In this document: piece by piece, positions 1 through 64,000 of the stretch
Layout of the letters: each line of letters opens with the position of its first letter
How positions within the stretch are numbered: the stretch's first letter is position 1
Assembly: GCF_009708035.1 (NCBI RefSeq)
Contig: NZ_WMBQ01000002.1
Location: forward strand, 744,001 to 808,000
Source of the DNA: Hyphomicrobium album
GTDB taxonomy: Bacteria > Pseudomonadota > Alphaproteobacteria > Rhizobiales > Hyphomicrobiaceae
Direction: 5' to 3'
DNA: 64,000 nt
Made by a program: the position numbers and the translations under genes
The notes under the pieces: generated by a model
Database searches by the model: none
What the model was told of the DNA's origin: nothing
Seen by the model: only the letters and a program-made list of their open reading frames with translations

Positions 1-377
1 GCGATCCCCCGGCGGCCATGGGAGGACATAATGATCAAGTCGCATCCACACGCATCGGCGGCTTCAAGAATGCCGTCCGCGGGGTAATTGTTCGGTACGT
101 GGCGGACGGCGCACGCAACGCCGACATCGGCAGCTCTCTGCGCCGCGGCGTCTAAAATTGTCGCGGCGCGGGCCGCGCAGGCGTCATTGTATTTGACCCA
201 GAAGGGCTCTTTCGTGAGCTCAGGGGGAAAATCGGTTGCCCAAGGCTCTGTGACATAGACCACCGTAACTGTAGCGCCCAGGTGCTTGGCCAAGGTCACG
301 CCAGTCGATACCGATTTGTCGCCCAGAGCCGAACCATCCGTGGCAATCAAAATATTCCGGTACATGGCTTCATCCAT
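1..377 (-). CDS. Universal stress protein UspA family (3' end cut off)
   Basis: The reverse strand from 377 reads a Usp domain opening MDEAMYRNILIATDGSALGD, the first beta strand and nucleotide-binding aspartate of the family. About 125 residues are present. The last visible residues, IIMSSHGRRG, begin the ATP-binding motif G-x2-G-x9-G(S/T), so only the final strand is missing. The start could instead be the ATG at 365 (MYRNIL), which is the more usual family start. Usp proteins are cytoplasmic and help cells survive stress and growth arrest. The downstream end lies outside the window, so operon context cannot be judged. Confidence 0.85.
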   Translation of the reverse strand, partial: MDEAMYRNILIATDGSALGDKSVSTGVTLAKHLGATVTVVYVTEPWATDFPPELTKEPFWVKYNDACAARAATILDAAAQRAADVGVACAVRHVPNNYPADGILEAADACGCDLIIMSSHGRRGI

Positions 378-419
378 AGAGAGAGGCCGGCGACGTTGTT
401 GCGCCGGCTCCCCGACTCG

Positions 420-650
420 TCAGCATCCGTGGCGACGTAGGCAACGGGCAAAGCGCCAGGTGCCAAGCCCCCACCGCCATGCGCACTTGTCGCTCCATGC
501 ATTGCAGCGGTTAAAGCCCGCGTGCTGCACAAGATTGGCCTGCAAGATTGGCAATTTAGCCGCCTGCAGCGCTTGGGCTTCGCCGATTGGTCCAAAGAAC
601 GGCATCGACACTGCGAGTAAAGCGGCGGTAACGACTGAATTGCGGGGCAT
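420..650 (-). CDS. Small putative secreted protein, unknown function
   Basis: A 76-codon reading frame starts at 650 with a clear AAGGAG Shine-Dalgarno eight bases before the ATG. Residues 1-25 look like a signal peptide: a basic start, then a hydrophobic stretch (TAALLAVSMPFFG) and an AQA-type cleavage site. The rest is short, Cys/Arg/Trp-rich at the end, and matches no family I recognise. It lies between the Usp gene (same strand) and the chitosanase (opposite strand). The ribosome binding site and signal peptide argue that it is real; the unusual C-terminus leaves doubt. Confidence 0.45.
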   Translation of the reverse strand: MPRNSVVTAALLAVSMPFFGPIGEAQALQAAKLPILQANLVQHAGFNRCNAWSDKCAWRWGLGTWRFARCLRRHGC

Positions 651-775
651 ATCTCTTTCTCCTTGCTAGAGACACGCCTACATTGCCGTCTTTGAATATG
701 CCCGCCTTGATCTGGATCACCCATCTGGGCCTGATGGATCAGGCACGCACCGACCTCGAGGCCGTAGAGGGCGAC

Positions 776-1654
776 ATGACGAACACGCGCCGGGAGTTTC
801 TCAGCTTGGCAGGCCGCTATTGCGCATCGTCGGCGCTCATCGCTGCGGCGGGCCCGCTCGCCCATGCGGCGGGACCCGGGCACGAGACCGTCGACAAACC
901 GCTCCCCCTTCCGTCGGAAGGCATGCCCATGCCGCAGACCAGCGCCAGCAAACCCGACGCCAACCTCGTCCGGCGGATCAAGGCGATCTCCAACGTGTTC
1001 GAGGTCGGCGGAACCGAGCCGGACTACGCCTACGTCGAGAACCTGGGCGATGGACGCGGCTATACGGTCACCCAGTACGGGTTCTGCACCTATAACAGCG
1101 AGGTCTCGCAGGTCATCGATCGCTACGCGGCGCACGTACCCCAAACGCCGTTGAAGCGCTTCCTCGCGCAGTTGCCGCCGGTCAAATGGACGGACCAGGA
1201 CCTGCGCGGTTTCGCGGCGGCGTGGCGCAGGGAGATCAAGGCATCGAAGTTCCTCGGCCAGGCGTGCGACGAGGAGGCTGACATTCTCTATCTGGGGCCG
1301 GCCGTCGAGGCGGCAGTGGCGGTGGGTGTCCGGTCACCGGTCGGCATATCGATTTTCTACGACACACTCTTGCAGCACGGGGGCAGCGGCGACCCGGATT
1401 CCCTGCCGACGATCATCAAGCGGACGCTCGAGGAGAACGGCGATGTCGACAGCAGCTCGGAAGCCGAGTTCCTGAGGACGTTTCTCGCCGTCCGCCACTC
1501 GGTGCTCGAGCATTCGCACAACCAGGAAACCCGCGACGTGTGGCGCGCCTCGGCGCGGCGCGTCGATGCCTTGCGCAAGCTGCTCGACGGCAATCCGGAT
1601 CTCGTGCCGCCGATCAAGGTCACCAACGCCGACGTTGACGTCACGGTCCTTTAG
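776..1654 (+). CDS. GH46 chitosanase, Tat-exported
   Basis: 292 residues. The N-terminus, NTRREFLSLAG followed by a hydrophobic stretch ending AHA, is a twin-arginine signal, so the enzyme is probably exported folded. The mature part matches glycoside hydrolase family 46. It carries the general acid in ISNVFEVGG and the second carboxylate in the family signature ENLGDGRGYT, followed by GFCT. GH46 enzymes cut beta-1,4-linked glucosamine chains (chitosan) with inversion. The start at 776 was chosen because a GAGGG ribosome site precedes it and the signal peptide begins there; an in-frame ATG at 683 would only add a non-secretory extension. The stop is 6 bp from that of the convergent GH18/NodB/GT2 gene, which could make the enzyme's substrate. 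Confidence 0.88.
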   Translation: MTNTRREFLSLAGRYCASSALIAAAGPLAHAAGPGHETVDKPLPLPSEGMPMPQTSASKPDANLVRRIKAISNVFEVGGTEPDYAYVENLGDGRGYTVTQYGFCTYNSEVSQVIDRYAAHVPQTPLKRFLAQLPPVKWTDQDLRGFAAAWRREIKASKFLGQACDEEADILYLGPAVEAAVAVGVRSPVGISIFYDTLLQHGGSGDPDSLPTIIKRTLEENGDVDSSSEAEFLRTFLAVRHSVLEHSHNQETRDVWRASARRVDALRKLLDGNPDLVPPIKVTNADVDVTVL

Positions 1655-1660
1655 TTCCAT

Positions 1661-4600
1661 TCAAGGCGCGCGCGGCACCACGCTGTCGAGGTCGACCGTC
1701 GCCTTGCGATCGAGCTTGCCCCAGCCGACGAAGTGGCCCTTCGCCGCGTTCATCACCGACTTGGCGAGCACGTAGTAGAGCAGCTGCCGGTAGCCGAAGC
1801 GTTGCAGCGCCAGCCACCAGAGCAGCCGCCAGTTCTCCCGCTTCTCGAACATGAAGGCGACGACGGCCGTCATATAGTCGACCGCGATGAACACCGCGTA
1901 GTAGAACAGCGTGACCTTCAGGTGGGTGGCATCGTACTGACCGCCGTGCTGCAGGACGTCGGAGGTGACGGCGATCACCTGCACGATGAGCAGCAGGTCG
2001 ACGAACGGCGACACCAGTCCGAGCAGGATCTGAAACAGCCACGCCTGCGGCAGGGCGACGAGACCGAGCGCGTGGTAGCGTGGGCGCAGCGTCACGTCCG
2101 CATGCTTCCACAGGCACTGCAGCGTGCCGAACGACCAGCGGAAGCGCTGCTTGGCGAGACCGGCGACGGTGTCCGGCGCCTCGGTCCAGGCCACCGCATC
2201 GGCATCGAAGATCGCCCGGTAGCCGGCCTTCTGCAGCGCGATCGTCAAATCCTGATCCTCGGCCAGCGTGTCGGTGGGGAAGCCGCCGAGCGCGAGGAGC
2301 GCCGACCGCCGCCAGGCGCCGACCGCGCCGGGTACGACGGTGATCGTGTCGAGCGCCGCCAGCGCGCGCCGCTCCAGGTTCTGCGCCGTGATGTATTCCA
2401 GCGCCTGCCAGCGGGTGATCAGGTTGATCCGGTTGCCGACCTTGGCATTGCCGGCAACCGCGCCGATCGACTTGTCACCGAACCAGCGTGCGAGACGCGC
2501 GATGGTGTCGGGCTCGAAGTGCGTGTCGGCGTCCAGCGCGACGACGATCTCGCCATGCGAGGCCGCGATGCCGGCGTTGACGGCGCGCGCCTTGCCGCCG
2601 TTGGGAAGGGTGAGAAGTTTCACGCGCGGATCGGATCCGAACCGGTCGCGCACGACCTCGCTGGTTCCGTCGGTCGAGCCGTCGTCGATGACGATCACTT
2701 CCAGATCGGCGTGGCCGCTTTCGAGGATGCGGGCCACCGACCCGGCGATGACCTTGGCTTCGTTGAAGGCGGGGATGAGAACCGAGACCGTGACGCCGTC
2801 GCTCGCCGACAGGGGCGGCGGGGGTACGGATTTATAATGCCCCCAGATTGCCAGGCCGCACAGCGCCGCGAGGCGTGCGAGGCCTAGACCGATCGCCAGC
2901 ATGAACAGCCAGTGCAACGTCGCCTGCAGCCAGCTCGCGGTGATGAAGACGTACCAGTTGACGATGGCCGAGCGGTCGCCGGGGGGCACCGGCGGCATGA
3001 CCTGATCGCGCGACCAGCCGGCCAGCTCCGAAACGGGGACGATGTCCAGCCCCTTGGCGCGCAGCCCGTCGATGATGCGCGGCAGCGCGGCGACGGTCCG
3101 GGCACGGTCGCCGCCGGCGTCGTGTAGCAGCACCACCTGGCCGTGGGTCTCGGGGTTGGTGTCGCCCATCCGGTCCATGATGCGTTTGACGATCTGGTCG
3201 GCCGGCGGCTCCATCCAGTCGTCGGGATCGACCCGCAAGCCGACCGTCACGTAGCCGAGCTGCTGCGCGATCTTCACCGCTTTGATCTCGTCCGGCGTGG
3301 TCGGCTCGGCGTCGCCGAAAAACGGCGGCCGGAAGAGACGCATCGAGCGGCCGGTGAGCGCTTCGACGAGGCGCTGCGTGGCGTTGAGCTCGAGTTTGGC
3401 GCCTTCACCGGACGCCTCGGCGATGTTCGGGTGGGTGAAGGTGTGGTTGCCGATTTCGTGGCCCTCGGCGAGGATCCGCTGCACGAGGCGCGGGTTGGTC
3501 TCGCCGTTCTCGCCGACGATGAAGAACGTCGCCTTGACGCCCTTCTGCTTGAGGATGTCGAGGATCTGCGGCGTCCAGTCGGCGCTCGGACCGTCGTCGA
3601 AGGTCAGCGCCACTTTGCCGGGCACCCAGCCGGAGCGGCGGATGACGTACGAGGTTGGGAGCTTGGTGAAGGTCTCCGACGTGATCAGGCGGCTCGCGGC
3701 GTCGGTCTCGAAGGTGCGCGCTCCGTCGGCCGGCTCGGCGGCGATGTCGAGGATCTCGCCCTCGCCTTCGATGTCGACGTCGCTGCCGGGGACGATCGTC
3801 TTGAGCGCGGTTGGGATAGGCGCATTGTAGGGCCGGCCGAACACCGACCAGATCGACGGATCCTCCGAGCCGAGACGCCAGAGCGCGTAGCCCTTGGGAC
3901 GGAATACATCGGCGGCGCGGATCTGGTTCTGGGCGGTCACCGCGTCGAGGAACCAGACGTGATGCGTGCTGCCGTCATCCTCGAGGTAGTCGAAGTGCGG
4001 GTTCAGCGTCTTGTCGTCGAAGACGATGGGAGCTGCGGATTCCTTCGAAGCCAGCACCGCCTCCAGGAAGGTCATGTCGACGGCGGGCGGCTTGCCGGAC
4101 CAGTCGTAGGCGTAGTTGCCGATGGCGACGATGGTCTTGGCCGGATCGAGCTCGCGCATGCGCCGGGTGAGCGTGTCGACGAACCACGGTTGCGAGGCGA
4201 TGGGGCCGGGGGAGCCCTCCTCGAAGTGCTCGTCGTAGGCCATGAGGATCTGATAGTCGGTGGCCGCCGCGTAGCTGCGGTAGCTCCAGTCGGGATCGTC
4301 GAATGGCGCGGCGATGGCAGCCAGCCAGCCGTGTGGGGCGAAGGCGGCGCGCAGCTCGTGCAGGAAGGCGAGCATGTTGGCGTGGGCATCCTTCGGGACT
4401 TCCTCGAAATCGATCACGAGGCCCTGCGCAGCGTTGGCCGTCAGGAATGCGACGAGGCTGTCGATGCGCGCCTGGCGTTTGTCGGGATCGGCGAGCAGGC
4501 GGCCGAGACCGGGGCCGTCCCATTTGCCGTCGGTGGCGTTCTGCAGCATCGGCAGCACGCTGGGGCGCTGCTTCTGCTTGGCGAGCAACTCGACCGAGCG

Positions 4601-5089
4601 CTTGTCGACGCCGGTCTTCAATTCGAGATCGGGGCCGGTCAGCTCGAGCCAGCTCGGCACCACCCAATCGAGTTTCGGCAGCGCCGCTTGCAACGAGGCA
4701 AAGCTGCTGTCGTCCCAGGTGACGTAGAAGCCGATAGACAGGGGCCGGCTGCCGGTGCGCCCGTGCGCCGCGAGCAACTGCCGGGTCGTCGCCTTCGGCA
4801 TGGTTGCGGTCTGTTCGGGAGCGCCGACGACGTTGGTGCGGGCGGCATCGGCGAGGCGCCGGGCAGCCGGGAGCAGCTCGCGGCGCTGGGCGATGTCATT
4901 CGCTGCGGCGACGGCGACGCGCTTGTGGGGCTGATCGATCGGCGGCGCGGATGCGCTCGGGAGAATGAGAAGGCTCGCCACGAAGAGGAGCAGCACCACC
5001 GTGCTGGCGACCGAGACGGTCCAGCCGAGATAGCCGAGGATCGCCGAGCGCCGCTTGGTGGGATCGAAGAAGATCGGGTGTCGCGTCAA
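1661..5089 (-). CDS. Trimodular GH18-like / NodB deacetylase / GT2 synthase fusion
   Basis: 1142 residues combining three enzyme modules. Residues 22-44 form a membrane anchor. Residues about 115-430 are a GH18-like barrel with the motif GLVIDFEE (D227, E229). Residues about 490-695 are a CE4/NodB polysaccharide deacetylase with TFDDGP (496-501), the metal-binding NHTFTHP (548-554), RPPFFGD (587-593) and LLHD (654-657). A helix at about 722-750 leads to a GT2 catalytic domain with IDDGSTDGT, ALDAD, AEDQD and QRFRW (981-985). That is the D,D,D,QxxRW set of processive synthases of the chitin, PNAG and cellulose type. Further membrane helices follow to about 1080. The order suggests a cytoplasmic synthase coupled to periplasmic deacetylation and trimming. 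The nature of the polymer is inferred; the neighbouring GH46 chitosanase points to a chitosan-like chain. Confidence 0.9.
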   Translation of the reverse strand: MTRHPIFFDPTKRRSAILGYLGWTVSVASTVVLLLFVASLLILPSASAPPIDQPHKRVAVAAANDIAQRRELLPAARRLADAARTNVVGAPEQTATMPKATTRQLLAAHGRTGSRPLSIGFYVTWDDSSFASLQAALPKLDWVVPSWLELTGPDLELKTGVDKRSVELLAKQKQRPSVLPMLQNATDGKWDGPGLGRLLADPDKRQARIDSLVAFLTANAAQGLVIDFEEVPKDAHANMLAFLHELRAAFAPHGWLAAIAAPFDDPDWSYRSYAAATDYQILMAYDEHFEEGSPGPIASQPWFVDTLTRRMRELDPAKTIVAIGNYAYDWSGKPPAVDMTFLEAVLASKESAAPIVFDDKTLNPHFDYLEDDGSTHHVWFLDAVTAQNQIRAADVFRPKGYALWRLGSEDPSIWSVFGRPYNAPIPTALKTIVPGSDVDIEGEGEILDIAAEPADGARTFETDAASRLITSETFTKLPTSYVIRRSGWVPGKVALTFDDGPSADWTPQILDILKQKGVKATFFIVGENGETNPRLVQRILAEGHEIGNHTFTHPNIAEASGEGAKLELNATQRLVEALTGRSMRLFRPPFFGDAEPTTPDEIKAVKIAQQLGYVTVGLRVDPDDWMEPPADQIVKRIMDRMGDTNPETHGQVVLLHDAGGDRARTVAALPRIIDGLRAKGLDIVPVSELAGWSRDQVMPPVPPGDRSAIVNWYVFITASWLQATLHWLFMLAIGLGLARLAALCGLAIWGHYKSVPPPPLSASDGVTVSVLIPAFNEAKVIAGSVARILESGHADLEVIVIDDGSTDGTSEVVRDRFGSDPRVKLLTLPNGGKARAVNAGIAASHGEIVVALDADTHFEPDTIARLARWFGDKSIGAVAGNAKVGNRINLITRWQALEYITAQNLERRALAALDTITVVPGAVGAWRRSALLALGGFPTDTLAEDQDLTIALQKAGYRAIFDADAVAWTEAPDTVAGLAKQRFRWSFGTLQCLWKHADVTLRPRYHALGLVALPQAWLFQILLGLVSPFVDLLLIVQVIAVTSDVLQHGGQYDATHLKVTLFYYAVFIAVDYMTAVVAFMFEKRENWRLLWWLALQRFGYRQLLYYVLAKSVMNAAKGHFVGWGKLDRKATVDLDSVVPRAP

Positions 5090-5357
5090 AGGTGGACCTC
5101 AAGAGGTGTCGCGGGAGATGAAATGGTGCGGGCGCCGGCCGCGCGCCGAAGCCCGATCGGCAGCCATAGCAATGCTCGCCCGCGCCAAAAACATACTGTT
5201 CGGTAAGCCCATAGGAACGCGGGCTTATCCTTGAACACTTGTTAGCGATGCCGAACGACCGGCCGCAGCCGCGTTGCGGTTTTTGCAGGGCTACGACGCG
5301 GCAACCAACTTTGCTGCAGTGCGTTGCACCCTCCATCCCCCGCTATGGAGTGCCGTC

Positions 5358-5642
5358 ATGAGCAAGCTGATCCCGGTTTTCGCTTCTTTGGCCTTCCTCG
5401 CAACCGCTCCGGCCACGGCGCGCGCCGCCGACCTCGACGACGGCGGCTATGCCGTCGAGGGGGTGGTAGTGGACGGCGACGCGCCCGTTGTGGTCGAGCG
5501 CGAGCGCATCATCGAGCGGCGCTATTACCCGAGCGGTGCCTACGTCGAGGTCGAGCCCCATCCGGAGGTCGAGGTCTACGCCCGCTACCGGCCGGACCCG
5601 TACCCCGCTCGCGGTTACTGGCGCGCCGGCGACGAGTGGTAG
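5358..5642 (+). CDS. Small secreted protein, acidic and tyrosine-rich, unknown function
   Basis: 94 residues. The start at 5358 has GGAG seven bases upstream and gives a classic signal peptide (MSKLIPVFASLAFLATAPATARA). The mature part is acidic, rich in Val, Glu, Tyr and Pro (for example ERIIERRYYPSGAYVEV), and contains no catalytic motif I recognise. It is probably a periplasmic or envelope protein. It stands alone, divergent from the trimodular synthase gene, with 268 bp between them in which I see no clear promoter. Confidence 0.65.
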   Translation: MSKLIPVFASLAFLATAPATARAADLDDGGYAVEGVVVDGDAPVVVERERIIERRYYPSGAYVEVEPHPEVEVYARYRPDPYPARGYWRAGDEW

Positions 5643-5788
5643 GACCCGCCCGCGGTAGAACACTCTGAAAACGCGTGCGCGCGGATGATGTGGGCGGCTA
5701 TACCCGGCAGGAACTTGCAGCTGCCGGGAGCCTGGCTTGACCACATCTCATCCGCCCTGCCGCGCCACCGCGGGTGCCGGTGGCTAAC

Positions 5789-6640
5789 ATGCGCGTGCTC
5801 GTCACCGGTGCCGACGGCTTCCTGGGCCGCTACCTCGTAGCCGACCTTCCCGGCCACACTCTCGTTTGCGCGTCGCGGCGCCCGATGCCGGGCGTCGACT
5901 GGCGACCCTTGCCGGACCTCGGCGGCAAGATCGACTGGGCGCCGCTGGTCCAGGGTGTCGACGCCGTGGTCCACCTCGCCAATATCGCCCATCAGCAGGC
6001 GAGCGAAGATGATTTCGCGCGCGTCAATCAGCGCGCGACGGCATCGCTGTGCGCTGCGGCGAAGGCGGCCGGTATCCGGCAGCTCATCTATGTATCGTCG
6101 ATCTACGCGCAGGTGGGCCATTCATCGGCGCGGGTGGTCCGCGAGACCGACGTACCGGCGCCGGTCAACGCCTACGGTCGCTCGAAGCTCGCCACCGAGC
6201 GCGCCGTGGCGGAGAGCGGCGTGCCGTACACGATATTGCGCCCGGCGCTGGTGCTCGGTGCCGGCGCCAAGGGCAATGCCGGGACGCTCGAGAAGCTCGC
6301 GCGCCTGCCACTGCCGCTGCCGCTCGGCTCGATCGACGCCAAGCGCTCGTTCCTGTCGGTGGAGAACTTCCCCGGCGCGGTCGCGACCGTGCTGGCCGAT
6401 CCACGGGCGCTGGGGGAAACTTACATCGTGGCCGATCCGGAGCCGCGCACTCTGGGCGAGGTCGTCGCCGATATGCGGGCTCGCCTGGGGCGCAACCCGA
6501 ACCTGTTCCCGCTGCCGCGTGCCGGCCTCGAGCTCGGGCTCAAGGCGATCGGCGGGCGGGGCACCTGGGAGAAGATCGGCATGCCGTTCATCGCCAGCGC
6601 CGATAAGCTCCTGGCGCTGGGCTGGAAGCCGAAGCGATAG
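5789..6640 (+). CDS. NAD-dependent epimerase/dehydratase (extended SDR)
   Basis: 283 residues of the extended short-chain dehydrogenase type. The nucleotide-binding GADGFLG motif sits at the N-terminus, the catalytic serine in YVSSIYAQ, and the Tyr-x3-Lys pair in YGRSKLATE. Such enzymes act on nucleotide sugars such as UDP-glucose or UDP-GalNAc; the substrate cannot be told here. The ATG at 5789 puts the Rossmann fold directly at the N-terminus. GTG codons at 5774 and 5780 are possible alternatives. The gene ends just before a terminator hairpin that better serves the convergent gene. Confidence 0.8.
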   Translation: MRVLVTGADGFLGRYLVADLPGHTLVCASRRPMPGVDWRPLPDLGGKIDWAPLVQGVDAVVHLANIAHQQASEDDFARVNQRATASLCAAAKAAGIRQLIYVSSIYAQVGHSSARVVRETDVPAPVNAYGRSKLATERAVAESGVPYTILRPALVLGAGAKGNAGTLEKLARLPLPLPLGSIDAKRSFLSVENFPGAVATVLADPRALGETYIVADPEPRTLGEVVADMRARLGRNPNLFPLPRAGLELGLKAIGGRGTWEKIGMPFIASADKLLALGWKPKR

Positions 6641-6661
6641 GCGCCATTAGGCGGCGCAAAC

Positions 6662-6691
6662 AAAAACGCGAGGCCCTGACGAGCCTCGCGT
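6662..6691 (-). terminator. Rho-independent terminator
   Basis: A perfect 9-bp stem (ACGCGAGGC at 6666-6674 pairing with 6683-6691) is followed on the reverse strand by five T residues. It lies 27 bp past the stop of the Gly/Tyr-rich secreted protein gene and probably also limits read-through from the epimerase gene. Confidence 0.8.
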
Positions 6692-6717
6692 GAATTGTCT
6701 AGGCGCCGATCCTGAGA

Positions 6718-7059
6718 TCAGAAGCCGAGGTAGATGCCGAAGCCCGGACGGCGACGGTAATAATAGGGATAGCCACCGCCGTAGTAGTAGGGCCGGTAGT
6801 AATACGGCCGGTAGCCGTAGCCGCCGTAACCGTAACCGCCGTAACCACCGTAGCCGTAATATGGCCGGCGGTAGCCGCCCCAACGGCGATAGCCGCGGCG
6901 GCGGTAACGGACTTCTTCGGTCACGCCGGCTGTTTTTGCGGTCGTGCTGGTCGTGATGTCGGCGCGGGACGCCGCGGGAAGCGCCGATGCGCTCGGCGCC
7001 GAGACGTAGAGCAGCCCGGCGATTGCGGTTGCGACGAGAGCGGTCGTTCTGAGGCGCAT
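6718..7059 (-). CDS. Gly/Tyr-rich small secreted protein
   Basis: 113 residues. The start at 7059 has a GGAG ribosome site eight bases upstream and gives a signal peptide (MRLRTTALVATAIAGLLYVS...). The mature C-terminal half is a low-complexity Gly-Tyr-Arg-Pro repeat built from units such as GYGGYGYGG and YYYRPYYYGG, ending GFGIYLGF. This type of protein is common in Rhizobiales envelopes and has no defined enzymatic role. An EcfG-type promoter lies 47 bp upstream, so it is probably induced in the general stress response. That promoter position also argues against longer upstream starts. Confidence 0.72.
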   Translation of the reverse strand: MRLRTTALVATAIAGLLYVSAPSASALPAASRADITTSTTAKTAGVTEEVRYRRRGYRRWGGYRRPYYGYGGYGGYGYGGYGYRPYYYRPYYYGGGYPYYYRRRPGFGIYLGF

Positions 7060-7105
7060 CGCGTACTCTCCTATTTCTTGTACACCTTTTGTTTGCTGAC
7101 AAAGC

Positions 7106-7130
7106 AACCACCGCGCGCGGCAGTCGTTCC
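7106..7130 (-). promoter_or_regulatory. EcfG-type promoter (GGAAC-N16-GGTT)
   Basis: On the reverse strand GGAAC (7130-7126) is separated by exactly 16 bp from GGTT (7109-7106). This matches the alphaproteobacterial general-stress sigma factor consensus. It lies 47 bp upstream of the start codon of the Gly/Tyr-rich secreted protein gene. Confidence 0.6.
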
Positions 7131-7150
7131 GCGGGGCGGAGGGTGATTGG

Positions 7151-7166
7151 TTAGATAATTGTCGAA
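7151..7166. promoter_or_regulatory. Candidate operator, partner of the nemA-upstream site
   Basis: TTAGATAATTGTCGAA is an imperfect palindrome that agrees at 14 of 16 positions with the site at 15233-15248 in front of the Old Yellow Enzyme gene. Here it lies about 150 bp upstream of the SDR gene and 92 bp upstream of the divergent Gly/Tyr-rich protein gene. Two copies in front of redox enzymes suggest one shared repressor; the regulator is not identified. Confidence 0.35.
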
Positions 7167-7316
7167 GACGGCGATTTCCAGGACGCTCCGTGCAAATCCT
7201 GTTGCACGTCGTCACATTGCGCTGTCATGCGCACTGGTGCCGTCACATCGAGCACCTATATGGCGAGCCGGGACGCGTTCGCGTCTGCCGCAATTCAAGA
7301 GCGCAGGAGACATGCC

Positions 7317-8165
7317 ATGGCGAACTGGTTCATCACCGGCGTCAGCAGCGGATTTGGCCGCGCGCTGGCAGAGGCCGTGCTGGCAAAGGGCCACAAGGTG
7401 ATCGGCACGGTTCGCCAGGAGGAGGCGAGGGCGCCGTTCGAGGCGCTCTCTCCGGGCAATGCGACGGCGGTTGTGCTCGACGTCACGGACGAGGCGGACG
7501 TGCATACGGTGGTCGACGAGGTTGTGCAGCGCCACGGCAACATCGACGTGCTGGTCAACAATGCCGGCTACGGTCTCGAAGGCGCGGTCGAGGAAGTGAG
7601 CCTCGATCAGGTGCGCGACCAGTTCGAGGTCAACGTGTTCGGGCCGGTGGCGGTGATGCAGGCGGTGCTGCCGCATATGCGCAAACAGCGTTCGGGCCAC
7701 GTCATCAACGTGACGTCGATGGGCGGCCTCACGGCATTTCCCGGCGTCGGGATCTATAACGGGAGCAAGTTCGCGCTGGATGGCATCTCGGAAGCCCTGG
7801 CCAAAGAGGTGAAGCCGCTCGGCATCAAGGTGACGATTGTCGCGCCGGGCTCGTTCCGCACCGACTGGGCGGGACGTTCCATGGTGCATGTCGAGAAGCC
7901 GATCGCTGACTACGAGCCGACGGCCGGTGCTTTCAGGCAGGCGCTCGCGGACCGCAACGGGCGCCAGGGCGGCGACCCGAAGAAGGCGGCCGCGGCGATC
8001 ATCGCGGCGACCGAGGCGACCGAGCCTCCACTGCGCCTCATCCTCGGGCCGGACGCGCTACGCTTCGTCGGCGACAAGCTCAGCGCGCTGCAGGCGGAGA
8101 TGCTGAAGTGGGAGGCCGTGTCGGCGTCGACCAACTTCGACGACTACGTCGCGCCAAAGCTCTAG
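7317..8165 (+). CDS. Short-chain dehydrogenase/reductase (classical SDR)
   Basis: 282 residues with the cofactor motif TGVSSGFG at residues 7-14, NNAG, the catalytic serine in NVTSMGG and YNGSK for the Tyr/Lys pair. The layout resembles oxidoreductases that act on aldehydes or ketones; the substrate is unknown. The ATG at 7317 has GGAG eight bases upstream and begins exactly at the Rossmann fold, so it is preferred over a longer start at 7227. The stop codon overlaps that of the convergent RND pump gene. A possible operator lies about 150 bp upstream. Confidence 0.82.
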   Translation: MANWFITGVSSGFGRALAEAVLAKGHKVIGTVRQEEARAPFEALSPGNATAVVLDVTDEADVHTVVDEVVQRHGNIDVLVNNAGYGLEGAVEEVSLDQVRDQFEVNVFGPVAVMQAVLPHMRKQRSGHVINVTSMGGLTAFPGVGIYNGSKFALDGISEALAKEVKPLGIKVTIVAPGSFRTDWAGRSMVHVEKPIADYEPTAGAFRQALADRNGRQGGDPKKAAAAIIAATEATEPPLRLILGPDALRFVGDKLSALQAEMLKWEAVSASTNFDDYVAPKL

Positions 8166-11100
8166 GCAACGGGCGCCGGCGCCGAAGGAGCGGCAGACTT
8201 GCGCGCGGCCTTGCGGCGGGCGCGCCACTCCTCGAGCCGCTGCATGACGACGAACACCGACGGTACGAACGTGACGGTGAGGATCGTCGAACCGAGCATG
8301 CCGGTCAACACGGCGATACCGATCGACTTCTGCGCGTTGGCGCCAGCCCCCGAAGCGAGCACCAGCGGCACCACGCCGAGGATGAAGGCGAACGACGTCA
8401 TCAGGATGGGGCGGAAGCGGGAGCGGGCCGCTTCCACGGCGGCCTCTAGGATGTCTTTGCCCTCGTGGATGCGCAGCTCGCGCGCGAACTCGACGATGAG
8501 GATGGCATTCTTGCTCGACAGCGCGATGAGCAGGATGAGGCCGATCTGGGTATAGAGGTTGTTGCCGACGCCGAGCGCCAATAGAGCTGCGGCGGTGCCG
8601 AGCAGCGCCAGCGGCACGGAGATGATGACCGTGGCGGGGGCGAGCCAGCTTTCGTACTGGCCGGCCAGCACGAGGTACACGAGCAGCAGGCTGAGGCCGT
8701 AGATCATATAGATCTGATTGCCGACCTCCTTCTCCTGGTAGGACATCGCCGTCCACTCGTAGCCGGTGCCCGGCGGCAGCGTGTCGGTGGCGATCTGCTC
8801 CAGTAGGTCCATGCCCTGGCCGGAGGAGAAGCCTTGCGCGGTGGCGGTGATCACGGTCGCCGCGGGGTAGAGATTATAGAGGCTGATGATCGATGGACCG
8901 GCGACGGTCTTCACCGAGGCGAGCGTGCCGAGCGGCACCATGTTGCCGTCGTTGTTGCGCACCTGCAGGTACTGCAGGCTTTCCGGATTGATGCGCGCCG
9001 AGGCGTCGGCCTGCACGTAGATCTGGAAGACGCGGCCGAACTTGTTGAACTGGCCGACGTAGCTCGAGCCGATGTATGTGGAGAGCGCGTCCAGGGCATT
9101 GCCGAGCGGTACGCCGAGCGTCTCGGCCTTCACGCGGTCGATCTCGACGTTGATCTGCGGGGCGTCGGCGCGAAACACGTTGGTCGCCGACTGGATCATC
9201 GACTGGTCGCCAGCGCGGCTCGTGATGGCCTCGGCGAGACGCTGCAGCTTGGCGTAATCGAACGAGCCGTCGCGCAGCTCGACCTTCATCGTCGCGCCGG
9301 CGACGTTGCCGATGCCCTGGATGGCCGGTGGCGGAATGATCAGCGCCGTGCCGTCGGGGATGTCCTTCACGCGCTTGGAGAGGCCGAGGTAGAGGCCTAA
9401 GAGGTCCTCGCCTTTGCCGCGCTGGTCCCAATCCTTGAGGATGACGTAGGCGACGCCGGCGTTCGACAGGCTGGCGCTGTCGTTGAGCGCGGCAATGCCG
9501 CCGATGGCGACGATGCGCTCGACGCCCGGCTGCTGCTTGAGGCGATTGGTGAGGTCGTCGAGCGCGCGGGTGGTGCGCTCGAGCGAGGCGCCCTCGGGCA
9601 GCTGCACGACGGCGATGAAGTAGCCTTGATCCTCAATGGGCAGGAAGCCGGTCGGCACGCGGCCCAGGCTCCACACGGCGAGGACGACGAGCGCGGCGAC
9701 GATCAGCGCCATGAAGCCGGCATGGCGGACCATGCGGGCGACCATGCCGGTGTAGGCGTGCTCGAGCTTGTTGTAGACGTAGTTGAAGCCGCGGGCGAGG
9801 ACGTTGCGCTTTTCGGGCGGCGTGACCGGGCGCAGCCACAGGGCGCACTGGGTCGGCTTCAGCGTCATCGCGTTGATGGCGGAGATGAGCGCCGTGGCGG
9901 CGATGACGAGCGCGAACTGGCGGTACATCTGCCCGGAGAGGCCGGGCAGGAAGGCGGCGGGCACGAACACCGCCATGAGCACGAGCGTGATGCCGATGAT
10001 CGGCCCCAAAAGCTCGTCCATGGCTTTGACCGCCGCGTCGTGCGGGGTCAAGCCGCGCTCGATGTGCTTGGCGGCGCCCTCGACGACGATGATGGCGTCG
10101 TCGACGACGATGCCGATGGCTAGGATGATGGCGAACAGCGTCGACAAGTTCACCGTGAAGCCGAGCATGGCCATGGCGGCGAAGGCGCCGATGATGGTGA
10201 CGGGCACCGTCGTCGCCGGCACCAGCGTGGCGCGCCAATCCTGCAGGAAGACGAGGATGACGACGAGCACGAGCAGCGCCGCCTCGATCAGCGTGCGGTA
10301 GACGTCGTGCACGGCGGAGGAGACGAATTTCGTCGTGTCGAACGGGATGAGCCAGGTCATTCCCTCGGGAAACGCCTTGGCCAGCTCGTGCATGCGCTCC
10401 TCGACGCGCTTGGCGACATCGAGAGCGTTGGCGTTGGGGAGCTGGTAGATGGCCATGCCGGCGGAGGGCCTGCCGTCGAGCTTGAAGGTCTGGCTGTACT
10501 GCTGCGCGCCGAGTTCGACGCTCGCCACGTCCTTCAGGCGCGTGATCCGTCCACCCTTGTCGGTCTTGACGATGATGTTCTCGAACTCGGAGACGTCGTC
10601 GAGCTTGCCGTGCACGTTGATCGAGTATTGGAACGCCTGGCCTTGCGGCACCGGGGGCAGGCCGACCTGGCCGGCGCTGGTCGAGCGGCTCTGCAGGTTG
10701 ACGGCGTCGATCACATCCTTGGGGATCATGCCGCGCGCTTGCAGCTTCTGCGGATCGAGCCAGATGCGAATGGCGTATTGCCCGGCGCCGAACACCGAGA
10801 CACTGCCGACGCCGTCGATGCGGGCGATCTCGTCGACGAGATTGATCGTCGCGTAGTTGGAGAGGAAGAGGCTGTCGTAGCGGCCATCCGGCGACGTCAG
10901 CGCCACGATCTCGAGGATCGAGGTGGACTTCTTGTTGGTCTGCACGCCCTGCTTCTGCACCGCGTCGGGGAGCGAGGCGAGCGCGCTCGAGACGCGGTTC
11001 TCGACGAGGATCTGCGCCTTGTCGCCGTCGGTGCCGATCTTGAAGGTGACGGTCAGCGTGTACTGGCCGTCGCTGGTCGACAGCGACGACATGTAGAGCA

Positions 11101-11326
11101 TGCCCTCGACGCCGTTCACTTTCTGCTCGATCGGCAGCGCGACCTCGCGCGCCACGGTAGACGCGCTGGCGCCCGGATAGCGCGCGGTGACCACGACGGT
11201 CGGGGGTACGACGTCGGGATATTGCGCCACCGGCAGACGAGCGAGTGCCACGAGGCCGAGGATCACGATCAGAAGCGCGATCACGTTGGCGAGGACGGGC
11301 CGGTCGATAAAGAATTTGGCTATCAT
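8162..11326 (-). CDS. RND multidrug efflux permease (AcrB/MexB type)
   Basis: 1054 residues, the normal length for an HAE1-family inner membrane RND pump. The N-terminus (MIAKFFIDRPVLANVIALLIV) is the first membrane helix. The central helix 4 carries the proton-relay Asp pair in IGIVVDDAIIVVE, and two large periplasmic loops and twelve helices are evident. It would exchange protons for drugs or other amphiphiles and work with the adaptor encoded immediately upstream. The start ATG overlaps the adaptor stop (ATGA), so translation is probably coupled. No outer membrane channel gene and no TetR regulator gene lie next to the pair. Confidence 0.93.
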   Translation of the reverse strand: MIAKFFIDRPVLANVIALLIVILGLVALARLPVAQYPDVVPPTVVVTARYPGASASTVAREVALPIEQKVNGVEGMLYMSSLSTSDGQYTLTVTFKIGTDGDKAQILVENRVSSALASLPDAVQKQGVQTNKKSTSILEIVALTSPDGRYDSLFLSNYATINLVDEIARIDGVGSVSVFGAGQYAIRIWLDPQKLQARGMIPKDVIDAVNLQSRSTSAGQVGLPPVPQGQAFQYSINVHGKLDDVSEFENIIVKTDKGGRITRLKDVASVELGAQQYSQTFKLDGRPSAGMAIYQLPNANALDVAKRVEERMHELAKAFPEGMTWLIPFDTTKFVSSAVHDVYRTLIEAALLVLVVILVFLQDWRATLVPATTVPVTIIGAFAAMAMLGFTVNLSTLFAIILAIGIVVDDAIIVVEGAAKHIERGLTPHDAAVKAMDELLGPIIGITLVLMAVFVPAAFLPGLSGQMYRQFALVIAATALISAINAMTLKPTQCALWLRPVTPPEKRNVLARGFNYVYNKLEHAYTGMVARMVRHAGFMALIVAALVVLAVWSLGRVPTGFLPIEDQGYFIAVVQLPEGASLERTTRALDDLTNRLKQQPGVERIVAIGGIAALNDSASLSNAGVAYVILKDWDQRGKGEDLLGLYLGLSKRVKDIPDGTALIIPPPAIQGIGNVAGATMKVELRDGSFDYAKLQRLAEAITSRAGDQSMIQSATNVFRADAPQINVEIDRVKAETLGVPLGNALDALSTYIGSSYVGQFNKFGRVFQIYVQADASARINPESLQYLQVRNNDGNMVPLGTLASVKTVAGPSIISLYNLYPAATVITATAQGFSSGQGMDLLEQIATDTLPPGTGYEWTAMSYQEKEVGNQIYMIYGLSLLLVYLVLAGQYESWLAPATVIISVPLALLGTAAALLALGVGNNLYTQIGLILLIALSSKNAILIVEFARELRIHEGKDILEAAVEAARSRFRPILMTSFAFILGVVPLVLASGAGANAQKSIGIAVLTGMLGSTILTVTFVPSVFVVMQRLEEWRARRKAARKSAAPSAPAPVA

Positions 11327-12507
11327 TTGCCGGCGGTCGCCGCGTCGTTGCCCGCCGCCGCAGCGGCCGAGGCGGTGGTCATGACCGGGACGACGGTGTT
11401 GCCGGGCAGTGCCCGCATGACGCCGCCGACGACCACGCGCTCCTTGGGCTCAAGGCCGCTGTTGATAATGCGCAAGCCGCCGTCGACCAATTCGCCGATC
11501 TGCACCTGCCGTTGCTCGACGACGTTCTTGTCGTTGACGACGAGCAGGTAGCGGCCCTCCTGGCTGGTGCCGAGAGCGATGTCCGGCACGAGCAGGGATT
11601 CGACGTTGTTCTGCTTGGGAATGCGCACGCGCACGAACAGGCCGGGAGTCAGCACGTTGTCCTTGTTGTCGAAGATGGCGCGGCCGGCCAGCGTGCCGGT
11701 CGAGGAATCGATTTCCGGCGCGACGTAGTCGAGCGTGCCGGTGTGCGGATAGCCCTGCTCCGTTTGCAGCCCGAAGCCGACGGGTATCGGCCCCAGGTCC
11801 GACAGCTTCACGCCGGCGATGCGCATCTGCTCGCGGACAGTGAGTACCTGCTGCTCGTCGATGTTGAACTTCACGTAGATGGGCTTCTGCTGGACGATCG
11901 TGGCGAGCTTGGTCGGCTCACCAGCGCCGACCATGGCGCCCGGGTCGACGTAGCGGGCCGAGACGGTGCCGTCGAACGGAGCGACGATGGTCGTGTAGTC
12001 GAGGTTGCGCTTGGCCTGCGCGACCTGCCCCTTCGCCTGCTCCAGCGCGGCGAGGGTGGAGTCGCGCTTGGCGCGCGATTCATCGACCTGGGCGATCGAC
12101 ACGGCGGCCGTCTTCACGAGATCCTGCTTGCGCTTCAGGTCGGCGTCTGCCTGCAGGAGGAGCGCCTCCTGCTGTGCCTGCGTCGCTTCGGCGATCTGCA
12201 GTTGGATCTCGAAGTCCTTCTTGTCGATCTGGAAGAGCAGGTCGCCCTTCTTGACGTCGGCGCCGTCCTTGTAGCCGACCTTGTCGAGGAACCCCTGCAC
12301 GCGCGCGACGAGGTCGACGCGATTGAACGCGGCGGTTGAGCCCGTCACCTCCATGTAGAGGGTAACTTTGCGCTGCTCCGGCTTGGCGACGGTGACCTCG
12401 GCCGGCGGCGGCGGCTGGTAGGTGTTGCGATCGCCGCACGCGGTCAGCAACACGGCGAGCGCCGCGGCGCCGGCGCCCAAGCGAATTGTCGTTGCAAGTT
12501 TTGGCAT
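11323..12507 (-). CDS. RND efflux periplasmic adaptor (membrane fusion lipoprotein)
   Basis: 394 residues from the ATG at 12507. The signal peptide ends in a lipobox (LLTAC, Cys24), so the protein is lipid-anchored. Then come the split lipoyl/barrel-sandwich halves (VDLVARVQGFLDKVGYKDG and TIVAPFDGTVSARYVDPGA) around a helical hairpin, followed by beta-barrel and membrane-proximal domains. It links the RND pump encoded just downstream to an outer membrane channel. An ATG at 12522 is a possible alternative start. Confidence 0.9.
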   Translation of the reverse strand: MPKLATTIRLGAGAAALAVLLTACGDRNTYQPPPPAEVTVAKPEQRKVTLYMEVTGSTAAFNRVDLVARVQGFLDKVGYKDGADVKKGDLLFQIDKKDFEIQLQIAEATQAQQEALLLQADADLKRKQDLVKTAAVSIAQVDESRAKRDSTLAALEQAKGQVAQAKRNLDYTTIVAPFDGTVSARYVDPGAMVGAGEPTKLATIVQQKPIYVKFNIDEQQVLTVREQMRIAGVKLSDLGPIPVGFGLQTEQGYPHTGTLDYVAPEIDSSTGTLAGRAIFDNKDNVLTPGLFVRVRIPKQNNVESLLVPDIALGTSQEGRYLLVVNDKNVVEQRQVQIGELVDGGLRIINSGLEPKERVVVGGVMRALPGNTVVPVMTTASAAAAAGNDAATAGK

Positions 12508-12650
12508 CGCTGTCGAACCCATACCCCCGCGGCTGGCCACGCAAGATACGATACCGCGATTTAACAATTGCTGGCTCGGGCGCCCTGAAGATATTGGCTT
12601 CAGGATGGGGTTCGGCGGCAATCCAAAGGGTGTGGCGGGGAAGCTATGAT

Positions 12651-12666
12651 ATTCTGATAACAGAAT
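12651..12666. promoter_or_regulatory. Palindrome in the efflux/O-antigen-ligase divergent region
   Basis: ATTCTG-ATAA-CAGAAT is a perfect 6-bp inverted repeat in the 258-bp gap between the divergent efflux operon and the O-antigen-ligase-like gene. It could be a regulator binding site for either gene. Only the symmetry supports this. Confidence 0.3.
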
Positions 12667-12765
12667 TATTCCGGGCGGCTGCGTCCGCGGGCGCAGTTGC
12701 GCCGCCTTCCGCTTGCCGATACCGTCCGCCGGCAAGAAGCATTTATAAATTTGTTACAGGGCGGG

Positions 12766-14109
12766 ATGTTTTCCAACGAACTCAATAGCGTCGGGCATCC
12801 CCTGGCGAGCCGCAGCCGCGGGATTCTCATCGGATCGGTGATCTTAGTCGCGGCGGCCGTCGCACTCGTCAGCGCGCGTACAGTCGCCGCCACTTTCTGG
12901 GTGCTCGTTGCAAGCTTTCTGATCAGCTTGCTATTCCGTCGCGACCTCGAGCTCGCGCACCTGCGGCCCGGCCCCGTGGCGATGTCGCTCGGCGCGTTCG
13001 TTCTTTATGCCACCTTGAGCGCCACGTGGGCCGCCGTTCCGCAACTGCCGCTCGAGAAGGGCGGATTGGCACTCCTCGCGGGCGCCTGCACGTTGCTGAT
13101 GGCGGCGCTCATCAACGCCGAGACGCGGCCGAACCTCATGCACATGGGCGAGGGGCTCTACATCGGGCTTTTGATCGGTGTCGTCTACCTCCTCATCGAG
13201 ATACTGACGGATCAGGCGATCAAGCTGTATCTATACCGGGCGCTGGACTTGGGACCGGGCGATCTGTTGCCACTGAGCTATTTCAGCTGGGAGGGCAACT
13301 ATCTGCGCGCTATCTCGACGGAAGACCTCACCCGCAACATGACCGACGCGACGCTGTTCCTGTGGCCGGCGATCATGGCCGTCGTGGGAGTTTGGCGGCG
13401 TCCGTGGTGCCAGCTCGCGGCCGGCGCCCTGCTGCTGCTGACCGCGGTGGTCGTCTTGGCCTCGAACCACGCGTCGTCGAAGCTGGCGCTGGTGACCGGG
13501 TTGACGGTGTTTGCGCTGGCGTCGCTTTCGCTACGCTGGACGAGGCGTGCGGTGACCGTCGCTTGGCTGATTCTATGCTTGGCCGTCTTGCCGCTTGCGC
13601 TGTTGGCGCACCGCATAGACATCCAGGATGCAGACTGGCTCGAGCAGTCGGCCAAGCATCGCGTCATCATCTGGAATTATACCGCCGAGAAGACGCTCGA
13701 CGCACCCATCCTGGGGGTGGGCGCCAACATGACATACCTGATCGGTCCAGAGCTCGAGCGGCACGCCCCGCCGTCGTCGCAGCTACTCGGCGTGCCGCGC
13801 ACGCTGTCGATCCATTCGCACTGCATCTACCTGCAGACGTGGTTCGAGCTCGGCGCCGTCGGCGCGCTGCTGCTGACAGCCTTCGGCTTATCGGTCATCG
13901 CGGCGATCGGGGGGCTTGCGGCGCGGACGCAGCCCTACGCATACGCGACTTTCGCTTCGTCGGCGGCGATGGCCGCGGTGAGCTACGGCATGTGGCAAAC
14001 CTGGTTCATTGCGTCGTTTGCCCTGACCGCAGTCCTCTGTGTCCTCGGCACGCGGTGCCTCGCGCGCGACGACCGGCCCGGCGCCCCGGCGCCTGGCGGC
14101 GCCGGGTAA
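12766..14109 (+). CDS. O-antigen ligase/polymerase family membrane protein
   Basis: 447 residues with about ten to twelve hydrophobic helices and one large periplasmic loop between about residues 300 and 380. The sequence HSHCIYLQTWFELGAVG corresponds to the conserved Wzy_C pattern (H-x3-Y-L-x4-E-x-G) near the end of that loop. Members polymerise O-antigen or exopolysaccharide repeats, or transfer glycans to lipid A or protein. The ATG at 12766 follows a G-rich ribosome site and avoids a non-hydrophobic extension. It is not next to other glycan genes, so the acceptor cannot be predicted. Confidence 0.78.
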   Translation: MFSNELNSVGHPLASRSRGILIGSVILVAAAVALVSARTVAATFWVLVASFLISLLFRRDLELAHLRPGPVAMSLGAFVLYATLSATWAAVPQLPLEKGGLALLAGACTLLMAALINAETRPNLMHMGEGLYIGLLIGVVYLLIEILTDQAIKLYLYRALDLGPGDLLPLSYFSWEGNYLRAISTEDLTRNMTDATLFLWPAIMAVVGVWRRPWCQLAAGALLLLTAVVVLASNHASSKLALVTGLTVFALASLSLRWTRRAVTVAWLILCLAVLPLALLAHRIDIQDADWLEQSAKHRVIIWNYTAEKTLDAPILGVGANMTYLIGPELERHAPPSSQLLGVPRTLSIHSHCIYLQTWFELGAVGALLLTAFGLSVIAAIGGLAARTQPYAYATFASSAAMAAVSYGMWQTWFIASFALTAVLCVLGTRCLARDDRPGAPAPGGAG

Positions 14110-14113
14110 TCGC

Positions 14114-15220
14114 TCAGAGCGCGGGGTAGTCGGTGTATCCCTTCGCCTCGCCCGCATAGAAGGTGCTCGGGTCGGGCGTGGCCAGCGGCGCGCCCTCGCG
14201 CAAGCGCTCGACGAGGTCGGGGTTGGCGATGAACGGCCGGCCGAAGCAAATTAGATCGGCAAGATTCTCGGCGCGCGCCTCGACGGCGAGTTCCAGCGTG
14301 TAGTTGTTGTTGGCCATATAGAGGCCATTGAAGGCGCGGCGCAGCTTCTGCAGGTCGAAGGCGCCGGACGGGTTGCGGTCACCGCCGGTGTCGCCCTCGA
14401 CGACGTGGATGTACGACAGCTTGAACGGGTTGAGCTGCTCGACCAGCGACAGGTAGACCGGTTCGGGGTTTGAATCGCCGATGTCGGCGAATTTGGTCAG
14501 CGGCGCGAGGCGGATGCCGACCCGGTCACCACCCCATACCTTCACCACGGCATCGACGACCTCGACGACAATGCGCGTGCGGTTCTCGATCGAGCCGCCG
14601 TACTGGTCGGTGCGCTTGTTGGTCTTGTCGGAAAGGAACTGCTGCAAGAGGTAACCGTTGGCGGCATGGATCTCGACGCCGTCGAAGCCTGCTTCCTTGG
14701 CGCGCTTGGCGGCGTGCGCGTAGTCGGCGACGATGCCGGAAATCTCGGCGGTCTCAAGGGCGCGCGGCGTGACGAGCGGCTTGAACCCTTCGTACGTGTA
14801 GGCCTGCTGGTTCTCGGCACGCACGGCGCTCGGCGCGACGGGGAGCGAGCCGCCCGGCTGGAGGTCGGGGTGCGAGACGCGGCCGACATGCCAGAGCTGC
14901 AGGTAGATGCGGCCGCCCCTGTCGTGCACGGCCTTGGTGGTCAGCTTCCAGCCCTCGACCTGCTCCTTCGACCAGATGCCAGGGGTGCGGATGTAGCCTT
15001 TGCCCTGCGGGGAGATGTTGGTGGCCTCCGAAATGATGAGGCCGGCGGAGGCGCGCTGCGCGTAGTAGGTCGCCTGCAGCTCGCCGGGCACGCCCTCGTC
15101 GTCGGCGCGCGAGCGCGTCAGCGGCGCCATGACGATGCGGTTGGCGAGGGTATAGGGGCCGAGCACAATCGGATCGAAGAGATCCGACTTGGCGGCAAGG
15201 GCGGAAACGGGCTTCGACAT
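14114..15220 (-). CDS. nemA: Old Yellow Enzyme family alkene reductase (NemA-like)
   Basis: 368 residues, full length for the FMN-dependent OYE family. Visible hallmarks are PLTRSRA, the active-site pair His-x2-Asn in EIHAANGYLLQQFL, and TDQYGGSIENR near the FMN phosphate site. Such enzymes use NAD(P)H to reduce activated alkenes, maleimides, nitro-esters and quinones, and protect against electrophiles. Convergent with the O-antigen-ligase-like gene (4 bp apart). A palindromic site lies 13-28 bp before the start codon, where a repressor would block transcription. Confidence 0.9.
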   Translation of the reverse strand: MSKPVSALAAKSDLFDPIVLGPYTLANRIVMAPLTRSRADDEGVPGELQATYYAQRASAGLIISEATNISPQGKGYIRTPGIWSKEQVEGWKLTTKAVHDRGGRIYLQLWHVGRVSHPDLQPGGSLPVAPSAVRAENQQAYTYEGFKPLVTPRALETAEISGIVADYAHAAKRAKEAGFDGVEIHAANGYLLQQFLSDKTNKRTDQYGGSIENRTRIVVEVVDAVVKVWGGDRVGIRLAPLTKFADIGDSNPEPVYLSLVEQLNPFKLSYIHVVEGDTGGDRNPSGAFDLQKLRRAFNGLYMANNNYTLELAVEARAENLADLICFGRPFIANPDLVERLREGAPLATPDPSTFYAGEAKGYTDYPAL

Positions 15221-15232
15221 CGGGTGCCTCCG

Positions 15233-15248
15233 TTAGATAATCGTCTAA
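15233..15248. promoter_or_regulatory. Candidate operator upstream of nemA
   Basis: TTAGATAATCGTCTAA has perfectly inverted TTAGA/TCTAA ends and lies 13 bp upstream of the Old Yellow Enzyme start codon. A near copy is found at 7151-7166 before an SDR gene. The layout resembles TetR-type or HxlR-type operators of electrophile-responsive genes; the cognate regulator is not visible in this window. Confidence 0.45.
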
Positions 15249-15330
15249 GCGAATGACCATCTAGGCGCTCGGCGCCGACAGACAAGGCCCGTGGCGACAT
15301 TGCCGCTGGGTTAACGACTTTCGAGGGGCC

Positions 15331-15363
15331 CAAAAACAAAGAGGCCGCCCTGAGGGCGGCCTC
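15331..15363 (-). terminator. Rho-independent terminator of the 25-codon gene
   Basis: A perfect 10-bp GC-rich stem (15341-15350 with 15354-15363, three-base loop) is followed on the reverse strand by TTTGTTTTTG. It lies about 50 bp past the stop of the small peptide gene at 15416-15493, so that gene appears to be its own short transcription unit. Confidence 0.8.
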
Positions 15364-15415
15364 CGTGAGACATCGGCGGCGATTGCAGCGATTGTTGCGC
15401 TGCGCCGCTAGTGCT

Positions 15416-15493
15416 TCAGGTGCAGACCGGAGGCATATCCGGCGTGAACCCGAGCGACCGCGACATCGCCGTCCTCAAGATCCCACTCGACAT
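15416..15493 (-). CDS. 25-residue peptide gene with consensus Shine-Dalgarno
   Basis: The reverse strand carries AGGAGGTGATC, nearly the full complement of the 16S rRNA 3' end, directly before an ATG at 15493. The frame encodes 25 residues, beginning MSSGILRTAMSRSLGF and ending PDMPPVCT, with a single Cys as the next-to-last residue. A strong terminator follows, which makes a stand-alone mini-gene. There is no signal peptide or membrane helix and I recognise no family. It could be a precursor peptide, a small regulatory protein or a leader. The ribosome site and terminator are seen; any function is unknown. Confidence 0.55.
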   Translation of the reverse strand: MSSGILRTAMSRSLGFTPDMPPVCT

Positions 15494-15607
15494 CGGATCA
15501 CCTCCTCTCAGCTGTTGAACGATGGACTCAGGCTGCCATGGTTCGCGACCGTTGCAAAGTTACGATTTTGAAAGGCGGCGGAAGCTCCGGCGTTCTACCG
15601 GCAACCG

Positions 15608-16192
15608 TCAGAACCGCCAGGGCGCGGTGGCGCGCAGCCAGTCGGCGAGCTCCTGCCAGGGCTCGACCTTCCAGTACCGGCGCGCCGCGGCCGATGGTGA
15701 CGGCAACACGAACGCGTCGCAGAAGTCGGGCGGACGCCGCTTCTGGCGACCGTAGGGGATGCGGTCGGTGCGCCGGCGCAGCCAGAGGCCCGCCGCCTTC
15801 TTGCCGGTAAAGGCGATGGCCCGCGGCTGGCACGCGCGGAGCTTCGCGTCGAAGACGGCGATGTCGGCCGCAGTGACGACGACATCGCGGTCCATGCCGC
15901 AGCCCGTCTTGCTCAAGTCAGTGAAGCCGATGCCGATGCTCATAAGCTCGGCGAAGTCGCGCGCTGCAAAGCGCGGCGGGATGAGCTCGACCTGCCGCAG
16001 CATCGGCCAGAACCTGTTTCCCGCACCGGCATAGTAGATGCCGCGCGCCAATGATCGGCGCCCGGCGGCGGTGCCGACGAACACGACGTCGAGATTGTCG
16101 GCGAGGACATCGGGGAGCAGATGCGCAATTGCCGCCGCATCCGATGGCGGCAAAGTCGGCGCGGCGATGCGAAGCGCGAGGTCCGCGTCCAT
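15608..16192 (-). CDS. Mug/TDG-like uracil-DNA glycosylase superfamily protein
   Basis: 194 residues related to mismatch-specific uracil/thymine DNA glycosylases. Motif 1 appears as VFVGTAAG followed by YYAGAGNRFWPML, and motif 2 as LPSPSAAARRYW. These correspond to GINPG...NRFW and NPSG in E. coli Mug. The usual catalytic Asn of motif 1 reads Ala here, which suggests another subfamily or altered specificity. The start is uncertain: ATG at 16192 has only a weak ribosome site, and a GTG at 16282 would add 30 residues. It would remove damaged or mismatched bases in the cytoplasm. Confidence 0.75.
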   Translation of the reverse strand: MDADLALRIAAPTLPPSDAAAIAHLLPDVLADNLDVVFVGTAAGRRSLARGIYYAGAGNRFWPMLRQVELIPPRFAARDFAELMSIGIGFTDLSKTGCGMDRDVVVTAADIAVFDAKLRACQPRAIAFTGKKAAGLWLRRRTDRIPYGRQKRRPPDFCDAFVLPSPSAAARRYWKVEPWQELADWLRATAPWRF

Positions 16193-16645
16193 GGAGGCCC
16201 GTTGGCGAATCAGCGGCGCGATCTGATGCAAACGCTGTGGCGTCGGCGGCCATGCCGCAATCGGAATTTGACGAGTATTCACGGGTTTGGCACCGCGCGT
16301 TGCTTTCATGCTCGCGGGGTGACGAGCATGTTGGACGCCGCGACGCTGGAAGCGGAACGCCAGGTGATTGCATTGCCATTTGCGTCTCCCCGCACGTGAG
16401 GCACTCCCAAGCCACACCTTGCGCAGCGGCAAAGCGCATCCCGTCGCCCTGCGTCCTTCGGCGATGCGATTGCGCCGTTTACGCTTCCTTGAGCATTCGG
16501 TTACGCCCCCGGCGCAAGCGCCGGGAGTGAGCAATTTTGCGAATAAGCTCAGAAGATCTTCTTCGTTCGGTCGCCGCCCGGCCAACGTTAGTTCTCTCTT
16601 CCCCGGACCTGATTGGTTGAGGTCACGGTTAGAGAGGATGCACCT
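16193..16645. other. 453-bp gap: sulfate-type control region
   Basis: No convincing gene is visible in this stretch. It holds a perfect 8-bp hairpin at 16508-16525 (CCCGGCGC/GCGCCGGG) and, 18 bp further on, the sulfate-regulon element at 16543-16568, both upstream of the sulfate-binding protein gene. Confidence 0.5.
16543..16568 (+). promoter_or_regulatory. Shared sulfate-regulon element, copy 1 (sbp)
   Basis: ATAAGC at 16543-16548 is followed 16 bp later by GTTC, with T-rich bases at fixed positions between them. The same phased pattern occurs at 21758, 22539 and, on the other strand, 30310. This copy is 77 bp upstream of the sulfate-binding protein start. It is a candidate CysB-type LysR binding site. 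Confidence 0.55.
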
Positions 16646-17683
16646 ATGAAGATCGATTTCACCCGGCGGCAGGCGCTGGCACTCGCCGTTGCCGCCAGCC
16701 TCGTCGGCGGCGCCTCGGTGGCGCAGGCCCAGACGACGCTGCTCAACGTTTCTTACGATCCGACGCGCGAGCTCTATCAGGAGTACAACGCCGCGTTCGC
16801 CAAGCACTGGAAAGAGAAGACCGGCGAGGACGTCACCATCCAGCAGTCGCATGGCGGTTCGGGCAAGCAGGCCCGCGCGGTCATCGATGGCCTCGACGCC
16901 GACGTCGTCACCCTGGCGCTCGCCGGTGACGTCGACCAGCTCGCCAAGAAGGGCAATCTCATCCCTGCCGATTGGCAGAAGCGCCTGAAGGACAATTCGT
17001 CTCCCTACACCTCGACGATCGTGTTCCTGGTGCGCAAGGGTAACCCCAAGGGCATCAAGGACTGGAACGATCTGGCCAAGGACGGTGTCGAGGTCGTCAC
17101 GCCAAACCCGAAGACATCGGGCGGAGCACGCTGGAACTACCTCGCCGCGTGGGGTTATGCGCTCAAGCAGGCGGGCGGCAGCGACGCGACGGCGAAGGAC
17201 CTCGTCGGCAAGATCTACAAAAACACCAAGGTGCTGGACACCGGTGCTCGCGGCTCGCTCACCACATTTACCGAGCGTCAGATCGGCGACGTGCTGATCT
17301 CCTGGGAGAATGAGGCCCATCTCGCCACTAAGGAACTCGGTCCCGACAAGTTCGAGATCGTCATTCCTTCGATCTCGATCCTCGCCGAGCCGCCGGTCAC
17401 GGTCGTCGACAAGAACGTCGACAAGAAGGGCACGCGCAAGGTCGCCGAAGCCTACCTCGAGTACCTCTACTCGCCGGAAGGCCAGGAGATCGCCGGCAAG
17501 CACTTCTATCGCCCGCGCGATGCCAAGGTGGCCGAGAAGTACAAGGCTCAGCTGTCGCCGGTGAAGCTGTTCACCATCGACGAAGTCTTCGGTGGCTGGG
17601 CAAAGGCGCAGAAGACCCACTTCGACGACGGCGGGATTTTCGACCAGATCTATGCGCCGGGCGCCGCCGACAAGAAGAGCTGA
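16646..17683 (+). CDS. sbp: Sulfate ABC transporter substrate-binding protein
   Basis: 345 residues. A signal peptide containing [14 protein letters not shown] ends near AQA. The mature protein matches the Sbp/CysP family: [14 protein letters not shown], the ligand-loop region [13 protein letters not shown], then [19 protein letters not shown] and [19 protein letters not shown]. It captures sulfate or thiosulfate in the periplasm for the CysTWA transporter, whose genes lie 5 kb away in this window. The start at 16646 has a GAGAGGA ribosome site. The shared 26-bp element lies 77 bp upstream, so it is probably under CysB-type control. Confidence 0.93.
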
Positions 17684-17692
17684 TCTGAATAG

Positions 17693-17772
17693 GACGATCG
17701 GTCAAAACCTCGATCAGCAACGGACCCACGCCGCACGCTGATCGAGGCTACCGCTCCCGAATACCGATCGTC
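17693..17772. repeat. Nested perfect inverted repeat downstream of sbp
   Basis: The outer arms GACGATCGGT (17693-17702) and ACCGATCGTC (17763-17772) are perfect complements, as are the inner arms CCTCGATCAGC (17708-17718) and GCTGATCGAGG (17737-17747). Together they form an 80-bp two-step stem with unpaired linkers. There is no T tract, so it does not look like an ordinary terminator. It may be a 3'-end RNA structure of sbp or an intergenic palindromic element. Confidence 0.6.
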
Positions 17773-17866
17773 GGGTGTGCGCCGACTTTCTCGCTGGGGT
17801 TCCCGCTCACGCAAGCGCAGGAAGCCGGCGCACGCACTTTCACCATCCAACGAGGCGAGGCTCGCC

Positions 17867-18436
17867 ATGGATACCACTCTCATCGTACCCGGCCTGCACG
17901 GCAGCGGCAGCGATCATTGGCAATCCTGGTTCGAGCGGCAGATGCCCGACAGCGTGCGTGTCGAGCAGAACGACTGGGGCACGCCTGATCTTTCCCTCTG
18001 GTCGGCGCAAATCCATCACGCGCTCAACCGCAATTCCGGCCGCATCTATATCGTCGCTCACAGCTTCGGCTGCCTCGCAGCCGTGCAGACGGCGCACGAC
18101 CATGGCCAGCGCATCGCCGGTCTCATGCTCGTCGCGCCGGCCGATCCGGCCCGCTTCGGATTGCAGAACGTCATCACCAACGGCGTGCTCGGCGCGCATT
18201 CGGTTGTCGTCGCGAGCACCAACGATCCGTGGATGCCGATCGATCGCGCCGCGGCCTGGGCGGAAGCTTGGGGCTCGGAGCTGATCAATCTCGGCGCTGC
18301 CGGACACATCAACGTCAGCTCGGGATACGGCGCGTGGCCGCGCGGTCTCGCCATCTATCGCTCGCTGCGAGGCGACGTGCCGCGCAGCTTCGCACAACGC
18401 CGCGCGCACGATGCGCTTCACGCAGGAGACTTCTGA
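17867..18436 (+). CDS. RBBP9/YdeN family alpha/beta serine hydrolase
   Basis: 189 residues. The nucleophile lies in VAHSFGCLA, the acid in ASTNDPWMP and the histidine in AAGHINVSSGYGAW, the usual pattern of YdeN/RBBP9 hydrolases. It opens with LIVPGLHGSGSDHWQSWFE, the oxyanion region of the family. The natural ester or amide substrate is unknown. The ATG at 17867 has GAGG upstream; a longer frame from 17777 would add a basic, non-conserved tail. It sits between sbp and the porins and could belong to the same sulfur-related set (inference). Confidence 0.85.
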   Translation: MDTTLIVPGLHGSGSDHWQSWFERQMPDSVRVEQNDWGTPDLSLWSAQIHHALNRNSGRIYIVAHSFGCLAAVQTAHDHGQRIAGLMLVAPADPARFGLQNVITNGVLGAHSVVVASTNDPWMPIDRAAAWAEAWGSELINLGAAGHINVSSGYGAWPRGLAIYRSLRGDVPRSFAQRRAHDALHAGDF

Positions 18437-18558
18437 TGCGCGCGCGTCGTTCACCGCGGCACGCATTGCATTCGCTGCAACGGAAAAGTGTGTCCGCTGC
18501 GCAGCAGCGCGCGATCGCTGTCATCAGTCATCACAATGCGTCGTTGACGAGGAGGTGA
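18436..18558 (+). CDS. Possible 40-residue basic peptide, TGATG-coupled
   Basis: An ATG at 18436 overlaps the hydrolase stop (TGATG), with GGAG eight bases before it inside the hydrolase gene. The frame gives 40 residues rich in Arg, Ser and His, with no membrane segment and no known motif. Coupled translation is plausible, but the codon pattern could also be chance. Confidence 0.25.
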   Translation: MRARRSPRHALHSLQRKSVSAAQQRAIAVISHHNASLTRR

Positions 18559-18586
18559 GAGACCTAAAAGCTGTAGATATATCAGT

Positions 18587-18619
18587 CCGTTATAACTTCA
18601 CTTGACGCCAATATAACGG
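18587..18619. repeat. Inverted repeat upstream of the first porin
   Basis: CCGTTATA (18587-18594) and TATAACGG (18612-18619) are perfect complements 17 bp apart, about 50-85 bp before the porin start codon. This could be a regulator site or a 5' leader hairpin. Confidence 0.4.
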
Positions 18620-18670
18620 AGACCAAGTCGCGTAGCGTCTGTTGCGTAATTGTAAGCGTAGGAGTTTGTG

Positions 18671-20074
18671 ATGTACGGGGGAGTAGGGGGTAGGGTCGGC
18701 CTTGCGCTGGTCCTTGGTCTAGGCATATTCGCCGGAGCCGCGCCGGCTCGCGCTGCCGATCTCGGAGGAGATTGCTGCGCAGACCTAGAGGAGCGCATCG
18801 CCGAGCTCGAGGCGACCACGGCGCGCAAAGGCAACCGCAAAGTTTCGCTCGAAATTTCGGGCCATGTGAACGAGGCGGTGCTGTGGTGGGACGACGGTAG
18901 AGAGAGCAATGCGTACGTCGTTACCAACGACAACTCGCGCACGCGCTTTCGCTTCAAGGGCAAAGCCAAGATCGATAAGGATTGGGAGGCCGGCTATCAG
19001 ATCGAGATCGGCATTCGTACCGCCAACTCGAAGCGCGCCAACCAGTTTAACGCAAAGGGCAATGACTTCGCTGAAGACGTGGGTTTCGATATCCGCGACT
19101 CATACTGGTTCGTGAAGAGCAAGACGTACGGCCGTCTCTCGGTCGGCAGGCAAGGGACCGCCACCGACCAGATTACCGAGATCAATCTCTCTCAGACAGC
19201 ATCGTTCTCCAAGTATTCTGACATCGAGGATACGGGGCTGGGCATGCTGCTGCGCTCCAAGAACGGTGGCCTCACCGCCAATGGAGTCGGCGCCACGGGC
19301 CAGACGGGCCTTACTTGGCGGCGTCTCATCGGTGACGGCGGCGACCAGCCGGGCGAAGGCGAGCGGCGGTTCAACGCCGTGAAGTATGTATCGCCGGAGT
19401 TCGCCGGCTTTACCGCCTCTGCCGCCTGGGGCGAGGATGACTATTGGGATGCAGCCCTCAACTGGCAGGGCGAGTTCCATGGCTTCACCATCGAGGCTGG
19501 CATCGGCTACGGCGAGATTACCGATAACCTGCAGACACAGACTGTCTGCGCCTTTTCAGCTGTTGGGGCGCCCGACACCAAGTGCAGCCAGTTTGGCGGA
19601 TCGATCAGCGTCCTGCACGAGAAGACCGGCCTGTTCGTCAACTTCGGCGCCGGCGAAAAGACGGATGACGTTGCGCGCCGTACGGCGGTCGGTGCCGCCG
19701 GAGCAAGTGACGAGCAGACGTTCTGGGCCGTCCAGGGTGGTATCGAGAAGAAGTTCACCGAGTACGGCAAGACGACCGTCTACGGCGAGTACTATGACTA
19801 CGATGGCGGCGGTAACAGCCGCCGTACCATCGCGTCCGCGACCGACCCGCTCAATACGGTCGGCGTCGCCGGCGCGCAGATCTGGTCGACCGGCGTGCAA
19901 TCCTACGGCGCCGGCATCGCCCAGGGCTTCGACAAGGCGGCGCTCCTCGTCTACCTCTCCTATCGCCACGTCGAAGGCGATTTGACCCTCCGCAATCCCG
20001 TCACGGGGGCGATCGCCGATTCGCCGCTCGACGACCTCGACCTCGTCATGTCGGGTGCGATTATCAAGTTCTGA
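18671..20074 (+). CDS. Outer membrane porin (tandem copy 1)
   Basis: 467 residues. After a signal peptide ending ARAAD comes a short coiled-coil-like stretch with a double Cys (DCCADLEERIAELEATTARKG), then a long beta-rich domain ending in SGAIIKF. The terminal Phe is the outer-membrane insertion signal. It resembles general porins of Rhizobiales that form trimeric diffusion channels. The start at 18671 has GGAG eight bases upstream. A close paralogue follows at 20293. The position inside the sulfate block suggests, but does not prove, a role in anion uptake across the outer membrane. Confidence 0.85.
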   Translation: MYGGVGGRVGLALVLGLGIFAGAAPARAADLGGDCCADLEERIAELEATTARKGNRKVSLEISGHVNEAVLWWDDGRESNAYVVTNDNSRTRFRFKGKAKIDKDWEAGYQIEIGIRTANSKRANQFNAKGNDFAEDVGFDIRDSYWFVKSKTYGRLSVGRQGTATDQITEINLSQTASFSKYSDIEDTGLGMLLRSKNGGLTANGVGATGQTGLTWRRLIGDGGDQPGEGERRFNAVKYVSPEFAGFTASAAWGEDDYWDAALNWQGEFHGFTIEAGIGYGEITDNLQTQTVCAFSAVGAPDTKCSQFGGSISVLHEKTGLFVNFGAGEKTDDVARRTAVGAAGASDEQTFWAVQGGIEKKFTEYGKTTVYGEYYDYDGGGNSRRTIASATDPLNTVGVAGAQIWSTGVQSYGAGIAQGFDKAALLVYLSYRHVEGDLTLRNPVTGAIADSPLDDLDLVMSGAIIKF

Positions 20075-20102
20075 TCTCGCAACGCCGGTACAACACGCAG
20101 AA

Positions 20103-20131
20103 AGAGCCGCCTCCGGGCGGCTCTTTTTGTT
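20103..20131 (+). terminator. Rho-independent terminator after porin 1
   Basis: A 9-bp stem (20103-20111 with 20116-20124) closed by a TCCG loop is followed by TTTTTGTTT, 29 bp after the first porin stop. It separates the two porins into different transcripts. Confidence 0.88.
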
Positions 20132-20292
20132 TGCGCGATCGCTCAGAGTGGCGGCGGCGCCAACCATCGCGGAGAAAACCGGCAAACGGCTGTCACAGAA
20201 TCACATGCCAATCCTGGGGTGAGGCGCGAATCGGTTAGCGTCGATGCAAATCAAAGCGTTGTGCCAGCACGCGGTCGTTTCTTTGCGGAGGC

Positions 20293-21723
20293 ATGTCATT
20301 GACCCGGATCCTGACAGGCCCCGCGCGGGCGCAACTGATCGCCGCCACTTTGGCCGCTACCTTCGCATGTGCGCCGTCGCTTGCGCAGGCGACGGACCCC
20401 GGCAGCTCTTGCTGCGCCGATCTCGACGCGCGCATCGCTGAGCTCGAGGAGACGGTCGCACGCCGCGGCAATCGAAAGGTCGGCCTCGAAATCTATGGTC
20501 TCGTCAACCAGGCGCTGCTCGGCTGGTATGACGGCAAGGAATCAGACGCTTACTTGGTTACCAACGACAACCAGCGCACGCGCTTCGGCTTCAAGGGGAA
20601 GGCGAAGATCGACAAGAACTGGGAAGCCGGGTTCAAGATCGAGATCGGCATCCGCTCAGCGAACTCCAAGCGCGTCAGTCAGATCGACCCCAAGGGCGAC
20701 GACAACCCGGACGACGTCGGCTTCGATCTGCGCGATATCTACTGGTACCTGAAGGAGAAGCACCGCGGCACTCTGATCGTGGGCTTGAGCAATGCCGCCA
20801 CGGACAAGATCACCGAGATCAATCTCACGCAGACGGAATCGTTCGCCAAGTACTCGGACGTCGAGGATACCGGTCTCGGCATGCTGCTGCGCTCGGCCGT
20901 GAACGGGCGGTTGACGAGCAGCGGCATTTCCTGGCGGCGCCTCATCGGCGACAGCGGCGATCAGCCGGGTGAGGGTGAGCGCGGATTTGACATGATCAAG
21001 TACGAATCCCCCGCCGTGCACGGGTTCTTTCTGTCGGCTTCGCTGGGTACGAAGGAGTTCTGGGATGTGGCGCTCCGCTACAAGGGGGAGTTCGGCGACG
21101 TCAAGTTCGAGGCCGGTGTCGGCTACCTCGAGGTCATCGACGGCGCGGAACTGGCGGTGTGCGCCGCCGCGGAGGTCGACAATATCGCCTTCGACGGCAC
21201 GGTACACTCAAACCAGGACTGCCAAAGCTACGGCGGATCGTTCAGCGTTCTGCACGAGAAGACGGGCCTGTTCCTGAATTTCGGCACCGGCTTGAAGGTG
21301 GACAACTTGATCCGCGACACGCAGCGCTTCTCCGGCACCAACGTTGACGAGGACCAGTTCTTCTGGGCGGCGCAGGCGGGCGTTGAAAAAAAATTCAACG
21401 ACCTCGGCAAGACCACCATCTACGGCGAGTACTACAACTATGACGGCGCCGGCGGTACGCGGCGCACGGTCAGGGCCGGCGATGCGCTCAACCCGACCGG
21501 AACCGGCAACTGGGCCGAGTGGTATACGGACGTGAACATCATGGGTGCCGGCATCGCGCAGGGCATCGATAAGGCCGCGATGATCCTCTATCTTTCATAT
21601 CGTCATGTAGAGGGCGAGCTGCAGCTCCGACAGCTCAACGGCGTCGTGGCCAACGGGCCGATCGCGGATGCGCCGCTCGATGATCTCGATCTTCTGTTGA
21701 CGGGCGCGGTGATCAAGTTCTGA
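20293..21723 (+). CDS. Outer membrane porin (tandem copy 2)
   Basis: 476 residues, clearly paralogous to the porin ending at 20074. It has a signal peptide ending AQAT, the same SSCCADLDARIAELEETVARRGNRKV stretch in which only spacing and side residues vary, shared blocks such as EDTGLGMLLRS and FSVLHEKTGLF, and a terminal GAVIKF. The start ATG at 20293 has GGAGG close upstream. Differences are concentrated in the loops between the shared strands, as expected if channel selectivity diverged. The first copy has its own terminator, so this one needs its own promoter. Confidence 0.85.
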   Translation: MSLTRILTGPARAQLIAATLAATFACAPSLAQATDPGSSCCADLDARIAELEETVARRGNRKVGLEIYGLVNQALLGWYDGKESDAYLVTNDNQRTRFGFKGKAKIDKNWEAGFKIEIGIRSANSKRVSQIDPKGDDNPDDVGFDLRDIYWYLKEKHRGTLIVGLSNAATDKITEINLTQTESFAKYSDVEDTGLGMLLRSAVNGRLTSSGISWRRLIGDSGDQPGEGERGFDMIKYESPAVHGFFLSASLGTKEFWDVALRYKGEFGDVKFEAGVGYLEVIDGAELAVCAAAEVDNIAFDGTVHSNQDCQSYGGSFSVLHEKTGLFLNFGTGLKVDNLIRDTQRFSGTNVDEDQFFWAAQAGVEKKFNDLGKTTIYGEYYNYDGAGGTRRTVRAGDALNPTGTGNWAEWYTDVNIMGAGIAQGIDKAAMILYLSYRHVEGELQLRQLNGVVANGPIADAPLDDLDLLLTGAVIKF

Positions 21724-21757
21724 TCGTCTTCGAGATCCGCGCTTTGCCGCCGGCTTC

Positions 21758-21783
21758 ATAAGCTCATCTGTTTTTCTTCGTTC
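21758..21783 (+). promoter_or_regulatory. Shared sulfate-regulon element, copy 2 (XRE-cupin gene)
   Basis: ATAAGC at 21758-21763 with GTTC at 21780-21783 keeps the spacing seen before sbp and the cys operon, and the intervening bases (TTTTTCTTC) match closely. It lies 68 bp before the XRE-cupin start. Confidence 0.55.
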
Positions 21784-21850
21784 CCCGCATAACCCGTCGC
21801 TCCTAGCTTCCCTAACAAGAGTTGGGGCTGTTCAGGATGCGGGGGTGCCG

Positions 21851-22510
21851 ATGAGCTCGTCGGCAGAATTGCTTATGGCGCGGACGGACAAGGAGCACGG
21901 CACACGTCGGCCGCGCTTCGATGGTGGCGCGAGTGCGCCGCGATCGCTTCCCGCCATCATCGGCACGAACCTGAAGCGGCTGCGCACCCGTCAAGGACAT
22001 TCGCTGGAGCGTCTCGCCAAGCTTGCCGGCGTCAGCCGCGCGATGCTGAGTCAGATCGAGACCGGCAAGAGCGTCCCGACCATCAGCCTGTTGTTGAAGG
22101 TCGCCGAGGCACTCGGCGTGTCGCTGGCGACGCTGGTGTCGAAACCCGCGTCGCAACAAACCAAAGTTCTCGTGCGCAATACCTCGCCGCTGCTGAGCAG
22201 CAATGGCGGCCGCTTCACGGCGCGGGCGCTGTTCGTTCCCTCCGAGGCGGACGCACGCGTCGAGTTCTACGAGTGTCGCCTCGCCGCCAAGCACCGCGAG
22301 GCGTTCGAGCCGCAGGTGGGCGGCACGCGCGAGAGCATCGTGGTGGTGAAGGGACGCGTCGAGCTGACGGTGGGGGTCGACCAGCCGCTGCTGCTGTCCG
22401 AGGGGGACGCAGCGCTGTTCCAGGCAGACGTCGAGCGCATCTTCCGCAATCCCGAGGGGAACGAGGCCTTGCTCTACCGGGTCGTCACCTACAACGGGAA
22501 GAGCGGCTGA
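21851..22510 (+). CDS. XRE-family regulator with C-terminal cupin domain
   Basis: 219 residues. The N-terminal third is a helix-turn-helix of the Cro/CI type (IIGTNLKRLRTRQGHSLERLAKLAGVSRAMLSQIETG). The C-terminal part is a small cupin barrel that would bind an effector. Such proteins repress or activate catabolic and transport genes. The start is ATG 21851; a GTG at 21845 is also possible. It lies just upstream of the cys operon and carries the same upstream element as sbp and cysT, so it probably belongs to the sulfate or sulfonate response (inference). Confidence 0.83.
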   Translation: MSSSAELLMARTDKEHGTRRPRFDGGASAPRSLPAIIGTNLKRLRTRQGHSLERLAKLAGVSRAMLSQIETGKSVPTISLLLKVAEALGVSLATLVSKPASQQTKVLVRNTSPLLSSNGGRFTARALFVPSEADARVEFYECRLAAKHREAFEPQVGGTRESIVVVKGRVELTVGVDQPLLLSEGDAALFQADVERIFRNPEGNEALLYRVVTYNGKSG

Positions 22511-22538
22511 CGGCGCCGAGCCATTAGCAGTTTTCCGC

Positions 22539-22564
22539 ATAAGCACTGCAGTTTTTGTTCGTTC
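22539..22564 (+). promoter_or_regulatory. Shared sulfate-regulon element, copy 3 (cys operon)
   Basis: ATAAGC at 22539-22544 is followed at the fixed distance by TTCGTTC (22558-22564). It lies 54 bp before the 26-codon gene that heads the cysT-cysW-cysA operon. Confidence 0.6.
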
Positions 22565-22617
22565 GCGCTGAGCAGACGTATCGCTACGCTGCCGGCGTCA
22601 TAACGAAGGGGGTAACC

Positions 22618-22698
22618 ATGTCTGCCGACCACGTGCTGTCCTGGGCCGGACTGCTCAGCGCAGTGCTGTTCCTGACGCTCATCGTCGTCATCGCATAG
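22618..22698 (+). CDS. 26-residue single-helix membrane peptide heading the cys operon
   Basis: An ATG at 22618 with AAGGGGG seven bases upstream encodes 26 residues, MSADHVLSWAGLLSAVLFLT then LIVVIA. Nearly all of it is one transmembrane helix after a short polar start. It ends 26 bp before cysT and follows the sulfate element, so it would be the first cistron of the transporter operon. Small helices of this kind can stabilise or modulate membrane complexes. No family is known to me. Confidence 0.55.
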   Translation: MSADHVLSWAGLLSAVLFLTLIVVIA

Positions 22699-22724
22699 GC
22701 ACGGCGGATCGGGAGCCAAAGGTC

Positions 22725-23555
22725 ATGGCGGCGGCGCGCAGGGTACTGCCCGGTTTCGGGCTTTCGATGGGGGTGACGCTCGCGTACCTCTCGCTGATCG
22801 TATTCATTCCACTCACGGCTGTCTTCATCAAGAGCGCGTCGCTCGGGTGGAGCGAGTTCTGGCACGTCGCGACGACCCCACGCGTGATGGCCTCCTACCG
22901 CTTGAGCTTCGGGGCCTCGCTGCTGGCGGCAGCGATCAATGTCGTATTCGGCCTGATGCTGGCGTGGAGCCTGGTTCGCTATAACTTCCCCGGCCGTCGC
23001 ATCGTCGATGCGCTCATCGATCTGCCGTTCGCCCTCCCGACCGCCGTCGCCGGCATTGCCCTGACCGCTCTCTACGCGCCCAACGGGTGGCTCGGCCATT
23101 ACCTCGAGCTGATCGGCATCAAGGTTGCGTTCACACCGCTCGGGGTGCTCGTCGCTCTGGTTTTCATCGGCGTGCCCTTCATCGTGCGTACGGTGCAGCC
23201 GGTGCTCGAGGACCTCGACATCGAGTTCGAGGAGGCCGCTGCCAGTCTCGGCGCCACGCGTTTGCAGACCATCCGTCGCGTCGTGCTGCCGGCGTTGGGA
23301 CCCGCGCTGCTGACCGGTTTTGCGCTGGCCTTCGCCCGCGCCGTCGGCGAATACGGCTCGGTGATCTTCATCGCCGGCAATCTGCCGATGATCTCGGAAA
23401 TCACGCCCCTGATCATCATCACCAAGCTCGAGCAGTACGACTACGCCGGCGCGACGACGGTGGCCGCCGTCATGCTGATCGTGTCCTTCATCCTGCTGCT
23501 CATCATCAACGTGCTGCAGGCCTGGACGGCGCGCTCGAACGAAAGGTCGCGGTAA
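22725..23555 (+). CDS. cysT: Sulfate ABC transporter permease CysT (CysU)
   Basis: 276 residues with six membrane helices and the cytoplasmic EAA loop (EEAAASLGATRLQTIRRVVLP) that docks with the ATPase. The segment FARAVGEYGSVIFIAGN is typical of CysT. It forms the inner membrane channel with CysW. cysW starts at the next base, and the whole operon reads through to the LysR gene. Confidence 0.93.
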   Translation: MAAARRVLPGFGLSMGVTLAYLSLIVFIPLTAVFIKSASLGWSEFWHVATTPRVMASYRLSFGASLLAAAINVVFGLMLAWSLVRYNFPGRRIVDALIDLPFALPTAVAGIALTALYAPNGWLGHYLELIGIKVAFTPLGVLVALVFIGVPFIVRTVQPVLEDLDIEFEEAAASLGATRLQTIRRVVLPALGPALLTGFALAFARAVGEYGSVIFIAGNLPMISEITPLIIITKLEQYDYAGATTVAAVMLIVSFILLLIINVLQAWTARSNERSR

Positions 23556-24446
23556 ATGGCCGTCGTCGCCCACGCCGCGCCGTTCGCCCGCGCCGAGCGC
23601 TTCGAGGCGAGCCCCGCCGCTGCCGATCCGCCGCTGGTGAAGTGGATCGTCATCGGCATTTCGCTGGCCTTCTTCGCCACCTTCCTACTGTTGCCGCTGG
23701 TGGCGGTCTTTGTCGAAGCCTTCAAGAAGGGCTGGGAAGCCTATTTCAGCGCCATCGCTACGCCCGACACGCTCTCCTCTATCAAGCTAACGCTGCTGGC
23801 GGCGGCAATCGCCGTCCCGCTGAACGTCGTCTTCGGAATTGCTGCCGCGTGGGCGATCGCCAAGCACGACTTTCGCGGCAAGCAGTTTTTGATCACACTG
23901 ATCGACCTGCCGTTCTCGGTTTCGCCGGTCATCGCCGGCCTCATCTACGTCCTGGTGTTCGGTCTGCAGGGCTGGTTTGGGCCATGGCTGTACGAGCACG
24001 ACATCAAAATCATCTTCGCCGTGCCCGGCATCGTGCTGGCGACGATCTTCGTCACGGTGCCGTTCGTCGCCCGCGAGCTCATTCCGCTCATGCAGGCGCA
24101 GGGACGCGAGGAAGAAGAGGCGGCGCTGGTGCTCGGCGCCACGGGTTGGCGGATGTTCAAGAGCGTGACGCTGCCCAACATCAAATGGGGTCTGCTGTAT
24201 GGCATCATCCTCTGCAACGCCCGCGCGATGGGCGAGTTCGGCGCCGTGTCGGTCGTGTCCGGCCACATCCGCGGTCAGACCAACACCATGCCGCTGCACG
24301 TCGAAATTCTTTATAATGAGTACCAATTCGCCGCCGCGTTCGCCGTGGCGTCGTTGCTGGCACTGCTAGCCCTGGTCACCCTGGTCCTGAAGACCTTCGT
24401 CGAGTGGCGGGCCGGCATTCAACCGCATGAGCCCGAGGCACCATGA
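23556..24446 (+). CDS. cysW: Sulfate ABC transporter permease CysW
   Basis: 296 residues and six membrane helices. The EAA loop is [23 protein letters not shown], and [27 protein letters not shown] is the CysW signature. It pairs with CysT. Its start directly follows the cysT stop and its end overlaps cysA by 4 bp (ATGA), so translation is coupled. Confidence 0.94.
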
Positions 24447-25546
24447 GCATCGAAGTCCGCGGCATCCGCAAAACGTTCGGCAGCTTCGTCGCGCTGGATA
24501 ACGTCAGCCTGGATTTTCCGACCGGCCAGCTTGTCGCGCTGCTCGGCCCTTCGGGATGCGGCAAGACCACGCTTTTGCGCATCATTGCCGGCCTCGACTA
24601 CGCGGATCAGGGCAGCATCATCCTCGACGGCGAGGATGCCTCCGGTACGCACGTGCGCGAGCGGCAAGTCGGATTCGTGTTCCAGCACTATGCGCTGTTC
24701 CGGCACATGACGGTGTTCGACAACGTCGCCTTCGGGCTGCGCGTGAAGCCGCGCCGCCTGCGGCTGCCCGAGCGCGAGATCAAGAAGAACGTGAAAGAGC
24801 TGCTCGAGCTGGTGCAGCTCGGCTGGCTCGCCGATCGCTATCCCTCCCAGTTGTCCGGCGGCCAGCGCCAGCGCATCGCACTTGCCCGCGCCCTCGCAGT
24901 GCGTCCGCGTGTGCTGCTTCTCGATGAGCCGTTCGGCGCGCTCGACGCCAAGGTGCGCAAAGAGCTGCGACGCTGGCTGCGCCGGCTGCACGACGAGCTG
25001 CACATCACCTCGCTGTTCGTGACCCACGATCAGGACGAGGCGATCGAGCTGGCCGACCGGCTGGTGCTGATGAACAAGGGCAAGGTCGAGCAGACGGGCA
25101 CCGTGCGCGAGGTCTACGCCAAGCCGGCCACGCCGTTCGTCTATTCGTTCCTCGGCGCGGTGAACAAGTTCAGCGGCCGGGTCGATGGCGAATATCTGCG
25201 GGTCAACGGCAACGTGATGCCGATTGCCGGCGGGGGCGGCGTCAATGGCAGCGACGTCGTTGCGTTCGCCCGCCCGCACGAACTCGACATCGTTGCCGCC
25301 GACCGGGGCGATGCGGTGGGCGTGCCTGCAACTGTGAACCGCATCCTCGACGTCGGCGCCGTGGCCCGGGTCGAGCTGAGCGCGCCGGCTTACCAGTCGA
25401 ACGGCGCCGGAAAGCCGGCCGAGCCGCAGTTCTTCGAGGTGGAATTATCGGCCCAGAAACTTTCCGAGCTTAATCTCGCCGCCGGCCAGCCAGTCCGCCT
25501 CGTGAGTTCGAGGCTCCGGGTCTTCGATCGAGGCGCCCAGACGTGA
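24443..25546 (+). CDS. cysA: Sulfate ABC transporter ATP-binding protein CysA
   Basis: 367 residues with Walker [10 protein letters not shown], signature LSGGQRQR, Walker [14 protein letters not shown] and the switch histidine in THDQDEA. The C-terminal extension contains a TOBE-like regulatory domain, as in other CysA proteins. It powers sulfate or thiosulfate import. It overlaps cysW by 4 bp and the downstream LysR gene by 4 bp. Confidence 0.95.
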
Positions 25547-26487
25547 ACTTCCAGCAGCTTCGCATCATCCGAGAAACCGTACGGCGCAAGTTCAATTTAA
25601 CGGAAGTCGCCAACGCCCTGCACACGTCGCAGTCGGGTGTCTCCAAGCACATCAAGGATCTCGAGGACGAGCTCGGCATCGAGTTGTTCGTGCGTCGCGG
25701 CAAGCGGCTGCTCGGCCTGACGGAGCCCGGAAAGGAGCTGGTCGGCATCGTGCAGCGCATGTTGCTCGACGCGCGCAACATCAAGCAGCTCGCCGAGCAG
25801 TTCGCCTCTGCCGATCTCGGCGAGCTGACGGTGGCGACGACGCACACCCAGGCGCGCTATGCGCTCCCCCAGGTGGTGGTGAAGTTCAAGCAGGAGTTCC
25901 CCAAGGTGCGCCTCGTTCTGCATCAGGCGAGCCCGAAGGAGATCGTCACCATGCTGCTCGAGGGAAGCGCCGACATCGGCGTCGCCACCGAAGCGCTGGA
26001 GGAGAACCCGGACGTCACCTCGTTTCCGTACTACTCATGGGACCATGCGGTGATCGTGCCGGCGGGGCACGAGCTCGAAAAGGTCGATCCGCTGACGCTC
26101 GAAGCGATCGCCGAGTGGCCGATCATCACCTACGACCCGGGCTTCACCGGCCGCTCGCGTATCGATCAGGCATTCGCCAAAGCGGCGATCGTGCCGGACA
26201 TTATCATGACGGCGCTCGACGCCGACGTGATCAAGACCTACGTCGAGGCGGGGCTGGGCATCGGTATCATCGCCTCGGTCGCGTACGATCCCAAGCGTGA
26301 TACGGGGTTGAAGCTTCTGTCGGCGAAGGGGCTGTTCGCGCGCAACACCTCGCGCATCGCCGTGCGCCACGGCCGCTACCTGCGCGGCTACGCCTATCGC
26401 TTCATCGAGTTGTGCTCGGCGGACCTGACAGAATCGGTGGTGCGCTCGCGTATTGCGCCCAAGGCCGACGACGACGTCACCGACTAA
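25543..26487 (+). CDS. CysB-like LysR regulator in the cys operon
   Basis: 314 residues. It starts at a GTG whose GTGA overlaps the cysA stop. The N-terminal helix-turn-helix ([20 protein letters not shown] and [18 protein letters not shown]) resembles CysB/Cbl. The effector domain contains [11 protein letters not shown], the sulfate/acetylserine-site region of CysB, and [14 protein letters not shown]. It is expected to activate sulfate assimilation genes when sulfur is limiting and to bind the shared 26-bp element (inference). Being the last gene of the transporter operon, it would be autoregulated. A paralogue lies at 29255-30187. Confidence 0.9.
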
Positions 26488-26489
26488 TC

Positions 26490-27179
26490 TCAGCCAACAG
26501 CTTCTATGCGAAGCGCGAGCTGCGGCGGGCAGTCGATCAGCCAGTCCTTGATGCCGTCGGCGACGGTGCGATAGACGGCGGCGCCGGTCGCCTCGCCGAG
26601 CGCGGTGTGCTTACCCGCGTATGATTGCGGGTCACCGCCTAGGGGAGCGGCGACCGCGACGCAGTCCGTGCCTGTGCCGGTGACGGCGAGGCCACCGCGC
26701 GCGATGCTGGCGTCGATTACGGCCGCGGTGCGCGCCTCGGTGGCGATCGACATGGCTTCGAGCATCGCGCCTTCGGTCAACGACTGCCCGACGTGCACGA
26801 GCAGATTGATGGTGCCGGTGAACGGCGGCGGCTGATGCAGCCGCGTACCGACGCGCTCGCTGTTCGACAGTCCGACGGTCGCGATGCAGCGCACGTGCTG
26901 ATCTTCGACCGTCGCGCGCGCCACTTGGTAGCGCGAGATATCACGCGAGGTGACGAGCGTCACGGCATCGTCGAGGCCGGCAGCGGCGATCCGCTGCCGG
27001 ATGACCTCGAACGCGTCCACCTCGGGCGGCAGGTCGGCGTTGCGCACCTCGAGCCATGCCACGCGGGTCGCAACCTGGAGACCGGGGCGGAGCGGCGCCC
27101 AGCTCAGGACCTGGTGCGGCCCGTTGAACGCCACGACCAGGTGCGGCGGAGCAAGCGCGATCGAGAATGGGTCGTGCAT
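26490..27179 (-). CDS. cbiZ: Adenosylcobinamide amidohydrolase CbiZ
   Basis: 229 residues matching CbiZ: RVAWLEVRNADLPP, TVGLSNSERVG, the block PPFTGTINLLVHV and ALTEARTAA-like and AVTGTGTDCVAVA segments. CbiZ removes the aminopropanol tail from adenosylcobinamide to give adenosylcobyric acid, letting the cell salvage corrinoids made by others. It is followed on the same strand side by cbiB, the next step of the route. Its stop is 2 bp from that of the convergent LysR gene. I see no cobalamin riboswitch before it. Confidence 0.88.
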   Translation of the reverse strand: MHDPFSIALAPPHLVVAFNGPHQVLSWAPLRPGLQVATRVAWLEVRNADLPPEVDAFEVIRQRIAAAGLDDAVTLVTSRDISRYQVARATVEDQHVRCIATVGLSNSERVGTRLHQPPPFTGTINLLVHVGQSLTEGAMLEAMSIATEARTAAVIDASIARGGLAVTGTGTDCVAVAAPLGGDPQSYAGKHTALGEATGAAVYRTVADGIKDWLIDCPPQLALRIEAVG

Positions 27180-27230
27180 CCGCCTCTCGCGGTGAATTGG
27201 GCCACGGCATCGCTACGGTCGGACGGCGAT

Positions 27231-28199
27231 TTATGCAAGTGCGACGGCGATACAACCGATGGTCAGGGCCTGCAGGACGCAGGCTAGGCGAATGACGGAT
27301 AGTGCACGCCGGATGTCGCCCGCGGTGGCCTCGGCGCGGCCGTCGCCCATCCAGTGGTCGTCCACGGCGACACCGCCATAGACGCGCGGTCCGGCGAGCC
27401 GCAGGCCGAGGGCGCCCGCCATTGCCGCCTCGGGCCAGCCGGCGTTGGGCGAGCGGTGTGCCCGGGCGTCGCGCATCACGGCGCGCGCCGCCGCGGACGC
27501 GTCGAGCCCGGGCAGCAACGCCGCCGCAACGACGATGAATAGGGCCGACAGACGTGAGGCCGGCAGGTTGACGAGGTCGTCGAGGCGCGCTGCGGCCCAG
27601 CCGTAGGCGTGATAGCGCTCGCTCTTGTGGCCGATCATGCTGTCGGCGGTGTTGATGGCCTTGTAGGCGCCGGCACCGGGGAGCCCGCCGACGAGCAGCC
27701 AGAACAGGGGCGCGACGACGCCGTCGGAATAGTTCTCCGCCAGGCTCTCGATGGCGGCCCGGCTGACCGCGGCCGTATCAAGCGCGGCCGTATCGCGGCC
27801 GACGATCCGCGCCACCGCCGTGCGTCCGCCCCCGATGCCGTCCTGCTCCAGCGCCGTGGCGACGGCGCTCACATGCTCGTAAAGGCTCCGTTGGGCGATC
27901 AGCGTGCTGGCGAGTGCTCCCACCAGGATAAGGGCGAGGACGGGCGGCAGCAGGGACTGGACGACTGCGACAATGGCGACGCAGAGCCCTGCCGTGACGC
28001 CGACGGTGACCAGAAGTGCGGCCAATCCGTGCAAGCGGCGGCGGCCGAAGGAGAGGCCGGGCGCGTTCCAGTGGCGCTCGCACCATGCTATCAGGCGCCC
28101 CATCCAACTCACCGGATGGCCGATGCGGGCGAACACCCACTGCGGATAGCCGAGGGTGGCGTCGAGTGCGGCGGCGGTGAGCGCAGTGAGCGGGTACAT
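27231..28199 (-). CDS. cbiB: Cobinamide-phosphate synthase CbiB (CobD)
   Basis: 322 residues and several membrane helices. The family signatures are ALDATLGYPQWVFARIGHPVSWMG at the N-terminus (shown here in part), SLAENYSDGVVAPLFW and GAYKAINTADSMIGHKSERY. It attaches aminopropanol phosphate (or threonine phosphate) to adenosylcobyric acid. With cbiZ and cobC it forms a salvage set. The start codon overlaps that of the divergent cobC by two bases, so at least one of the two starts, or its promoter, is unusual. Confidence 0.9.
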   Translation of the reverse strand: MYPLTALTAAALDATLGYPQWVFARIGHPVSWMGRLIAWCERHWNAPGLSFGRRRLHGLAALLVTVGVTAGLCVAIVAVVQSLLPPVLALILVGALASTLIAQRSLYEHVSAVATALEQDGIGGGRTAVARIVGRDTAALDTAAVSRAAIESLAENYSDGVVAPLFWLLVGGLPGAGAYKAINTADSMIGHKSERYHAYGWAAARLDDLVNLPASRLSALFIVVAAALLPGLDASAAARAVMRDARAHRSPNAGWPEAAMAGALGLRLAGPRVYGGVAVDDHWMGDGRAEATAGDIRRALSVIRLACVLQALTIGCIAVALA

Positions 28200-29244
28200 G
28201 AAAGTCGATCCAAGCGCGGTGGTGCAGCCGGGTGCTAGCACGCCTGAGGGGCGGGCAGAAACCATCGAGCATGGCGGCGATCTCGCCGCGGCGCGCTTGC
28301 GGTTTCCGGCGGCACCCGAGCCGTGGATCGATTTGTCGACGGGCATCAACCCGCATGCCTACCCCTTGCCGGCAATCGATGCAGACCTATGGGAGCGGCT
28401 GCCACAAGCTTCCGACGAACAGGCGGTGTTGCAGGCGGCGGCGCAACGCTACGGCTGCAAGGCAAACAATATCGTCGCGGCGCCGGGCAGCCAGGCATTG
28501 ATTCAGGTTCTGCCGCGTCTCTTCGAGCCATCCGACGTCGTCGTGCTCGGTCCGACCTACGGCGAGCACGCAGCCGCGTGGGAGCGTTGCGGGCATCGCG
28601 TTGTGGAGCGGCGCGCGTCGTCTGACATTGGCGAGGCGCGTGTCGCCGTCGTCGTCAACCCGAACAATCCGACCGGGCGGGTGATCGCCGCCAACGAGTT
28701 GCGCGCCCTGGCTGCCGTGCTGGCACAGCGTCGCGGGCTGCTGGTCGTCGACGAGGCGTTCGCCGATTTCGCGGAGCCGGGCGTGAGCGTCGCGGCGCAA
28801 CTTCCGCCGGCGACGGTCGTGCTGCGCTCGTTCGGCAAGGCGTATGGGATCGCCGGCGCGCGGCTAGGGTTTGCCGTGGCAGATCCAACCTTGTGCGCGA
28901 GGCTGAGCGGTGAGCTCGGACCGTGGGCGGTGTCGGGGCCGGCGCTCGCGATCGGTTCAGCAGCGCTTGCCGATGAGCGCTGGCTCGCCGCCATGCGCGT
29001 TCGGCTGGCTGAGGATCGGCGGCGGCTCGATACATTGCTGCAAGCGTGCGGATTGGTAGTCGAGGGCGGCACGCATCTGTTCTGCCTGGCGCGGCACGCA
29101 CAGGCGCGAGCGATCGCCGACAAGCTCGGCCGCTCGGGAATTCACGTGCGCCGCTTTGCGGCGGAACCGAAATGGCTGCGCTTCGGCCTGCCGGGTGCGG
29201 AGGCCGAATGGGAGCGCCTTGCGGACGCGACGACCGCAGAGTGA
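28198..29244 (+). CDS. cobC: Threonine-phosphate decarboxylase-like PLP enzyme (CobC)
   Basis: 348 residues of the class I/II aminotransferase fold. The family start HGGDLAAARLRFP and IDLSTGINPHAYP are followed by NPNNPTGR and the PLP-lysine region RSFGKAYGIAGARLGF. It makes aminopropanol phosphate from threonine phosphate for the CbiB step. The ATG at 28198 overlaps the cbiB start on the other strand. GTG codons at 28219 and 28222 are alternative starts that would still keep the conserved region. Confidence 0.88.
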   Translation: MKVDPSAVVQPGASTPEGRAETIEHGGDLAAARLRFPAAPEPWIDLSTGINPHAYPLPAIDADLWERLPQASDEQAVLQAAAQRYGCKANNIVAAPGSQALIQVLPRLFEPSDVVVLGPTYGEHAAAWERCGHRVVERRASSDIGEARVAVVVNPNNPTGRVIAANELRALAAVLAQRRGLLVVDEAFADFAEPGVSVAAQLPPATVVLRSFGKAYGIAGARLGFAVADPTLCARLSGELGPWAVSGPALAIGSAALADERWLAAMRVRLAEDRRRLDTLLQACGLVVEGGTHLFCLARHAQARAIADKLGRSGIHVRRFAAEPKWLRFGLPGAEAEWERLADATTAE

Positions 29245-29254
29245 GCCGCGGTAC

Positions 29255-30187
29255 TCACCGCCCCGGCGGCTGGTCGAGCGCCTTGCGCACGAGGTTCTCC
29301 TTCAGCGCCGGCGAGCACAGCTCGATAAAGCGGTAGACGTAGGCGCGCAGGTAGCGGCCGCGCCGCACGCCAAGGCTCGACGTGTTGGTCTCGAAGAGAC
29401 CGGTGGCCTCGAGCCGGCGCAGCTTGGTATCGCGCTCCATGTCGAACGCCATGGCGGCGATGATGCCGACGCCGAGACCGAGCTCGACATAGGACTTGAT
29501 CACGTCGGCATCCAGCGCCGAGATGGCGATATCGGGCACGACGCCGGCGCGCGCGAAGGCGTCGTCGATGCGCGTGCGGCCGGTCAGGCCCTCGTCGTAG
29601 GTGATGATCGGCCACTCGGCGATGTCGTCCAGCGTTAGCGGATCGCGGGAGAGAAGCGGGTGCCCGACAGGAACTACGACGGCGTGCTCCCAACTAATGT
29701 AGGGGAAGGTCGCCAGGCCGCTGGTGTTTTCCATGCTGTCGGTAGCTAGGCCAATATCCGTTTCACCCTCGAGCAGGATGGTGGCGATATCGCGCGGGCT
29801 AGCTTGGTTGAGCGCCAGGCGCACGTTGGGAAACGCTTGTTTGAAACGGGCGATGATCGGTGGCAGCGTATAGCGCGCCTGCGTGTGAGTGGTGACGATG
29901 CGCAGCGTGCCTTCGTCCTGAGCCGAAAGGCGGCTACCGATTTCCGACAGGTTGCCGGCGTCGATGAGCATGCGCTCGACGATCTCGATGGCCTGCTTGC
30001 CGGCCTCCGTGAGGCCGAGCAGGCGCTTGCCGCGTCGCACGAACAGCTCGACCCCCAGCTCGTCCTCGAAATCCTTGACGTGCTTGGAGACGCCCGACTG
30101 GGAGGTCAGCAGCACGTTGGCAACTTCCGTTAAATTGAAGTTGCAGCGCGCGGTTTCGCGGATGATGCGGAGTTGCTGGAAGTTCAT
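29255..30187 (-). CDS. Second CysB-like LysR regulator
   Basis: 310 residues, strongly similar to the LysR protein encoded at 25543-26487: the same [11 protein letters not shown] start, [29 protein letters not shown] and ITYDEGLTGRTRID. The start at 30187 matches the paralogue; an upstream extension to 30238 has no support. It transcribes away from a copy of the 26-bp sulfate element located about 98 bp upstream. Two CysB-like proteins may split the response, as CysB and Cbl do in enterobacteria (sulfate versus organosulfur sources); that is inference. Confidence 0.88.
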   Translation of the reverse strand: MNFQQLRIIRETARCNFNLTEVANVLLTSQSGVSKHVKDFEDELGVELFVRRGKRLLGLTEAGKQAIEIVERMLIDAGNLSEIGSRLSAQDEGTLRIVTTHTQARYTLPPIIARFKQAFPNVRLALNQASPRDIATILLEGETDIGLATDSMENTSGLATFPYISWEHAVVVPVGHPLLSRDPLTLDDIAEWPIITYDEGLTGRTRIDDAFARAGVVPDIAISALDADVIKSYVELGLGVGIIAAMAFDMERDTKLRRLEATGLFETNTSSLGVRRGRYLRAYVYRFIELCSPALKENLVRKALDQPPGR

Positions 30188-30284
30188 GCCGGGCTCGCGT
30201 CCGGCGCATATGAGGATTGGCGCATCGTCTCCCCGCAAGACAGCACTGATCTGCGGGGAACGTAGAAGCTTTAAGCGCCGGACT

Positions 30285-30310
30285 GAATAACGATATTCGG
30301 ATTAGCTTAT
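30285..30310 (-). promoter_or_regulatory. Shared sulfate-regulon element, copy 4 (second LysR)
   Basis: On the reverse strand ATAAGC (30310-30305) is followed by a 20-base segment ending in TTC that fits the phase of the other three copies at most positions, though it is the weakest match. It lies about 98 bp before the second CysB-like gene. Confidence 0.45.
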
Positions 30311-30365
30311 GCAGATTCCTGCTTAGGCCGGTCCGTAGACTGTCATCGCGTGACGAATGTCTGAA

Positions 30366-32213
30366 TTAGGAAGCGGCGGGCTCCGCGGCAGTGCCCTGGC
30401 TGCGCCAGCGCACCACGAAGTCGAGCGGCATGGCGATCGACCAGCGCACACCCTGGGGCGGGAACTCGTAGTCGACGTTGGCGCTCAACGCCTGGCCGAC
30501 GACGCGCTCGATGACGACGTGGCCAAAGCCCTTGACCGCCGCCGGCACGACCCTGGGACCGCCGCGCTCTTCCCAGCGTAGAACGAGCCGCAAGGTGTCT
30601 TCCGCGTCGGGCTCGAAGGCCCAAGTGATACGCAAGCGTCCGGCCGAGGTGGACAGCGCGCCGTACTTGGCCGCGTTGGTCGCGAGCTCGTGCAGCGCTA
30701 GACCGAGGTTCTGGGCGGCGGTCGCGTTGACGAACACCGGCGCGCCGCGCAATTCGAGGGCCTCGGACGTGGCGCCGGTGAACGGCTGCAGCACGGCCCG
30801 GATCAGCTCTTCCAGCGACGCGCCGGTCCAATCCTCGGCGACGAGCAGGTCGTGCGAGGCGGAGAGGCTCTGCAGGCGCTGGATGAGCTGCGACTGCAGC
30901 ACCGCGACATCGGTGCTGTTGCGAGCCGTCTGCCTTACCATGGCGACGATTACGGCGAGGAGGTTCTTGGTGCGATGCGACAGCTCGCGCATGACCATGC
31001 GCAGATGCTTCTCGACGCGCTTGCGCTCGGTGATGTCGCGGAAGACCGCGGAAAACCCGAAGATTCGTCCATCGGCCCGGCGCATCGGCGCGACGTTGAC
31101 GGCCACGTCGATCAGCGTCCCGTCCTTGCGGCGGCGGACGGTGTCGCGCGACACGTGCTCACCATGCCGGAGGTGACGATACTTTTCGGCAAACTCCTCG
31201 TCAGCGTCCTCGGCGAAAAGCAGCCGATCGGATTTACCTATGACTTCCTCGGCGGTGTAGCCGAACATCTGTTCGGCCCCGGGATTCCACGACTGGATCA
31301 AGCCTTCGCTGTTCATCGAGACGATGCCGTCGGGCGAAGTGGCGACGATGGTTGCCAGCTGGGCGTTCTTCTCGGCTTCTTCCAGGTGCTCGGTGATGTC
31401 GGTGTTGGTGCCGAACCAGCGGATGACGTGCCCCGCGTCGTCGCGGATGGGCATGGCGCGCGACAGGAACCAGCGATACACGCCGTCGCGGCCCTTGAGC
31501 GGGAAGGTGTCTTCCCATACCTCGCCCGTCGTCAGGCAGCGGTTGACCTTTTCCATCGCGCGGTCGACGTGGTCGGGGTGCTGGCGCTGCGGCCAGCCCC
31601 ACTGCTTGGCTTCCTCGAAGGGGAGGCCCGTGTAGTCGAACCAGCGCTTGTTGTACCAGAAGATGTTGCCTGCCTCGTCGGCCATCCAGGCGAAGGCGGC
31701 GATGTTGTCGGCGAGCGTCCGGAAGCGCGATTCGCTCTCGCGCTGGGCGCGTTCGGCAAAGACCCAGGGCGTGGTGTCGACGACGATGGCGAGCGTACCG
31801 CCGACCTTGCCATCCTCGAAGCGGACCGGGCTGTAGTCGAGATTGACCCACACGTCCTCGGGCACACCGCGGCGCTTCAAGTTGAAGTACTTGTCGCGGA
31901 ACGACAGCGCTTCGCCGCTCATCACGGATTCAACGACGCGGGCGTTGAAGTCGGCGACTTCCGGCCACGCCTCGGCGACCGGCAGGCCCAATAGTTCTGG
32001 ATGGCGCGATCCGGAAAACGTCGCGTAGCCGTCGTTGTAGATCATGATGCCCTCCGGCCCCCACAACAGCACCATCGGCACGGGCGATGCCATGATGAGG
32101 TCGACGGCGCATCTGAGGCAGATCGGCCATGCCTCTCTGGGGCCGACTGGGGTAGCGCCCCAGTCGAACTGCTCGACGAGCTCTTTCATTTCGTGGCTAG
32201 CGGATGATGGCAT
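30366..32213 (-). CDS. PAS-domain HWE-family sensor histidine kinase
   Basis: 615 residues with no membrane helix. Three PAS modules occupy about residues 30-160, 165-285 and 290-410 (ends marked by VDTTPW, TDITEH and RDITERKR). Then follow the HWE dimerisation domain (MRELSHRTKNLLAVI, phospho-acceptor His) and the ATPase domain (HELATNAAKYGALS, and RWEERGGP with the W-x-E motif). HWE kinases commonly feed PhyR in the general stress response. An EcfG-type promoter overlaps the region just upstream; its -10 at 32234-32237 supports the ATG at 32213 rather than a TTG at 32231. It may be a second, soluble stress or light sensor for PhyR. Confidence 0.88.
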   Translation of the reverse strand: MPSSASHEMKELVEQFDWGATPVGPREAWPICLRCAVDLIMASPVPMVLLWGPEGIMIYNDGYATFSGSRHPELLGLPVAEAWPEVADFNARVVESVMSGEALSFRDKYFNLKRRGVPEDVWVNLDYSPVRFEDGKVGGTLAIVVDTTPWVFAERAQRESESRFRTLADNIAAFAWMADEAGNIFWYNKRWFDYTGLPFEEAKQWGWPQRQHPDHVDRAMEKVNRCLTTGEVWEDTFPLKGRDGVYRWFLSRAMPIRDDAGHVIRWFGTNTDITEHLEEAEKNAQLATIVATSPDGIVSMNSEGLIQSWNPGAEQMFGYTAEEVIGKSDRLLFAEDADEEFAEKYRHLRHGEHVSRDTVRRRKDGTLIDVAVNVAPMRRADGRIFGFSAVFRDITERKRVEKHLRMVMRELSHRTKNLLAVIVAMVRQTARNSTDVAVLQSQLIQRLQSLSASHDLLVAEDWTGASLEELIRAVLQPFTGATSEALELRGAPVFVNATAAQNLGLALHELATNAAKYGALSTSAGRLRITWAFEPDAEDTLRLVLRWEERGGPRVVPAAVKGFGHVVIERVVGQALSANVDYEFPPQGVRWSIAMPLDFVVRWRSQGTAAEPAAS

Positions 32214-32233
32214 GTGGCGGAATTTGCTCAATC

Positions 32234-32258
32234 AACTGCCGGTATAGCATTCGGTTCC
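32234..32258 (-). promoter_or_regulatory. EcfG-type promoter (GGAAC-N16-AGTT) for the PAS kinase
   Basis: Reverse strand GGAAC (32258-32254), 16 bp, AGTT (32237-32234), ending 20 bp before the kinase start at 32213. The -10 differs from CGTT at one base. It is back-to-back with the DUF1328 promoter at 32298. Confidence 0.45.
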
Positions 32259-32297
32259 GTATCGGCATCGCTACCGAGGGACTTACCGAGCGACGCG

Positions 32298-32322
32298 GGA
32301 ACCAACGGGTGAGCCTCAGGTT
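32298..32322 (+). promoter_or_regulatory. EcfG-type promoter (GGAAC-N16-GGTT) for DUF1328 gene
   Basis: GGAAC at 32298-32302 and GGTT at 32319-32322 with exactly 16 bp between, 42 bp before the DUF1328 start codon. Confidence 0.6.
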
Positions 32323-32364
32323 CTTCTACAACGTCACTGACGGCTTTCTATAGACGAGGAGATC

Positions 32365-32538
32365 ATGAGCAACCTTCTCTACTGGGCGGTTATCTTTCTT
32401 ATCGTGGCACTCGTCGCCGCCTTCCTCGGATTTGGTGGCGTCGCCGGCGTCGCGACGGAAGGAGCCCGCATCCTGTTCTGGGTGGCTATCATCCTCGTCG
32501 TTCTGTCCTTTATCGGCGGCATGATCCGCCGCGGCTAG
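32365..32538 (+). CDS. DUF1328 small membrane protein
   Basis: 57 residues, beginning MSNLLYWAVIFLIVALVAAF, then a glycine-rich turn GFGGVAGVATEGARI and a second helix ending GGMIRRG. This is the DUF1328/YtjA pattern: two membrane helices around a conserved Gly-rich loop. GAGGAG lies before the ATG. The function is unknown, but family members are often stress-induced, in line with the EcfG-type promoter upstream. It precedes phyR on the same strand, which has its own promoter. Confidence 0.85.
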   Translation: MSNLLYWAVIFLIVALVAAFLGFGGVAGVATEGARILFWVAIILVVLSFIGGMIRRG

Positions 32539-32634
32539 AGCATCGCCGATCCGTGCTTCTGAAAAATAAACGTGATATAATAATGGCTTGGCCACGTTCT
32601 CGGGTCCGGCCATTGGCTGCATGGAACCCGTTTC

Positions 32635-32659
32635 GGAACTTTTCACGAAGTTGAGCGTT
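32635..32659 (+). promoter_or_regulatory. EcfG-type promoter (GGAAC-N16-CGTT) for phyR
   Basis: GGAAC at 32635-32639 and CGTT at 32656-32659, spacing 16, an exact consensus match 51 bp upstream of the phyR start. It implies positive feedback of EcfG on phyR. Confidence 0.75.
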
Positions 32660-32710
32660 TGTGCCGGTTGCGAAGACACCGAACAGTGGGCGGCCTATAA
32701 AGGGGAGACC

Positions 32711-33526
32711 ATGTCCATCTCAGAAATCATCGCGCCGCAGCTTCCGTATCTGAGACGGTTCGCGCGCGTATTGTCAGGCAGCCAGGACAGCGGCGACGCC
32801 TACGTCGTGGCCATGCTCGAGGCCATCGCGGCAGATCCGTCGATGTTCCCCGCCGATCTCGAGCCGCGCGTCGCGACCTATCAGAGCTTCCTCGACGTCT
32901 GGAGTTCGGTGCGGCTCAATCAGAAGAAGTACGACGCGCCCGTATCCGAGCGCCTTGCCGCCGCCGATCGCAAGCTCGAGGCGATCACGCCGCGTGCCCG
33001 CCAGGCGTTTCTGCTGATGGCCGTCGAGGAATTCTCGACCGCGGATACCGCGAAGGTGCTGAAGACCAACGAGACCGAGGTCAAGGCGCTCGTCGATCAG
33101 GCAGCGTCCGAAATCGCCGAGCAGGTCGCGACCAACGTTCTCATCATCGAGGACGAGCCGATGATCGCGCTCGATCTCGCCGACCTCGTCACCGGCCTGG
33201 GCCACGACGTGTGCGAGACGGCGCGTACGCATAGCGAAGCGGTAGCCGCCTTCAAGAAGCACAAGCCGGGCCTCGTGCTGGCTGATATTCAGCTGGCCGA
33301 TGGCAGCTCGGGCCTCGAGGCCGTCAACGAGATCCTGCAATCGTTCGACGTGCCGGTGATCTTCATCACGGCCTACCCCGAGCGCCTGCTCACGGGCAGC
33401 CGTCCGGAGCCGACCTTCCTCGTCAACAAGCCCTTCCGCACCGAGACGGTCCAGGCCGTCATCAGCCAGGCGCTGTTCTTCGACTACAAGGCGCACCGGC
33501 CGAACGCGAAGGTCGCCGCCGGCTAA
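32711..33526 (+). CDS. phyR: General stress response regulator PhyR
   Basis: 271 residues. Residues 1-135 are a sigma-factor-like domain (an ECF sigma2/sigma4 mimic, starting MSISEIIAPQLPYLRRFARV). Residues about 140-260 are a receiver domain with acidic pair EDEP, the phospho-Asp in LVLADIQLADGSSG, and the Lys in VNKPF. On phosphorylation the sigma-like part binds NepR and frees EcfG. A GGGGAG ribosome site precedes the ATG at 32711, and the promoter at 32635 excludes longer starts. It is convergent with ecfG, separated by a bidirectional terminator. Confidence 0.96.
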   Translation: MSISEIIAPQLPYLRRFARVLSGSQDSGDAYVVAMLEAIAADPSMFPADLEPRVATYQSFLDVWSSVRLNQKKYDAPVSERLAAADRKLEAITPRARQAFLLMAVEEFSTADTAKVLKTNETEVKALVDQAASEIAEQVATNVLIIEDEPMIALDLADLVTGLGHDVCETARTHSEAVAAFKKHKPGLVLADIQLADGSSGLEAVNEILQSFDVPVIFITAYPERLLTGSRPEPTFLVNKPFRTETVQAVISQALFFDYKAHRPNAKVAAG

Positions 33527-33543
33527 GGCAGGCCAATCGAGAC

Positions 33544-33579
33544 AACGAAAAGGCGGGCCCCGGCCCGCCTTTTTCGTTC
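33544..33579. terminator. Bidirectional terminator between phyR and ecfG
   Basis: A GC-rich stem (GGCGGGCC pairing with GGCCCGCC) flanked by A-rich and T-rich arms (CGAAAAGG... ...CCTTTTTCG) is centred at about 33562. It gives a U tract on both strands between the two convergent genes. Confidence 0.9.
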
Positions 33580-33619
33580 GACTGGATTTTCGTTACTTGC
33601 CCGAGCGCCGCGGATTCCG

Positions 33620-34210
33620 TTACAGCGCCCGCGCCGTGCGCGAGCGAGGCCGCGGCGGAGATTCCTCGCTATCAGCCTCGGCGCCGGACGCGGCGCCGCC
33701 GGACTGCGCAGGCGTCGTCGTCATCAACTCGTTGAGGCGGGTGCGGGCGCGGTTTACGCGGCTTTTCACGGTGCCTACGGCACAGCCGGAGATGTTGGCT
33801 GCGTCCTCGTAGGAGAAGCCTTCGGCGCCGACCAGGATCAGCGCCTCGCGCTGGTCCGGTGGCAGCTTGGAGAGCGCCCGATTGAGATCGAGAAGGTCGA
33901 GATGCCCCTGCTGCTCGGGCGGGACCGAAAGCTTGGCCGCGAGCTGCCCCTCGCTATCGGCGATCTCCCGCTTCGTCTTGCGCAGCTCCGAGAAGTAGGC
34001 GTTGCGCAGAATGGTGAACAGCCACGCCTTGAGGTTGGTCCCCTGCTCGAAGGAATCGAGATGGTTCCAAGCTTTGACGAGGGCTTCCTGGACGAGGTCG
34101 TCGGCGCGGTCGCGATTGCCGCACAGCGAGATCGCGAAGGCCCGCATGTTGGGGATCGCCGCCACCAAATCGTCGCGCAGCGCGGTGTTCTGTTGTGCCC
34201 GACTGCTCAC
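33620..34210 (-). CDS. ecfG: General stress sigma factor EcfG
   Basis: 196 residues of the ECF15 type. Region 2 (NRDRADDLVQEALVKAW) is followed by NLKAWLFTILRNAYFSELRK, and region 4 contains LPPDQREALILVGAEGFSYEDAA and GTVKSRVNRAR. It directs RNA polymerase to GGAAC-N16/17-CGTT promoters, which are abundant around it. It starts at a GTG that overlaps the nepR stop (GTGA), so it is co-translated with its anti-sigma factor. The C-terminal tail is Pro/Arg/Ser-rich and low in complexity. Confidence 0.95.
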   Translation of the reverse strand: MSSRAQQNTALRDDLVAAIPNMRAFAISLCGNRDRADDLVQEALVKAWNHLDSFEQGTNLKAWLFTILRNAYFSELRKTKREIADSEGQLAAKLSVPPEQQGHLDLLDLNRALSKLPPDQREALILVGAEGFSYEDAANISGCAVGTVKSRVNRARTRLNELMTTTPAQSGGAASGAEADSEESPPRPRSRTARAL

Positions 34211-34545
34211 TCGCGGTCCTCCCCATCACGCTCTTTCCCCGAGCCTTGGCGGGACTCGGCGTCCTTGAGCTGATTGATGAGGTCGTTGATCCTATCGGGA
34301 ACGGGCGTGTTGAGGAGTTCTCCATACGCAGCCCTCAATTGTTTGCCGAGGATGCCCTGCAGAACCTGCTGGCTATTGCCTCGGCCGGGCTGAGCGGCGG
34401 TATCCTCGCTAGCGGCCTTAACGGGCCGCCCTGTCGTGGGCTCGGAGGCGTCGTCAGCCGCCGCCGGCGCGGCGGCGCGCTGCGGCTCTTGGGGGGCAAA
34501 CGCGCCGTAGGGCTTCCCCCAAGAGGTCTTCTTTTCCTCGGACAT
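34207..34545 (-). CDS. nepR: Anti-sigma factor NepR
   Basis: 112 residues. The N-terminal 65 residues are Ala/Pro-rich and probably disordered. The conserved core is ILGKQLRAAYGELLNTPVPD followed by RINDLINQLKDAE, the two helices that clamp EcfG or PhyR. A GGAGGG ribosome site precedes the ATG. It is co-transcribed with ecfG from an EcfG promoter 108 bp upstream, giving a balanced feedback loop. Confidence 0.94.
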   Translation of the reverse strand: MSEEKKTSWGKPYGAFAPQEPQRAAAPAAADDASEPTTGRPVKAASEDTAAQPGRGNSQQVLQGILGKQLRAAYGELLNTPVPDRINDLINQLKDAESRQGSGKERDGEDRE

Positions 34546-34652
34546 TAACCGGCCCTCCCGCCTCCCGCTTTATGGTTCTTGCGCTACCGCCCTGGATTGC
34601 GAGCCAGGGTTGTGCGGCTGCGGATCATATCGTCCGACTCCCAAGGGCAAGC

Positions 34653-34677
34653 AACGTCCAAACCGAGAATAAGTTCC
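34653..34677 (-). promoter_or_regulatory. EcfG-type promoter (GGAAC-N16-CGTT) for nepR-ecfG
   Basis: Reverse strand GGAAC (34677-34673), 16 bp, CGTT (34656-34653), 108 bp upstream of nepR. It is back-to-back with the kinase promoter at 34705, with 27 bp between the two -35 boxes. Confidence 0.75.
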
Positions 34678-34704
34678 CGCCACTCGATTTAATTGACGCA
34701 GTGC

Positions 34705-34729
34705 GGAACGTTCGCGCGGAGCTGACGTT
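34705..34729 (+). promoter_or_regulatory. EcfG-type promoter (GGAAC-N16-CGTT) for the PhyK-like kinase
   Basis: GGAAC at 34705-34709 and CGTT at 34726-34729 with a 16-bp spacer, 67 bp before the kinase start. Confidence 0.75.
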
Positions 34730-34780
34730 AGGTTCGCTGGGCGCAGGTGTGCGCGAAAGGGGCCAAGGGGGCGCACGTCC

Positions 34781-34804
34781 ATGAATTTTTGGTCCGATGC
34801 TTGA
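34781..34804 (+). other. Seven-codon upstream reading frame overlapping the kinase start
   Basis: An ATG at 34781 with AAGGGGG upstream encodes MNFWSDA and stops at 34804, overlapping the kinase ATG at 34797 in another frame. The kinase itself has no good ribosome site, so its translation may depend on termination of this leader. Confidence 0.3.
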
Positions 34805-36842
34805 GCGCTTCCGTCAGGGCGGATGGTCCATCCAGGCCCAATTCCTGCTCTACAGCGCCGCGCTGCTCATTCCCGCTCTCATCTTCAGCGGCCTCATGAT
34901 CCTGCGCTCCGCTTCCCTCGAGCGGGAGGCGATGGAGGACGATGTCAACGGCGTCGCGCGTACGGTGGCCTCCGCGCTCGACCGCGAGCTGGCGGCGATA
35001 ACCACGACACTCACCGCGCTCGCGTCCTCTCCGGCGCTGACCGAAGGGGACCTCAAGGCATTCTACAAGCAGGCCATGGCCGCCCGTGATGTGAGCGGCA
35101 ACGACTTCCTGCTGACGAACCGGACCGGCAAACTGCTGCTGACCACGCGCATCCAGTGGGGGGACGACGTACCGGCGGACTCTCCGATCGACCCGAAGGA
35201 AATCATCCAATCGGGTAAGCCGCAGGTGTCGAATCTCCACCGCGGCGAGCTGCCCGGCGGGGTAACAACGTTCCTTATCAGCGTGCCGGTGACGCGCGGG
35301 AACAAGACAATCTTCGTGCTCAGCGCGTCGCTCCCGTCGCAGCGCATCCTCGAAATATTCCACCTCGAGGAGCTGGAGCCTGGGTGGCTGGCGGTCGTGA
35401 CCGATCGCACCGGCGCCGTCGTCGCACGCTCGACCGGGCCACCAGCCGAGGCCGGTAGCGTCACGGCGCGGAGCACCGGTCCGAAAGAGGCGCAAGCGGG
35501 ATTGTGGCGCGCGACCGACAGCGACGGTGAATCGGTGCTTCGCGCCTCCACGTATTCTCGGCTGTCGGGTTGGCTCGTGTCGACGACCGTGCCTGAGCTG
35601 ATTGCCAATCGGCCGATCGTGCGCTCGTGGGCGCTGGTGGCGACGCTCGCAGTGAGCTTCGGATTGCTCTCCGCCTTGCTTGCCTATCTTTTCGGCCGGC
35701 GCATTTCCGATCCCGTGCGGGCGCTTGCGGGTCGCGCCGGGGAGCTGGGCCGCGGCGAGACGGTAGCGCCGATAAAGTCTTCCATCCCGGAGGTGCGTGC
35801 GGTCGGCGACGCGCTCGTCAAGGCGAGCAGGACGCGCGAGCAGATGGAGCATTCGCTGCGCGAGAGCGAGGACCGGTTGCGCGTGGCGCTCGCCTCGGCC
35901 GAGACCGGCGCCTGGGACTGGGATCTCGTGGCGGGCGTGCTCACCTGGGACGCACGGATGCGCGAGCTCTGGGGTCTCGCGCCGGAAGACACGGTGTCGT
36001 TCGACGTGTTCGCTTCGGCGCTCAATCCGCTCGATCGCGATGCGACGTTTGCCGCCGTCGAGCGTTCACAGGATCCCGAGGTGAATGCGGAATACGACGT
36101 CGAGCATCGGGTAAAGGGCGTGCGCGACGGCGCGGAGCGCTGGGTCGCCACCAAGGGCCGGACCCAGTTTGCTAACGGAAAGGCAGTGCGCATGAGCGGT
36201 ACGGCGCGCGACATCACCGAGAGCAAGCGATGGGAGGAGCACACCCAACTTCTCATGCGGGAGGTGACGCATCGCTCGAAGAATCTTTTGGCGGTGATCC
36301 AAGCGATGGCGCGCCAGACCAAGCTCGCCAGCCGCGATGTCAATGACTTCGAGGTGCGTTTCTCGGGACGCTTGCAGGCGCTCGCCGCATCGCACGATCT
36401 GCTGGTGCAGCGCGACTGGCACGGCGTCGCCCTTCCCGAGCTCGTCCGGTCGCAGCTGGCGCACTACCTCGACCAGCACGCGACCCAGATCACCATCGAA
36501 GGGCCGGGCCTGATCGTCACGCCGGAGGCGGCGCAGAACATCGGGCTCGCTGTGCACGAGCTGTCGACGAATGCGGCCAAGTACGGGGCGTTGTCGGTGC
36601 CGGAAGGGCGGGTGGCCGTGTGCTGGTCGCAGGCCAATAGCGGCGGTAACGAACGCCTGCACATGAGCTGGTTGGAAACGGGCGGACCGGCGGTCGTTCC
36701 GCCGTCCCGCAAGGGATTTGGGCAATTGGTGACCGAGCAGCTTACCGCGCGGGCCCTGCAAGGAACGGCGGACCTTAAGTTTGGCGCCGCGGGCGTCAGT
36801 TGGAAGTTGGACATACCGGCCAGCCACCTCCTTGCCGCCTAA
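34797..36842 (+). CDS. PhyK-like membrane HWE sensor kinase
   Basis: 681 residues. Membrane helices at about 15-37 and 277-300 enclose a periplasmic sensor region of about 240 residues (Cache-like, inferred from position and length). HAMP occupies about 300-350 and PAS 355-475 (ends ARDITESKR). The HWE dimerisation domain has His492 in MREVTHRSKNLLAVI, and the ATPase domain has HELSTNAAKYGALS (587-600) and WLETGG. It is the expected kinase for PhyR, encoded divergently from nepR-ecfG. It has its own EcfG promoter, and a short overlapping leader may control translation. Confidence 0.92.
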   Translation: MLERFRQGGWSIQAQFLLYSAALLIPALIFSGLMILRSASLEREAMEDDVNGVARTVASALDRELAAITTTLTALASSPALTEGDLKAFYKQAMAARDVSGNDFLLTNRTGKLLLTTRIQWGDDVPADSPIDPKEIIQSGKPQVSNLHRGELPGGVTTFLISVPVTRGNKTIFVLSASLPSQRILEIFHLEELEPGWLAVVTDRTGAVVARSTGPPAEAGSVTARSTGPKEAQAGLWRATDSDGESVLRASTYSRLSGWLVSTTVPELIANRPIVRSWALVATLAVSFGLLSALLAYLFGRRISDPVRALAGRAGELGRGETVAPIKSSIPEVRAVGDALVKASRTREQMEHSLRESEDRLRVALASAETGAWDWDLVAGVLTWDARMRELWGLAPEDTVSFDVFASALNPLDRDATFAAVERSQDPEVNAEYDVEHRVKGVRDGAERWVATKGRTQFANGKAVRMSGTARDITESKRWEEHTQLLMREVTHRSKNLLAVIQAMARQTKLASRDVNDFEVRFSGRLQALAASHDLLVQRDWHGVALPELVRSQLAHYLDQHATQITIEGPGLIVTPEAAQNIGLAVHELSTNAAKYGALSVPEGRVAVCWSQANSGGNERLHMSWLETGGPAVVPPSRKGFGQLVTEQLTARALQGTADLKFGAAGVSWKLDIPASHLLAA

Positions 36843-36874
36843 GACACAGCGAGCGTTCGAAGCGTCAAGTGCAC

Positions 36875-36899
36875 GGAACTTTCGGCAAACTATCGGGTT
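36875..36899 (+). promoter_or_regulatory. EcfG-type promoter (GGAAC-N16-GGTT) for the NepR-like gene
   Basis: GGAAC at 36875-36879 and GGTT at 36896-36899, spacing 16, 31 bp before the TTG start of the 85-residue protein. Confidence 0.6.
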
Positions 36900-36930
36900 C
36901 TGAGCTGAACACCTCAGTGAGGGCCGAAAG

Positions 36931-37188
36931 TTGAAGCTGGATAAGAATCAAGAGCTTACGAAGCTCATCGGCAGACGGTTGCGAGAAGCATGCGAAAGCG
37001 AAGTTTCCGTCGCACTTCCGCCAGCGATGACTACCGGGCTCGCGAAGATCAGGCAGGCGGAGACTCGCTCTGTCCTTAGCATCGATATCTGCACTTCGAG
37101 CAATGGCAACGGCCATGCGCTCGATCGCGCGAGCGCGGGCAGTGATGCTGCGCTTTCACCCCACGAGCCACTAGACGCGAACGCGTAA
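36931..37188 (+). CDS. Possible NepR-like small protein
   Basis: 85 residues from a TTG start with GAGGG upstream. The segment LIGRRLREACESEVSVALPP followed by AMTTGLAKIRQAE has the spacing of the NepR helix pair (I/L-G-x2-L-R-x13-P-x5-6-L-x2-I/L-x2-A/L-E). The rest is polar and unremarkable. It lies directly after the PhyK-like kinase and has its own EcfG-type promoter, a setting where second NepR copies occur. The family assignment rests on this pattern only; the acidic-aromatic core of true NepR is weak, so it could be unrelated. Confidence 0.45.
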   Translation: MKLDKNQELTKLIGRRLREACESEVSVALPPAMTTGLAKIRQAETRSVLSIDICTSSNGNGHALDRASAGSDAALSPHEPLDANA

Positions 37189-37223
37189 CGCGGGACCCGA
37201 TTCGCGTCGGCGAGGATGTGGCG

Positions 37224-37985
37224 ATGGCGCACAAAAAGGAACTGCACGGGCGGCAAGTGCCCTGCCAGCTTTGTCCCCTCCGCAAGCAAAAGGTCTTCCG
37301 CCCCTTCACGCCTAAAGAGCTCGCGTTCGTCATGTCCTTCAAGTCGGGAGAGGTGGCGCTCAAGGCGGGCGAGCCACTGTTTCTCGAAGGCAACTCTTGC
37401 GCCAATCTCTATACCGTTCTGTCCGGTCTTGCCTTCCGCTACAAGCTGTTGCCCGACGGCCGGCGGCAAATTCTCAACTACTGCATGCCGGGGGACTTCC
37501 TCGGGCTGCAGGGCTCGGTGATGCTGGAGATGCAACACTCGGTCGAGGCGCTGTCCGACATGGTGCTTTGCGTCTTCCAGCGCGAGGGGCTGTGGCGGCT
37601 GTTCGAATCGCATGCGGGCCTGTCCTTCGACGTCACCTGGCTGGCGGCGCGCTCCGAGCAGCTGCTCGATCAGCAGCTCTTGTCGGTGGGACGGCGCAGC
37701 GCGAAAGAACGCTGTGCGCACCTTCTGCTGCATCTCGCCGACCGGGTCAGTGAGGTCGGCCTGTCGCGCAAGCGGGATACGATCCGGATTCCCATAACGC
37801 AGCAGCACGTGGCCGACACGCTTGGCCTGTCGCTGGTGCACACCAATCGCACCTTGGGCCGGCTCATACGCAGCCGGGCCATCCGTTGGCGCGAGCAGGA
37901 ATTCGAGATTCTCGATCGCGATCAGCTCGTCGAGCTCGCCGGTGGCGACGACGCGATCCCCGGCGCGGTGCGACCGCTGCTCTAG
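37224..37985 (+). CDS. Crp/Fnr family transcription regulator
   Basis: 253 residues. The N-terminus has a CxxC pair (CQLCPLRKQ), but further cysteines do not form the four-Cys cluster of Fnr. A cyclic-nucleotide-type beta barrel (residues about 25-145, with LLPDGRRQILNYCMPGDFLG) is followed by a winged helix with the recognition region ITQQHVADTLGLSLVHTNRTL. GAGGA precedes the ATG at 37224; a GTG at 37218 is also possible. Its stop overlaps that of the convergent receiver gene. The effector is unknown. Confidence 0.88.
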   Translation: MAHKKELHGRQVPCQLCPLRKQKVFRPFTPKELAFVMSFKSGEVALKAGEPLFLEGNSCANLYTVLSGLAFRYKLLPDGRRQILNYCMPGDFLGLQGSVMLEMQHSVEALSDMVLCVFQREGLWRLFESHAGLSFDVTWLAARSEQLLDQQLLSVGRRSAKERCAHLLLHLADRVSEVGLSRKRDTIRIPITQQHVADTLGLSLVHTNRTLGRLIRSRAIRWREQEFEILDRDQLVELAGGDDAIPGAVRPLL

Positions 37986-38383
37986 GTGACGCTAGGGCGC
38001 TCCAGACATTGCACGAGCGCCCGGGCAAGAGCCTCGATCGCGTAAGGCTTGCGCACGATCGGCACCTTCAGGAAGTGAGCCGGAAACATCGTGCTGTCGC
38101 CGTAGCCGGTCGTGAATATGAAGGGCACCGCGCGCTGGACGAGGAACTCGGCAACCGGGAATGATGTCGCCGTACCGAGGCTGACGTCCAAAACTCCGAC
38201 ATCGACCTCCGCCGTCGCGAGCCACGCAATCGCGCCGTCGCTTGTCGTGAACGAATGCACGCTTGCCGCCCCCAGGTCGAGCAGCATGCTTTCGGTGTCG
38301 AGGGCGATGATCGTCTGGTCTTCGACGAGAACGGCGCGCAGTCCGTACAGCGGATGCGGTCGGCGCCCATTCACGCACTGCAT
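37982..38383 (-). CDS. Stand-alone receiver-domain response regulator
   Basis: 133 residues from ATG 38383. It has the receiver features VLVEDQTIIALD (acidic pair), the phospho-Asp in VGVLDVSLG, FTTGYGD, and the Lys in IVRKPYA. No output domain follows, so it probably acts as a phosphate sink or relay, for instance with the HWE kinases nearby. The start lacks a ribosome site; a TTG at 38482 would add a low-complexity stretch. Confidence 0.75.
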   Translation of the reverse strand: MQCVNGRRPHPLYGLRAVLVEDQTIIALDTESMLLDLGAASVHSFTTSDGAIAWLATAEVDVGVLDVSLGTATSFPVAEFLVQRAVPFIFTTGYGDSTMFPAHFLKVPIVRKPYAIEALARALVQCLERPSVT

Positions 38384-38600
38384 GGATGTAGGAGGGTCAT
38401 CACCGCCGGTGGTCGGCGGGGAAAGTTTCGCGAGATGGCCGCGCCAGGAACCTGGCAGAGGCCGTGGGGTCGGGTTGGCCAATTCTCACCGGAGCTCCGC
38501 TGCAGAAGTGCGCGTCAACCCATACGGCTTTGCACGACAGCGGGCGATGTCATTTGATGTACCGCGAAACATGGGGTCGCCGACCCGCAGAAATGCAGAA

Positions 38601-38622
38601 AGCCGGGACGAAAGTCCCGGCT
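38601..38622 (-). terminator. Hairpin terminator after the ferritin-like gene
   Basis: A perfect 9-bp stem (AGCCGGGAC at 38601-38609 with 38614-38622) is closed by a GAAA loop, 31 bp after the DUF892 stop. The T tract on the reverse strand is broken (TTTCTGCATTTC), so termination may be partial. Confidence 0.6.
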
Positions 38623-38652
38623 TCCTTTGCCAGTTGCGCAATAAAGGGCTAC

Positions 38653-39141
38653 TTACGCGGCCTGCTTGTTAAGCTTGCCCTCGGCGAGCTTGTTCAGCTT
38701 GCTATCGGCCGCGTGCTCTTCCTTGAGCGTCGCCGACAGGAGCTTGACCGCGTCCTTGTGGCCCAACAGCTCGCCCCACGAAACCAACGTGCCGTAACGC
38801 GTGATCTCATAGTGCTCGACCGCTTGGGCGGCAGCGATCATTGCAGCGTCGCGCGTGTCGGGATCCTTGATCTCCTTCATCATCTCCTCGCCCTCGGTGA
38901 GGATCCCGTCGATCGCCGGGCACTTCTCGCCGGCCGCCTTCTTGCCGAGTATCTCGAAGACCTTTTCGAGGCGGACGATTTGTTCTTTCGTTTCTTCCAG
39001 GTGTGATTCGAAGGCGCGCGCCAGCTCGGACGAGTCAGTGGCTTTCACCATCTTGGGCAGGGCCTTCACGATTTGCTTTTCGGCGTAATAGATGTCCTTG
39101 AGCGTGTGCTCGAACAAATCAGACAGGTTTTTGATTTTCAT
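38653..39141 (-). CDS. DUF892 ferritin-like stress protein (YciE/YciF family)
   Basis: 162 residues, all helical, with MKIKNLSDLFEHTLKDIYYAEKQ, SHLEETKEQIVRLEKVFE and AVEHYEITRYGTLVSW, the Glu/His positions of the DUF892 di-metal four-helix bundle. Such proteins are strongly induced by general stress and probably handle metals or oxidants. An EcfG-type promoter (N17) is 35 bp upstream. Confidence 0.9.
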   Translation of the reverse strand: MKIKNLSDLFEHTLKDIYYAEKQIVKALPKMVKATDSSELARAFESHLEETKEQIVRLEKVFEILGKKAAGEKCPAIDGILTEGEEMMKEIKDPDTRDAAMIAAAQAVEHYEITRYGTLVSWGELLGHKDAVKLLSATLKEEHAADSKLNKLAEGKLNKQAA

Positions 39142-39175
39142 GGACGGCTCTCCTGGTGCGGGTGTGTGCGCACTC

Positions 39176-39201
39176 AACGTGCGCAAATTCCGGAGAGTTC
39201 C
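39176..39201 (-). promoter_or_regulatory. EcfG-type promoter (GGAAC-N17-CGTT) for the DUF892 gene
   Basis: Reverse strand GGAAC (39201-39197), 17 bp, CGTT (39179-39176), 34 bp before the start codon. Confidence 0.7.
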
Positions 39202-39340
39202 CGAGCCGCCCTTGGAGTGAGTGAACATCATTTGGCCGGGTTTGAAGCTAAGCCTCGGCCTGGGGACACGGACGGACGTCGTACGCAACGGGAAGCGAGC
39301 TTCGCGCGCCTATGCGTGCTGCGTAGAGGGGGAGACTGCG

Positions 39341-39544
39341 ATGGGCGCGATCATGATTCGCTGTCCGGCGACCAACGAGCTCATTCCTGTCGGCATCGAC
39401 GCGGATCGCGACACGTTCGCGGGTCTGCCGGATGTGAAGGCCGCTCCCGTCCACTGCCCGGCATGCGGCGGCAAGCATGCATGGTCGAAGAAGGACGCCA
39501 TTCTGGAGCAGACGATGCGCATCCGCTCCAGAAGCTACGACTGA
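39341..39544 (+). CDS. Small CxxC-type zinc-ribbon-like protein
   Basis: 67 residues. An early MIRCPATNELIPVGIDADRD and a later HCPACGGKHAW give three or four metal-ligand cysteines in a zinc-ribbon-like layout. GGAG lies eight bases before the ATG. Similar short proteins are widespread in Rhizobiales with unknown role. It is convergent with the Crp-like gene, 6 bp apart. Confidence 0.65.
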   Translation: MGAIMIRCPATNELIPVGIDADRDTFAGLPDVKAAPVHCPACGGKHAWSKKDAILEQTMRIRSRSYD

Positions 39545-39550
39545 CAGAAA

Positions 39551-40228
39551 TTACGCGGCGTCGGCGAAGCGCTCGAGAGCTTCGAGATCAGCTATGCGCA
39601 GGCCGTTGCGGACGGGCGTGACGATGCCGCGCGCTTCCAGATCGCGCAGCGCAGCGGCCAGAGCGTCGACCGTCATGTTGAGATGATCGGCGACGGCGCC
39701 GGACGAAAACTCATCGGTGATGAAGGCCGGATCGCGACCCTCGCTCGCGCCCATGCGTGAGAGCGCCGCGAGAAACGAAGCCACGCGCCCCGCCGCCGGC
39801 AACTTACCGGCTGTAGCGAGCGCGCGGGCGCGCAGGAAGTCGAACTCGCGGTCGGCGGCGGCCGTAAACCGCGCGGCGAGCTGGCCGTCGGTCTCGAGCA
39901 GCTGCTCGAACTCCTCCTCGCTGACCGGGCTTACGATGGTCTTGGCTACGGCCTGCGCCGTGCTGGTGTGCACGTCGAGATGCCCGAGCCCGATGATGTC
40001 TCCGGGGAAGGCGAACTCGATCACCTCGTGATGACCGTCGTCCCAACGCAGGTAGTGGCACAGGGCGCCGCGCTCGACGCGATACAGCCGGCGCTGGTCG
40101 CCGGCATGAAACAGCGTCTCGCCGCGCCCCATCCGGCGCACCCGCGCCGACTTAGGCGCCGGATCGACGCTGGCGGGCGGCGTGCACCGATCGACCGACT
40201 GAGATACTGCAAGCATGAAATTACTCAT
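39551..40228 (-). CDS. Crp/Fnr family regulator, stress-linked
   Basis: 225 residues. The N-terminal barrel (RMGRGETLFHAGDQRRLYRVERGALCHYL and FAFPGDIIGLGHLD) and C-terminal winged helix (GAVADHLNMTVDALAAALRDLEARGIV) define a Crp-like regulator without the Fnr cysteines. The ATG at 40228 is preferred; 40216 is an alternative. An EcfG-type promoter is about 90 bp upstream, so it may relay the stress response to further genes. Its DNA-binding half resembles the stand-alone protein at 41937-42305. Confidence 0.83.
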   Translation of the reverse strand: MSNFMLAVSQSVDRCTPPASVDPAPKSARVRRMGRGETLFHAGDQRRLYRVERGALCHYLRWDDGHHEVIEFAFPGDIIGLGHLDVHTSTAQAVAKTIVSPVSEEEFEQLLETDGQLAARFTAAADREFDFLRARALATAGKLPAAGRVASFLAALSRMGASEGRDPAFITDEFSSGAVADHLNMTVDALAAALRDLEARGIVTPVRNGLRIADLEALERFADAA

Positions 40229-40316
40229 CACTACGAACGAGATGGGGATCGCGCATGCCACAATCAAGTCAAAATCCGTGCGCTGCCAATCCCCTAGGCG
40301 GTTGAGCTATCTCTAC

Positions 40317-40341
40317 AACGAAAGGGTCCGGCTGCTGTTCC
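40317..40341 (-). promoter_or_regulatory. EcfG-type promoter (GGAAC-N16-CGTT) for the Crp-like gene
   Basis: Reverse strand GGAAC (40341-40337), 16 bp, CGTT (40320-40317), 88 bp before the start at 40228. The -35 box lies inside the palindrome GTTCCCTGGGGAAC, which could be an additional operator. Confidence 0.7.
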
Positions 40342-40469
40342 CTGGGGAACACGTCCAATCTTCGCTAAATACCGCGGCGTTGTTTCTCATCCATTCGTCG
40401 GTGTCCCCCGCAAGCTCGCGGCATGGTTTCCGCACATGGTGAATTTGCGCGCTGCGGTGCGACAAAAGC

Positions 40470-40495
40470 GGAACCGTACCGTCGGACATCCCGTT
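40470..40495 (+). promoter_or_regulatory. EcfG-type promoter (GGAAC-N17-CGTT) for the PRC-barrel gene
   Basis: GGAAC at 40470-40474 and CGTT at 40492-40495, spacing 17, 33 bp before the start at 40529. This position excludes an earlier in-frame start. Confidence 0.7.
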
Positions 40496-40528
40496 CTCTT
40501 GTCAGTTGAGCAAGAGGACAGACACAAC

Positions 40529-40936
40529 ATGAAGAAGCTTCTGGCGACCGCGTCGATCGTCGCCCTGATGGCCCTGCCGGCGCTGGCGCAGGACGCGGCC
40601 GCGCCGGCCGTCGAAAAGGCCCCGGCCGAGAAGACAGCGGCGCTGCATGCGGGCGACGTTTCCGCCAAGGCGCTGCTGAATGAGAGCGTCAAGAATGCCG
40701 CCAACGAAACCATCGGCGACATCAACGACGTGCTCATCGGCGGCGACGGTAAGGTCTCGGCGGTGATCGTCGGCGTCGGCGGCTTCCTCGGTATGGGCGA
40801 GAAGGACGTCGCGCTGCCCTACGATCAGCTCGTCTTCGCCAAAGATGTAGGGGACGACCTCGTAGTCACGACCCACGCAACCAAGGAGAGCCTCGAAACG
40901 GCTCCCGAATACATCAAGCCAGAAGACCGCTCGTAA
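40529..40936 (+). CDS. Periplasmic PRC-barrel domain protein
   Basis: 135 residues. The signal peptide MKKLLATASIVALMALPALA is followed by an Ala/Glu-rich linker and a PRC-barrel: AKALLNESVKNAANETIGDI, DVLIGGDGKVSAVIVGVGG, FLGMGEKDVALPYDQL. PRC-barrels bind RNA or proteins; exported forms are common in Rhizobiales and stress-induced. It is transcribed from a consensus EcfG-type promoter. Confidence 0.85.
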   Translation: MKKLLATASIVALMALPALAQDAAAPAVEKAPAEKTAALHAGDVSAKALLNESVKNAANETIGDINDVLIGGDGKVSAVIVGVGGFLGMGEKDVALPYDQLVFAKDVGDDLVVTTHATKESLETAPEYIKPEDRS

Positions 40937-41064
40937 GGCGGCAGATCCACGCTCACTTTAGCCTCGCGGCTCGGAATCCATCCGGGCCGCTATTTGTTTT
41001 CCTGAAGCGCCCGTTCTTGGAACCTTTGCACGGGTGTGGGCATTTCTCGGTTTTGGAGGACCAA

Positions 41065-41265
41065 ATGCACGAGCCACAGGAAGTTCTCACTCCTACCGAG
41101 GCGCGCCAGGCTTCGCCGCGGCGCCTGAATTTCCGCGTTCTGACGACGTCGCTCATTCTGGCCGTCGCAGCCGCGGCTGCTCTCTATTGGGTATTCTACG
41201 CAGGCAATACTCCGGTGAGCACGCCCGATCCGGCGCCGACGGAGCAGACCGCGCCCGGTCCGTAA
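41065..41265 (+). CDS. Small single-helix membrane protein with Pro/Thr tail
   Basis: 66 residues. GGAGG precedes the ATG. A basic cytoplasmic start (EARQASPRRLNFR) is followed by one membrane helix (LTTSLILAVAAAAALYWVFY) and a short periplasmic tail rich in Pro, Thr and Glu. A protein of the same layout is encoded at 55916-56119. Function unknown. A strong terminator follows. Confidence 0.65.
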   Translation: MHEPQEVLTPTEARQASPRRLNFRVLTTSLILAVAAAAALYWVFYAGNTPVSTPDPAPTEQTAPGP

Positions 41266-41287
41266 GGACGGGGAACCCAAAACGACG

Positions 41288-41319
41288 AAGGGACGGCCGA
41301 TCGGCCGTCCCTTTTTATT
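41288..41319 (+). terminator. Rho-independent terminator
   Basis: An 11-bp stem, AAGGGACGGCC paired with GGCCGTCCCTT around a GATC loop, is followed by TTTTTATTT. It serves the small membrane protein gene and may also stop the convergent zinc-ribbon gene. Confidence 0.9.
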
Positions 41320-41340
41320 TCGTCTCGCCGGTCGGCGCGG

Positions 41341-41589
41341 TCATTCCATGCCGCTGCTGCGCCAGGTCGAGGTCGACTTGCACTTCCGGCACACGCGCTC
41401 GCCCGCCCACGCGCTCGGAAACGAGTCGCGGCAGATGAGGCACTTGCGGACCTTCTGCTCCGCGCTGCGCCGGGCCTCACGTTCAGCCTCGCACACGTCC
41501 GCGCAACCGTCGTTGCACGCGTCGTGGCAGTCGGCGAACGCGCCAGTATGTTCCTTTAGACTGCTCAACTCGTCCTCGACCACGCTCAC
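41341..41589 (-). CDS. Cysteine-rich zinc-ribbon small protein
   Basis: 82 residues. The N-terminal half has four Cys (CHDACNDGCADVC) and the C-terminal half a ribbon CLICRDSFPSAWAGERVC followed by RKCKSTSTWR, a motif recurring in small alphaproteobacterial proteins. GTG 41589 is preferred for its AGAGG ribosome site; GTG 41613 would add eight residues. Probably a zinc-binding cytoplasmic protein of unknown role. Confidence 0.65.
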   Translation of the reverse strand: MSVVEDELSSLKEHTGAFADCHDACNDGCADVCEAEREARRSAEQKVRKCLICRDSFPSAWAGERVCRKCKSTSTWRSSGME

Positions 41590-41936
41590 TGCCGGCCTCT
41601 TTGTCTTAAGCACAGGGTCTTAAGCGCAGACCTTTAAACGCCGCGCTAACCCCGGCGTTTCCAGTAAAAAAGTTGAAATTTCCTGGAGACCGGGGCTGAC
41701 AGGCACCGAAAACAATATGTCTCGGGAGGCTATATCGGGTCGTGGGCCGCGTTTTTCAAGGAATATCGTCATGACGCGGCAGGATGCGCGCGTTCAGGGC
41801 GCCTCGCCTGCGACAAAACGGTGGAAAACCGACAAAACCATTCAATTTCGCACTATCCGTGGCGAACTAACTGACCCGGCGGCTCGTTTACGTCGCAAGT
41901 CGAACGTCGAACACTTTGCAAAGCTGGGGATTTCCG
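41590..41936. other. 347-bp gap without a recognised gene
   Basis: I see no supported coding frame, terminator or promoter consensus here. Codon-like frames in it lack ribosome sites or protein features. Confidence 0.4.
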
Positions 41937-42305
41937 ATGCGCACCGCAACTGCCGAAAACTTCATTACGCCTCCTTTTTACAGGCGCGGCATGCCATCGG
42001 CAGCCAAGTGCGGCGATGCCGTTCCGGTTACAACGCCGGCGTGCATCCCCAAGACGCACGAGGAGCCGCTTGCCCGGGTCGCCGCGCTGCTGATCTCGAT
42101 CTCGCGCAACAACAGCTATGAAGGACGCGACCCGAGCGTCATGCCCGACGCCCTGACGTCCGGGTTCGTCGCCGATCTACTTGGCATCGATATCGACGAG
42201 CTTTCGACGCTTCTCGTCGATCTCAATCGCCGCGGTCTGGTCGAGCCTTGCGGGTCCACCCTGAAGTTGAAGGACATGCCGGCGCTGGAGCGCCTGGCGG
42301 ACTAG
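41937..42305 (+). CDS. Stand-alone Crp-type winged-helix protein
   Basis: 122 residues. After about 45 unconserved residues comes a Crp-type DNA-binding domain: PLARVAALLISISRNNSYEG, SGFVADLLGIDIDELSTLLVDLNRRGLV, ending LKDMPALERLAD. This aligns along its length with the C-terminal half of the Crp-like protein encoded at 39551-40228. The cyclic-nucleotide barrel is missing. The ATG at 41937 has GGGGA upstream, so it looks like an expressed HTH-only regulator rather than a decayed fragment, though decay cannot be excluded. Confidence 0.6.
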   Translation: MRTATAENFITPPFYRRGMPSAAKCGDAVPVTTPACIPKTHEEPLARVAALLISISRNNSYEGRDPSVMPDALTSGFVADLLGIDIDELSTLLVDLNRRGLVEPCGSTLKLKDMPALERLAD

Positions 42306-42324
42306 CATCTAGCATTGAGACAGG

Positions 42325-42346
42325 GCCCCACCCTCGAGGGTGGGGC
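42325..42346. terminator. Perfect 22-bp palindrome after the winged-helix gene
   Basis: GCCCCACCCTC (42325-42335) pairs perfectly with GAGGGTGGGGC (42336-42346), 19 bp past the stop at 42305. There is no T tract, so it may be a stabilising 3' hairpin or a factor-dependent terminator. Confidence 0.45.
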
Positions 42347-42540
42347 AGAGAACCGCGTACAGAGCGGGTCGAACCGATCCCCCTAGCGCTGGCGATGGGG
42401 CAAGCCGATTGCAAATACCGTGGACGCGGCGCGGCTTGAAGCAGCGAAATGCCCACACGGTAGAAATCCATTAATTCGCACCTATGTTTCATGGCCGCCG
42501 CGCGGGGTGCCGCGCGGCGAACGGATTGGGCAAAGGCGCA

Positions 42541-42960
42541 ATGAAGGACGATCCCACGAGATTGATGTGGTCGGAGGCCTGCGAGATGCTGGCTAGGGCA
42601 GAACGCATGCATCGTCAGTTCTTTCAGCCGGTGCGCTCGGTATCGCGGCTTCCGGCATGGGAGCCGCCGGCCGACGTGTTGGAGAGCGCCGAAGATGTGC
42701 TGGTCGTCGTCGCCTTGCCGGGCGTGAAGCCAGAGTCGGTCGAGGTGGCAATCGACAGCGGGGGCGACCTGCTCGTCGCCGGCGCCCGCACCGTGCCGCC
42801 GGAGCTGCGCTCCGCCGTCATCCATCGGCTGGAGCTGCCGCAGGGACGCTTCGAGCGCCGGCTGCGTCTGCCGCCCGGCAGCTACAGCAACGTTCGCCAC
42901 AAGTTCGTCGACGGCTGTCTCCTCGTGCTGTTGTCAAAATCGGAGCCCTCGCGTGGCTGA
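42541..42960 (+). CDS. Small heat shock protein (Hsp20/alpha-crystallin)
   Basis: 139 residues. The alpha-crystallin domain runs from about PADVLESAEDVLVVVALPGV to the C-terminus, including LELPQGRFERRLRLPPG and a final beta strand DGCLLVLLSK. It holds unfolding proteins for refolding or degradation. Its last 8 bp overlap the start of lon, giving a chaperone-protease operon. The ATG at 42541 is followed by the usual short helical N-terminus. Confidence 0.85.
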   Translation: MKDDPTRLMWSEACEMLARAERMHRQFFQPVRSVSRLPAWEPPADVLESAEDVLVVVALPGVKPESVEVAIDSGGDLLVAGARTVPPELRSAVIHRLELPQGRFERRLRLPPGSYSNVRHKFVDGCLLVLLSKSEPSRG

Positions 42961-45361
42961 CAATGAAATGAAACTCGACGCGGCGCAGGGCGAAGCTGGC
43001 GGGCGCCCTGCCGGAAATAATCTGCCGCCGCTGCCGGCCGACGCCATCGCCATCATCCCGGTGCGCGAGATGACGCTTTTTCCGGGCGTCGTCCTGCCAG
43101 TGACCGTGGGCCGCCAGCGATCGATCGCGGCGGCGCAGAGCGCGGTGCGCGAGCAGCGCCAAGTCGGCATCCTCATGCAGCGCGACGGCGAGCAGGCCGA
43201 GCCGCAGCCGATCGATCTGCATCGCATCGGCACGGTGGCCAATGTCGTGCGCTACGTAACGGCGCCCGACGGCACGCATCATCTCGTGGTTCAGGGCGAC
43301 GAGCGCTTCCAGGCGGTCGAGTTCCTGAGCGGCTGGCCGTTCTTCGTCGCGCGCGTGCAGCGCGTCGCCGACACGGAGGATCGCACTCCGGAGATCGAGG
43401 CGCGTTTTCTCAACCTGCAGCGCCAGGCCGTCGAGGCACTCGAGCTTCTGCCGCAGGCACCGCCGGAGATGATCGTCGCCGTGCAGAGCGTGCGCTCGCC
43501 CGGCGCGCTGGCCGATCTTGCGGCCGCGTATCTCGATCTGCAGCCGGCGGAGAAGCAGGAGATCCTCGAGACGATCGACGTCTCCGCCCGCATGGACAAG
43601 GTATCGAAGCTGCTGGCGCACCGCATCGAGGTGCTGCGCCTGTCGCAGGAGATCGGCCGGCAGACCAAGGCCGCGCTGGACGAGCGCCAGCGCGAGGTCT
43701 TGCTGCGCGAGCAGATGGCGGCAATCCAGCGGCAGCTCGGCGAGGGCGAGCAGAGCAAGGCGCAGGACATTGCCGAGCTCTCCGAGGCCATCGCCAAGGC
43801 GGGCATGCCGAAAGAGGTCGAGGATCAGGCGCGCAAGGAGCTGCGGCGGTTGGAGCGCATGCCCGAGGCATCGCCCGACTACGGCATGACGCGCACCTAT
43901 CTCGACTGGCTGATCGAGCTGCCGTGGAAGCTGCCTGAAGAGACGCCGATCGACATCAAGGAGGCGCGCAAGATTCTCGACGAGGACCACTACGGCCTCG
44001 ACAAGATCAAGCGGCGCATCGTCGAGTTCCTCGCCGTGCGCAAGCTCGCGCCCGGCGGCAAGGCACCGATCCTGTGCTTCGTCGGACCGCCCGGCGTCGG
44101 CAAGACGTCGCTCGGGCAATCGATCGCACGCGCCATGAACCGCAAGTTCGTGCGCGTCAGTCTCGGCGGCGTGCACGACGAGGCTGAGATTCGCGGTCAC
44201 CGCCGCACCTACATCGGCGCGCTGCCGGGCAACATCATCCAGGGCATCCGCAAGGCGGGGGCGCGCAACTGCGTGATGATGCTGGACGAGATCGACAAGC
44301 TCGGCTCCGGCATCCAGGGCGATCCGCGCGCCGCGATGCTCGAGGTGCTCGACCCTGAGCAGAATGCGACCTTCCGCGACAACTATCTCGCCGTGCCGTT
44401 CGACCTGAGCCGCGTTGTTTTCATCACGACCGCCAACGTGCTGGATTCCATTCCCGGCCCGCTGCGCGACCGCATGGAGATCATCCAGCTCTCCGGCTAT
44501 TCGGCCGAGGAGAAGTTCAACATCGCCAAGCGCTATCTCGTGGCGCGCCAGCTCGAGGCCAACGGCGTGAAGGCCGAGCAGGTGGCGCTCGACGATGATG
44601 CGCTGCGCGACATCATCGGCCTCTATACGCGCGAAGCGGGTGTTCGCAACTTGGAGCGTGAGATCGGCAAGGTCTTGCGGCACGCCGCCGTGCGCATCGC
44701 CGAAGGCGAGTCGGGGCCGATCCGGATTACCGCGGCGGACCTACCTGCCATCCTGGGCGGTCCGGTGTTCGAGAGCGAGGTCGCCATGCGCACATCCGTG
44801 CCGGGCGTCGCGACCGGGCTCGCGTGGACGCCGGTGGGCGGCGACATCCTCTTCATCGAAGCGACGCGGAACGCGGGCAACGGCAAGCTCATCCTCACCG
44901 GCCAGCTGGGGGAGGTCATGCGCGAAAGCGTTCAGGCGGCTTTGTCGCTCCTCAAGAATCGCGCTGGGCAACTCGGCATCGACGCCGGCGTGTTCGAGAA
45001 GAGCGACATCCACGTGCACGTGCCGGCCGGCGCCATCCCCAAGGACGGCCCTTCGGCAGGCGTGGCGATGTTCATCGCGCTGTCGTCGCTGATGACCGAT
45101 CGCTCGGTGCGCTCGGACACGGCGATGACGGGGGAGATCAGCCTGCGCGGGCTGGTGCTGCCGGTGGGCGGCATCAAGGAGAAGCTCGCCGCCGCCGCGC
45201 GGGCCGGCATCACGCGGGTGATGCTGCCGGCCCGCAACAAGAAGGACATCGAGGACCTGTCGGAGGAGACGCGCCGGCAACTCGAGCTGATCTGGCTGGA
45301 GAAGGTCGAGGACGCGCTCGCCGCAGCCCTCGACGTCCAGCCAGCCGCCGCTACCGCCTGA
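42953..45361 (+). CDS. lon: ATP-dependent protease Lon
   Basis: 802 residues with the N-terminal substrate domain (IPVREMTLFPGVVLPVTVGR), AAA+ Walker A GPPGVGKTSLGQ, Walker B MMLDEIDKLG, and the protease domain with catalytic Ser in KDGPSAGVAMF and Lys in GGIKEKLAAAARAG. It degrades misfolded and regulatory proteins in the cytoplasm. The GTG start at 42953 has GGAG eight bases upstream inside hsp20. Its coupling to hsp20 suggests a stress-specific Lon copy; whether another Lon exists elsewhere cannot be seen. Confidence 0.95.
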   Translation: MADNEMKLDAAQGEAGGRPAGNNLPPLPADAIAIIPVREMTLFPGVVLPVTVGRQRSIAAAQSAVREQRQVGILMQRDGEQAEPQPIDLHRIGTVANVVRYVTAPDGTHHLVVQGDERFQAVEFLSGWPFFVARVQRVADTEDRTPEIEARFLNLQRQAVEALELLPQAPPEMIVAVQSVRSPGALADLAAAYLDLQPAEKQEILETIDVSARMDKVSKLLAHRIEVLRLSQEIGRQTKAALDERQREVLLREQMAAIQRQLGEGEQSKAQDIAELSEAIAKAGMPKEVEDQARKELRRLERMPEASPDYGMTRTYLDWLIELPWKLPEETPIDIKEARKILDEDHYGLDKIKRRIVEFLAVRKLAPGGKAPILCFVGPPGVGKTSLGQSIARAMNRKFVRVSLGGVHDEAEIRGHRRTYIGALPGNIIQGIRKAGARNCVMMLDEIDKLGSGIQGDPRAAMLEVLDPEQNATFRDNYLAVPFDLSRVVFITTANVLDSIPGPLRDRMEIIQLSGYSAEEKFNIAKRYLVARQLEANGVKAEQVALDDDALRDIIGLYTREAGVRNLEREIGKVLRHAAVRIAEGESGPIRITAADLPAILGGPVFESEVAMRTSVPGVATGLAWTPVGGDILFIEATRNAGNGKLILTGQLGEVMRESVQAALSLLKNRAGQLGIDAGVFEKSDIHVHVPAGAIPKDGPSAGVAMFIALSSLMTDRSVRSDTAMTGEISLRGLVLPVGGIKEKLAAAARAGITRVMLPARNKKDIEDLSEETRRQLELIWLEKVEDALAAALDVQPAAATA

Positions 45362-45447
45362 GCCTGCGGCGTTCCGTCGGCAACCAATTGGCCGGTGTCG
45401 CCGCCGTGGGGCTCGCCCGCGGCGGCGCCCCGTGCTAGAGCCGCGCG

Positions 45448-46803
45448 ATGACAGCCACCCTGGAAAAATCCGGTTCGGACGAGAAGAAGCGTGGCCACGT
45501 GCCGACCGTCGGCTTCGTGTCGCTGGGCTGCCCCAAGGCGCTGGTCGATAGCGAGCGCATCCTCACCAAGCTGCGGGCCGAAGGCTATCGCGTGGCGCCC
45601 GACTACGCCGGCGCCGACGTGGTGGTGGTGAACACCTGCGGGTTTCTCGATTCCGCCAAGCAGGAGAGCCTCGACGCTATCGGCGAGGCGATGGCCGAGA
45701 ACGGCCGCGTCATCGTCACCGGCTGCTTCGGCGTCGAGGAAGGTCGCATTCGCGAGAGCCACCCGGGCGTGCTCGCCGTCACCGGTCCGCATCAATATGA
45801 GCAGGTTGTCGAGGCGGTACACGCCGCCGTGCCGCCGGTGCATGACCCCTTCATGGACCTCGTGCCGGCCGAGGGCTTGCGGCTGACGCCGCGCCATTAT
45901 GCCTACCTGAAAATTTCCGAAGGCTGCAACAACCGCTGCTCGTTCTGCATCATCCCGCAGCTGCGCGGCGACCTAGTGAGCCGGCCGTCGAACCACGTGA
46001 TGACCGAGGCGGAGCGGCTGGTGAAGGCGGGCGTCAAGGAGCTGCTCGTCATCAGCCAGGACACGAGCGCCTACGGCCTCGACCTCAAGTATGCCGAGAG
46101 CCCGTGGAAGGGGCGCCCGCTGCCGGCGCGCTTCCAGCAGCTGTGCGAGGCATTGGGCGAGCTCGGCGCCTGGGTGCGGCTGCACTACGTCTATCCCTAC
46201 CCGCACGTCGACAACGTCATCCCGCTGATGGCCGAAGGGAAGATCCTTCCCTATCTGGACATCCCCTTCCAGCACGCCTCGCCCGCGGTGCTCAAAGCCA
46301 TGCGCCGCCCGGCGCATCAGGAGAAGACGCTGGAGCGCCTCCGCCGCTGGCGGGAGATGTGCCCCGACCTCGCGGTGCGCTCGACCTTCATCGTCGGCTT
46401 CCCCGGCGAGACCGACGAGGACTTCGAGTTCCTGCTGCAGTGGCTGCGCGAAGTAGAGCTCGCCCGCGTCGGCTGCTTCCGCTACGAGCCGGTGGCGGGC
46501 GCGCCGGCGAACGACATCGCCGCTGTCGTGCCGGACGAGGTGAAGGAGGAACGCTGGCACCGGTTCATGGCGACGGCGAAAGAGGTGAGCGAGAAGCGGC
46601 TCGCCGGCATCGTCGGGCGCGAGATCGACGTCATCGTCGACGAGGTCGACGATGAAGGTGCGCTCGGGCGCTCGCAGTGGGACGCGCCGGAGATCGACGG
46701 CAGCGTGTTCCTCAACGGCGATACCGCGTTGAAGGCCGGCGACATCGTCAAGGCGCGCGTCACCAACGCCGACGACTACGACCTGTGGGCCGAGCGCGTT
46801 TAG
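45448..46803 (+). CDS. rimO: Ribosomal protein S12 methylthiotransferase RimO
   Basis: 451 residues. The N-terminal UPF0004 domain has the first cluster ligands in [21 protein letters not shown] and VTGCFG. The radical SAM core has [13 protein letters not shown]-terminal TRAM domain ends [10 protein letters not shown]. It methylthiolates an Asp of ribosomal protein S12. It is 4 bp from the convergent membrane protein gene. Confidence 0.96.
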
Positions 46804-46807
46804 CGGC

Positions 46808-47329
46808 TCAGAATCCGTAGATCGCCACGCTGACGCCGAAGGCGATCACCGACAGCACGTGGGCCAGCGTCGGCAGGACGGCCAGCACGGTTGCCAGCGT
46901 CAACTGCGTCTCCCGCAAGGCCAGCCCGGCAACCGCCAGAGCCAAGACCGGCGCGACGATCAGCTCCCAGCCGAGCATCGTGGTAGTGAACGCGTCGCCC
47001 TGCGAAAGGTCGAGGCCGTGCAGCCGGACCGAAGGCACGTAGCTCAGCCACGCCATCAGGATGATGAAGGCCATGGCCACCAGGGCATAGGGGATCTTGC
47101 CGCGGACGGTGAAGAACAGCGCCGCGAGAGCGAGCAGCGGCTTCAGCACGATTCCAGCAAGGATGATTTGACCGTCGAGCCCGGGTCCGGGCACCTCATT
47201 GAGGTCGCCGAAAAGGATCGGCAGGCTGCCGAGCCCGCCGAGGAATTCGATCATTGCCGCGATGAGTAGCAGTAGCCGGGCCCACTTTGCCGGTTGCGCT
47301 GCCGGCGCGACGCTAGCCGTATCCGTCAT
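46808..47329 (-). CDS. Four-helix membrane protein, unknown function
   Basis: 173 residues with four or five hydrophobic segments (for example ARLLLLIAAMIEFLGGLGSL, LALAALFFTVRGKIPYALVA, LGWELIVAPVLALAVAGLAL). A short polar cytoplasmic start precedes them. No motif points to transport or enzyme activity. It stands alone between rimO (convergent) and a terminator-bounded gene. Confidence 0.7.
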   Translation of the reverse strand: MTDTASVAPAAQPAKWARLLLLIAAMIEFLGGLGSLPILFGDLNEVPGPGLDGQIILAGIVLKPLLALAALFFTVRGKIPYALVAMAFIILMAWLSYVPSVRLHGLDLSQGDAFTTTMLGWELIVAPVLALAVAGLALRETQLTLATVLAVLPTLAHVLSVIAFGVSVAIYGF

Positions 47330-47526
47330 GATCGTCGTCCCCCGAGGTCTCGCCCCGGCGGCAGACTAGCAAGGCGCGCGGCAAAGACAATTGACACGCA
47401 CAACCACGTTGCGGCGTAAGGAAAAAGCGGCGGACAAGAAGCTCACGTTTATCGCCGAGGTTAGCCTCAGCAAGGGCTCGACACGTAGCGAGCGCGGCGC
47501 TGCTCGCCGGCCGCACACGCGCGCGC

Positions 47527-47560
47527 AAGAAAACGGCAGGCGTCGTGAACGCCTGCCGTT
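47527..47560 (-). terminator. Rho-independent terminator
   Basis: An 11-bp stem AACGGCAGGCG (47532-47542) with its complement at 47550-47560 is followed on the reverse strand by TTTTCTTG, just after the stop of the coiled-coil membrane protein gene. Confidence 0.85.
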
Positions 47561-47566
47561 GTCGTT

Positions 47567-48112
47567 TCAGTGGGCCATCGCGTTGGCGAGCACGATGACG
47601 AGGGCGGCGGCCCCCACGGCCGCACAAAGCAGCCACGCCTTCAGCGTAAGCGTGCGCTCAATGCGCCGCGCTTCGTCGCGGAAGGTTTCGAGCTCGGAGA
47701 TCTTGCGGCTCACCGCCTCGAAGCTGTTGTACGCGTGGAAGTCGCCGCCGGTGCGCGCCTCGATGCGGTCGAAGCGTGCCTTGAGATCGCGACAGCTGCG
47801 AAGAAGCTCGTCGAGCTTCGCCTCTTTGCTGCGCTTCTCGCCTTTCTGGAAAGTCTGCCAGCGCAGATCCTGCTCGGCGGTCGCCTGCAGGTCGGCAACC
47901 TTTCCCGCGAGCTGTCCCATGTCGCGCGACATCAGCCGGACGGTTGCCTGCAACTGCTCGATCTTGCTCGCTGTCTCGGCGACGAAGCTGTCGCGCGCGA
48001 TCAACTGAACCGAAGGAGCGATGTCATATCGGATTTCGGGGGTCGTTCGGTCGGCGGCGGCTTTGCTCAACAGGGGCGGCCGACCATTGCGGCGTTCTTC
48101 AACTCTCAGCAC
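47567..48112 (-). CDS. Coiled-coil protein with C-terminal membrane anchor
   Basis: 181 residues. The centre is a long heptad-rich coiled coil (ETASKIEQLQATVRLMSRDM, DELLRSCRDLKARFDRIEAR). The last 25 residues form one membrane helix (AWLLCAAVGAAALVIVLANAM). It would be a tail-anchored inner membrane protein. The GTG start at 48112 has no ribosome site, so the true start may lie further in. Function unknown. Confidence 0.6.
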   Translation of the reverse strand: MLRVEERRNGRPPLLSKAAADRTTPEIRYDIAPSVQLIARDSFVAETASKIEQLQATVRLMSRDMGQLAGKVADLQATAEQDLRWQTFQKGEKRSKEAKLDELLRSCRDLKARFDRIEARTGGDFHAYNSFEAVSRKISELETFRDEARRIERTLTLKAWLLCAAVGAAALVIVLANAMAH

Positions 48113-48397
48113 GGCACCACGTCTCCCAACGCCAACTTTTACTGCGCCCGTCCGGAGCAGGAACAGCAGGCAAGTTTCATCGTTCGCGCGGCATCGAGAG
48201 GCGCGCAGAGACGCGCCTAAGCGCGTGCCGCAAAGCCTCTCCCGTCCGCAACGTCAGGGCAGAAATTTGTCTTGAGCTTCAGTTTGTTGACGATAACTCA
48301 GACGCCAAACTTTGGCTAGTCTCGCATGCGGCAAATTAGCATGTCGCACGCAATTTTTTTCAAAGCTGTTGATTGCCGGAGCGAGCGGCCGACGTCG

Positions 48398-49483
48398 TCA
48401 GCCGATCTGTGCGCGATGGCGCAGGAAGTGGTCGGCCAGAACGACAGCGAGCATCGCTTCGCCGATCGGCACGGCGCGAATGCCGACGCACGGATCGTGG
48501 CGTCCCTTGGTGACCACTTCGGTCTCGTCGCCATCGAGATCGATGGTCTTGCGCGGCGTCAGAATGGACGACGTGGGCTTCACGGCGAAGCGGCAGACGA
48601 TGGGTTGTCCCGTCGAGATGCCACCTAAAATGCCGCCGGCGTGGTTGGACAGGAAGCACGGCTGCCCGTCGCGGCCGATGCGAATTTCATCGGCGTTTTC
48701 CTCGCCGGTCAATTCGGCAGCGTCCATCCCGGCGCCGATCTCGACACCCTTGACGGCATTTATGCTCATCATGGCCGAAGCGATGTCCTGGTCGAGCTTG
48801 CCGTAGATCGGAGCGCCCCAGCCGGCAGGCACGCCTTCGGCGATCACCTCGATCACCGCGCCGATCGAAGAGCCGGACTTGCGCACCTTGTCGAGGTACT
48901 CGGCCCAGTGCACGGCGGTCGCCGCGTCGGGGCAGAAAAACGGATTGGCGTTCACCGTGTCCCAGTCCCACAGCGAGCGGTCGACCTTGATGTTGCCCAT
49001 CTGCACGAGGGCCCCGCGGATGGTCACACCCGCCAGCACCTTGCGGGCGATGGCGCCGGCCGCGACGCGGGCTGCGGTCTCACGAGCCGACGAGCGGCCA
49101 CCGCCGCGGAAGTCGCGGATGCCGTACTTCTTCCAATAGGTGTAGTCGGCGTGGCCTGGGCGAAATTTGCTGGAGATGTCGCCGTAGTCCTTCGACCGCT
49201 GGTCGACATTGCGGATCATCAGCGAGATGGGCGTGCCGGTGGTCACCTGGCGGCCCTCCGCATCGGGGAAGACGCCGGACAGTATCTCCACCTCGTCCGG
49301 CTCCTGCCGCTGGGTGGTGAAGCGCGACTGTCCCGGGCGGCGCTTGTCGAGGAACGCCTGGATCTCGGCCGCCTCGAGCGGAATTCCCGGCGGGCATCCG
49401 TCGACGACACAGCCGAGCGCCGGCCCGTGGCTTTCGCCCCAGGTCGTCATACGGAACAGATGGCCGAAGGTGTTGTGGGACAT
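48398..49483 (-). CDS. aroC: Chorismate synthase AroC
   Basis: 361 residues. It starts [20 protein letters not shown], the first aroC signature, and contains [14 protein letters not shown], the [16 protein letters not shown] block and [14 protein letters not shown]. It converts EPSP to chorismate using reduced FMN, the last common step of aromatic amino acid synthesis. The start at 49483 is fixed by the conserved N-terminus. Confidence 0.96.
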
Positions 49484-49695
49484 TGCCGGTCGCCGAGCGT
49501 GAGAGGAGGTCCGGGTGCGCGTGCAACCCGGTGCCGTGGCAGTTGTGCCAGTCTTAGGAGTCCAAGCGTATGCGGGCAAGAGCCGAGCCCGGCAAACACC
49601 GTGACAGACTCACGCGATGCAGCTTATCTGGCTCGCAGTACCGCGTCGCGCTACGCGACAAGCTGCAAGGAGACAGCACGGTAGAGGCGCATCGC

Positions 49696-49872
49696 TCACG
49701 CGCTGCGTGATCTTCCTGCGAAACCGCCGTTTGGCGGAGACCGCCGGTCACCATCAGGCTTCGACCTGGGGACCAATGGTTTCACGACGTTTCTGAGCTG
49801 AGGCGCAACAACCGCCGGTCGCGTGTCGCAAGAGGCGTATGCGTCATGGGCCGCCGCAAGGTTGGCCCCCAT
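49696..49872 (-). CDS. Possible 58-residue protein, unknown
   Basis: An ATG at 49872 has AAGGAG eight bases upstream. The frame encodes 58 residues with two Cys and an Arg/Pro/Gly-rich end; no membrane helix or known motif is present. Support is limited to the ribosome binding site. Confidence 0.28.
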   Translation of the reverse strand: MGANLAAAHDAYASCDTRPAVVAPQLRNVVKPLVPRSKPDGDRRSPPNGGFAGRSRSA

Positions 49873-49931
49873 CCAGCTGCTCCTTGCCGGTCTGAGCAAC
49901 CGGCACCGAGCGGCTAATTCGACGTGTCGGG

Positions 49932-49966
49932 GAGCCGAGGCAGCCGCTGCCTCGGCTCTTCTGCAT
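49932..49966 (+). terminator. Strong hairpin with 12-bp perfect stem
   Basis: GAGCCGAGGCAG (49932-49943) pairs with 49947-49958 around a CCG loop and is followed on the forward strand by TTCTGCATTTT. It faces the end of the phosphatase gene on the reverse strand, but its T-rich side is the forward one. It may end an unannotated forward transcript or act in both directions. Confidence 0.55.
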
Positions 49967-49975
49967 TTTGGGCTG

Positions 49976-50563
49976 CTACAACCACTCCAGGCCGTCGCGG
50001 CGCAGGATGAGCACCTTGTCTTGCGGTACCTCGAGCTCCGGCACGGCGGACGGGTCGACGCCGTAGAGGTGGCCCCGCAGCACCCGGCTGATGCCCCCAT
50101 GACCTGCGACGACCGTGTCGTCGGCGACGTCGGCGAGCCAGCCGACCGCGCGCGCCATCAGGTCCTCGTAGCTTTCGCCGCCCGTCGGCCGCCAGCGGAA
50201 CGTATCCTGCGACCGTGCGGCGATGCCGGCCGCGTCGACGTCCGGCAGGTCAGCGGCGAAAATGCCCTGCCAGTGGCCGTAGTGGAGTTCCTTGAGGCGC
50301 TCGTCGATCGAGTAGGCTCCGGGGTCGAGCCCCATGACGCCACGCACGATCTCCATCGTCTCGCGGGCGCGCAGGAGCGGGCTCGCGACGTAGCGGCATT
50401 GAGCGATGCCGGGCAGCAGTCCGCGGAGCGCCTCGCCATTGCGGCGGGCCTGGGCGCGACCGGTCTCGTTCATCGGGATATCGGCCTGGCCCTGGTAGCG
50501 CGACTGCGCGTTCCAGTCGGTCTCGCCGTGGCGGATGAAGTAGATGGTGGGCCCGGCGCGCAT
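49976..50563 (-). CDS. Histidine phosphatase (phosphoglycerate mutase-like)
   Basis: 195 residues. The phospho-histidine motif FIRHGETDWN is at residues 9-18, followed by SPLLRARETME and a late VVAGHGGISRVLRG carrying the second His. These are the branch-2-like features of broad histidine phosphatases; the substrate could be a sugar phosphate or cobalamin intermediate and is not defined. It stands before a pair of long palindromes. Confidence 0.88.
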   Translation of the reverse strand: MRAGPTIYFIRHGETDWNAQSRYQGQADIPMNETGRAQARRNGEALRGLLPGIAQCRYVASPLLRARETMEIVRGVMGLDPGAYSIDERLKELHYGHWQGIFAADLPDVDAAGIAARSQDTFRWRPTGGESYEDLMARAVGWLADVADDTVVAGHGGISRVLRGHLYGVDPSAVPELEVPQDKVLILRRDGLEWL

Positions 50564-50643
50564 CCTAGTGTCCCGATTCCGAAGTTCGCCAGAGCTCGCC
50601 GCCGGGACTGGGAGCGAACTTCGGGATAGTAAGGGACACTGGG
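50564..50643. repeat. Nested palindromic element 1
   Basis: The outer arms around AGTGTCCC (50567-50574) and GGGACACT (50633-50640) and the inner arms CCGAAGTTCGC (50579-50589) and GCGAACTTCGG (50614-50624) are perfect complements. The result is an 80-bp two-step stem. It lies between the phosphatase and fabI genes and resembles repeated intergenic palindromes. Confidence 0.65.
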
Positions 50644-50658
50644 ATCACAGACTGGCTC

Positions 50659-50728
50659 GTGTGATTCAAATCGAGAAGTTCGCTAGATCCCTCGCCGCTG
50701 ACGACAGCGAATTTCTCGATCATCACAC
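50659..50728. repeat. Nested palindromic element 2
   Basis: The arm ATCGAGAAGTTCGCT (50670-50684) pairs with AGCGAATTTCTCGAT (50706-50720) with one mismatch, and the outer GTGTGAT (50659-50665) with ATCACAC (50722-50728). It shares GAAGTTCGC with element 1 only 15 bp away, so the two look like related copies. Confidence 0.65.
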
Positions 50729-50750
50729 TAGGCGATACGCTCCGCTTGTC

Positions 50751-51602
50751 TCAGGCGTCGTCGGACTTGGCCACGGTGATGTCCGGGGCATCTTCGTTCT
50801 TCATGCCCTGCACGTGATAGCCGCTGTCGACGTGATGCACCTCGCCGGTGACGCCGCGCGACAGATCGGACAGCAGATAGAGACCGGCGCTGCCGACCTC
50901 CTCGATGGTCACCGTCCGGCGCAGCGGGGAATTGTACTCGTTCCAGCGCAGGATGTAGCGGAAGTCGGCGATGCCGGAGGCGGCCAGCGTCTTGATCGGG
51001 CCGGCCGAGATGGCGTTGACGCGGATGCCCTTTTGGCCGAGGTCGGCGGCGAGATAGCGCACGCTCGCCTCGAGCGCGGCCTTGGCGACGCCCATGACGT
51101 TATAGTGCGGCATCACCTTCTCGGCGCCGTAGTAGGTCAACGTGAGCATCGAGCCGCCGGGCGGCATGAGCTTCTCTGCCCGCGACGCCAGTGCCGTGAA
51201 CGAGTAGCAGGAGACGAGCATCGTCTGCGTGAAGTTCTTCTCGCTGGTGTCGACGTAGCGGCCGTCGAGCTCTGCCTTGTCGGAAAAGGCTATGCAATGG
51301 ACGAAGAAGTCGAGCCGGCCCCAGACCCTCTGCAACTCGTCGAATACGGCATCCATCGACTGGGCGTCGACGACGTCGCAGGGGAGGACGATCTTGGAGC
51401 CGAGCTCGGCGGCGAGCGGCTCGACCCGCTTCTTCAGGGCATCGCCCTGATACGTGAAGGCGAGCTCGGCGCCTTGCGCCGCCGCCGCCCGGGCGATACC
51501 CCAGGCGATCGAGCGATTGTTGGCTAAGCCCATGATAAGGCCGCGTTTGCCAGCCAACAGGTTGCCCTTCGCAACCCCTGCGCTCGGCAATGGCTCCGTC
51601 AT
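50751..51602 (-). CDS. fabI: Enoyl-ACP reductase FabI
   Basis: 283 residues with the FabI layout: GLIMGLANNRSIAWGIA at the cofactor site, FVHCIAFSDK, and the catalytic Tyr-x6-Lys in LTYYGAEKVMPHYNVMGVAK. It carries out the last reduction of each fatty acid elongation cycle with NADH. In this family it is the target of triclosan-type inhibitors. It is preceded by a terminator that closes the neighbouring upstream unit. Confidence 0.95.
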   Translation of the reverse strand: MTEPLPSAGVAKGNLLAGKRGLIMGLANNRSIAWGIARAAAAQGAELAFTYQGDALKKRVEPLAAELGSKIVLPCDVVDAQSMDAVFDELQRVWGRLDFFVHCIAFSDKAELDGRYVDTSEKNFTQTMLVSCYSFTALASRAEKLMPPGGSMLTLTYYGAEKVMPHYNVMGVAKAALEASVRYLAADLGQKGIRVNAISAGPIKTLAASGIADFRYILRWNEYNSPLRRTVTIEEVGSAGLYLLSDLSRGVTGEVHHVDSGYHVQGMKNEDAPDITVAKSDDA

Positions 51603-51703
51603 GGGTGTCTCTCTATTCCTAGTTATCGTCCAGGGCGTTCGGCGCGCATCCTACACAAATGGACTGATGGGTCCAGATGCGCGGTTTTCGCACGGGTAGC
51701 ACG

Positions 51704-51733
51704 AAAAAGGCCGGCCCTGAGGCCGGCCTTTTT
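51704..51733. terminator. Bidirectional terminator
   Basis: AAAAAGGCCGGCC (51704-51716), a CTGA loop and its complement GGCCGGCCTTTTT (51721-51733) give an A/T-flanked perfect stem. It ends the secreted 160-residue protein transcript before the fabI promoter region. Confidence 0.9.
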
Positions 51734-51770
51734 GCCGATCGCTATGCGGGAAGGGGGTTACCGCGCGCGG

Positions 51771-52253
51771 TCAGCCGTCGAGTTGCCAGCGGCCACTCGG
51801 CAGGCGGCAGGCGATGCCTTCCTGCTTCTTGGTGTTGTGGCCGGTGGTCATAAGGACGATCAGGTGGCGGCAAACCTTACCGCTTTGATCTTTGAAGGAG
51901 CCGGTCGGCTGCACGAGACCCGAGAGGCGGCCGTGCCAGCGGCGCCAGACGTAGGTCTTACCGTCGCTGACCTCGGAGAGGGCGTATTGGATGCGCTCGA
52001 GCGCCGCGATCTCATCCTTCTCGTCGAGCTTGTAAGGGCCGACGGGGATGTCGACGAAGGTGCCGGGCATGATCGACGTGCCGGGGACCGGAGGAAGCGC
52101 GGCGGGCGGCGTGTCAGTCGTCTCGGTAGAAACGGATGTCTCCCACTGCTCGCCGCCGAAGGCGGTCGTGGGACCCATCAAGATGACGCCGACAAGGACG
52201 ATGCCGGTGGTGACAACTGCGGCAAGCGTAACTAGAGAGGGGTTCTGACTCAT
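51771..52253 (-). CDS. Secreted surface-antigen-like protein
   Basis: 160 residues. The N-terminal hydrophobic stretch (LVTLAAVVTTGIVLVGVILMG) is a signal anchor. The C-terminal 85 residues (ALSEVSDGKTYVWRRWHGRL, VCRHLIVLMTTG, GIACRLPSGRWQLDG) follow the pattern of the 17-kDa surface-antigen C-terminal domain, with two conserved Cys that could form a disulfide. Probably periplasmic or outer-membrane associated; role unknown. Confidence 0.7.
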   Translation of the reverse strand: MSQNPSLVTLAAVVTTGIVLVGVILMGPTTAFGGEQWETSVSTETTDTPPAALPPVPGTSIMPGTFVDIPVGPYKLDEKDEIAALERIQYALSEVSDGKTYVWRRWHGRLSGLVQPTGSFKDQSGKVCRHLIVLMTTGHNTKKQEGIACRLPSGRWQLDG

Positions 52254-52387
52254 GACGCTTCACTCGATGCTGACGACGCAACGATGCGCAACTTGTGGTG
52301 TGACCTGTCGTGAGTATGAGCTGCTTTGGTTAAGACCGGCTGAATGCGTGTCCCAGTGACGGGCTGGGCAAGCGAGAGAGGACCAAG

Positions 52388-53044
52388 GTGACCGAGAAGC
52401 CTAGCGGGCCGCCTACGGAGGATCATACGCCCGGCGACTTTGCCGAGGCGGCGGAGCCGTTCGCGCTATTCGATGAGTGGATGGCCGACGCGACGCGCCA
52501 CGAGCCGAACGATCCGAACGCCGTGGCGCTGGCGACGGTCGATGCCGCCGGTCATCCCAACGTGCGCATGGTCTTGTTGAAAGCCGTCGATCCCGCCGGG
52601 TATCCCGCGCGCGGCTTCGTGTTCTTCACGAACTACGAAAGCACCAAGGGCGTGGAGCTGCTCGCCCACCCCTATGCTGCGCTCGACTTCCATTGGAAGA
52701 GTCTGCACCGCCAGGTGCGCGTGCGCGGTCCGGTTACGCAGGTGAGCGACGCCGAGGCGGATGCCTACTTCGCCACACGTCCCCGGTCGGCGCAGATCGG
52801 CGCCTGGGCATCGCAGCAGTCGCGCCCGCTCGAAAGCCGCTTCGCGCTCGAGAAGGCGGTCGCCGCCGAGACTGCTAAGCATCTCGTCGGCAAGGTACCG
52901 CGGCCGCCGCATTGGTCGGGCTTCCGCATCACGCCGCTCGAGATCGAGTTCTGGCATTCGCGCCTGTCGCGCCTGCACGAGCGGGTCATGTTCAAGCGCG
53001 CCGAGGCCGGCGGGGACTGGACCAAGACGCGCCTTTATCCCTGA
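52388..53044 (+). CDS. pdxH: Pyridoxine 5'-phosphate oxidase PdxH
   Basis: 218 residues with the PNPOx features: [68 protein letters not shown] and the C-terminal [15 protein letters not shown]. It uses FMN to make pyridoxal 5'-phosphate from pyridoxine or pyridoxamine phosphate. GAGAGGA precedes the GTG start. Confidence 0.95.
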
Positions 53045-53124
53045 CCCTTAAGGCAATGGGGCGCCGCCGCTTGACCCCGCCCGGATAACCCGAGCTAATC
53101 CGCTATCGCTGCCAGGATCGAACG

Positions 53125-53892
53125 GTGAACCGCATGCCGGCGAGCGGCAAACAAAAGCGCAAGACGCTGGTGCTGACGGGAGCGTCGCGCGGCATCGGCC
53201 ACGCCACCGTGAAGCGTTTCGCTGCCGCGGGGTGGCGCGTGATCAGTTGCTCCCGGCATCCTTTTCCGGAGCAGTGTCCCTGGGAGCAAGGACGCAACGA
53301 TCACCTGCAGGTTGATCTAGCGGAGGCGGCCGACACGGCGCGAGCAATCAACGATCTCAAGGCGCGCCTGGCGGAAGATGGTTCGGAGCTGCACGCGCTC
53401 GTCAATAATGCGGGCATCAGCCCGAAGACCGAGCGCGGGACGCGGCTCAACTCCATCGAGACGTCGCTCGACATCTGGCGGCATGTCTATCAGGTGAACT
53501 TCTTCGCGCCCATCATGCTGGCGCGCGGCTTGCTCGACGAGTTGGAACGCGCACAGGGCGCGGTCGTCAACGTCACGTCCATCGCCGGCAGCCGCGTGCA
53601 TCCGTTCGCTGGGTCGGCCTATGCGACGTCGAAAGCCGCGCTCGCGGCGCTGACGCGCGAGATGGCGGCCGACTTCGGGCCGCGCGGCATTCGCGTCAAC
53701 TCCATCTCGCCGGGCGAGATCGACACGTCGATCCTGTCGCCGGGGACGGGCAAGATCGTCGAGGAGCAAATTCCCATGCACCGCCTCGGATCGCCCGAGG
53801 AGGTGGCCCGGGCGATCTATTTCCTATGCAGCGAGCAATCGAGCTACGTGCATGGCGCCGAGCTGCACATTAACGGTGGCCAGCACATCTAG
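53125..53892 (+). CDS. Short-chain dehydrogenase/reductase
   Basis: 255 residues of classical SDR type with TGASRGIGHA, NNAGISPK, the catalytic Ser in VVNVTSIAG, YATSK, and ISPGEIDTSI after it. It resembles 3-oxoacyl-ACP reductase-like and sugar alcohol dehydrogenases; the substrate is not defined. It follows pdxH on the same strand by 80 bp and could share its transcript. Confidence 0.87.
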   Translation: MNRMPASGKQKRKTLVLTGASRGIGHATVKRFAAAGWRVISCSRHPFPEQCPWEQGRNDHLQVDLAEAADTARAINDLKARLAEDGSELHALVNNAGISPKTERGTRLNSIETSLDIWRHVYQVNFFAPIMLARGLLDELERAQGAVVNVTSIAGSRVHPFAGSAYATSKAALAALTREMAADFGPRGIRVNSISPGEIDTSILSPGTGKIVEEQIPMHRLGSPEEVARAIYFLCSEQSSYVHGAELHINGGQHI

Positions 53893-54053
53893 ATCTGCGC
53901 TTTTGCGGACCCGCGGCTTTCTGTGGGCCGTCGCTGTTTTTCGCCCGATTCTCGGCTATTCTGCCGCCCGCACCACCAACGCGGCACCAGGACCAGTAGC
54001 CACGTCATGAACTTCGCCGGGCTCCAATACGCCGCCGCAGGGCCACCTCGCGC

Positions 54054-54920
54054 ATGAGGCCGCCTCCGCCCCTGGGGCCATCCTTCTTTGCGCGTTGGAC
54101 GAGCCGTGTCGCCGTGTTTTCGGCCGTGCTCCTCGCCACGGCGATCTTCCTACACCGCCTATTCTCGTTGCCGACGCCGATCGCCGAGAACCTGGCTTGG
54201 GTCGCCTTCGTCGGCGCCGGACTGTCGCTGCTGATGTCGGCCTTGGCCACCATCGGCATCTGGCGGACCGGCAGGCCCGGCACCGCGCGCGTTGTGTTCG
54301 CCATCATTGTCAGCCTCGGCCTGATGCTGTGGCCGATCATCTTCCTGCCGAAGTACGAGAGCCTGCCCAGCATCAACGACGTGACAACCGATGTGACGAG
54401 CCCGCCGCCGTTCGTCGAAATTGCCAAGCTTCGCGCGCCGGGTAGCAACCCGGTCGAGTATCCCGGACCGTCGTTCGCGCGTAAGCAGCTTGCCGCATAT
54501 CCCGACATCAAGCCCATCGAGATCGATCGCCCGGCGGAAGAAGTGTTTGGGCTCGCCGCGGAGGCGATCAAGCGGCTGAAGATGGAGATTGTGCATCAGG
54601 AAGCGCCCGACGTTGGCGCCGGCCGCGCTGGCCTCATCGAGGTCGCCGACCGCACGCTGATCCTCGGCCTCTATGAGGACGTCGCCATCCGCGTGACCGG
54701 TAGCGATCAGAGCGCACGCGTCGACGTGCGCTCCGCCTCGCGCTACGGGTCGCATGATCTCGGCCGCAACGCCGACCGCGTTCGCCAGATCCTGAAAGAG
54801 ATCGTGACGGTGATGGAGTCGACCGTGCCCGCGGCGCGTGTCGAGCAACCGGACGAGGCAAAGGCCGCTAAAGAGGAACGGCCACGCAATCGACGTTCGA
54901 AGAATCGGCGCAGGCGATAA
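54054..54920 (+). CDS. DUF1499 membrane protein
   Basis: 288 residues. Three membrane helices in the first 110 residues (TSRVAVFSAVLLATAIFLHR, ENLAWVAFVGAGLSLLMSAL, VVFAIIVSLGLMLWPIIFL) precede a soluble DUF1499 domain ending in the signature VDVRSASRYGSHDLGRNADR. The tail is Lys/Arg-rich (RPRNRRSKNRRRR). The last 53 bp also encode the end of the convergent MBL hydrolase, so two reading frames overlap there. Confidence 0.83.
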   Translation: MRPPPPLGPSFFARWTSRVAVFSAVLLATAIFLHRLFSLPTPIAENLAWVAFVGAGLSLLMSALATIGIWRTGRPGTARVVFAIIVSLGLMLWPIIFLPKYESLPSINDVTTDVTSPPPFVEIAKLRAPGSNPVEYPGPSFARKQLAAYPDIKPIEIDRPAEEVFGLAAEAIKRLKMEIVHQEAPDVGAGRAGLIEVADRTLILGLYEDVAIRVTGSDQSARVDVRSASRYGSHDLGRNADRVRQILKEIVTVMESTVPAARVEQPDEAKAAKEERPRNRRSKNRRRR

Positions 54921-55770
54921 GCCCTCGCTCGGCGAGGTGGTCGAGGTGAGCGCGCAGCGACAGGGCGGCCGCGCCGACGACGGCCTTGTCGAGGTCGCGG
55001 TAGATGACCGGCAGTAGGGAGCGCACCGTGTTGGTGCCGTTGCGGACGGCATCGAGAATGGCCTGCTCGCGCCACCTGCGATGCAAGAGGTAGGCTTTCA
55101 CCGTGCGGCGCGGCTCGTTTATGATCCCGCCGTGGCCCGGCAGTAGCTGCCGCGCATCGCGGTCGAGCAACAGTTCCAACGAGCGCAGATAGTCCGCCAT
55201 GCGCCCCTCGGGCGGTGCGACGACAGACGTATTCCAGGCCATCACGTGGTCACCGGAGAAGATGACGGCGCGATCCTTCAGCACGAAACACAGATGATCC
55301 GGCGCATGGCCGGGCGTATGCAGCGCCGTAAGCTCCCAGTCCTCACCGGCGATCGTACCCCCGTGCTCGACGTGGACATCGGCAATGAAGCCGTGGCCGA
55401 CGTATTCGGCGTCGGCATCGCCGCCTCCGCCTTGCGGGATCTCGGAGCGGCGATAGGCATAGGTCTGGGCGCCTGTCGCTGCCACGAGCGCGGCGACGCC
55501 GTCGACGTGATCGCGGTGGGCGTGCGTGGCGATGATATGCGTGATCGGTCGCCCCGCGGCGGCAGCGAGTATCGCGGCGCGATGGGCGTCGTCGTCAGGA
55601 CCCGGATCGATCACCGCTAAGCTGCGACCGCCGACGAGATAGGTGTTGGTCCCCTTGAAGGTGAGCGGCCCGGCATTGGGGGCAACGACGCGCTGCACGT
55701 CCGGCGCTAACTGGTCCGGCACGCCGTAGGTAAAGGTCATGCTCGTATTGAACTTCAAGTTTTCACTCAT
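54868..55770 (-). CDS. Metallo-beta-lactamase-fold hydrolase
   Basis: 300 residues. The di-metal site is visible as THAHRDHVDG, TALHTPGHAPDHL, FSGDHVM and LPGHGGII. A C-terminal helical region (YLLHRRWREQAILDAVRNGT) is typical of the LACTB2-like group, whose members hydrolyse thioesters, glyoxalase-type substrates or RNA. It overlaps the DUF1499 gene by 53 bp at the 3' ends. Confidence 0.88.
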   Translation of the reverse strand: MSENLKFNTSMTFTYGVPDQLAPDVQRVVAPNAGPLTFKGTNTYLVGGRSLAVIDPGPDDDAHRAAILAAAAGRPITHIIATHAHRDHVDGVAALVAATGAQTYAYRRSEIPQGGGGDADAEYVGHGFIADVHVEHGGTIAGEDWELTALHTPGHAPDHLCFVLKDRAVIFSGDHVMAWNTSVVAPPEGRMADYLRSLELLLDRDARQLLPGHGGIINEPRRTVKAYLLHRRWREQAILDAVRNGTNTVRSLLPVIYRDLDKAVVGAAALSLRAHLDHLAERGLIACADSSNVDCVAVPL

Positions 55771-55863
55771 ATCGAATTTATGCCTCCTGCGCGGAAATGC
55801 GCAGCGGCGATGCTCAGCCTAGAGGCCGATTGCCGCCCTTTCCAGGGCCTGCGGCATTCGCGC

Positions 55864-55888
55864 GGAACGCATTGCGGCCTCACGGGTT
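55864..55888 (+). promoter_or_regulatory. EcfG-type promoter (GGAAC-N16-GGTT)
   Basis: GGAAC at 55864-55868 and GGTT at 55885-55888, spacing 16, 27 bp before the start of the small membrane protein gene at 55916. Confidence 0.58.
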
Positions 55889-55915
55889 TGGCGGGTTGAG
55901 CGAAGGAGGTGCAAT

Positions 55916-56119
55916 ATGTCACGCGAACGAGATTTTCCCGCTTCGCGCAATCGAGGCGTGGAAAGCGCCACCAGCTGGATTCTCGCCATGCTGGCCATCG
56001 GCGTCATCGCTGCCCTGCTGGTCGTCGCGGTCGTTCCCGCCGACAACGGTAGCTCGGACGGAACCAGCGCCACGGAGCAGGTGATCCCCAACACGCCGCC
56101 GCCCGTGCGCACCGAGTAG
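55916..56119 (+). CDS. Small single-helix membrane protein with Pro/Thr tail
   Basis: 67 residues. AAGGAGGTGCAAT before the ATG is an excellent ribosome site. A charged start (MSRERDFPASRNRG) leads into one membrane helix (WILAMLAIGVIAALLVVAVV) and a Ser/Thr/Pro-rich tail. It shares its plan with the protein at 41065-41265, and it has an EcfG-type promoter, so it is probably stress-induced. Function unknown. Confidence 0.72.
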   Translation: MSRERDFPASRNRGVESATSWILAMLAIGVIAALLVVAVVPADNGSSDGTSATEQVIPNTPPPVRTE

Positions 56120-56244
56120 AGCGCCGCGCCGGCTGCTTTGGCGTGCAACCTTCCAATGCTCGGCAGCTTCTGCTGCTGCGCGTTAACGTCGATGGACGCG
56201 GAACTCGCGCGGTGCTCGCGCATTGGCCCGGCAGCATCGCGACA

Positions 56245-56952
56245 ATGAGGCCCGTCATGACCTGTGCAATCCGGGGGCACGCGTCGGTTCTATCCCTCTT
56301 GCTTGTACTGGCGCTGAGCACCGGCGGTGCGCTGGCGCAAGCGGGCGGTTCGTCGGGCGGCAGCTCCGCCGGTAGCGCAGCCAGCCGCGGCGGCGGCGCG
56401 GCGGGCGGCATCGGATCTCCGGCAGCTCGTGTCGGACCGGGCGGCACATCAGGCAGTGGCACATCGGCTGGAGGCGACCCGCGTAGCCTGAGCAACCAGC
56501 CGGCGACCGCGGCCGCACCCGGTTCGACCGCTCCGGGAACCTTGCCCCCCGGTGGCACGCCCGCGCCGGCGGGCACGGCGACGCCTTCCGGCACCGCCTA
56601 TCCATCGGGCACGCCGCTCGAGGCCGCGCGCCAACGCGCGCTTCAAGCCCCTTCGGGTACGGCCATTCCGCCTTCGGCGCCGGGCGTCGGTGCGGACCGC
56701 AGCAGTACTTCCGGCGTCGGGAGCGACTCGGCGACCGAAGCCGCAACCCCCGGACTTCCCGATCAAGCGACGCCCGATCGCGGAACGAGCGGCGACCCCG
56801 CGCGGGCCACGGCGGGTGGCCGGGCTGTCCGCCAAGGCGCGGTCGGCAAGACGATGGCCGAGTGCGAGGCCGCGTGGGACGCCGAAACGCATATGTCGAA
56901 GGAAAAATGGCGCGACACGTGCCGGCGCACGCTCACCGAACCGCATCTTTAG
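56245..56952 (+). CDS. Secreted Gly/Ser/Pro/Thr-rich protein with conserved tail
   Basis: 235 residues. The signal peptide (ASVLSLLLVLALSTGGALA) is followed by 140 residues of low-complexity Gly, Ser, Ala, Pro and Thr with TPSGTAYPSGTP-type units. The compact end TMAECEAAWDAETHMSKEKW plus RDTCRRTL has two Cys and recurs in small exported rhizobial proteins. The domain is unnamed to me. ATG 56245 or 56257 are both possible. Confidence 0.65.
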   Translation: MRPVMTCAIRGHASVLSLLLVLALSTGGALAQAGGSSGGSSAGSAASRGGGAAGGIGSPAARVGPGGTSGSGTSAGGDPRSLSNQPATAAAPGSTAPGTLPPGGTPAPAGTATPSGTAYPSGTPLEAARQRALQAPSGTAIPPSAPGVGADRSSTSGVGSDSATEAATPGLPDQATPDRGTSGDPARATAGGRAVRQGAVGKTMAECEAAWDAETHMSKEKWRDTCRRTLTEPHL

Positions 56953-57003
56953 CGCGTGGTCGTCCCCTGACGCCGGGGAGTGGCTTAGTGCCAAAGAAAA
57001 TGA

Positions 57004-57080
57004 TGGTCGGAGCGGGGAGATTCGAACTCCCGACCCCTTGCTCCCGAAGCAAGTGCGCTACCAGGCTGCGCTACGCTCCG
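57004..57080 (-). tRNA. tRNA-Pro (CGG)
   Basis: The reverse strand from 57080 folds as a tRNA. Acceptor arm CGGAGCG/CGCTCCG, D arm GCGC...GCGC, anticodon arm CTTGC-TTCGGGA-GCAAG with anticodon CGG, T arm GGGAG-TTCGAAT-CTCCC, discriminator A and an encoded CCA at 57006-57004. Confidence 0.95.
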
Positions 57081-57299
57081 CCCGACTCATCAGTCCTGTA
57101 AGGGACATCGCCGGGATCTCCTGAGCGGAGGCCGCGGCGAGGGCGGCTTTATAGCGGCCATGTGCCAGCCCCGCAAGCGAACGGTTTTTCGCGCACTGAA
57201 GGCCGCATCCGATGCGTCTCCGGGCGCTTCAGGCGTTGGGATTGCTCGCGTACACCGGCTCGACTATACGGGGTCGCCGCCTTCACCGTGGGCGGCCGG

Positions 57300-57374
57300 T
57301 GGGGCGTAGCCAAGTGGTAAGGCAGCGGATTTTGATTCCGCCATTCCCAGGTTCGAATCCTGGCGCCCCAGCCA
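57300..57374 (+). tRNA. tRNA-Gln (TTG)
   Basis: The forward strand folds as a tRNA. Acceptor arm TGGGGCG/CGCCCCA, anticodon arm GCGGA-TTTTGAT-TCCGC with anticodon TTG, T arm CCAGG-TTCGAAT-CCTGG, discriminator G and encoded CCA (57372-57374). Confidence 0.96.
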
Positions 57375-57422
57375 ATGCTTTTGCCTGCGCGGTGACTGCC
57401 GTTAAGCAGCCGAGCCGTCTCC

Positions 57423-58472
57423 ATGCCTGATCCTGCCGCCTGGGCGATTGTCGAATATCTCGGGCCGGTGGTCTGGCTCGCCGCGCTGCTGAGCTGCGCG
57501 CTGATGATCCTCGTCCTCACGCCGGTTCTGCGCAACGCGGCCATGGCCGTGCCGACACATCGGTCTTCGCACGTGAAGCCGACGCCGCAGTGGGGCGGCC
57601 TCGCCATCACCTGCGCCACGCTCGGCGTGACCCTGTTGGCGATCTATGGCTACGCCGACTTCCCGGCCGAGGCCCGGACCGGCACGCTGCTCGCAGTTCT
57701 CGCAGCGCTCCTATTGCTCCTGCTCGGAGCCGTCGACGACTTCTACCACCTTGAGCCCAAGGTGAAGCTCCTGGTGCAGGCCCTGGCCGCCGCCCTGATG
57801 CTCGCGGCGCTTCCCGGCGAACTGCGGACCATTCCCATGCTGCCGCTGTGGCTCGAGCGCGCCATTCTGCTGGTCGGCACCGTTTGGTTCATCAATCTCG
57901 TCAACTTCATGGACGGCATCGACTGGATGATGGTCGCCGAGGTGGTGCCGCTTACTGCCGGGGTGGCGATCATCGGGGCGCTGGGTGCGCTGCCTCCCGC
58001 CGCGCTCGTCGTTGCGCTGGCGCTCAACGGCGCGATGCTTGGCTTCGCGCCGTTCAACAGACCGGTGGCGAGCCTCTTCATGGGCGACATGGGAAGCTTG
58101 CCGATCGGGCTCTTGCTCGCCTGGCTGCTGATCGTGGTTGCTGGATCCGGCTACGTGATCGCAGCTGTGCTGTTGCCCCTCTATTTCGTCGCCGACACCG
58201 GACTGACCATCGTGCGGCGCGCGCGCGCCGGCGAGCGTCTGTCTGTCGCGCATCGGACGCACTTCTATCAGCGCGCGCGCGACAACGGATTCACCAATAT
58301 GCAGATCGTCGGGCGCGTTCTGGCGGTCAATATCGGCCTGGTCGTCCTGGCGGCGTTGAGCGTCGTGGCGCAGGCGCCGCTGTCGTCCGCCCTGGCGCTG
58401 CTCGCCGGCGCCGGGCTCGTCGCCTGGTTGATGATCGGGTTCGCGATCCCGCGCGTTACTGGGGACGCTTGA
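57423..58472 (+). CDS. Polyprenyl-phosphate sugar-1-phosphate transferase (WecA/MraY family)
   Basis: 349 residues with about ten membrane helices. Family motifs are visible: HVKPTPQWGGLAI, LGAVDDFYHLEPKVKLL, the catalytic FMDGID, FMGDMGSLPIGLLLA and HRTHFYQRARDNG. It starts glycan assembly by moving a sugar phosphate such as GlcNAc-1-P to undecaprenyl phosphate at the inner membrane. Its 3' end overlaps the convergent lipoprotein gene by 17 bp. It opens the surface-glycan region that continues to 62.5 kb. Confidence 0.92.
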   Translation: MPDPAAWAIVEYLGPVVWLAALLSCALMILVLTPVLRNAAMAVPTHRSSHVKPTPQWGGLAITCATLGVTLLAIYGYADFPAEARTGTLLAVLAALLLLLLGAVDDFYHLEPKVKLLVQALAAALMLAALPGELRTIPMLPLWLERAILLVGTVWFINLVNFMDGIDWMMVAEVVPLTAGVAIIGALGALPPAALVVALALNGAMLGFAPFNRPVASLFMGDMGSLPIGLLLAWLLIVVAGSGYVIAAVLLPLYFVADTGLTIVRRARAGERLSVAHRTHFYQRARDNGFTNMQIVGRVLAVNIGLVVLAALSVVAQAPLSSALALLAGAGLVAWLMIGFAIPRVTGDA

Positions 58473-58887
58473 TCGAGGCTGTCTCGACCGACGGGCCGCA
58501 GCCCTTGCGCTGCAGGCTCTCGTTGACGGCGGCTGACTCAGCCTTGGCCTCATTGTATTCGGCGAGTGCGGGCACGCCCTTGTCGGCCGAGCCGACAAGG
58601 CGCCCCCATGCATCGGCCACAGTGGTCGGCAGCTCCTGCATCTGCTTGACGGCTTGGGCCGGTAGTGCCGTGAGCTGCTCCTGCAACCCGACTTGGCGCG
58701 CTTGCAACTCGCGGCAGCCGAGGCCCTGCTCCTGGGCGCTCAGCACGTAAGTGCCGTCCTTCTGGTAGCCGGGGCGCGGCGCGCCGCTGAGCTCATTCAT
58801 CGTCGAGCAGCCGCCAGCCGATATGGCGAGCGCACCTAGCAGCGCCGCCCGATACACAGTTTTCAATGACCGCCAGCTGGTTGCCAT
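58456..58887 (-). CDS. Small lipoprotein, unknown function
   Basis: 143 residues from ATG 58887. The signal ends in a lipobox (LAISAGGC), so the mature protein is lipid-anchored. The mature part is polar and partly helical (CRELQARQVGLQEQLTALPA, EYNEAKAESAAVNESLQRKG) with two further Cys. No family is recognised. It overlaps the 3' end of the sugar-phosphate transferase gene by 17 bp. Confidence 0.7.
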   Translation of the reverse strand: MATSWRSLKTVYRAALLGALAISAGGCSTMNELSGAPRPGYQKDGTYVLSAQEQGLGCRELQARQVGLQEQLTALPAQAVKQMQELPTTVADAWGRLVGSADKGVPALAEYNEAKAESAAVNESLQRKGCGPSVETASIKRPQ

Positions 58888-59026
58888 TATGGCCGAATCT
58901 CCGCGTACCCCAGAATTTATGCACAACCACTTGGCGAGACTATTGGTGCGGCGAACATTCTCTCTGGATGTGTTCCGGCAGACACGGATTCGCCGAAGTG
59001 GCGATTTTCTGGGCGAAGGGGAAACT

Positions 59027-60478
59027 TTACGGGCTTCGTCCGACGCGCTCGCGCGCTCCATCATCCGCTACGATGCCCCGGTCTTGCAGCAGTGAAACGA
59101 TGCGATGCGCGAGTTCCGTCGCAGGCGCCGTCGTCGTGTCGAGCACGAGGTCGGCGTTCTCCGGCGCTTCGTATGGTGAATCGATGCCGGTGAAGTTCGG
59201 TAGCTGACCGGCGCGGCATTTGGCGTAGAGGCCTTTCGGGTCGCGCGCCTCGCAAACCTCGAGCGGCGCAGTGACGTGGATCTCGATAAACTCGCCGGTG
59301 TCGAGCAGGCTGCGCACGGCTTCGCGCTCGGCGCGGAAGGGCGAGATGAACGAGCACAGCACGATGACGCCGGCGTCCACGAACAGCCGCGCCACTTCGC
59401 CGACCCGCCGAATGTTCTCGACGCGATCCACCGCCGTGAAGCCGAGATCCTTGTTGAGGCCGTGGCGGACGTTGTCCCCGTCGAGCAGGTAGGTGTGGCA
59501 GCCGCGCAGCGCCAGCCAGCCCTCGACGAGATTGGCGAGTGTGGATTTGCCCGAACCCGAAAGCCCGGTGAGCCAGATGACGCAGGGGCGTTGCTGCTTC
59601 AGGGAGGCGCGCAGCTCTTTGGTGATCGTCAGCGGCTGCCAATGAACGTTCATGCCGCGCCGCAGGGCGAAGTCGACGGTGCCGACCGCGATGGGCGAGT
59701 CCGAATGCATGTCGCTGATGATGAAACGTCCCGCGCCGGGCACATCCTCGTCGCTGGCGAGTGCGACGGGCGCCTGCGTGGCGATGGTGCAGACGCCGAT
59801 CTCGCCGCGACAGAGTGTGCGGGCAGGCAAGCGGTGCAGGCTGTCGACGTCGAGGCGGTACTTGATGGCGGTGACGCTTGCCGTGAGCTCGCGCCCCGCG
59901 AGCTTGAGCTTGTAATCGCGGCCGGGAAGCAGCTCCTCGTCCGCGATGCAGGCCACGTGCGCGGCAAACTGCTCGGTGAGCTGGGTTGCTTCCACGAACG
60001 CGCCGGAAGCCGCGCGCAGGTCGGCGGCGAGCGCGTCGAGGTGGGCCGCTAGAGACGGGCCCGCGAACCAAGCGACGCCAGACGCGTCGGCGCCGCCGAC
60101 GGGAATGGCTATAGCCGTCGCGAACTCGAGGCGGCGGACGTATTCGTGGAAGTCACTGCTCACCGCGTCGAAGGCTACGTTGTCGTGAGCGGAAAGCGCG
60201 GGCGTATGCACTGCCAGCACGATGTGCCGCGCGCCCCCGGTGCGGGCGATCGCGGCCGCCTGCCGCGCTGGCGATGTAAACCCGTGGGCCCCGTCGACAA
60301 CGACAACGGAGACATCGGCGCCCGGCGCGCCAGCAGCGTCTGCCGCGAGTACCGGCAACGACAGCACGAGCCGTTGCAGTTGCAAAACGAGAGTGGATTG
60401 ATCGGTGCCGGCCAGATTGTGGACGCTGATTCTCAGGGCCCGATTGTCCGGCTCGCTGGTTGGGCCTGCGTTCAGCAT
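59027..60478 (-). CDS. CysN-like pseudo-GTPase fused to APS kinase (CysC)
   Basis: 483 residues. Residues about 300-475 are a complete adenylylsulfate kinase: P-loop GLSGSGKST (305-313), DGDNVRHGLNKDLGF (333-347), VENIRRV, FISPFRAERE, and DPKGLYAKC followed by PNFTGIDSPYE. Residues about 14-290 follow the CysN/CysNC layout up to ALRRGMNVHWQ just before the kinase. However, the G1 P-loop reads NLAGTDQST with Gln for Lys, and the NKxD position reads VHTPA, so GTP binding is probably lost. In normal CysNC the first half drives ATP sulfurylase. Lying among glycan genes, this protein may supply PAPS for sulfation, with the N-half as a scaffold (inference). Confidence 0.88.
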   Translation of the reverse strand: MLNAGPTSEPDNRALRISVHNLAGTDQSTLVLQLQRLVLSLPVLAADAAGAPGADVSVVVVDGAHGFTSPARQAAAIARTGGARHIVLAVHTPALSAHDNVAFDAVSSDFHEYVRRLEFATAIAIPVGGADASGVAWFAGPSLAAHLDALAADLRAASGAFVEATQLTEQFAAHVACIADEELLPGRDYKLKLAGRELTASVTAIKYRLDVDSLHRLPARTLCRGEIGVCTIATQAPVALASDEDVPGAGRFIISDMHSDSPIAVGTVDFALRRGMNVHWQPLTITKELRASLKQQRPCVIWLTGLSGSGKSTLANLVEGWLALRGCHTYLLDGDNVRHGLNKDLGFTAVDRVENIRRVGEVARLFVDAGVIVLCSFISPFRAEREAVRSLLDTGEFIEIHVTAPLEVCEARDPKGLYAKCRAGQLPNFTGIDSPYEAPENADLVLDTTTAPATELAHRIVSLLQDRGIVADDGARERVGRSP

Positions 60479-60525
60479 CCGGATGAGCGTTCCCGTTGCG
60501 GATGGCGGCGACGCCCGGGATGCGA

Positions 60526-61143
60526 CTACTTCGCGGGGCGCCGCGGGAAGACGTAGAGATCGAGTATGGCCTGAATCAGCGCGTGATGCGCAACCTCCAC
60601 AAAGCCATACTGGTTGGAGTTCACGTAGAAATTCACGTCGCCGCGACCGCGCAGCAGGTTGTCGGGCTGAAAACCACTCAAGGTGACGACCTTCATGCTG
60701 CTGGCACGGGCCGTCTCGACCGCCTTGAGGATGTTGACTGACTGGCCGGAGCTGGAGATCGCGATGAGCACGTCACCAGGAATGCCATGCGCCTTCAGCT
60801 GCTCGGAGAAGACGTTGGCATAGCCGAAGTCGTTGCTGAGGCAAGTGAGTGCGGCCGAGTCATTGAGTGCCGTCGCGCGGATGCCGCCGTTCTTGAGGAA
60901 CTCGATGGCGTGGTGGCTGGCGACGGCTGCGCTGCCGCCGTTGCCGATCAGCACGACTTTCTTGCCGGCGTTGTGCGCCTCACGGGCCGCGTCGGCGACC
61001 CACTCGAAGCCTGCGCTCAGGTCGAGCGGTCGGCCTTCCGCATCGCTTACCCGAACCGCCGTCAGTACACGGCTAAGCTCGTTGAAGTACGACGATATCG
61101 GATCGGCTGGGGTAGCTTCGACGACGCCTTTCAACACGCTCAT
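60526..61143 (-). CDS. SIS-domain phosphosugar isomerase (GmhA-like)
   Basis: 205 residues. The SIS fold is marked by KKVVLIGNGGSAAVASHHA (sugar-phosphate loop), SNDFGYANVFSEQLKAHG and LIAISSSGQSVNILKAV. It resembles sedoheptulose-7-phosphate isomerase GmhA, which starts heptose synthesis for LPS or glycoproteins. Related SIS proteins act on other phosphosugars, so the substrate is probable only. It is followed on the same strand by the CysN-like/CysC gene, 47 bp away. Confidence 0.85.
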   Translation of the reverse strand: MSVLKGVVEATPADPISSYFNELSRVLTAVRVSDAEGRPLDLSAGFEWVADAAREAHNAGKKVVLIGNGGSAAVASHHAIEFLKNGGIRATALNDSAALTCLSNDFGYANVFSEQLKAHGIPGDVLIAISSSGQSVNILKAVETARASSMKVVTLSGFQPDNLLRGRGDVNFYVNSNQYGFVEVAHHALIQAILDLYVFPRRPAK

Positions 61144-61495
61144 TGTCCTCCGGGACCAAATGCTTGGTGCGGTTCGGTTGCCAAGAAATTCATGTGCACG
61201 GGATGCTGCAACGCGCGCCGGCTGGCCAGCTCGAGAGTGATCAAGGGGTGGCAGGATTCGCGCTCGGAAACATCCACTGCTGACCCGAACCCTCCTGGAA
61301 AATTACGGCCAACGTACGCCTGTCCGAGCGAGGGAGCGACTTGCACAATAGGATGTGACGGAACTGCCCGCATACCGCTTCTCGTCACGGACAAACAAGG
61401 CTTCTTGACACGTCCGACTGTATCACTTAGCGCCGGCAGGCGATATGCCGGCGTCATCAAGACGCGGTCGCCAAAAGACGCAGGAAAGGTCCGAC
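61144..61495. other. 352-bp divergent gap in the glycan region
   Basis: This gap separates the SIS gene from the epimerase gene. It has a TTGACA -35-like box at 61405-61410 but no matching -10, and no hairpin or coding frame I can support. Confidence 0.35.
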
Positions 61496-62503
61496 ATGCG
61501 TGTCCTGGTGACCGGTGCTGCCGGCTTCATCGGCTATCATACTGCCAGGGCTCTTTTAGACCGCGGCGACGAGGTCGTCGGGTTAGATAATCTCAATGCC
61601 TACTACGACGTTAAACTGAAGGAGGACCGGCTCGCCCAACTCGTCGGCAAGCCGGGCTTCACCTTCTCCAAGCTGGACCTGGCCGACCGAGCCGGCATGG
61701 AGCGGCTGTTCGCCGAGGTGCGCCCGCAGCGCGTCATCCACCTCGGCGCCCAGGCCGGCGTCCGCTACGGCGTCGATCACCCGCACGCCTACATCGATGC
61801 CAATATCGTCGGCACGCTGCACGTGCTCGAGGGCTGCCGCCACAACGGCGTCGAGCACCTCGTGTTCGCCTCGTCGAGCTCCGTCTATGGCGCCAACACG
61901 CAGATGCCGTTCAGCGTGCATCAGAACGTCGACCATCCCTTGAGCATCTACGCCGCGAGCAAGAAGGCGAACGAGCTGATGGCGCATTCGTACGCGCATC
62001 TCTATCGCTTGCCAGTGACGGGGCTGCGCTTCTTTACCGTGTACGGTCCGTGGGGGCGCCCCGATATGGCGCTGTTCAAGTTCACGCGCTGCATCTTGGC
62101 CGGCGAGCCGATCGACGTGTTCAACGATGGGCATCATGCGCGCGACTTCACCTATATCGACGATATCGTCGAGGGAGTGCTGCGCACGACGGATCGAATC
62201 CCGCAGCCCAATCCGAGCTGGGACGCAGCGAAGCCCGATCCTGCTACCTCATCGGCGCCCTATCGCATTTACAACATCGGCAACCACAGCTCGGTCGAAC
62301 TGATGCACTTCATCGGCGTTCTCGAGAAGACGCTGGGGCGCGAGGCCAAGAAGAACTTCCTGCCCATGCAGCCGGGGGACGTCCCGGCGACCTTCGCCGA
62401 TGTCGACGACCTCGCCGCTGACGTGGGCTTTGCTCCTGCCACCCCGGTGGAGGTCGGCATCGCACGTTTTGTTGACTGGTATCGCAGCTACTATCGTTCC
62501 TAG
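61496..62503 (+). CDS. NAD-dependent nucleotide-sugar epimerase (UDP-glucuronate type)
   Basis: 335 residues. The Rossmann motif GAAGFIG opens the protein, followed by the UDP-GlcA 4-epimerase features [29 protein letters not shown], catalytic Ser in [18 protein letters not shown] and [12 protein letters not shown]. It most likely makes UDP-galacturonate for capsule, LPS or exopolysaccharide. The ATG at 61496 has AAAGG upstream and begins at the fold. tdh follows by 26 bp. Confidence 0.9.
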
Positions 62504-62529
62504 GTGCAGCCCTGGCGCGCGGAGACCGC

Positions 62530-63504
62530 ATGGCAAGGATACTGGTAACCGGAGCGCTCGGACAGATCGGCTCCGAGCTGGTGCCGGCGCTGCGCCAGCG
62601 CTACGGCGTCGACAACGTTGTCGCCACCGACCTGAAGGCGCTGCAGCCGAGCGGCGCGGCAGCGTTGGCGCCGGACGATCACCTTGATTGCACGGAGCCG
62701 AACCAGCTGCACGAAGCCGTGCGCCGCTACGACATCGACAGCATCTATCACCTCGCGGCGCTGCTCTCCGCATCCGCCGAAGCCGCTCCGCAGCTGGCGT
62801 GGAGCGTCAACATGAGCGGTCTCTATAACGTACTGGAGGTGGCGCGCGCCTACGGTTGTCAGGTCTTCTTCCCAAGCTCGATCGGTGCCTTCGGTCCCGA
62901 CACGCAGCGCGACATGACCCCGCAAGTCGCGGTGCAGCGTCCGACCACGATCTACGGCATCACCAAGGTGGCGGGTGAGCTGCTGTGCGACTACTACGCT
63001 TCGCGGTTCGGCATAGACACGCGTGGGCTCCGGCTGCCGGGGCTCATCTCGTACGTCGCGGCGCCGGGCGGCGGCACGACGGACTACGCCGTGGAAATGT
63101 TCTACCATGCCATCCGCTACGGCCGGTACACGTGCTTCCTGTCGGCCGACACGCGTCTCGACATGGCGTACATGCCCGATGCCATCACCGGCATGGTCGA
63201 CCTGATGGCGGCGGATGCATCGCGCCTGCGCTACCGCAACGCCTACAACATCACGGCAATGAGCGTGACGCCGGAAGATATCGCAGCAGCTATCCGCAAG
63301 CATATTCCCGGCTTCGAGATCGACTACGACGTCGATCCCGTACGCCAGGCCATTGCCGATAGCTGGCCCCGCTCGCTCGACGACAGTGCCGCGCACGCAG
63401 ACTGGGACTGGGCGCCGCGCTACGATCTCGACGCCATGACGAAAGACATGCTCGCGCGTCTCACCGAGAAGCTCAAACCCGCCCCGCGCCGCCAGCGGAC
63501 GTGA
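62530..63504 (+). CDS. tdh: L-threonine 3-dehydrogenase (SDR type)
   Basis: 324 residues of the epimerase-like threonine dehydrogenase group. The start MARILVTGALGQIGSELVPA, IYHLAALLSASAE, PSSIGAFGPDT, YGITKVAGELLCDYY, LPGLISY, PGGGTTDYAVEMFYHA and SWPRSLDDSAAHADW are all typical. It oxidises threonine to 2-amino-3-ketobutyrate with NAD. The next gene encodes the CoA ligase that splits this product, so the two form the threonine-to-glycine route. Confidence 0.9.
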   Translation: MARILVTGALGQIGSELVPALRQRYGVDNVVATDLKALQPSGAAALAPDDHLDCTEPNQLHEAVRRYDIDSIYHLAALLSASAEAAPQLAWSVNMSGLYNVLEVARAYGCQVFFPSSIGAFGPDTQRDMTPQVAVQRPTTIYGITKVAGELLCDYYASRFGIDTRGLRLPGLISYVAAPGGGTTDYAVEMFYHAIRYGRYTCFLSADTRLDMAYMPDAITGMVDLMAADASRLRYRNAYNITAMSVTPEDIAAAIRKHIPGFEIDYDVDPVRQAIADSWPRSLDDSAAHADWDWAPRYDLDAMTKDMLARLTEKLKPAPRRQRT

Positions 63505-63516
63505 CCGGAGTGGATC

Positions 63517-64000
63517 ATGCCGACCGATAGATTGACGCCGCTGCTGCAGGCGAGAGTGGACGAGCTGCGCGATAGCGGCCGCTTGAAGGGTGCCGAGGCC
63601 GTCACTGTCGGCGTCGTCGAACCGGCCGGCGGCAAAGGCCCGCGCTTCCTGATCGAAGGCCACGGCGAGCGGCCGTTCCTGCGCATGAACTCCAACAGCT
63701 ATCTGGGCCTGTCGTTCGCAACGCGCGTGATCGAGGCCGACGAGGAGGCAGTGCGCCGCTACGGAGTGGGGCCGGGTGCGGTGCGCTTCATCTCCGGCAC
63801 ATGGGCGCCGCACGTGAAGCTCGAAGCGCGGCTCGCGGCCTTCCACGGACGTGTCGCGGGCATGCTGTTCTCGTCCGCCTATGCGACCGTCATGGGCGTG
63901 CTGCCGGCGCTAATCACCGACAAGACCGCCGTCATCAGCGACGCGCTCAATCACAACTCGATCATCAATGCCATTTCGCTGGCGCGACCGGCGGAGAAGC
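63517..64000 (+). CDS. kbl: 2-amino-3-ketobutyrate CoA ligase (3' end cut off)
   Basis: 161 residues are present up to the window edge. A GGAG ribosome site lies seven bases before ATG 63517. The family blocks MNSNSYLGLS, VRFISGTWAPHVKLEARLAA, MLFSSAYATVMGVLPAL and ISDALNHNSIINAI match the PLP-dependent alpha-oxoamine synthases. The PLP lysine is beyond the edge. Paired with tdh 12 bp upstream, it should convert 2-amino-3-ketobutyrate and CoA to glycine and acetyl-CoA. A related acyl-CoA:amino acid synthase role cannot be excluded from this part alone. Confidence 0.85.
   Translation, partial: MPTDRLTPLLQARVDELRDSGRLKGAEAVTVGVVEPAGGKGPRFLIEGHGERPFLRMNSNSYLGLSFATRVIEADEEAVRRYGVGPGAVRFISGTWAPHVKLEARLAAFHGRVAGMLFSSAYATVMGVLPALITDKTAVISDALNHNSIINAISLARPAEK

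Follow-up and report, generated by a model that had tools for sequence, protein, structure and literature searches.

Sulfur genes lie scattered over the 64,000-nucleotide stretch of Hyphomicrobium album DNA analyzed here (the window), and the question they raise is whether a short sequence found upstream of four of them joins them into one regulon and, if so, which protein reads it. The first-pass annotation had placed copies of a 26-bp element starting at 16543, 21758 and 22539 on the forward strand and at 30310 on the reverse strand, and all four were located there (Table 1). The first three agree with one another at 20–21 of 26 bases without a gap, as had been proposed, while the 57 bases 5′ of them are identical at 10–21 positions; duplication of upstream DNA as the source of the likeness was rejected because the flanks are much less alike than the copies of the element. 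Element 4 shares 14–18 of 26 bases with the other three. The earlier description of a T-rich run ending in (G)TTC holds for elements 1–3, and its T-rich part fails for element 4, which ends in TTATTC.

Table 1. Predicted genes, elements and –10 boxes of the sulfur locus (window coordinates)
Feature	Position	Strand	Basis or remark
Element 1	16543..16568	+	before sbp1; matrix score 48.6; 77 nt 5′ of ATG 16646
Predicted –10 box of sbp1, TAGTTC	16589..16594	+	20 nt 3′ of element 1
sbp1, sulfate-binding protein	16646..17683	+	NCBIfam NF008022, E 1.4e-158
Serine hydrolase (PF06821)	17867..18436	+	after sbp1
Element 2	21758..21783	+	before XRE-cupin gene; matrix score 54.2
Predicted –10 box of XRE-cupin gene, TAGCTT	21804..21809	+	after element 2
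XRE-cupin regulator, SutR-like	21845..22510	+	HTH_3 + Cupin_2; 31% to E. coli SutR
Element 3	22539..22564	+	before cysT operon; matrix score 45.6
Predicted –10 box of cysT operon, TACGCT	22585..22590	+	after element 3
26-aa small hydrophobic protein	22618..22698	+	between element 3 and cysT
cysT, sulfate permease	22725..23555	+	TIGR02139, E 4e-127
cysW, sulfate permease	23556..24446	+	TIGR02140, E 9.2e-127
cysA, sulfate ABC ATPase	24443..25546	+	TIGR00968, 387 bits (cut-off 342.75)
cysB1, CysB-family LysR regulator	25543..26487	+	last cysT-operon gene; NF009327, 439 bits (cut-off 402)
cysB2, cysB1 paralogue	29255..30187	-	NF009327, 419 bits (cut-off 402)
Predicted –10 box of cysB2, TACGTT	30259..30264	-	after element 4
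Element 4	30285..30310	-	before cysB2; weaker; matrix score 8.8

A core pattern allowing up to three mismatches matches the window three times against 0.17 expected, a count reached by none of 100 shuffles, though this test is partly circular because the pattern was derived from the same elements 1–3. With a looser, earlier pattern that included element 4, four matches were found against 0.92 expected and 3 of 100 shuffles also reached four, so that element 4 is weak by itself. The scores in Table 1 come from a 55-position matrix trained on 44 sites from other genomes, with no site from the window genome in training. The next-best score in the window, 0.6, overlaps element 1, and the maxima of 60 first-order Markov surrogates of the 64-kb window average –3.5 (sd 3.8, largest 6.3).

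Across the 3.9-Mb genome the pattern has four perfect matches, before sbp1, the XRE-cupin gene, cysT and a second sbp gene (sbp2), the last of which emerged from the genome scan for further sulfur genes that had been suggested. At up to three mismatches there are 11 matches, against 4 for the reversed pattern. A model built from other genomes recovers elements 1–3 at E-values of 1.2e-9 to 3.8e-8; element 4 is absent from its matches in this genome, and weak sites are missed because, in each genome, scoring is limited to the 150 top-ranked first-look candidates. Three weak matches (C1:246531, 1811523 and 1810930) precede genes with no apparent link to sulfur, and no element was found upstream of cysH-cysD (best score –21.1) or, by matrix scan, of cysK and srpI. 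The same genes as in the window are preceded by sites in other genera, and this, together with the genome-wide specificity, supports the proposal that the scattered genes form one regulon. Element-bearing genes of the relatives comprise sbp, cysT, cysK, serine acetyltransferase, ssuA, ssuD and sulfur-encapsulin operons. The cysT operon also appears to begin with an additional gene: a small hydrophobic ORF occupies the place of the 26-aa ORF in every one of 13 loci inspected from the Hyphomicrobium group, and the window copy shows third-position bias. By eye, the sbp gene of a relative from another family (G202) is trailed by a gene that looks similar to the serine hydrolase gene after sbp1.

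The element does not stand alone. In all four copies a TA lies 20 nt past its end, within a possible –10 box, and the consensus of the full unit reads TKC-ATAAGCTCAGCAN-TTCTTCTTSGTTC, 20 nt, then a –10 box TANNNT. The predicted –35 region is covered by the element, as with an activator; a consensus scan around element 1 found no sigma-70-like promoter. Consensus figures of 95% and 98% for the unit are inflated because 21 of the 44 training sites (48 listed sites minus the four before CysB genes) came via a pattern demanding TA at the –10 place. A fairer measure is the TA at +20 among sites for whose choice nothing but the 26-bp core was used (51 of the 59 matches from 40 genomes of the family): it is present at 21 of the 24 that precede sulfur genes and at 4 of the 27 others (Fisher 1.7e-7), or, once the window genome, in which the box had originally been spotted, is left out, at 18 of 20 and 3 of 26 (hand count). 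The test was repeated without the FadL-like, flavoprotein and serine acetyltransferase references, which had first been admitted because a site preceded them; the CysK reference was likewise added after a site had been seen before CysK, and as this site has no TA it counts against the association. If transcription is assumed to start 7 nt past the –10 box, the element would be centered near –45; passages of PMC11329422 place the centers of enteric activation sites 50–60 bp before the transcription start. Inspection by eye showed no canonical LysR T-N11-A box in the element.

Sequence letters conserved ahead of genes may also belong to a leader RNA such as a riboswitch or attenuator, for which the one favorable point is the location upstream of coding regions. 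We regard this as highly improbable: Rfam returned no family at gathering score over 16000–31000, the four stretches fold with z-scores of –0.85 to –1.91 into differing shapes, and the element falls outside the predicted transcript because it is upstream of the –10 box.

If a CysB-type regulator reads the element, as the first-pass annotation supposed, the two should occur together, and this link is supported. The CysB-family gene is rare in the order (9 of 249 genomes sampled), and the unit is present in 8 of 9 genomes with the gene compared with 4 of 240 without it (Fisher 1.3e-11, own genome included and kinship uncorrected; seven of the eight belong to one family and G202 to another). At E ≤ 1e-3 the model finds sites in 14 of 17 CysB-bearing genomes and in none of 18 (of 25) family genomes lacking the gene, and it succeeds in 5 of the 8 CysB-bearing genomes that contributed no training site. 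The three relatives with no match to the model are G012, G030 and G037, with a weak site (score 6.7) before sbp in G012. Among the 59 family matches, 21 have no or one mismatch and 20 of these sit in CysB-bearing genomes, so that random matches are not as frequent as those at sulfur genes, though many two-mismatch matches have no sulfur gene. In G202, ten matches were found at E ≤ 0.3, and the genes they precede include sbp, ssuD and a member of the ssuA family.

The same distribution bears on whether the unit is instead a promoter read by an alternative sigma factor, such as one of the ECF type. The constant distance from the element's right end to the –10 box would suit such a promoter, and genes named by eye as EcfG-like sigma (33620–34210) and PhyR-like (32588–33526) lie nearby. 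Against it, the unit is missing from 236 of 240 genomes of the order without CysB, ATAA, among the most conserved blocks, is some 20 bp too far upstream for any –35 position, and the –10 box is an ordinary TANNNT; we consider a sigma-factor promoter very unlikely.

Beyond the order, the regulator was found in 2 of 385 class genomes (E ≤ 1e-60) and 20 of 299 phylum genomes (E ≤ 1e-100), own genome included in both counts. Applied to 20 genomes (19 others of the phylum plus G575), the model gave no match with an E-value under 0.016. Just two matches there are full-length, those in G860 and G866, which belong to the same family; both carry TA at +20, and they precede an SsuA-family gene and an alkanesulfonate monooxygenase-type gene. 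Of 12 regions listed upstream of cys, sbp or cysB genes in these genomes, 11 were scanned, and the highest full score, 12.3, came from G695 cysB. It is thus possible, judging from these matches, that the element is shared with other classes.

Within the window the candidate binders are CysB1 and CysB2, which share 65% identity and an identical recognition-helix core, TSQSGVSKH, whose TSQSGV is common to Cbl; the other six matches of the genome to a CysB-family regulator have 24–30% identity. CysB1 is 52% identical to E. coli Cbl and 43% to E. coli CysB, and in a tree of 43 rows, rooted at the midpoint and with several forks left open, 41 rows, including both window proteins and Cbl, are separated from E. 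coli CysB, the sole named CysB proper, and from the distant row of G575. By sequence, the window regulators are nearer to Cbl than to the CysB of E. coli. CysB1 keeps the polar N-acetylserine contacts of Klebsiella CysB (T100, T102, Q103, T149, E150, W166 and Y197), with D at position 150 in CysB2; position 199 of the pocket changes from F to P in CysB1 and to E in CysB2, and M246 is V in CysB1.

With two paralogues, two operators could be in use, CysB1 acting at elements 1–3 and CysB2 at element 4 and before a separate group of genes, those for cysK and encapsulin. Element 4 is weaker than the other three, and 22 of its 26 letters (hand count) are kept before a relative in G033, where the counterpart has no TA at +20; in G021, a CysB2 relative adjoins a serine acetyltransferase-SrpI-desulfurase operon. 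The identical recognition-helix cores speak against such a division, as do G028 and G187, with one CysB found in each and sites before sbp and the XRE gene in both, and in G028 also before the acetyltransferase. We judge separate operators unlikely.

The XRE-cupin protein might itself bind the element and autoregulate. Its gene sits between sbp and cysT, is preceded by the element, and its product, with XRE and cupin parts, resembles E. coli SutR (YdcN) across most of its length (31% identity over 183 columns, E 9e-26); SutR is described as a sulfur-utilization regulator in the title of reference 29 of PMC8464067. However, 8 of 17 CysB-bearing relatives lack an XRE-cupin match at the E ≤ 1e-15 level; five of these (G002, G020, G023, G234 and G202, the last with a more distant relative at 27%) have the element at E ≤ 1e-3. 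The element is therefore kept in genomes with no detected XRE-cupin gene; this gene appears to be a target, and a binder role is quite improbable. The YdcN/SutR motif, moreover, is given as palindromic in part of PMC8464067, whereas the element is asymmetric. Unlike SutR, the gene is a predicted target inside a sulfate-uptake cluster.

We therefore return to a CysB-family activator. With a probability of roughly 80%, the sequence comparisons point to the element as the operator of a Cbl-like LysR activator which, with the phased –10 box, forms an activator-dependent promoter. A tetramer occupying roughly –58 to –33 would touch RNA polymerase where the promoter has a weak –35 region. The inducer would be N-acetylserine, accumulating when sulfide is short; CysB1, encoded at the end of the cysT operon, and CysB2 would boost their own supply, and the SutR-like protein, turned on via the same operator, may trim the response. 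Most likely, in bacteria resembling Hyphomicrobium, one CysB-type activator would switch on the sulfate-uptake genes together and, in relatives, also genes for sulfonate use and sulfur storage.

Such a regulon is of a known kind, with a sharp operator and additional members as its new features. Targets of E. coli CysB include sulfate-uptake genes. As in the enteric regulon of E. coli and Salmonella, the predicted system pairs sulfate-uptake targets with a CysB-family LysR protein and a largely kept acetylserine pocket, and the operator is predicted to lie at –35 or just upstream, as enteric ones do in passages of PMC11329422, which also give them a very weak consensus. The window operator, in contrast, is sharp, and cysH-cysD of this genome lacks it. 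A 29-position matrix applied to the upstream regions of E. coli cysP, cysJ, cysK, cysD, tauA, ssuE, sbp and cysB gave no significant score in 8 against letter shuffles (p 0.09–0.68). The sequence TTCATTCGTTC upstream of E. coli cysD is reminiscent of the element and was left uncounted. SsuR of Burkholderia, like E. coli Cbl, is a sulfonate regulator, and ssuD and an ssuA-family gene are likewise predicted targets in G202. Unlike Cbl, cysB1 sits within a sulfate-uptake operon that it is predicted to control, and the tauA and ssuE upstream regions of E. coli have no matrix match.

The window genome also encodes a family 2A encapsulin, its shell matching PDB 6x8m (SrpI) at E 6.4e-136 and its encapsulated desulfurase scoring 830.3 bits with NF041166 (cut-off 800). 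In Synechococcus, the SrpI shell and cysteine desulfurase cargo set rises upon sulfate starvation, according to passages of PMC8049743, where a reference title also speaks of plasmid genes regulated by sulfur and CysR; acetyltransferase and rhodanese are named as family 2A neighbors in part of PMC8346489. Shell, cargo and these neighbors recur here. Unlike in Synechococcus, the sulfur-encapsulin operon is preceded by a CysB-type element in some relatives of the window genome, and our literature search found no paper with both 'encapsulin' and 'CysB'. We lean slightly toward a broader reading for the Hyphomicrobiaceae, in which a Cbl-type activator would have become the master regulator under sulfur scarcity. 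A single phased operator would then serve sulfate uptake, including a new small membrane protein, as well as the use of sulfonates, a second regulator of the SutR type and the genes of the activator itself; several species would add a sulfur-storing encapsulin operon. Because this encapsulin operon also encodes serine acetyltransferase, maker of the precursor of the inducer acetylserine, it would form a feed-forward loop. If true, a regulator would be named for a group of proteobacterial family 2A encapsulins. The predicted CysB-family operator, with its phased –10 box, is sharp enough for targets to be found from sequence alone, with sulfur encapsulins, the SutR-like regulator and the 26-aa hydrophobic protein of the sulfate transporter operon as predicted new members of the regulon.

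The first-pass annotation had placed four copies of a 26-bp element in the window (C2:744001-808000 of a 3.9-Mb genome), and all four were recovered from the window sequence at those positions (see the table). The genes with elements nearby are sbp, an XRE-cupin regulator, cysT, cysW, cysA and cysB1, together with a second CysB-family gene, cysB2, on the opposite strand. Sites 1-3 have 20-21 of 26 letters in common, and their 57-base upstream flanks 10-21. A genome-wide scan, as the annotation had proposed, extended this picture: with a pattern derived from sites 1-3, the whole window genome contains four perfect matches, namely those before sbp1, the XRE-cupin gene and cysT and one at C1:2011452, preceding a second sbp. 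With up to three mismatches there were 11 matches, versus 4 with the reversed pattern; the fifth match (2 mismatches) lies upstream of a 90-aa gene without a Pfam family. A 55-position matrix, trained on 44 sites all taken from other genomes, scored sites 1-4 at 48.6, 54.2, 45.6 and 8.8, where surrogate maxima had a mean of -3.5 (sd 3.8, largest 6.3, n=60). Database records carrying the pattern of the unit (element, spacer and -10 box) were mostly named Hyphomicrobium or Hyphomicrobiales.

Coordinates of elements, genes and side observations (C1 and C2, contigs of the window genome; L, stretches of genomes; G038 and G202, other genomes)
Feature	Position	Strand	Remark
Site 1	16543-16568	+	before sbp1
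Tandem porin-like gene, first	18668-20074	+	between sbp and XRE gene; no Pfam family
Tandem porin-like gene, second	20293-21723	+	between sbp and XRE gene; Gram-negative porin match (Pfam)
Site 2	21758-21783	+	before XRE-cupin gene
Site 3	22539-22564	+	before cysT
26-aa hydrophobic small protein	22618-22698	+	between site 3 and cysT; purine-rich stretch before start
cysB1	25543-26487	+	last gene of cysT operon
cysB2	29255-30187	-	paralogue
Site 4	30285-30310	-	before cysB2
Sulfur encapsulin locus, window genome	L020:1938-7570 (C1:2005000-)		cysK, SrpI shell, cargo desulfurase, then element, second sbp
Three element-like sites within 1.3 kb, window genome	L021:8033-10038 (C1:522000-524100)		scores 52.3, 22.0, 13.2
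Two weak element-like matches, window genome	L124/L125 (C1:1810930-1811578)		before XoxF methanol dehydrogenase-looking gene (by eye)
Element, G038	L186:836	+	before fumarate reductase-like flavoprotein gene
Elements, G202	L193:1889 and 2106	- and +	before fumarate reductase-like flavoprotein genes (by eye), beside sulfonate-binding protein

The 44-site consensus reads TKC-ATAAGCTCAGCAN-TTCTTCTTSGTTC, followed by a 20-nt spacer of low conservation and a -10 box, T(95%) A(98%) NNN T(84%), whose percentages are inflated because, for 21 of the 44 sites, the loci had been found by a pattern that required TA there. In a fairer test, with sites picked by the 26-bp core alone, 21 of 24 sites preceding sulfur genes had TA at +20, versus 4 of 27 others (18 of 20 versus 3 of 26 with the window genome left out). 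Three of the four other TA sites may be true sites: two in G038, before FadL-like and flavoprotein genes, and one before the 90-aa gene of the window genome (matrix scores 30.8, 32.9 and 52.3). A consensus scan of 16400-16700 found no sigma-70-like promoter. If transcription starts about 7 nt past the -10 box, the element would cover about -58 to -33, and the predicted layout is that of an activator operator beside a weak promoter.

The annotation had ascribed the regulon to a CysB-type regulator, and co-occurrence favors this. Few genomes of the order have a CysB-family gene (9 of 249, with a threshold of E <= 1e-60). When one mismatch is tolerated, the unit occurs in 8 of these 9, the window genome included, versus 4 of the remaining 240 (Fisher test, kinship not corrected). 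These four exceptions carry one mismatch each, and none of the ORFs seen at their sites matched our sulfur reference set. Model matches at E <= 1e-3 occurred in 14 of 17 CysB-bearing genomes, being absent in three of the relatives searched, versus 0 of 18 without CysB. An XRE-cupin match (E <= 1e-15) is absent in 8 of the 17 CysB-bearing genomes and the element is still present in 5 of these 8, so the element tracks CysB and not the XRE-cupin gene.

CysB1 has eight matches in the window genome, of which only cysB1 and cysB2 are close, the remainder showing 24-30% identity. The two proteins are 65% alike, with an identical recognition-helix core, TSQSGVSKH. In the tree, second-copy proteins form a single clade (100/98) within the Hyphomicrobiaceae part, where deeper forks are open. 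Of the E. coli proteins, Cbl (52%) is nearer to CysB1 than CysB is (43%). The polar contacts to N-acetylserine reported for Klebsiella CysB in PMC11329422 are kept in CysB1; relative to that protein, CysB2 has D instead of E at 150, and position 199 differs in both paralogues.

Within the family, the element lies upstream of sbp, XRE-cupin and the cysT operon. It is also present before the CysB2 relatives of G021 and G033, 400 bp upstream of CysB1 in G234, and before cysK in G021 (a weaker one in G038). In G202, from another family, it precedes sbp, ssuD, an SsuA-family binding protein, further NMT1-like binding proteins and a flavin reductase. No element was found upstream of cysH-cysD in the window genome, and 0 of 8 E. 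coli upstream regions fit the matrix. Of the three L021 sites, two precede the 90-aa gene and another serine hydrolase gene, whose product belongs to the same family as the hydrolase after sbp1.

Operons of serine acetyltransferase, SrpI (family 2A encapsulin) shell and desulfurase are preceded by the element in G038 (score 36.7), G004 (25.5, with TA one base closer) and G021 (16.7), and on a short stretch of G028 it precedes an acetyltransferase gene (23.8). In L098, whose record is labelled Accumulibacter and may be misbinned, an element (48.0) precedes rhodanese, an acetyltransferase-like gene, SrpI and desulfurase. The encapsulin set of the window genome has no element upstream; the element sits between the set and sbp2, in the same order as in G007. 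As for the small protein before cysT, all 13 Hyphomicrobium-group loci have a small hydrophobic ORF of similar size at that position, versus 0 of 5 others examined, and 6 pairwise comparisons showed third-codon-position bias.

CysB regulons are already known. As far as our literature search shows, with subscription papers mostly outside it, the sharp operator with a phased -10 box in this group, the encapsulin operons and SutR-like (XRE-cupin) gene as predicted regulon members and, within the cysT operon, the conserved hydrophobic protein of 26 aa are new. A term search of the main text of a comparative regulon paper (PMC5343134) found no mention of CysB. Judging from sequence, the most likely mechanism is that sulfide shortage would cause acetylserine to accumulate and bind CysB1 or CysB2, and that the CysB tetramer would then switch on the phased promoters. 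Uptake and regulator genes would rise together, in relatives also storage and sulfonate genes. Since cysB1 closes an operon that is itself a predicted target, activation would be self-feeding, and the SutR-like protein, also a predicted target, could stop or shape the response.
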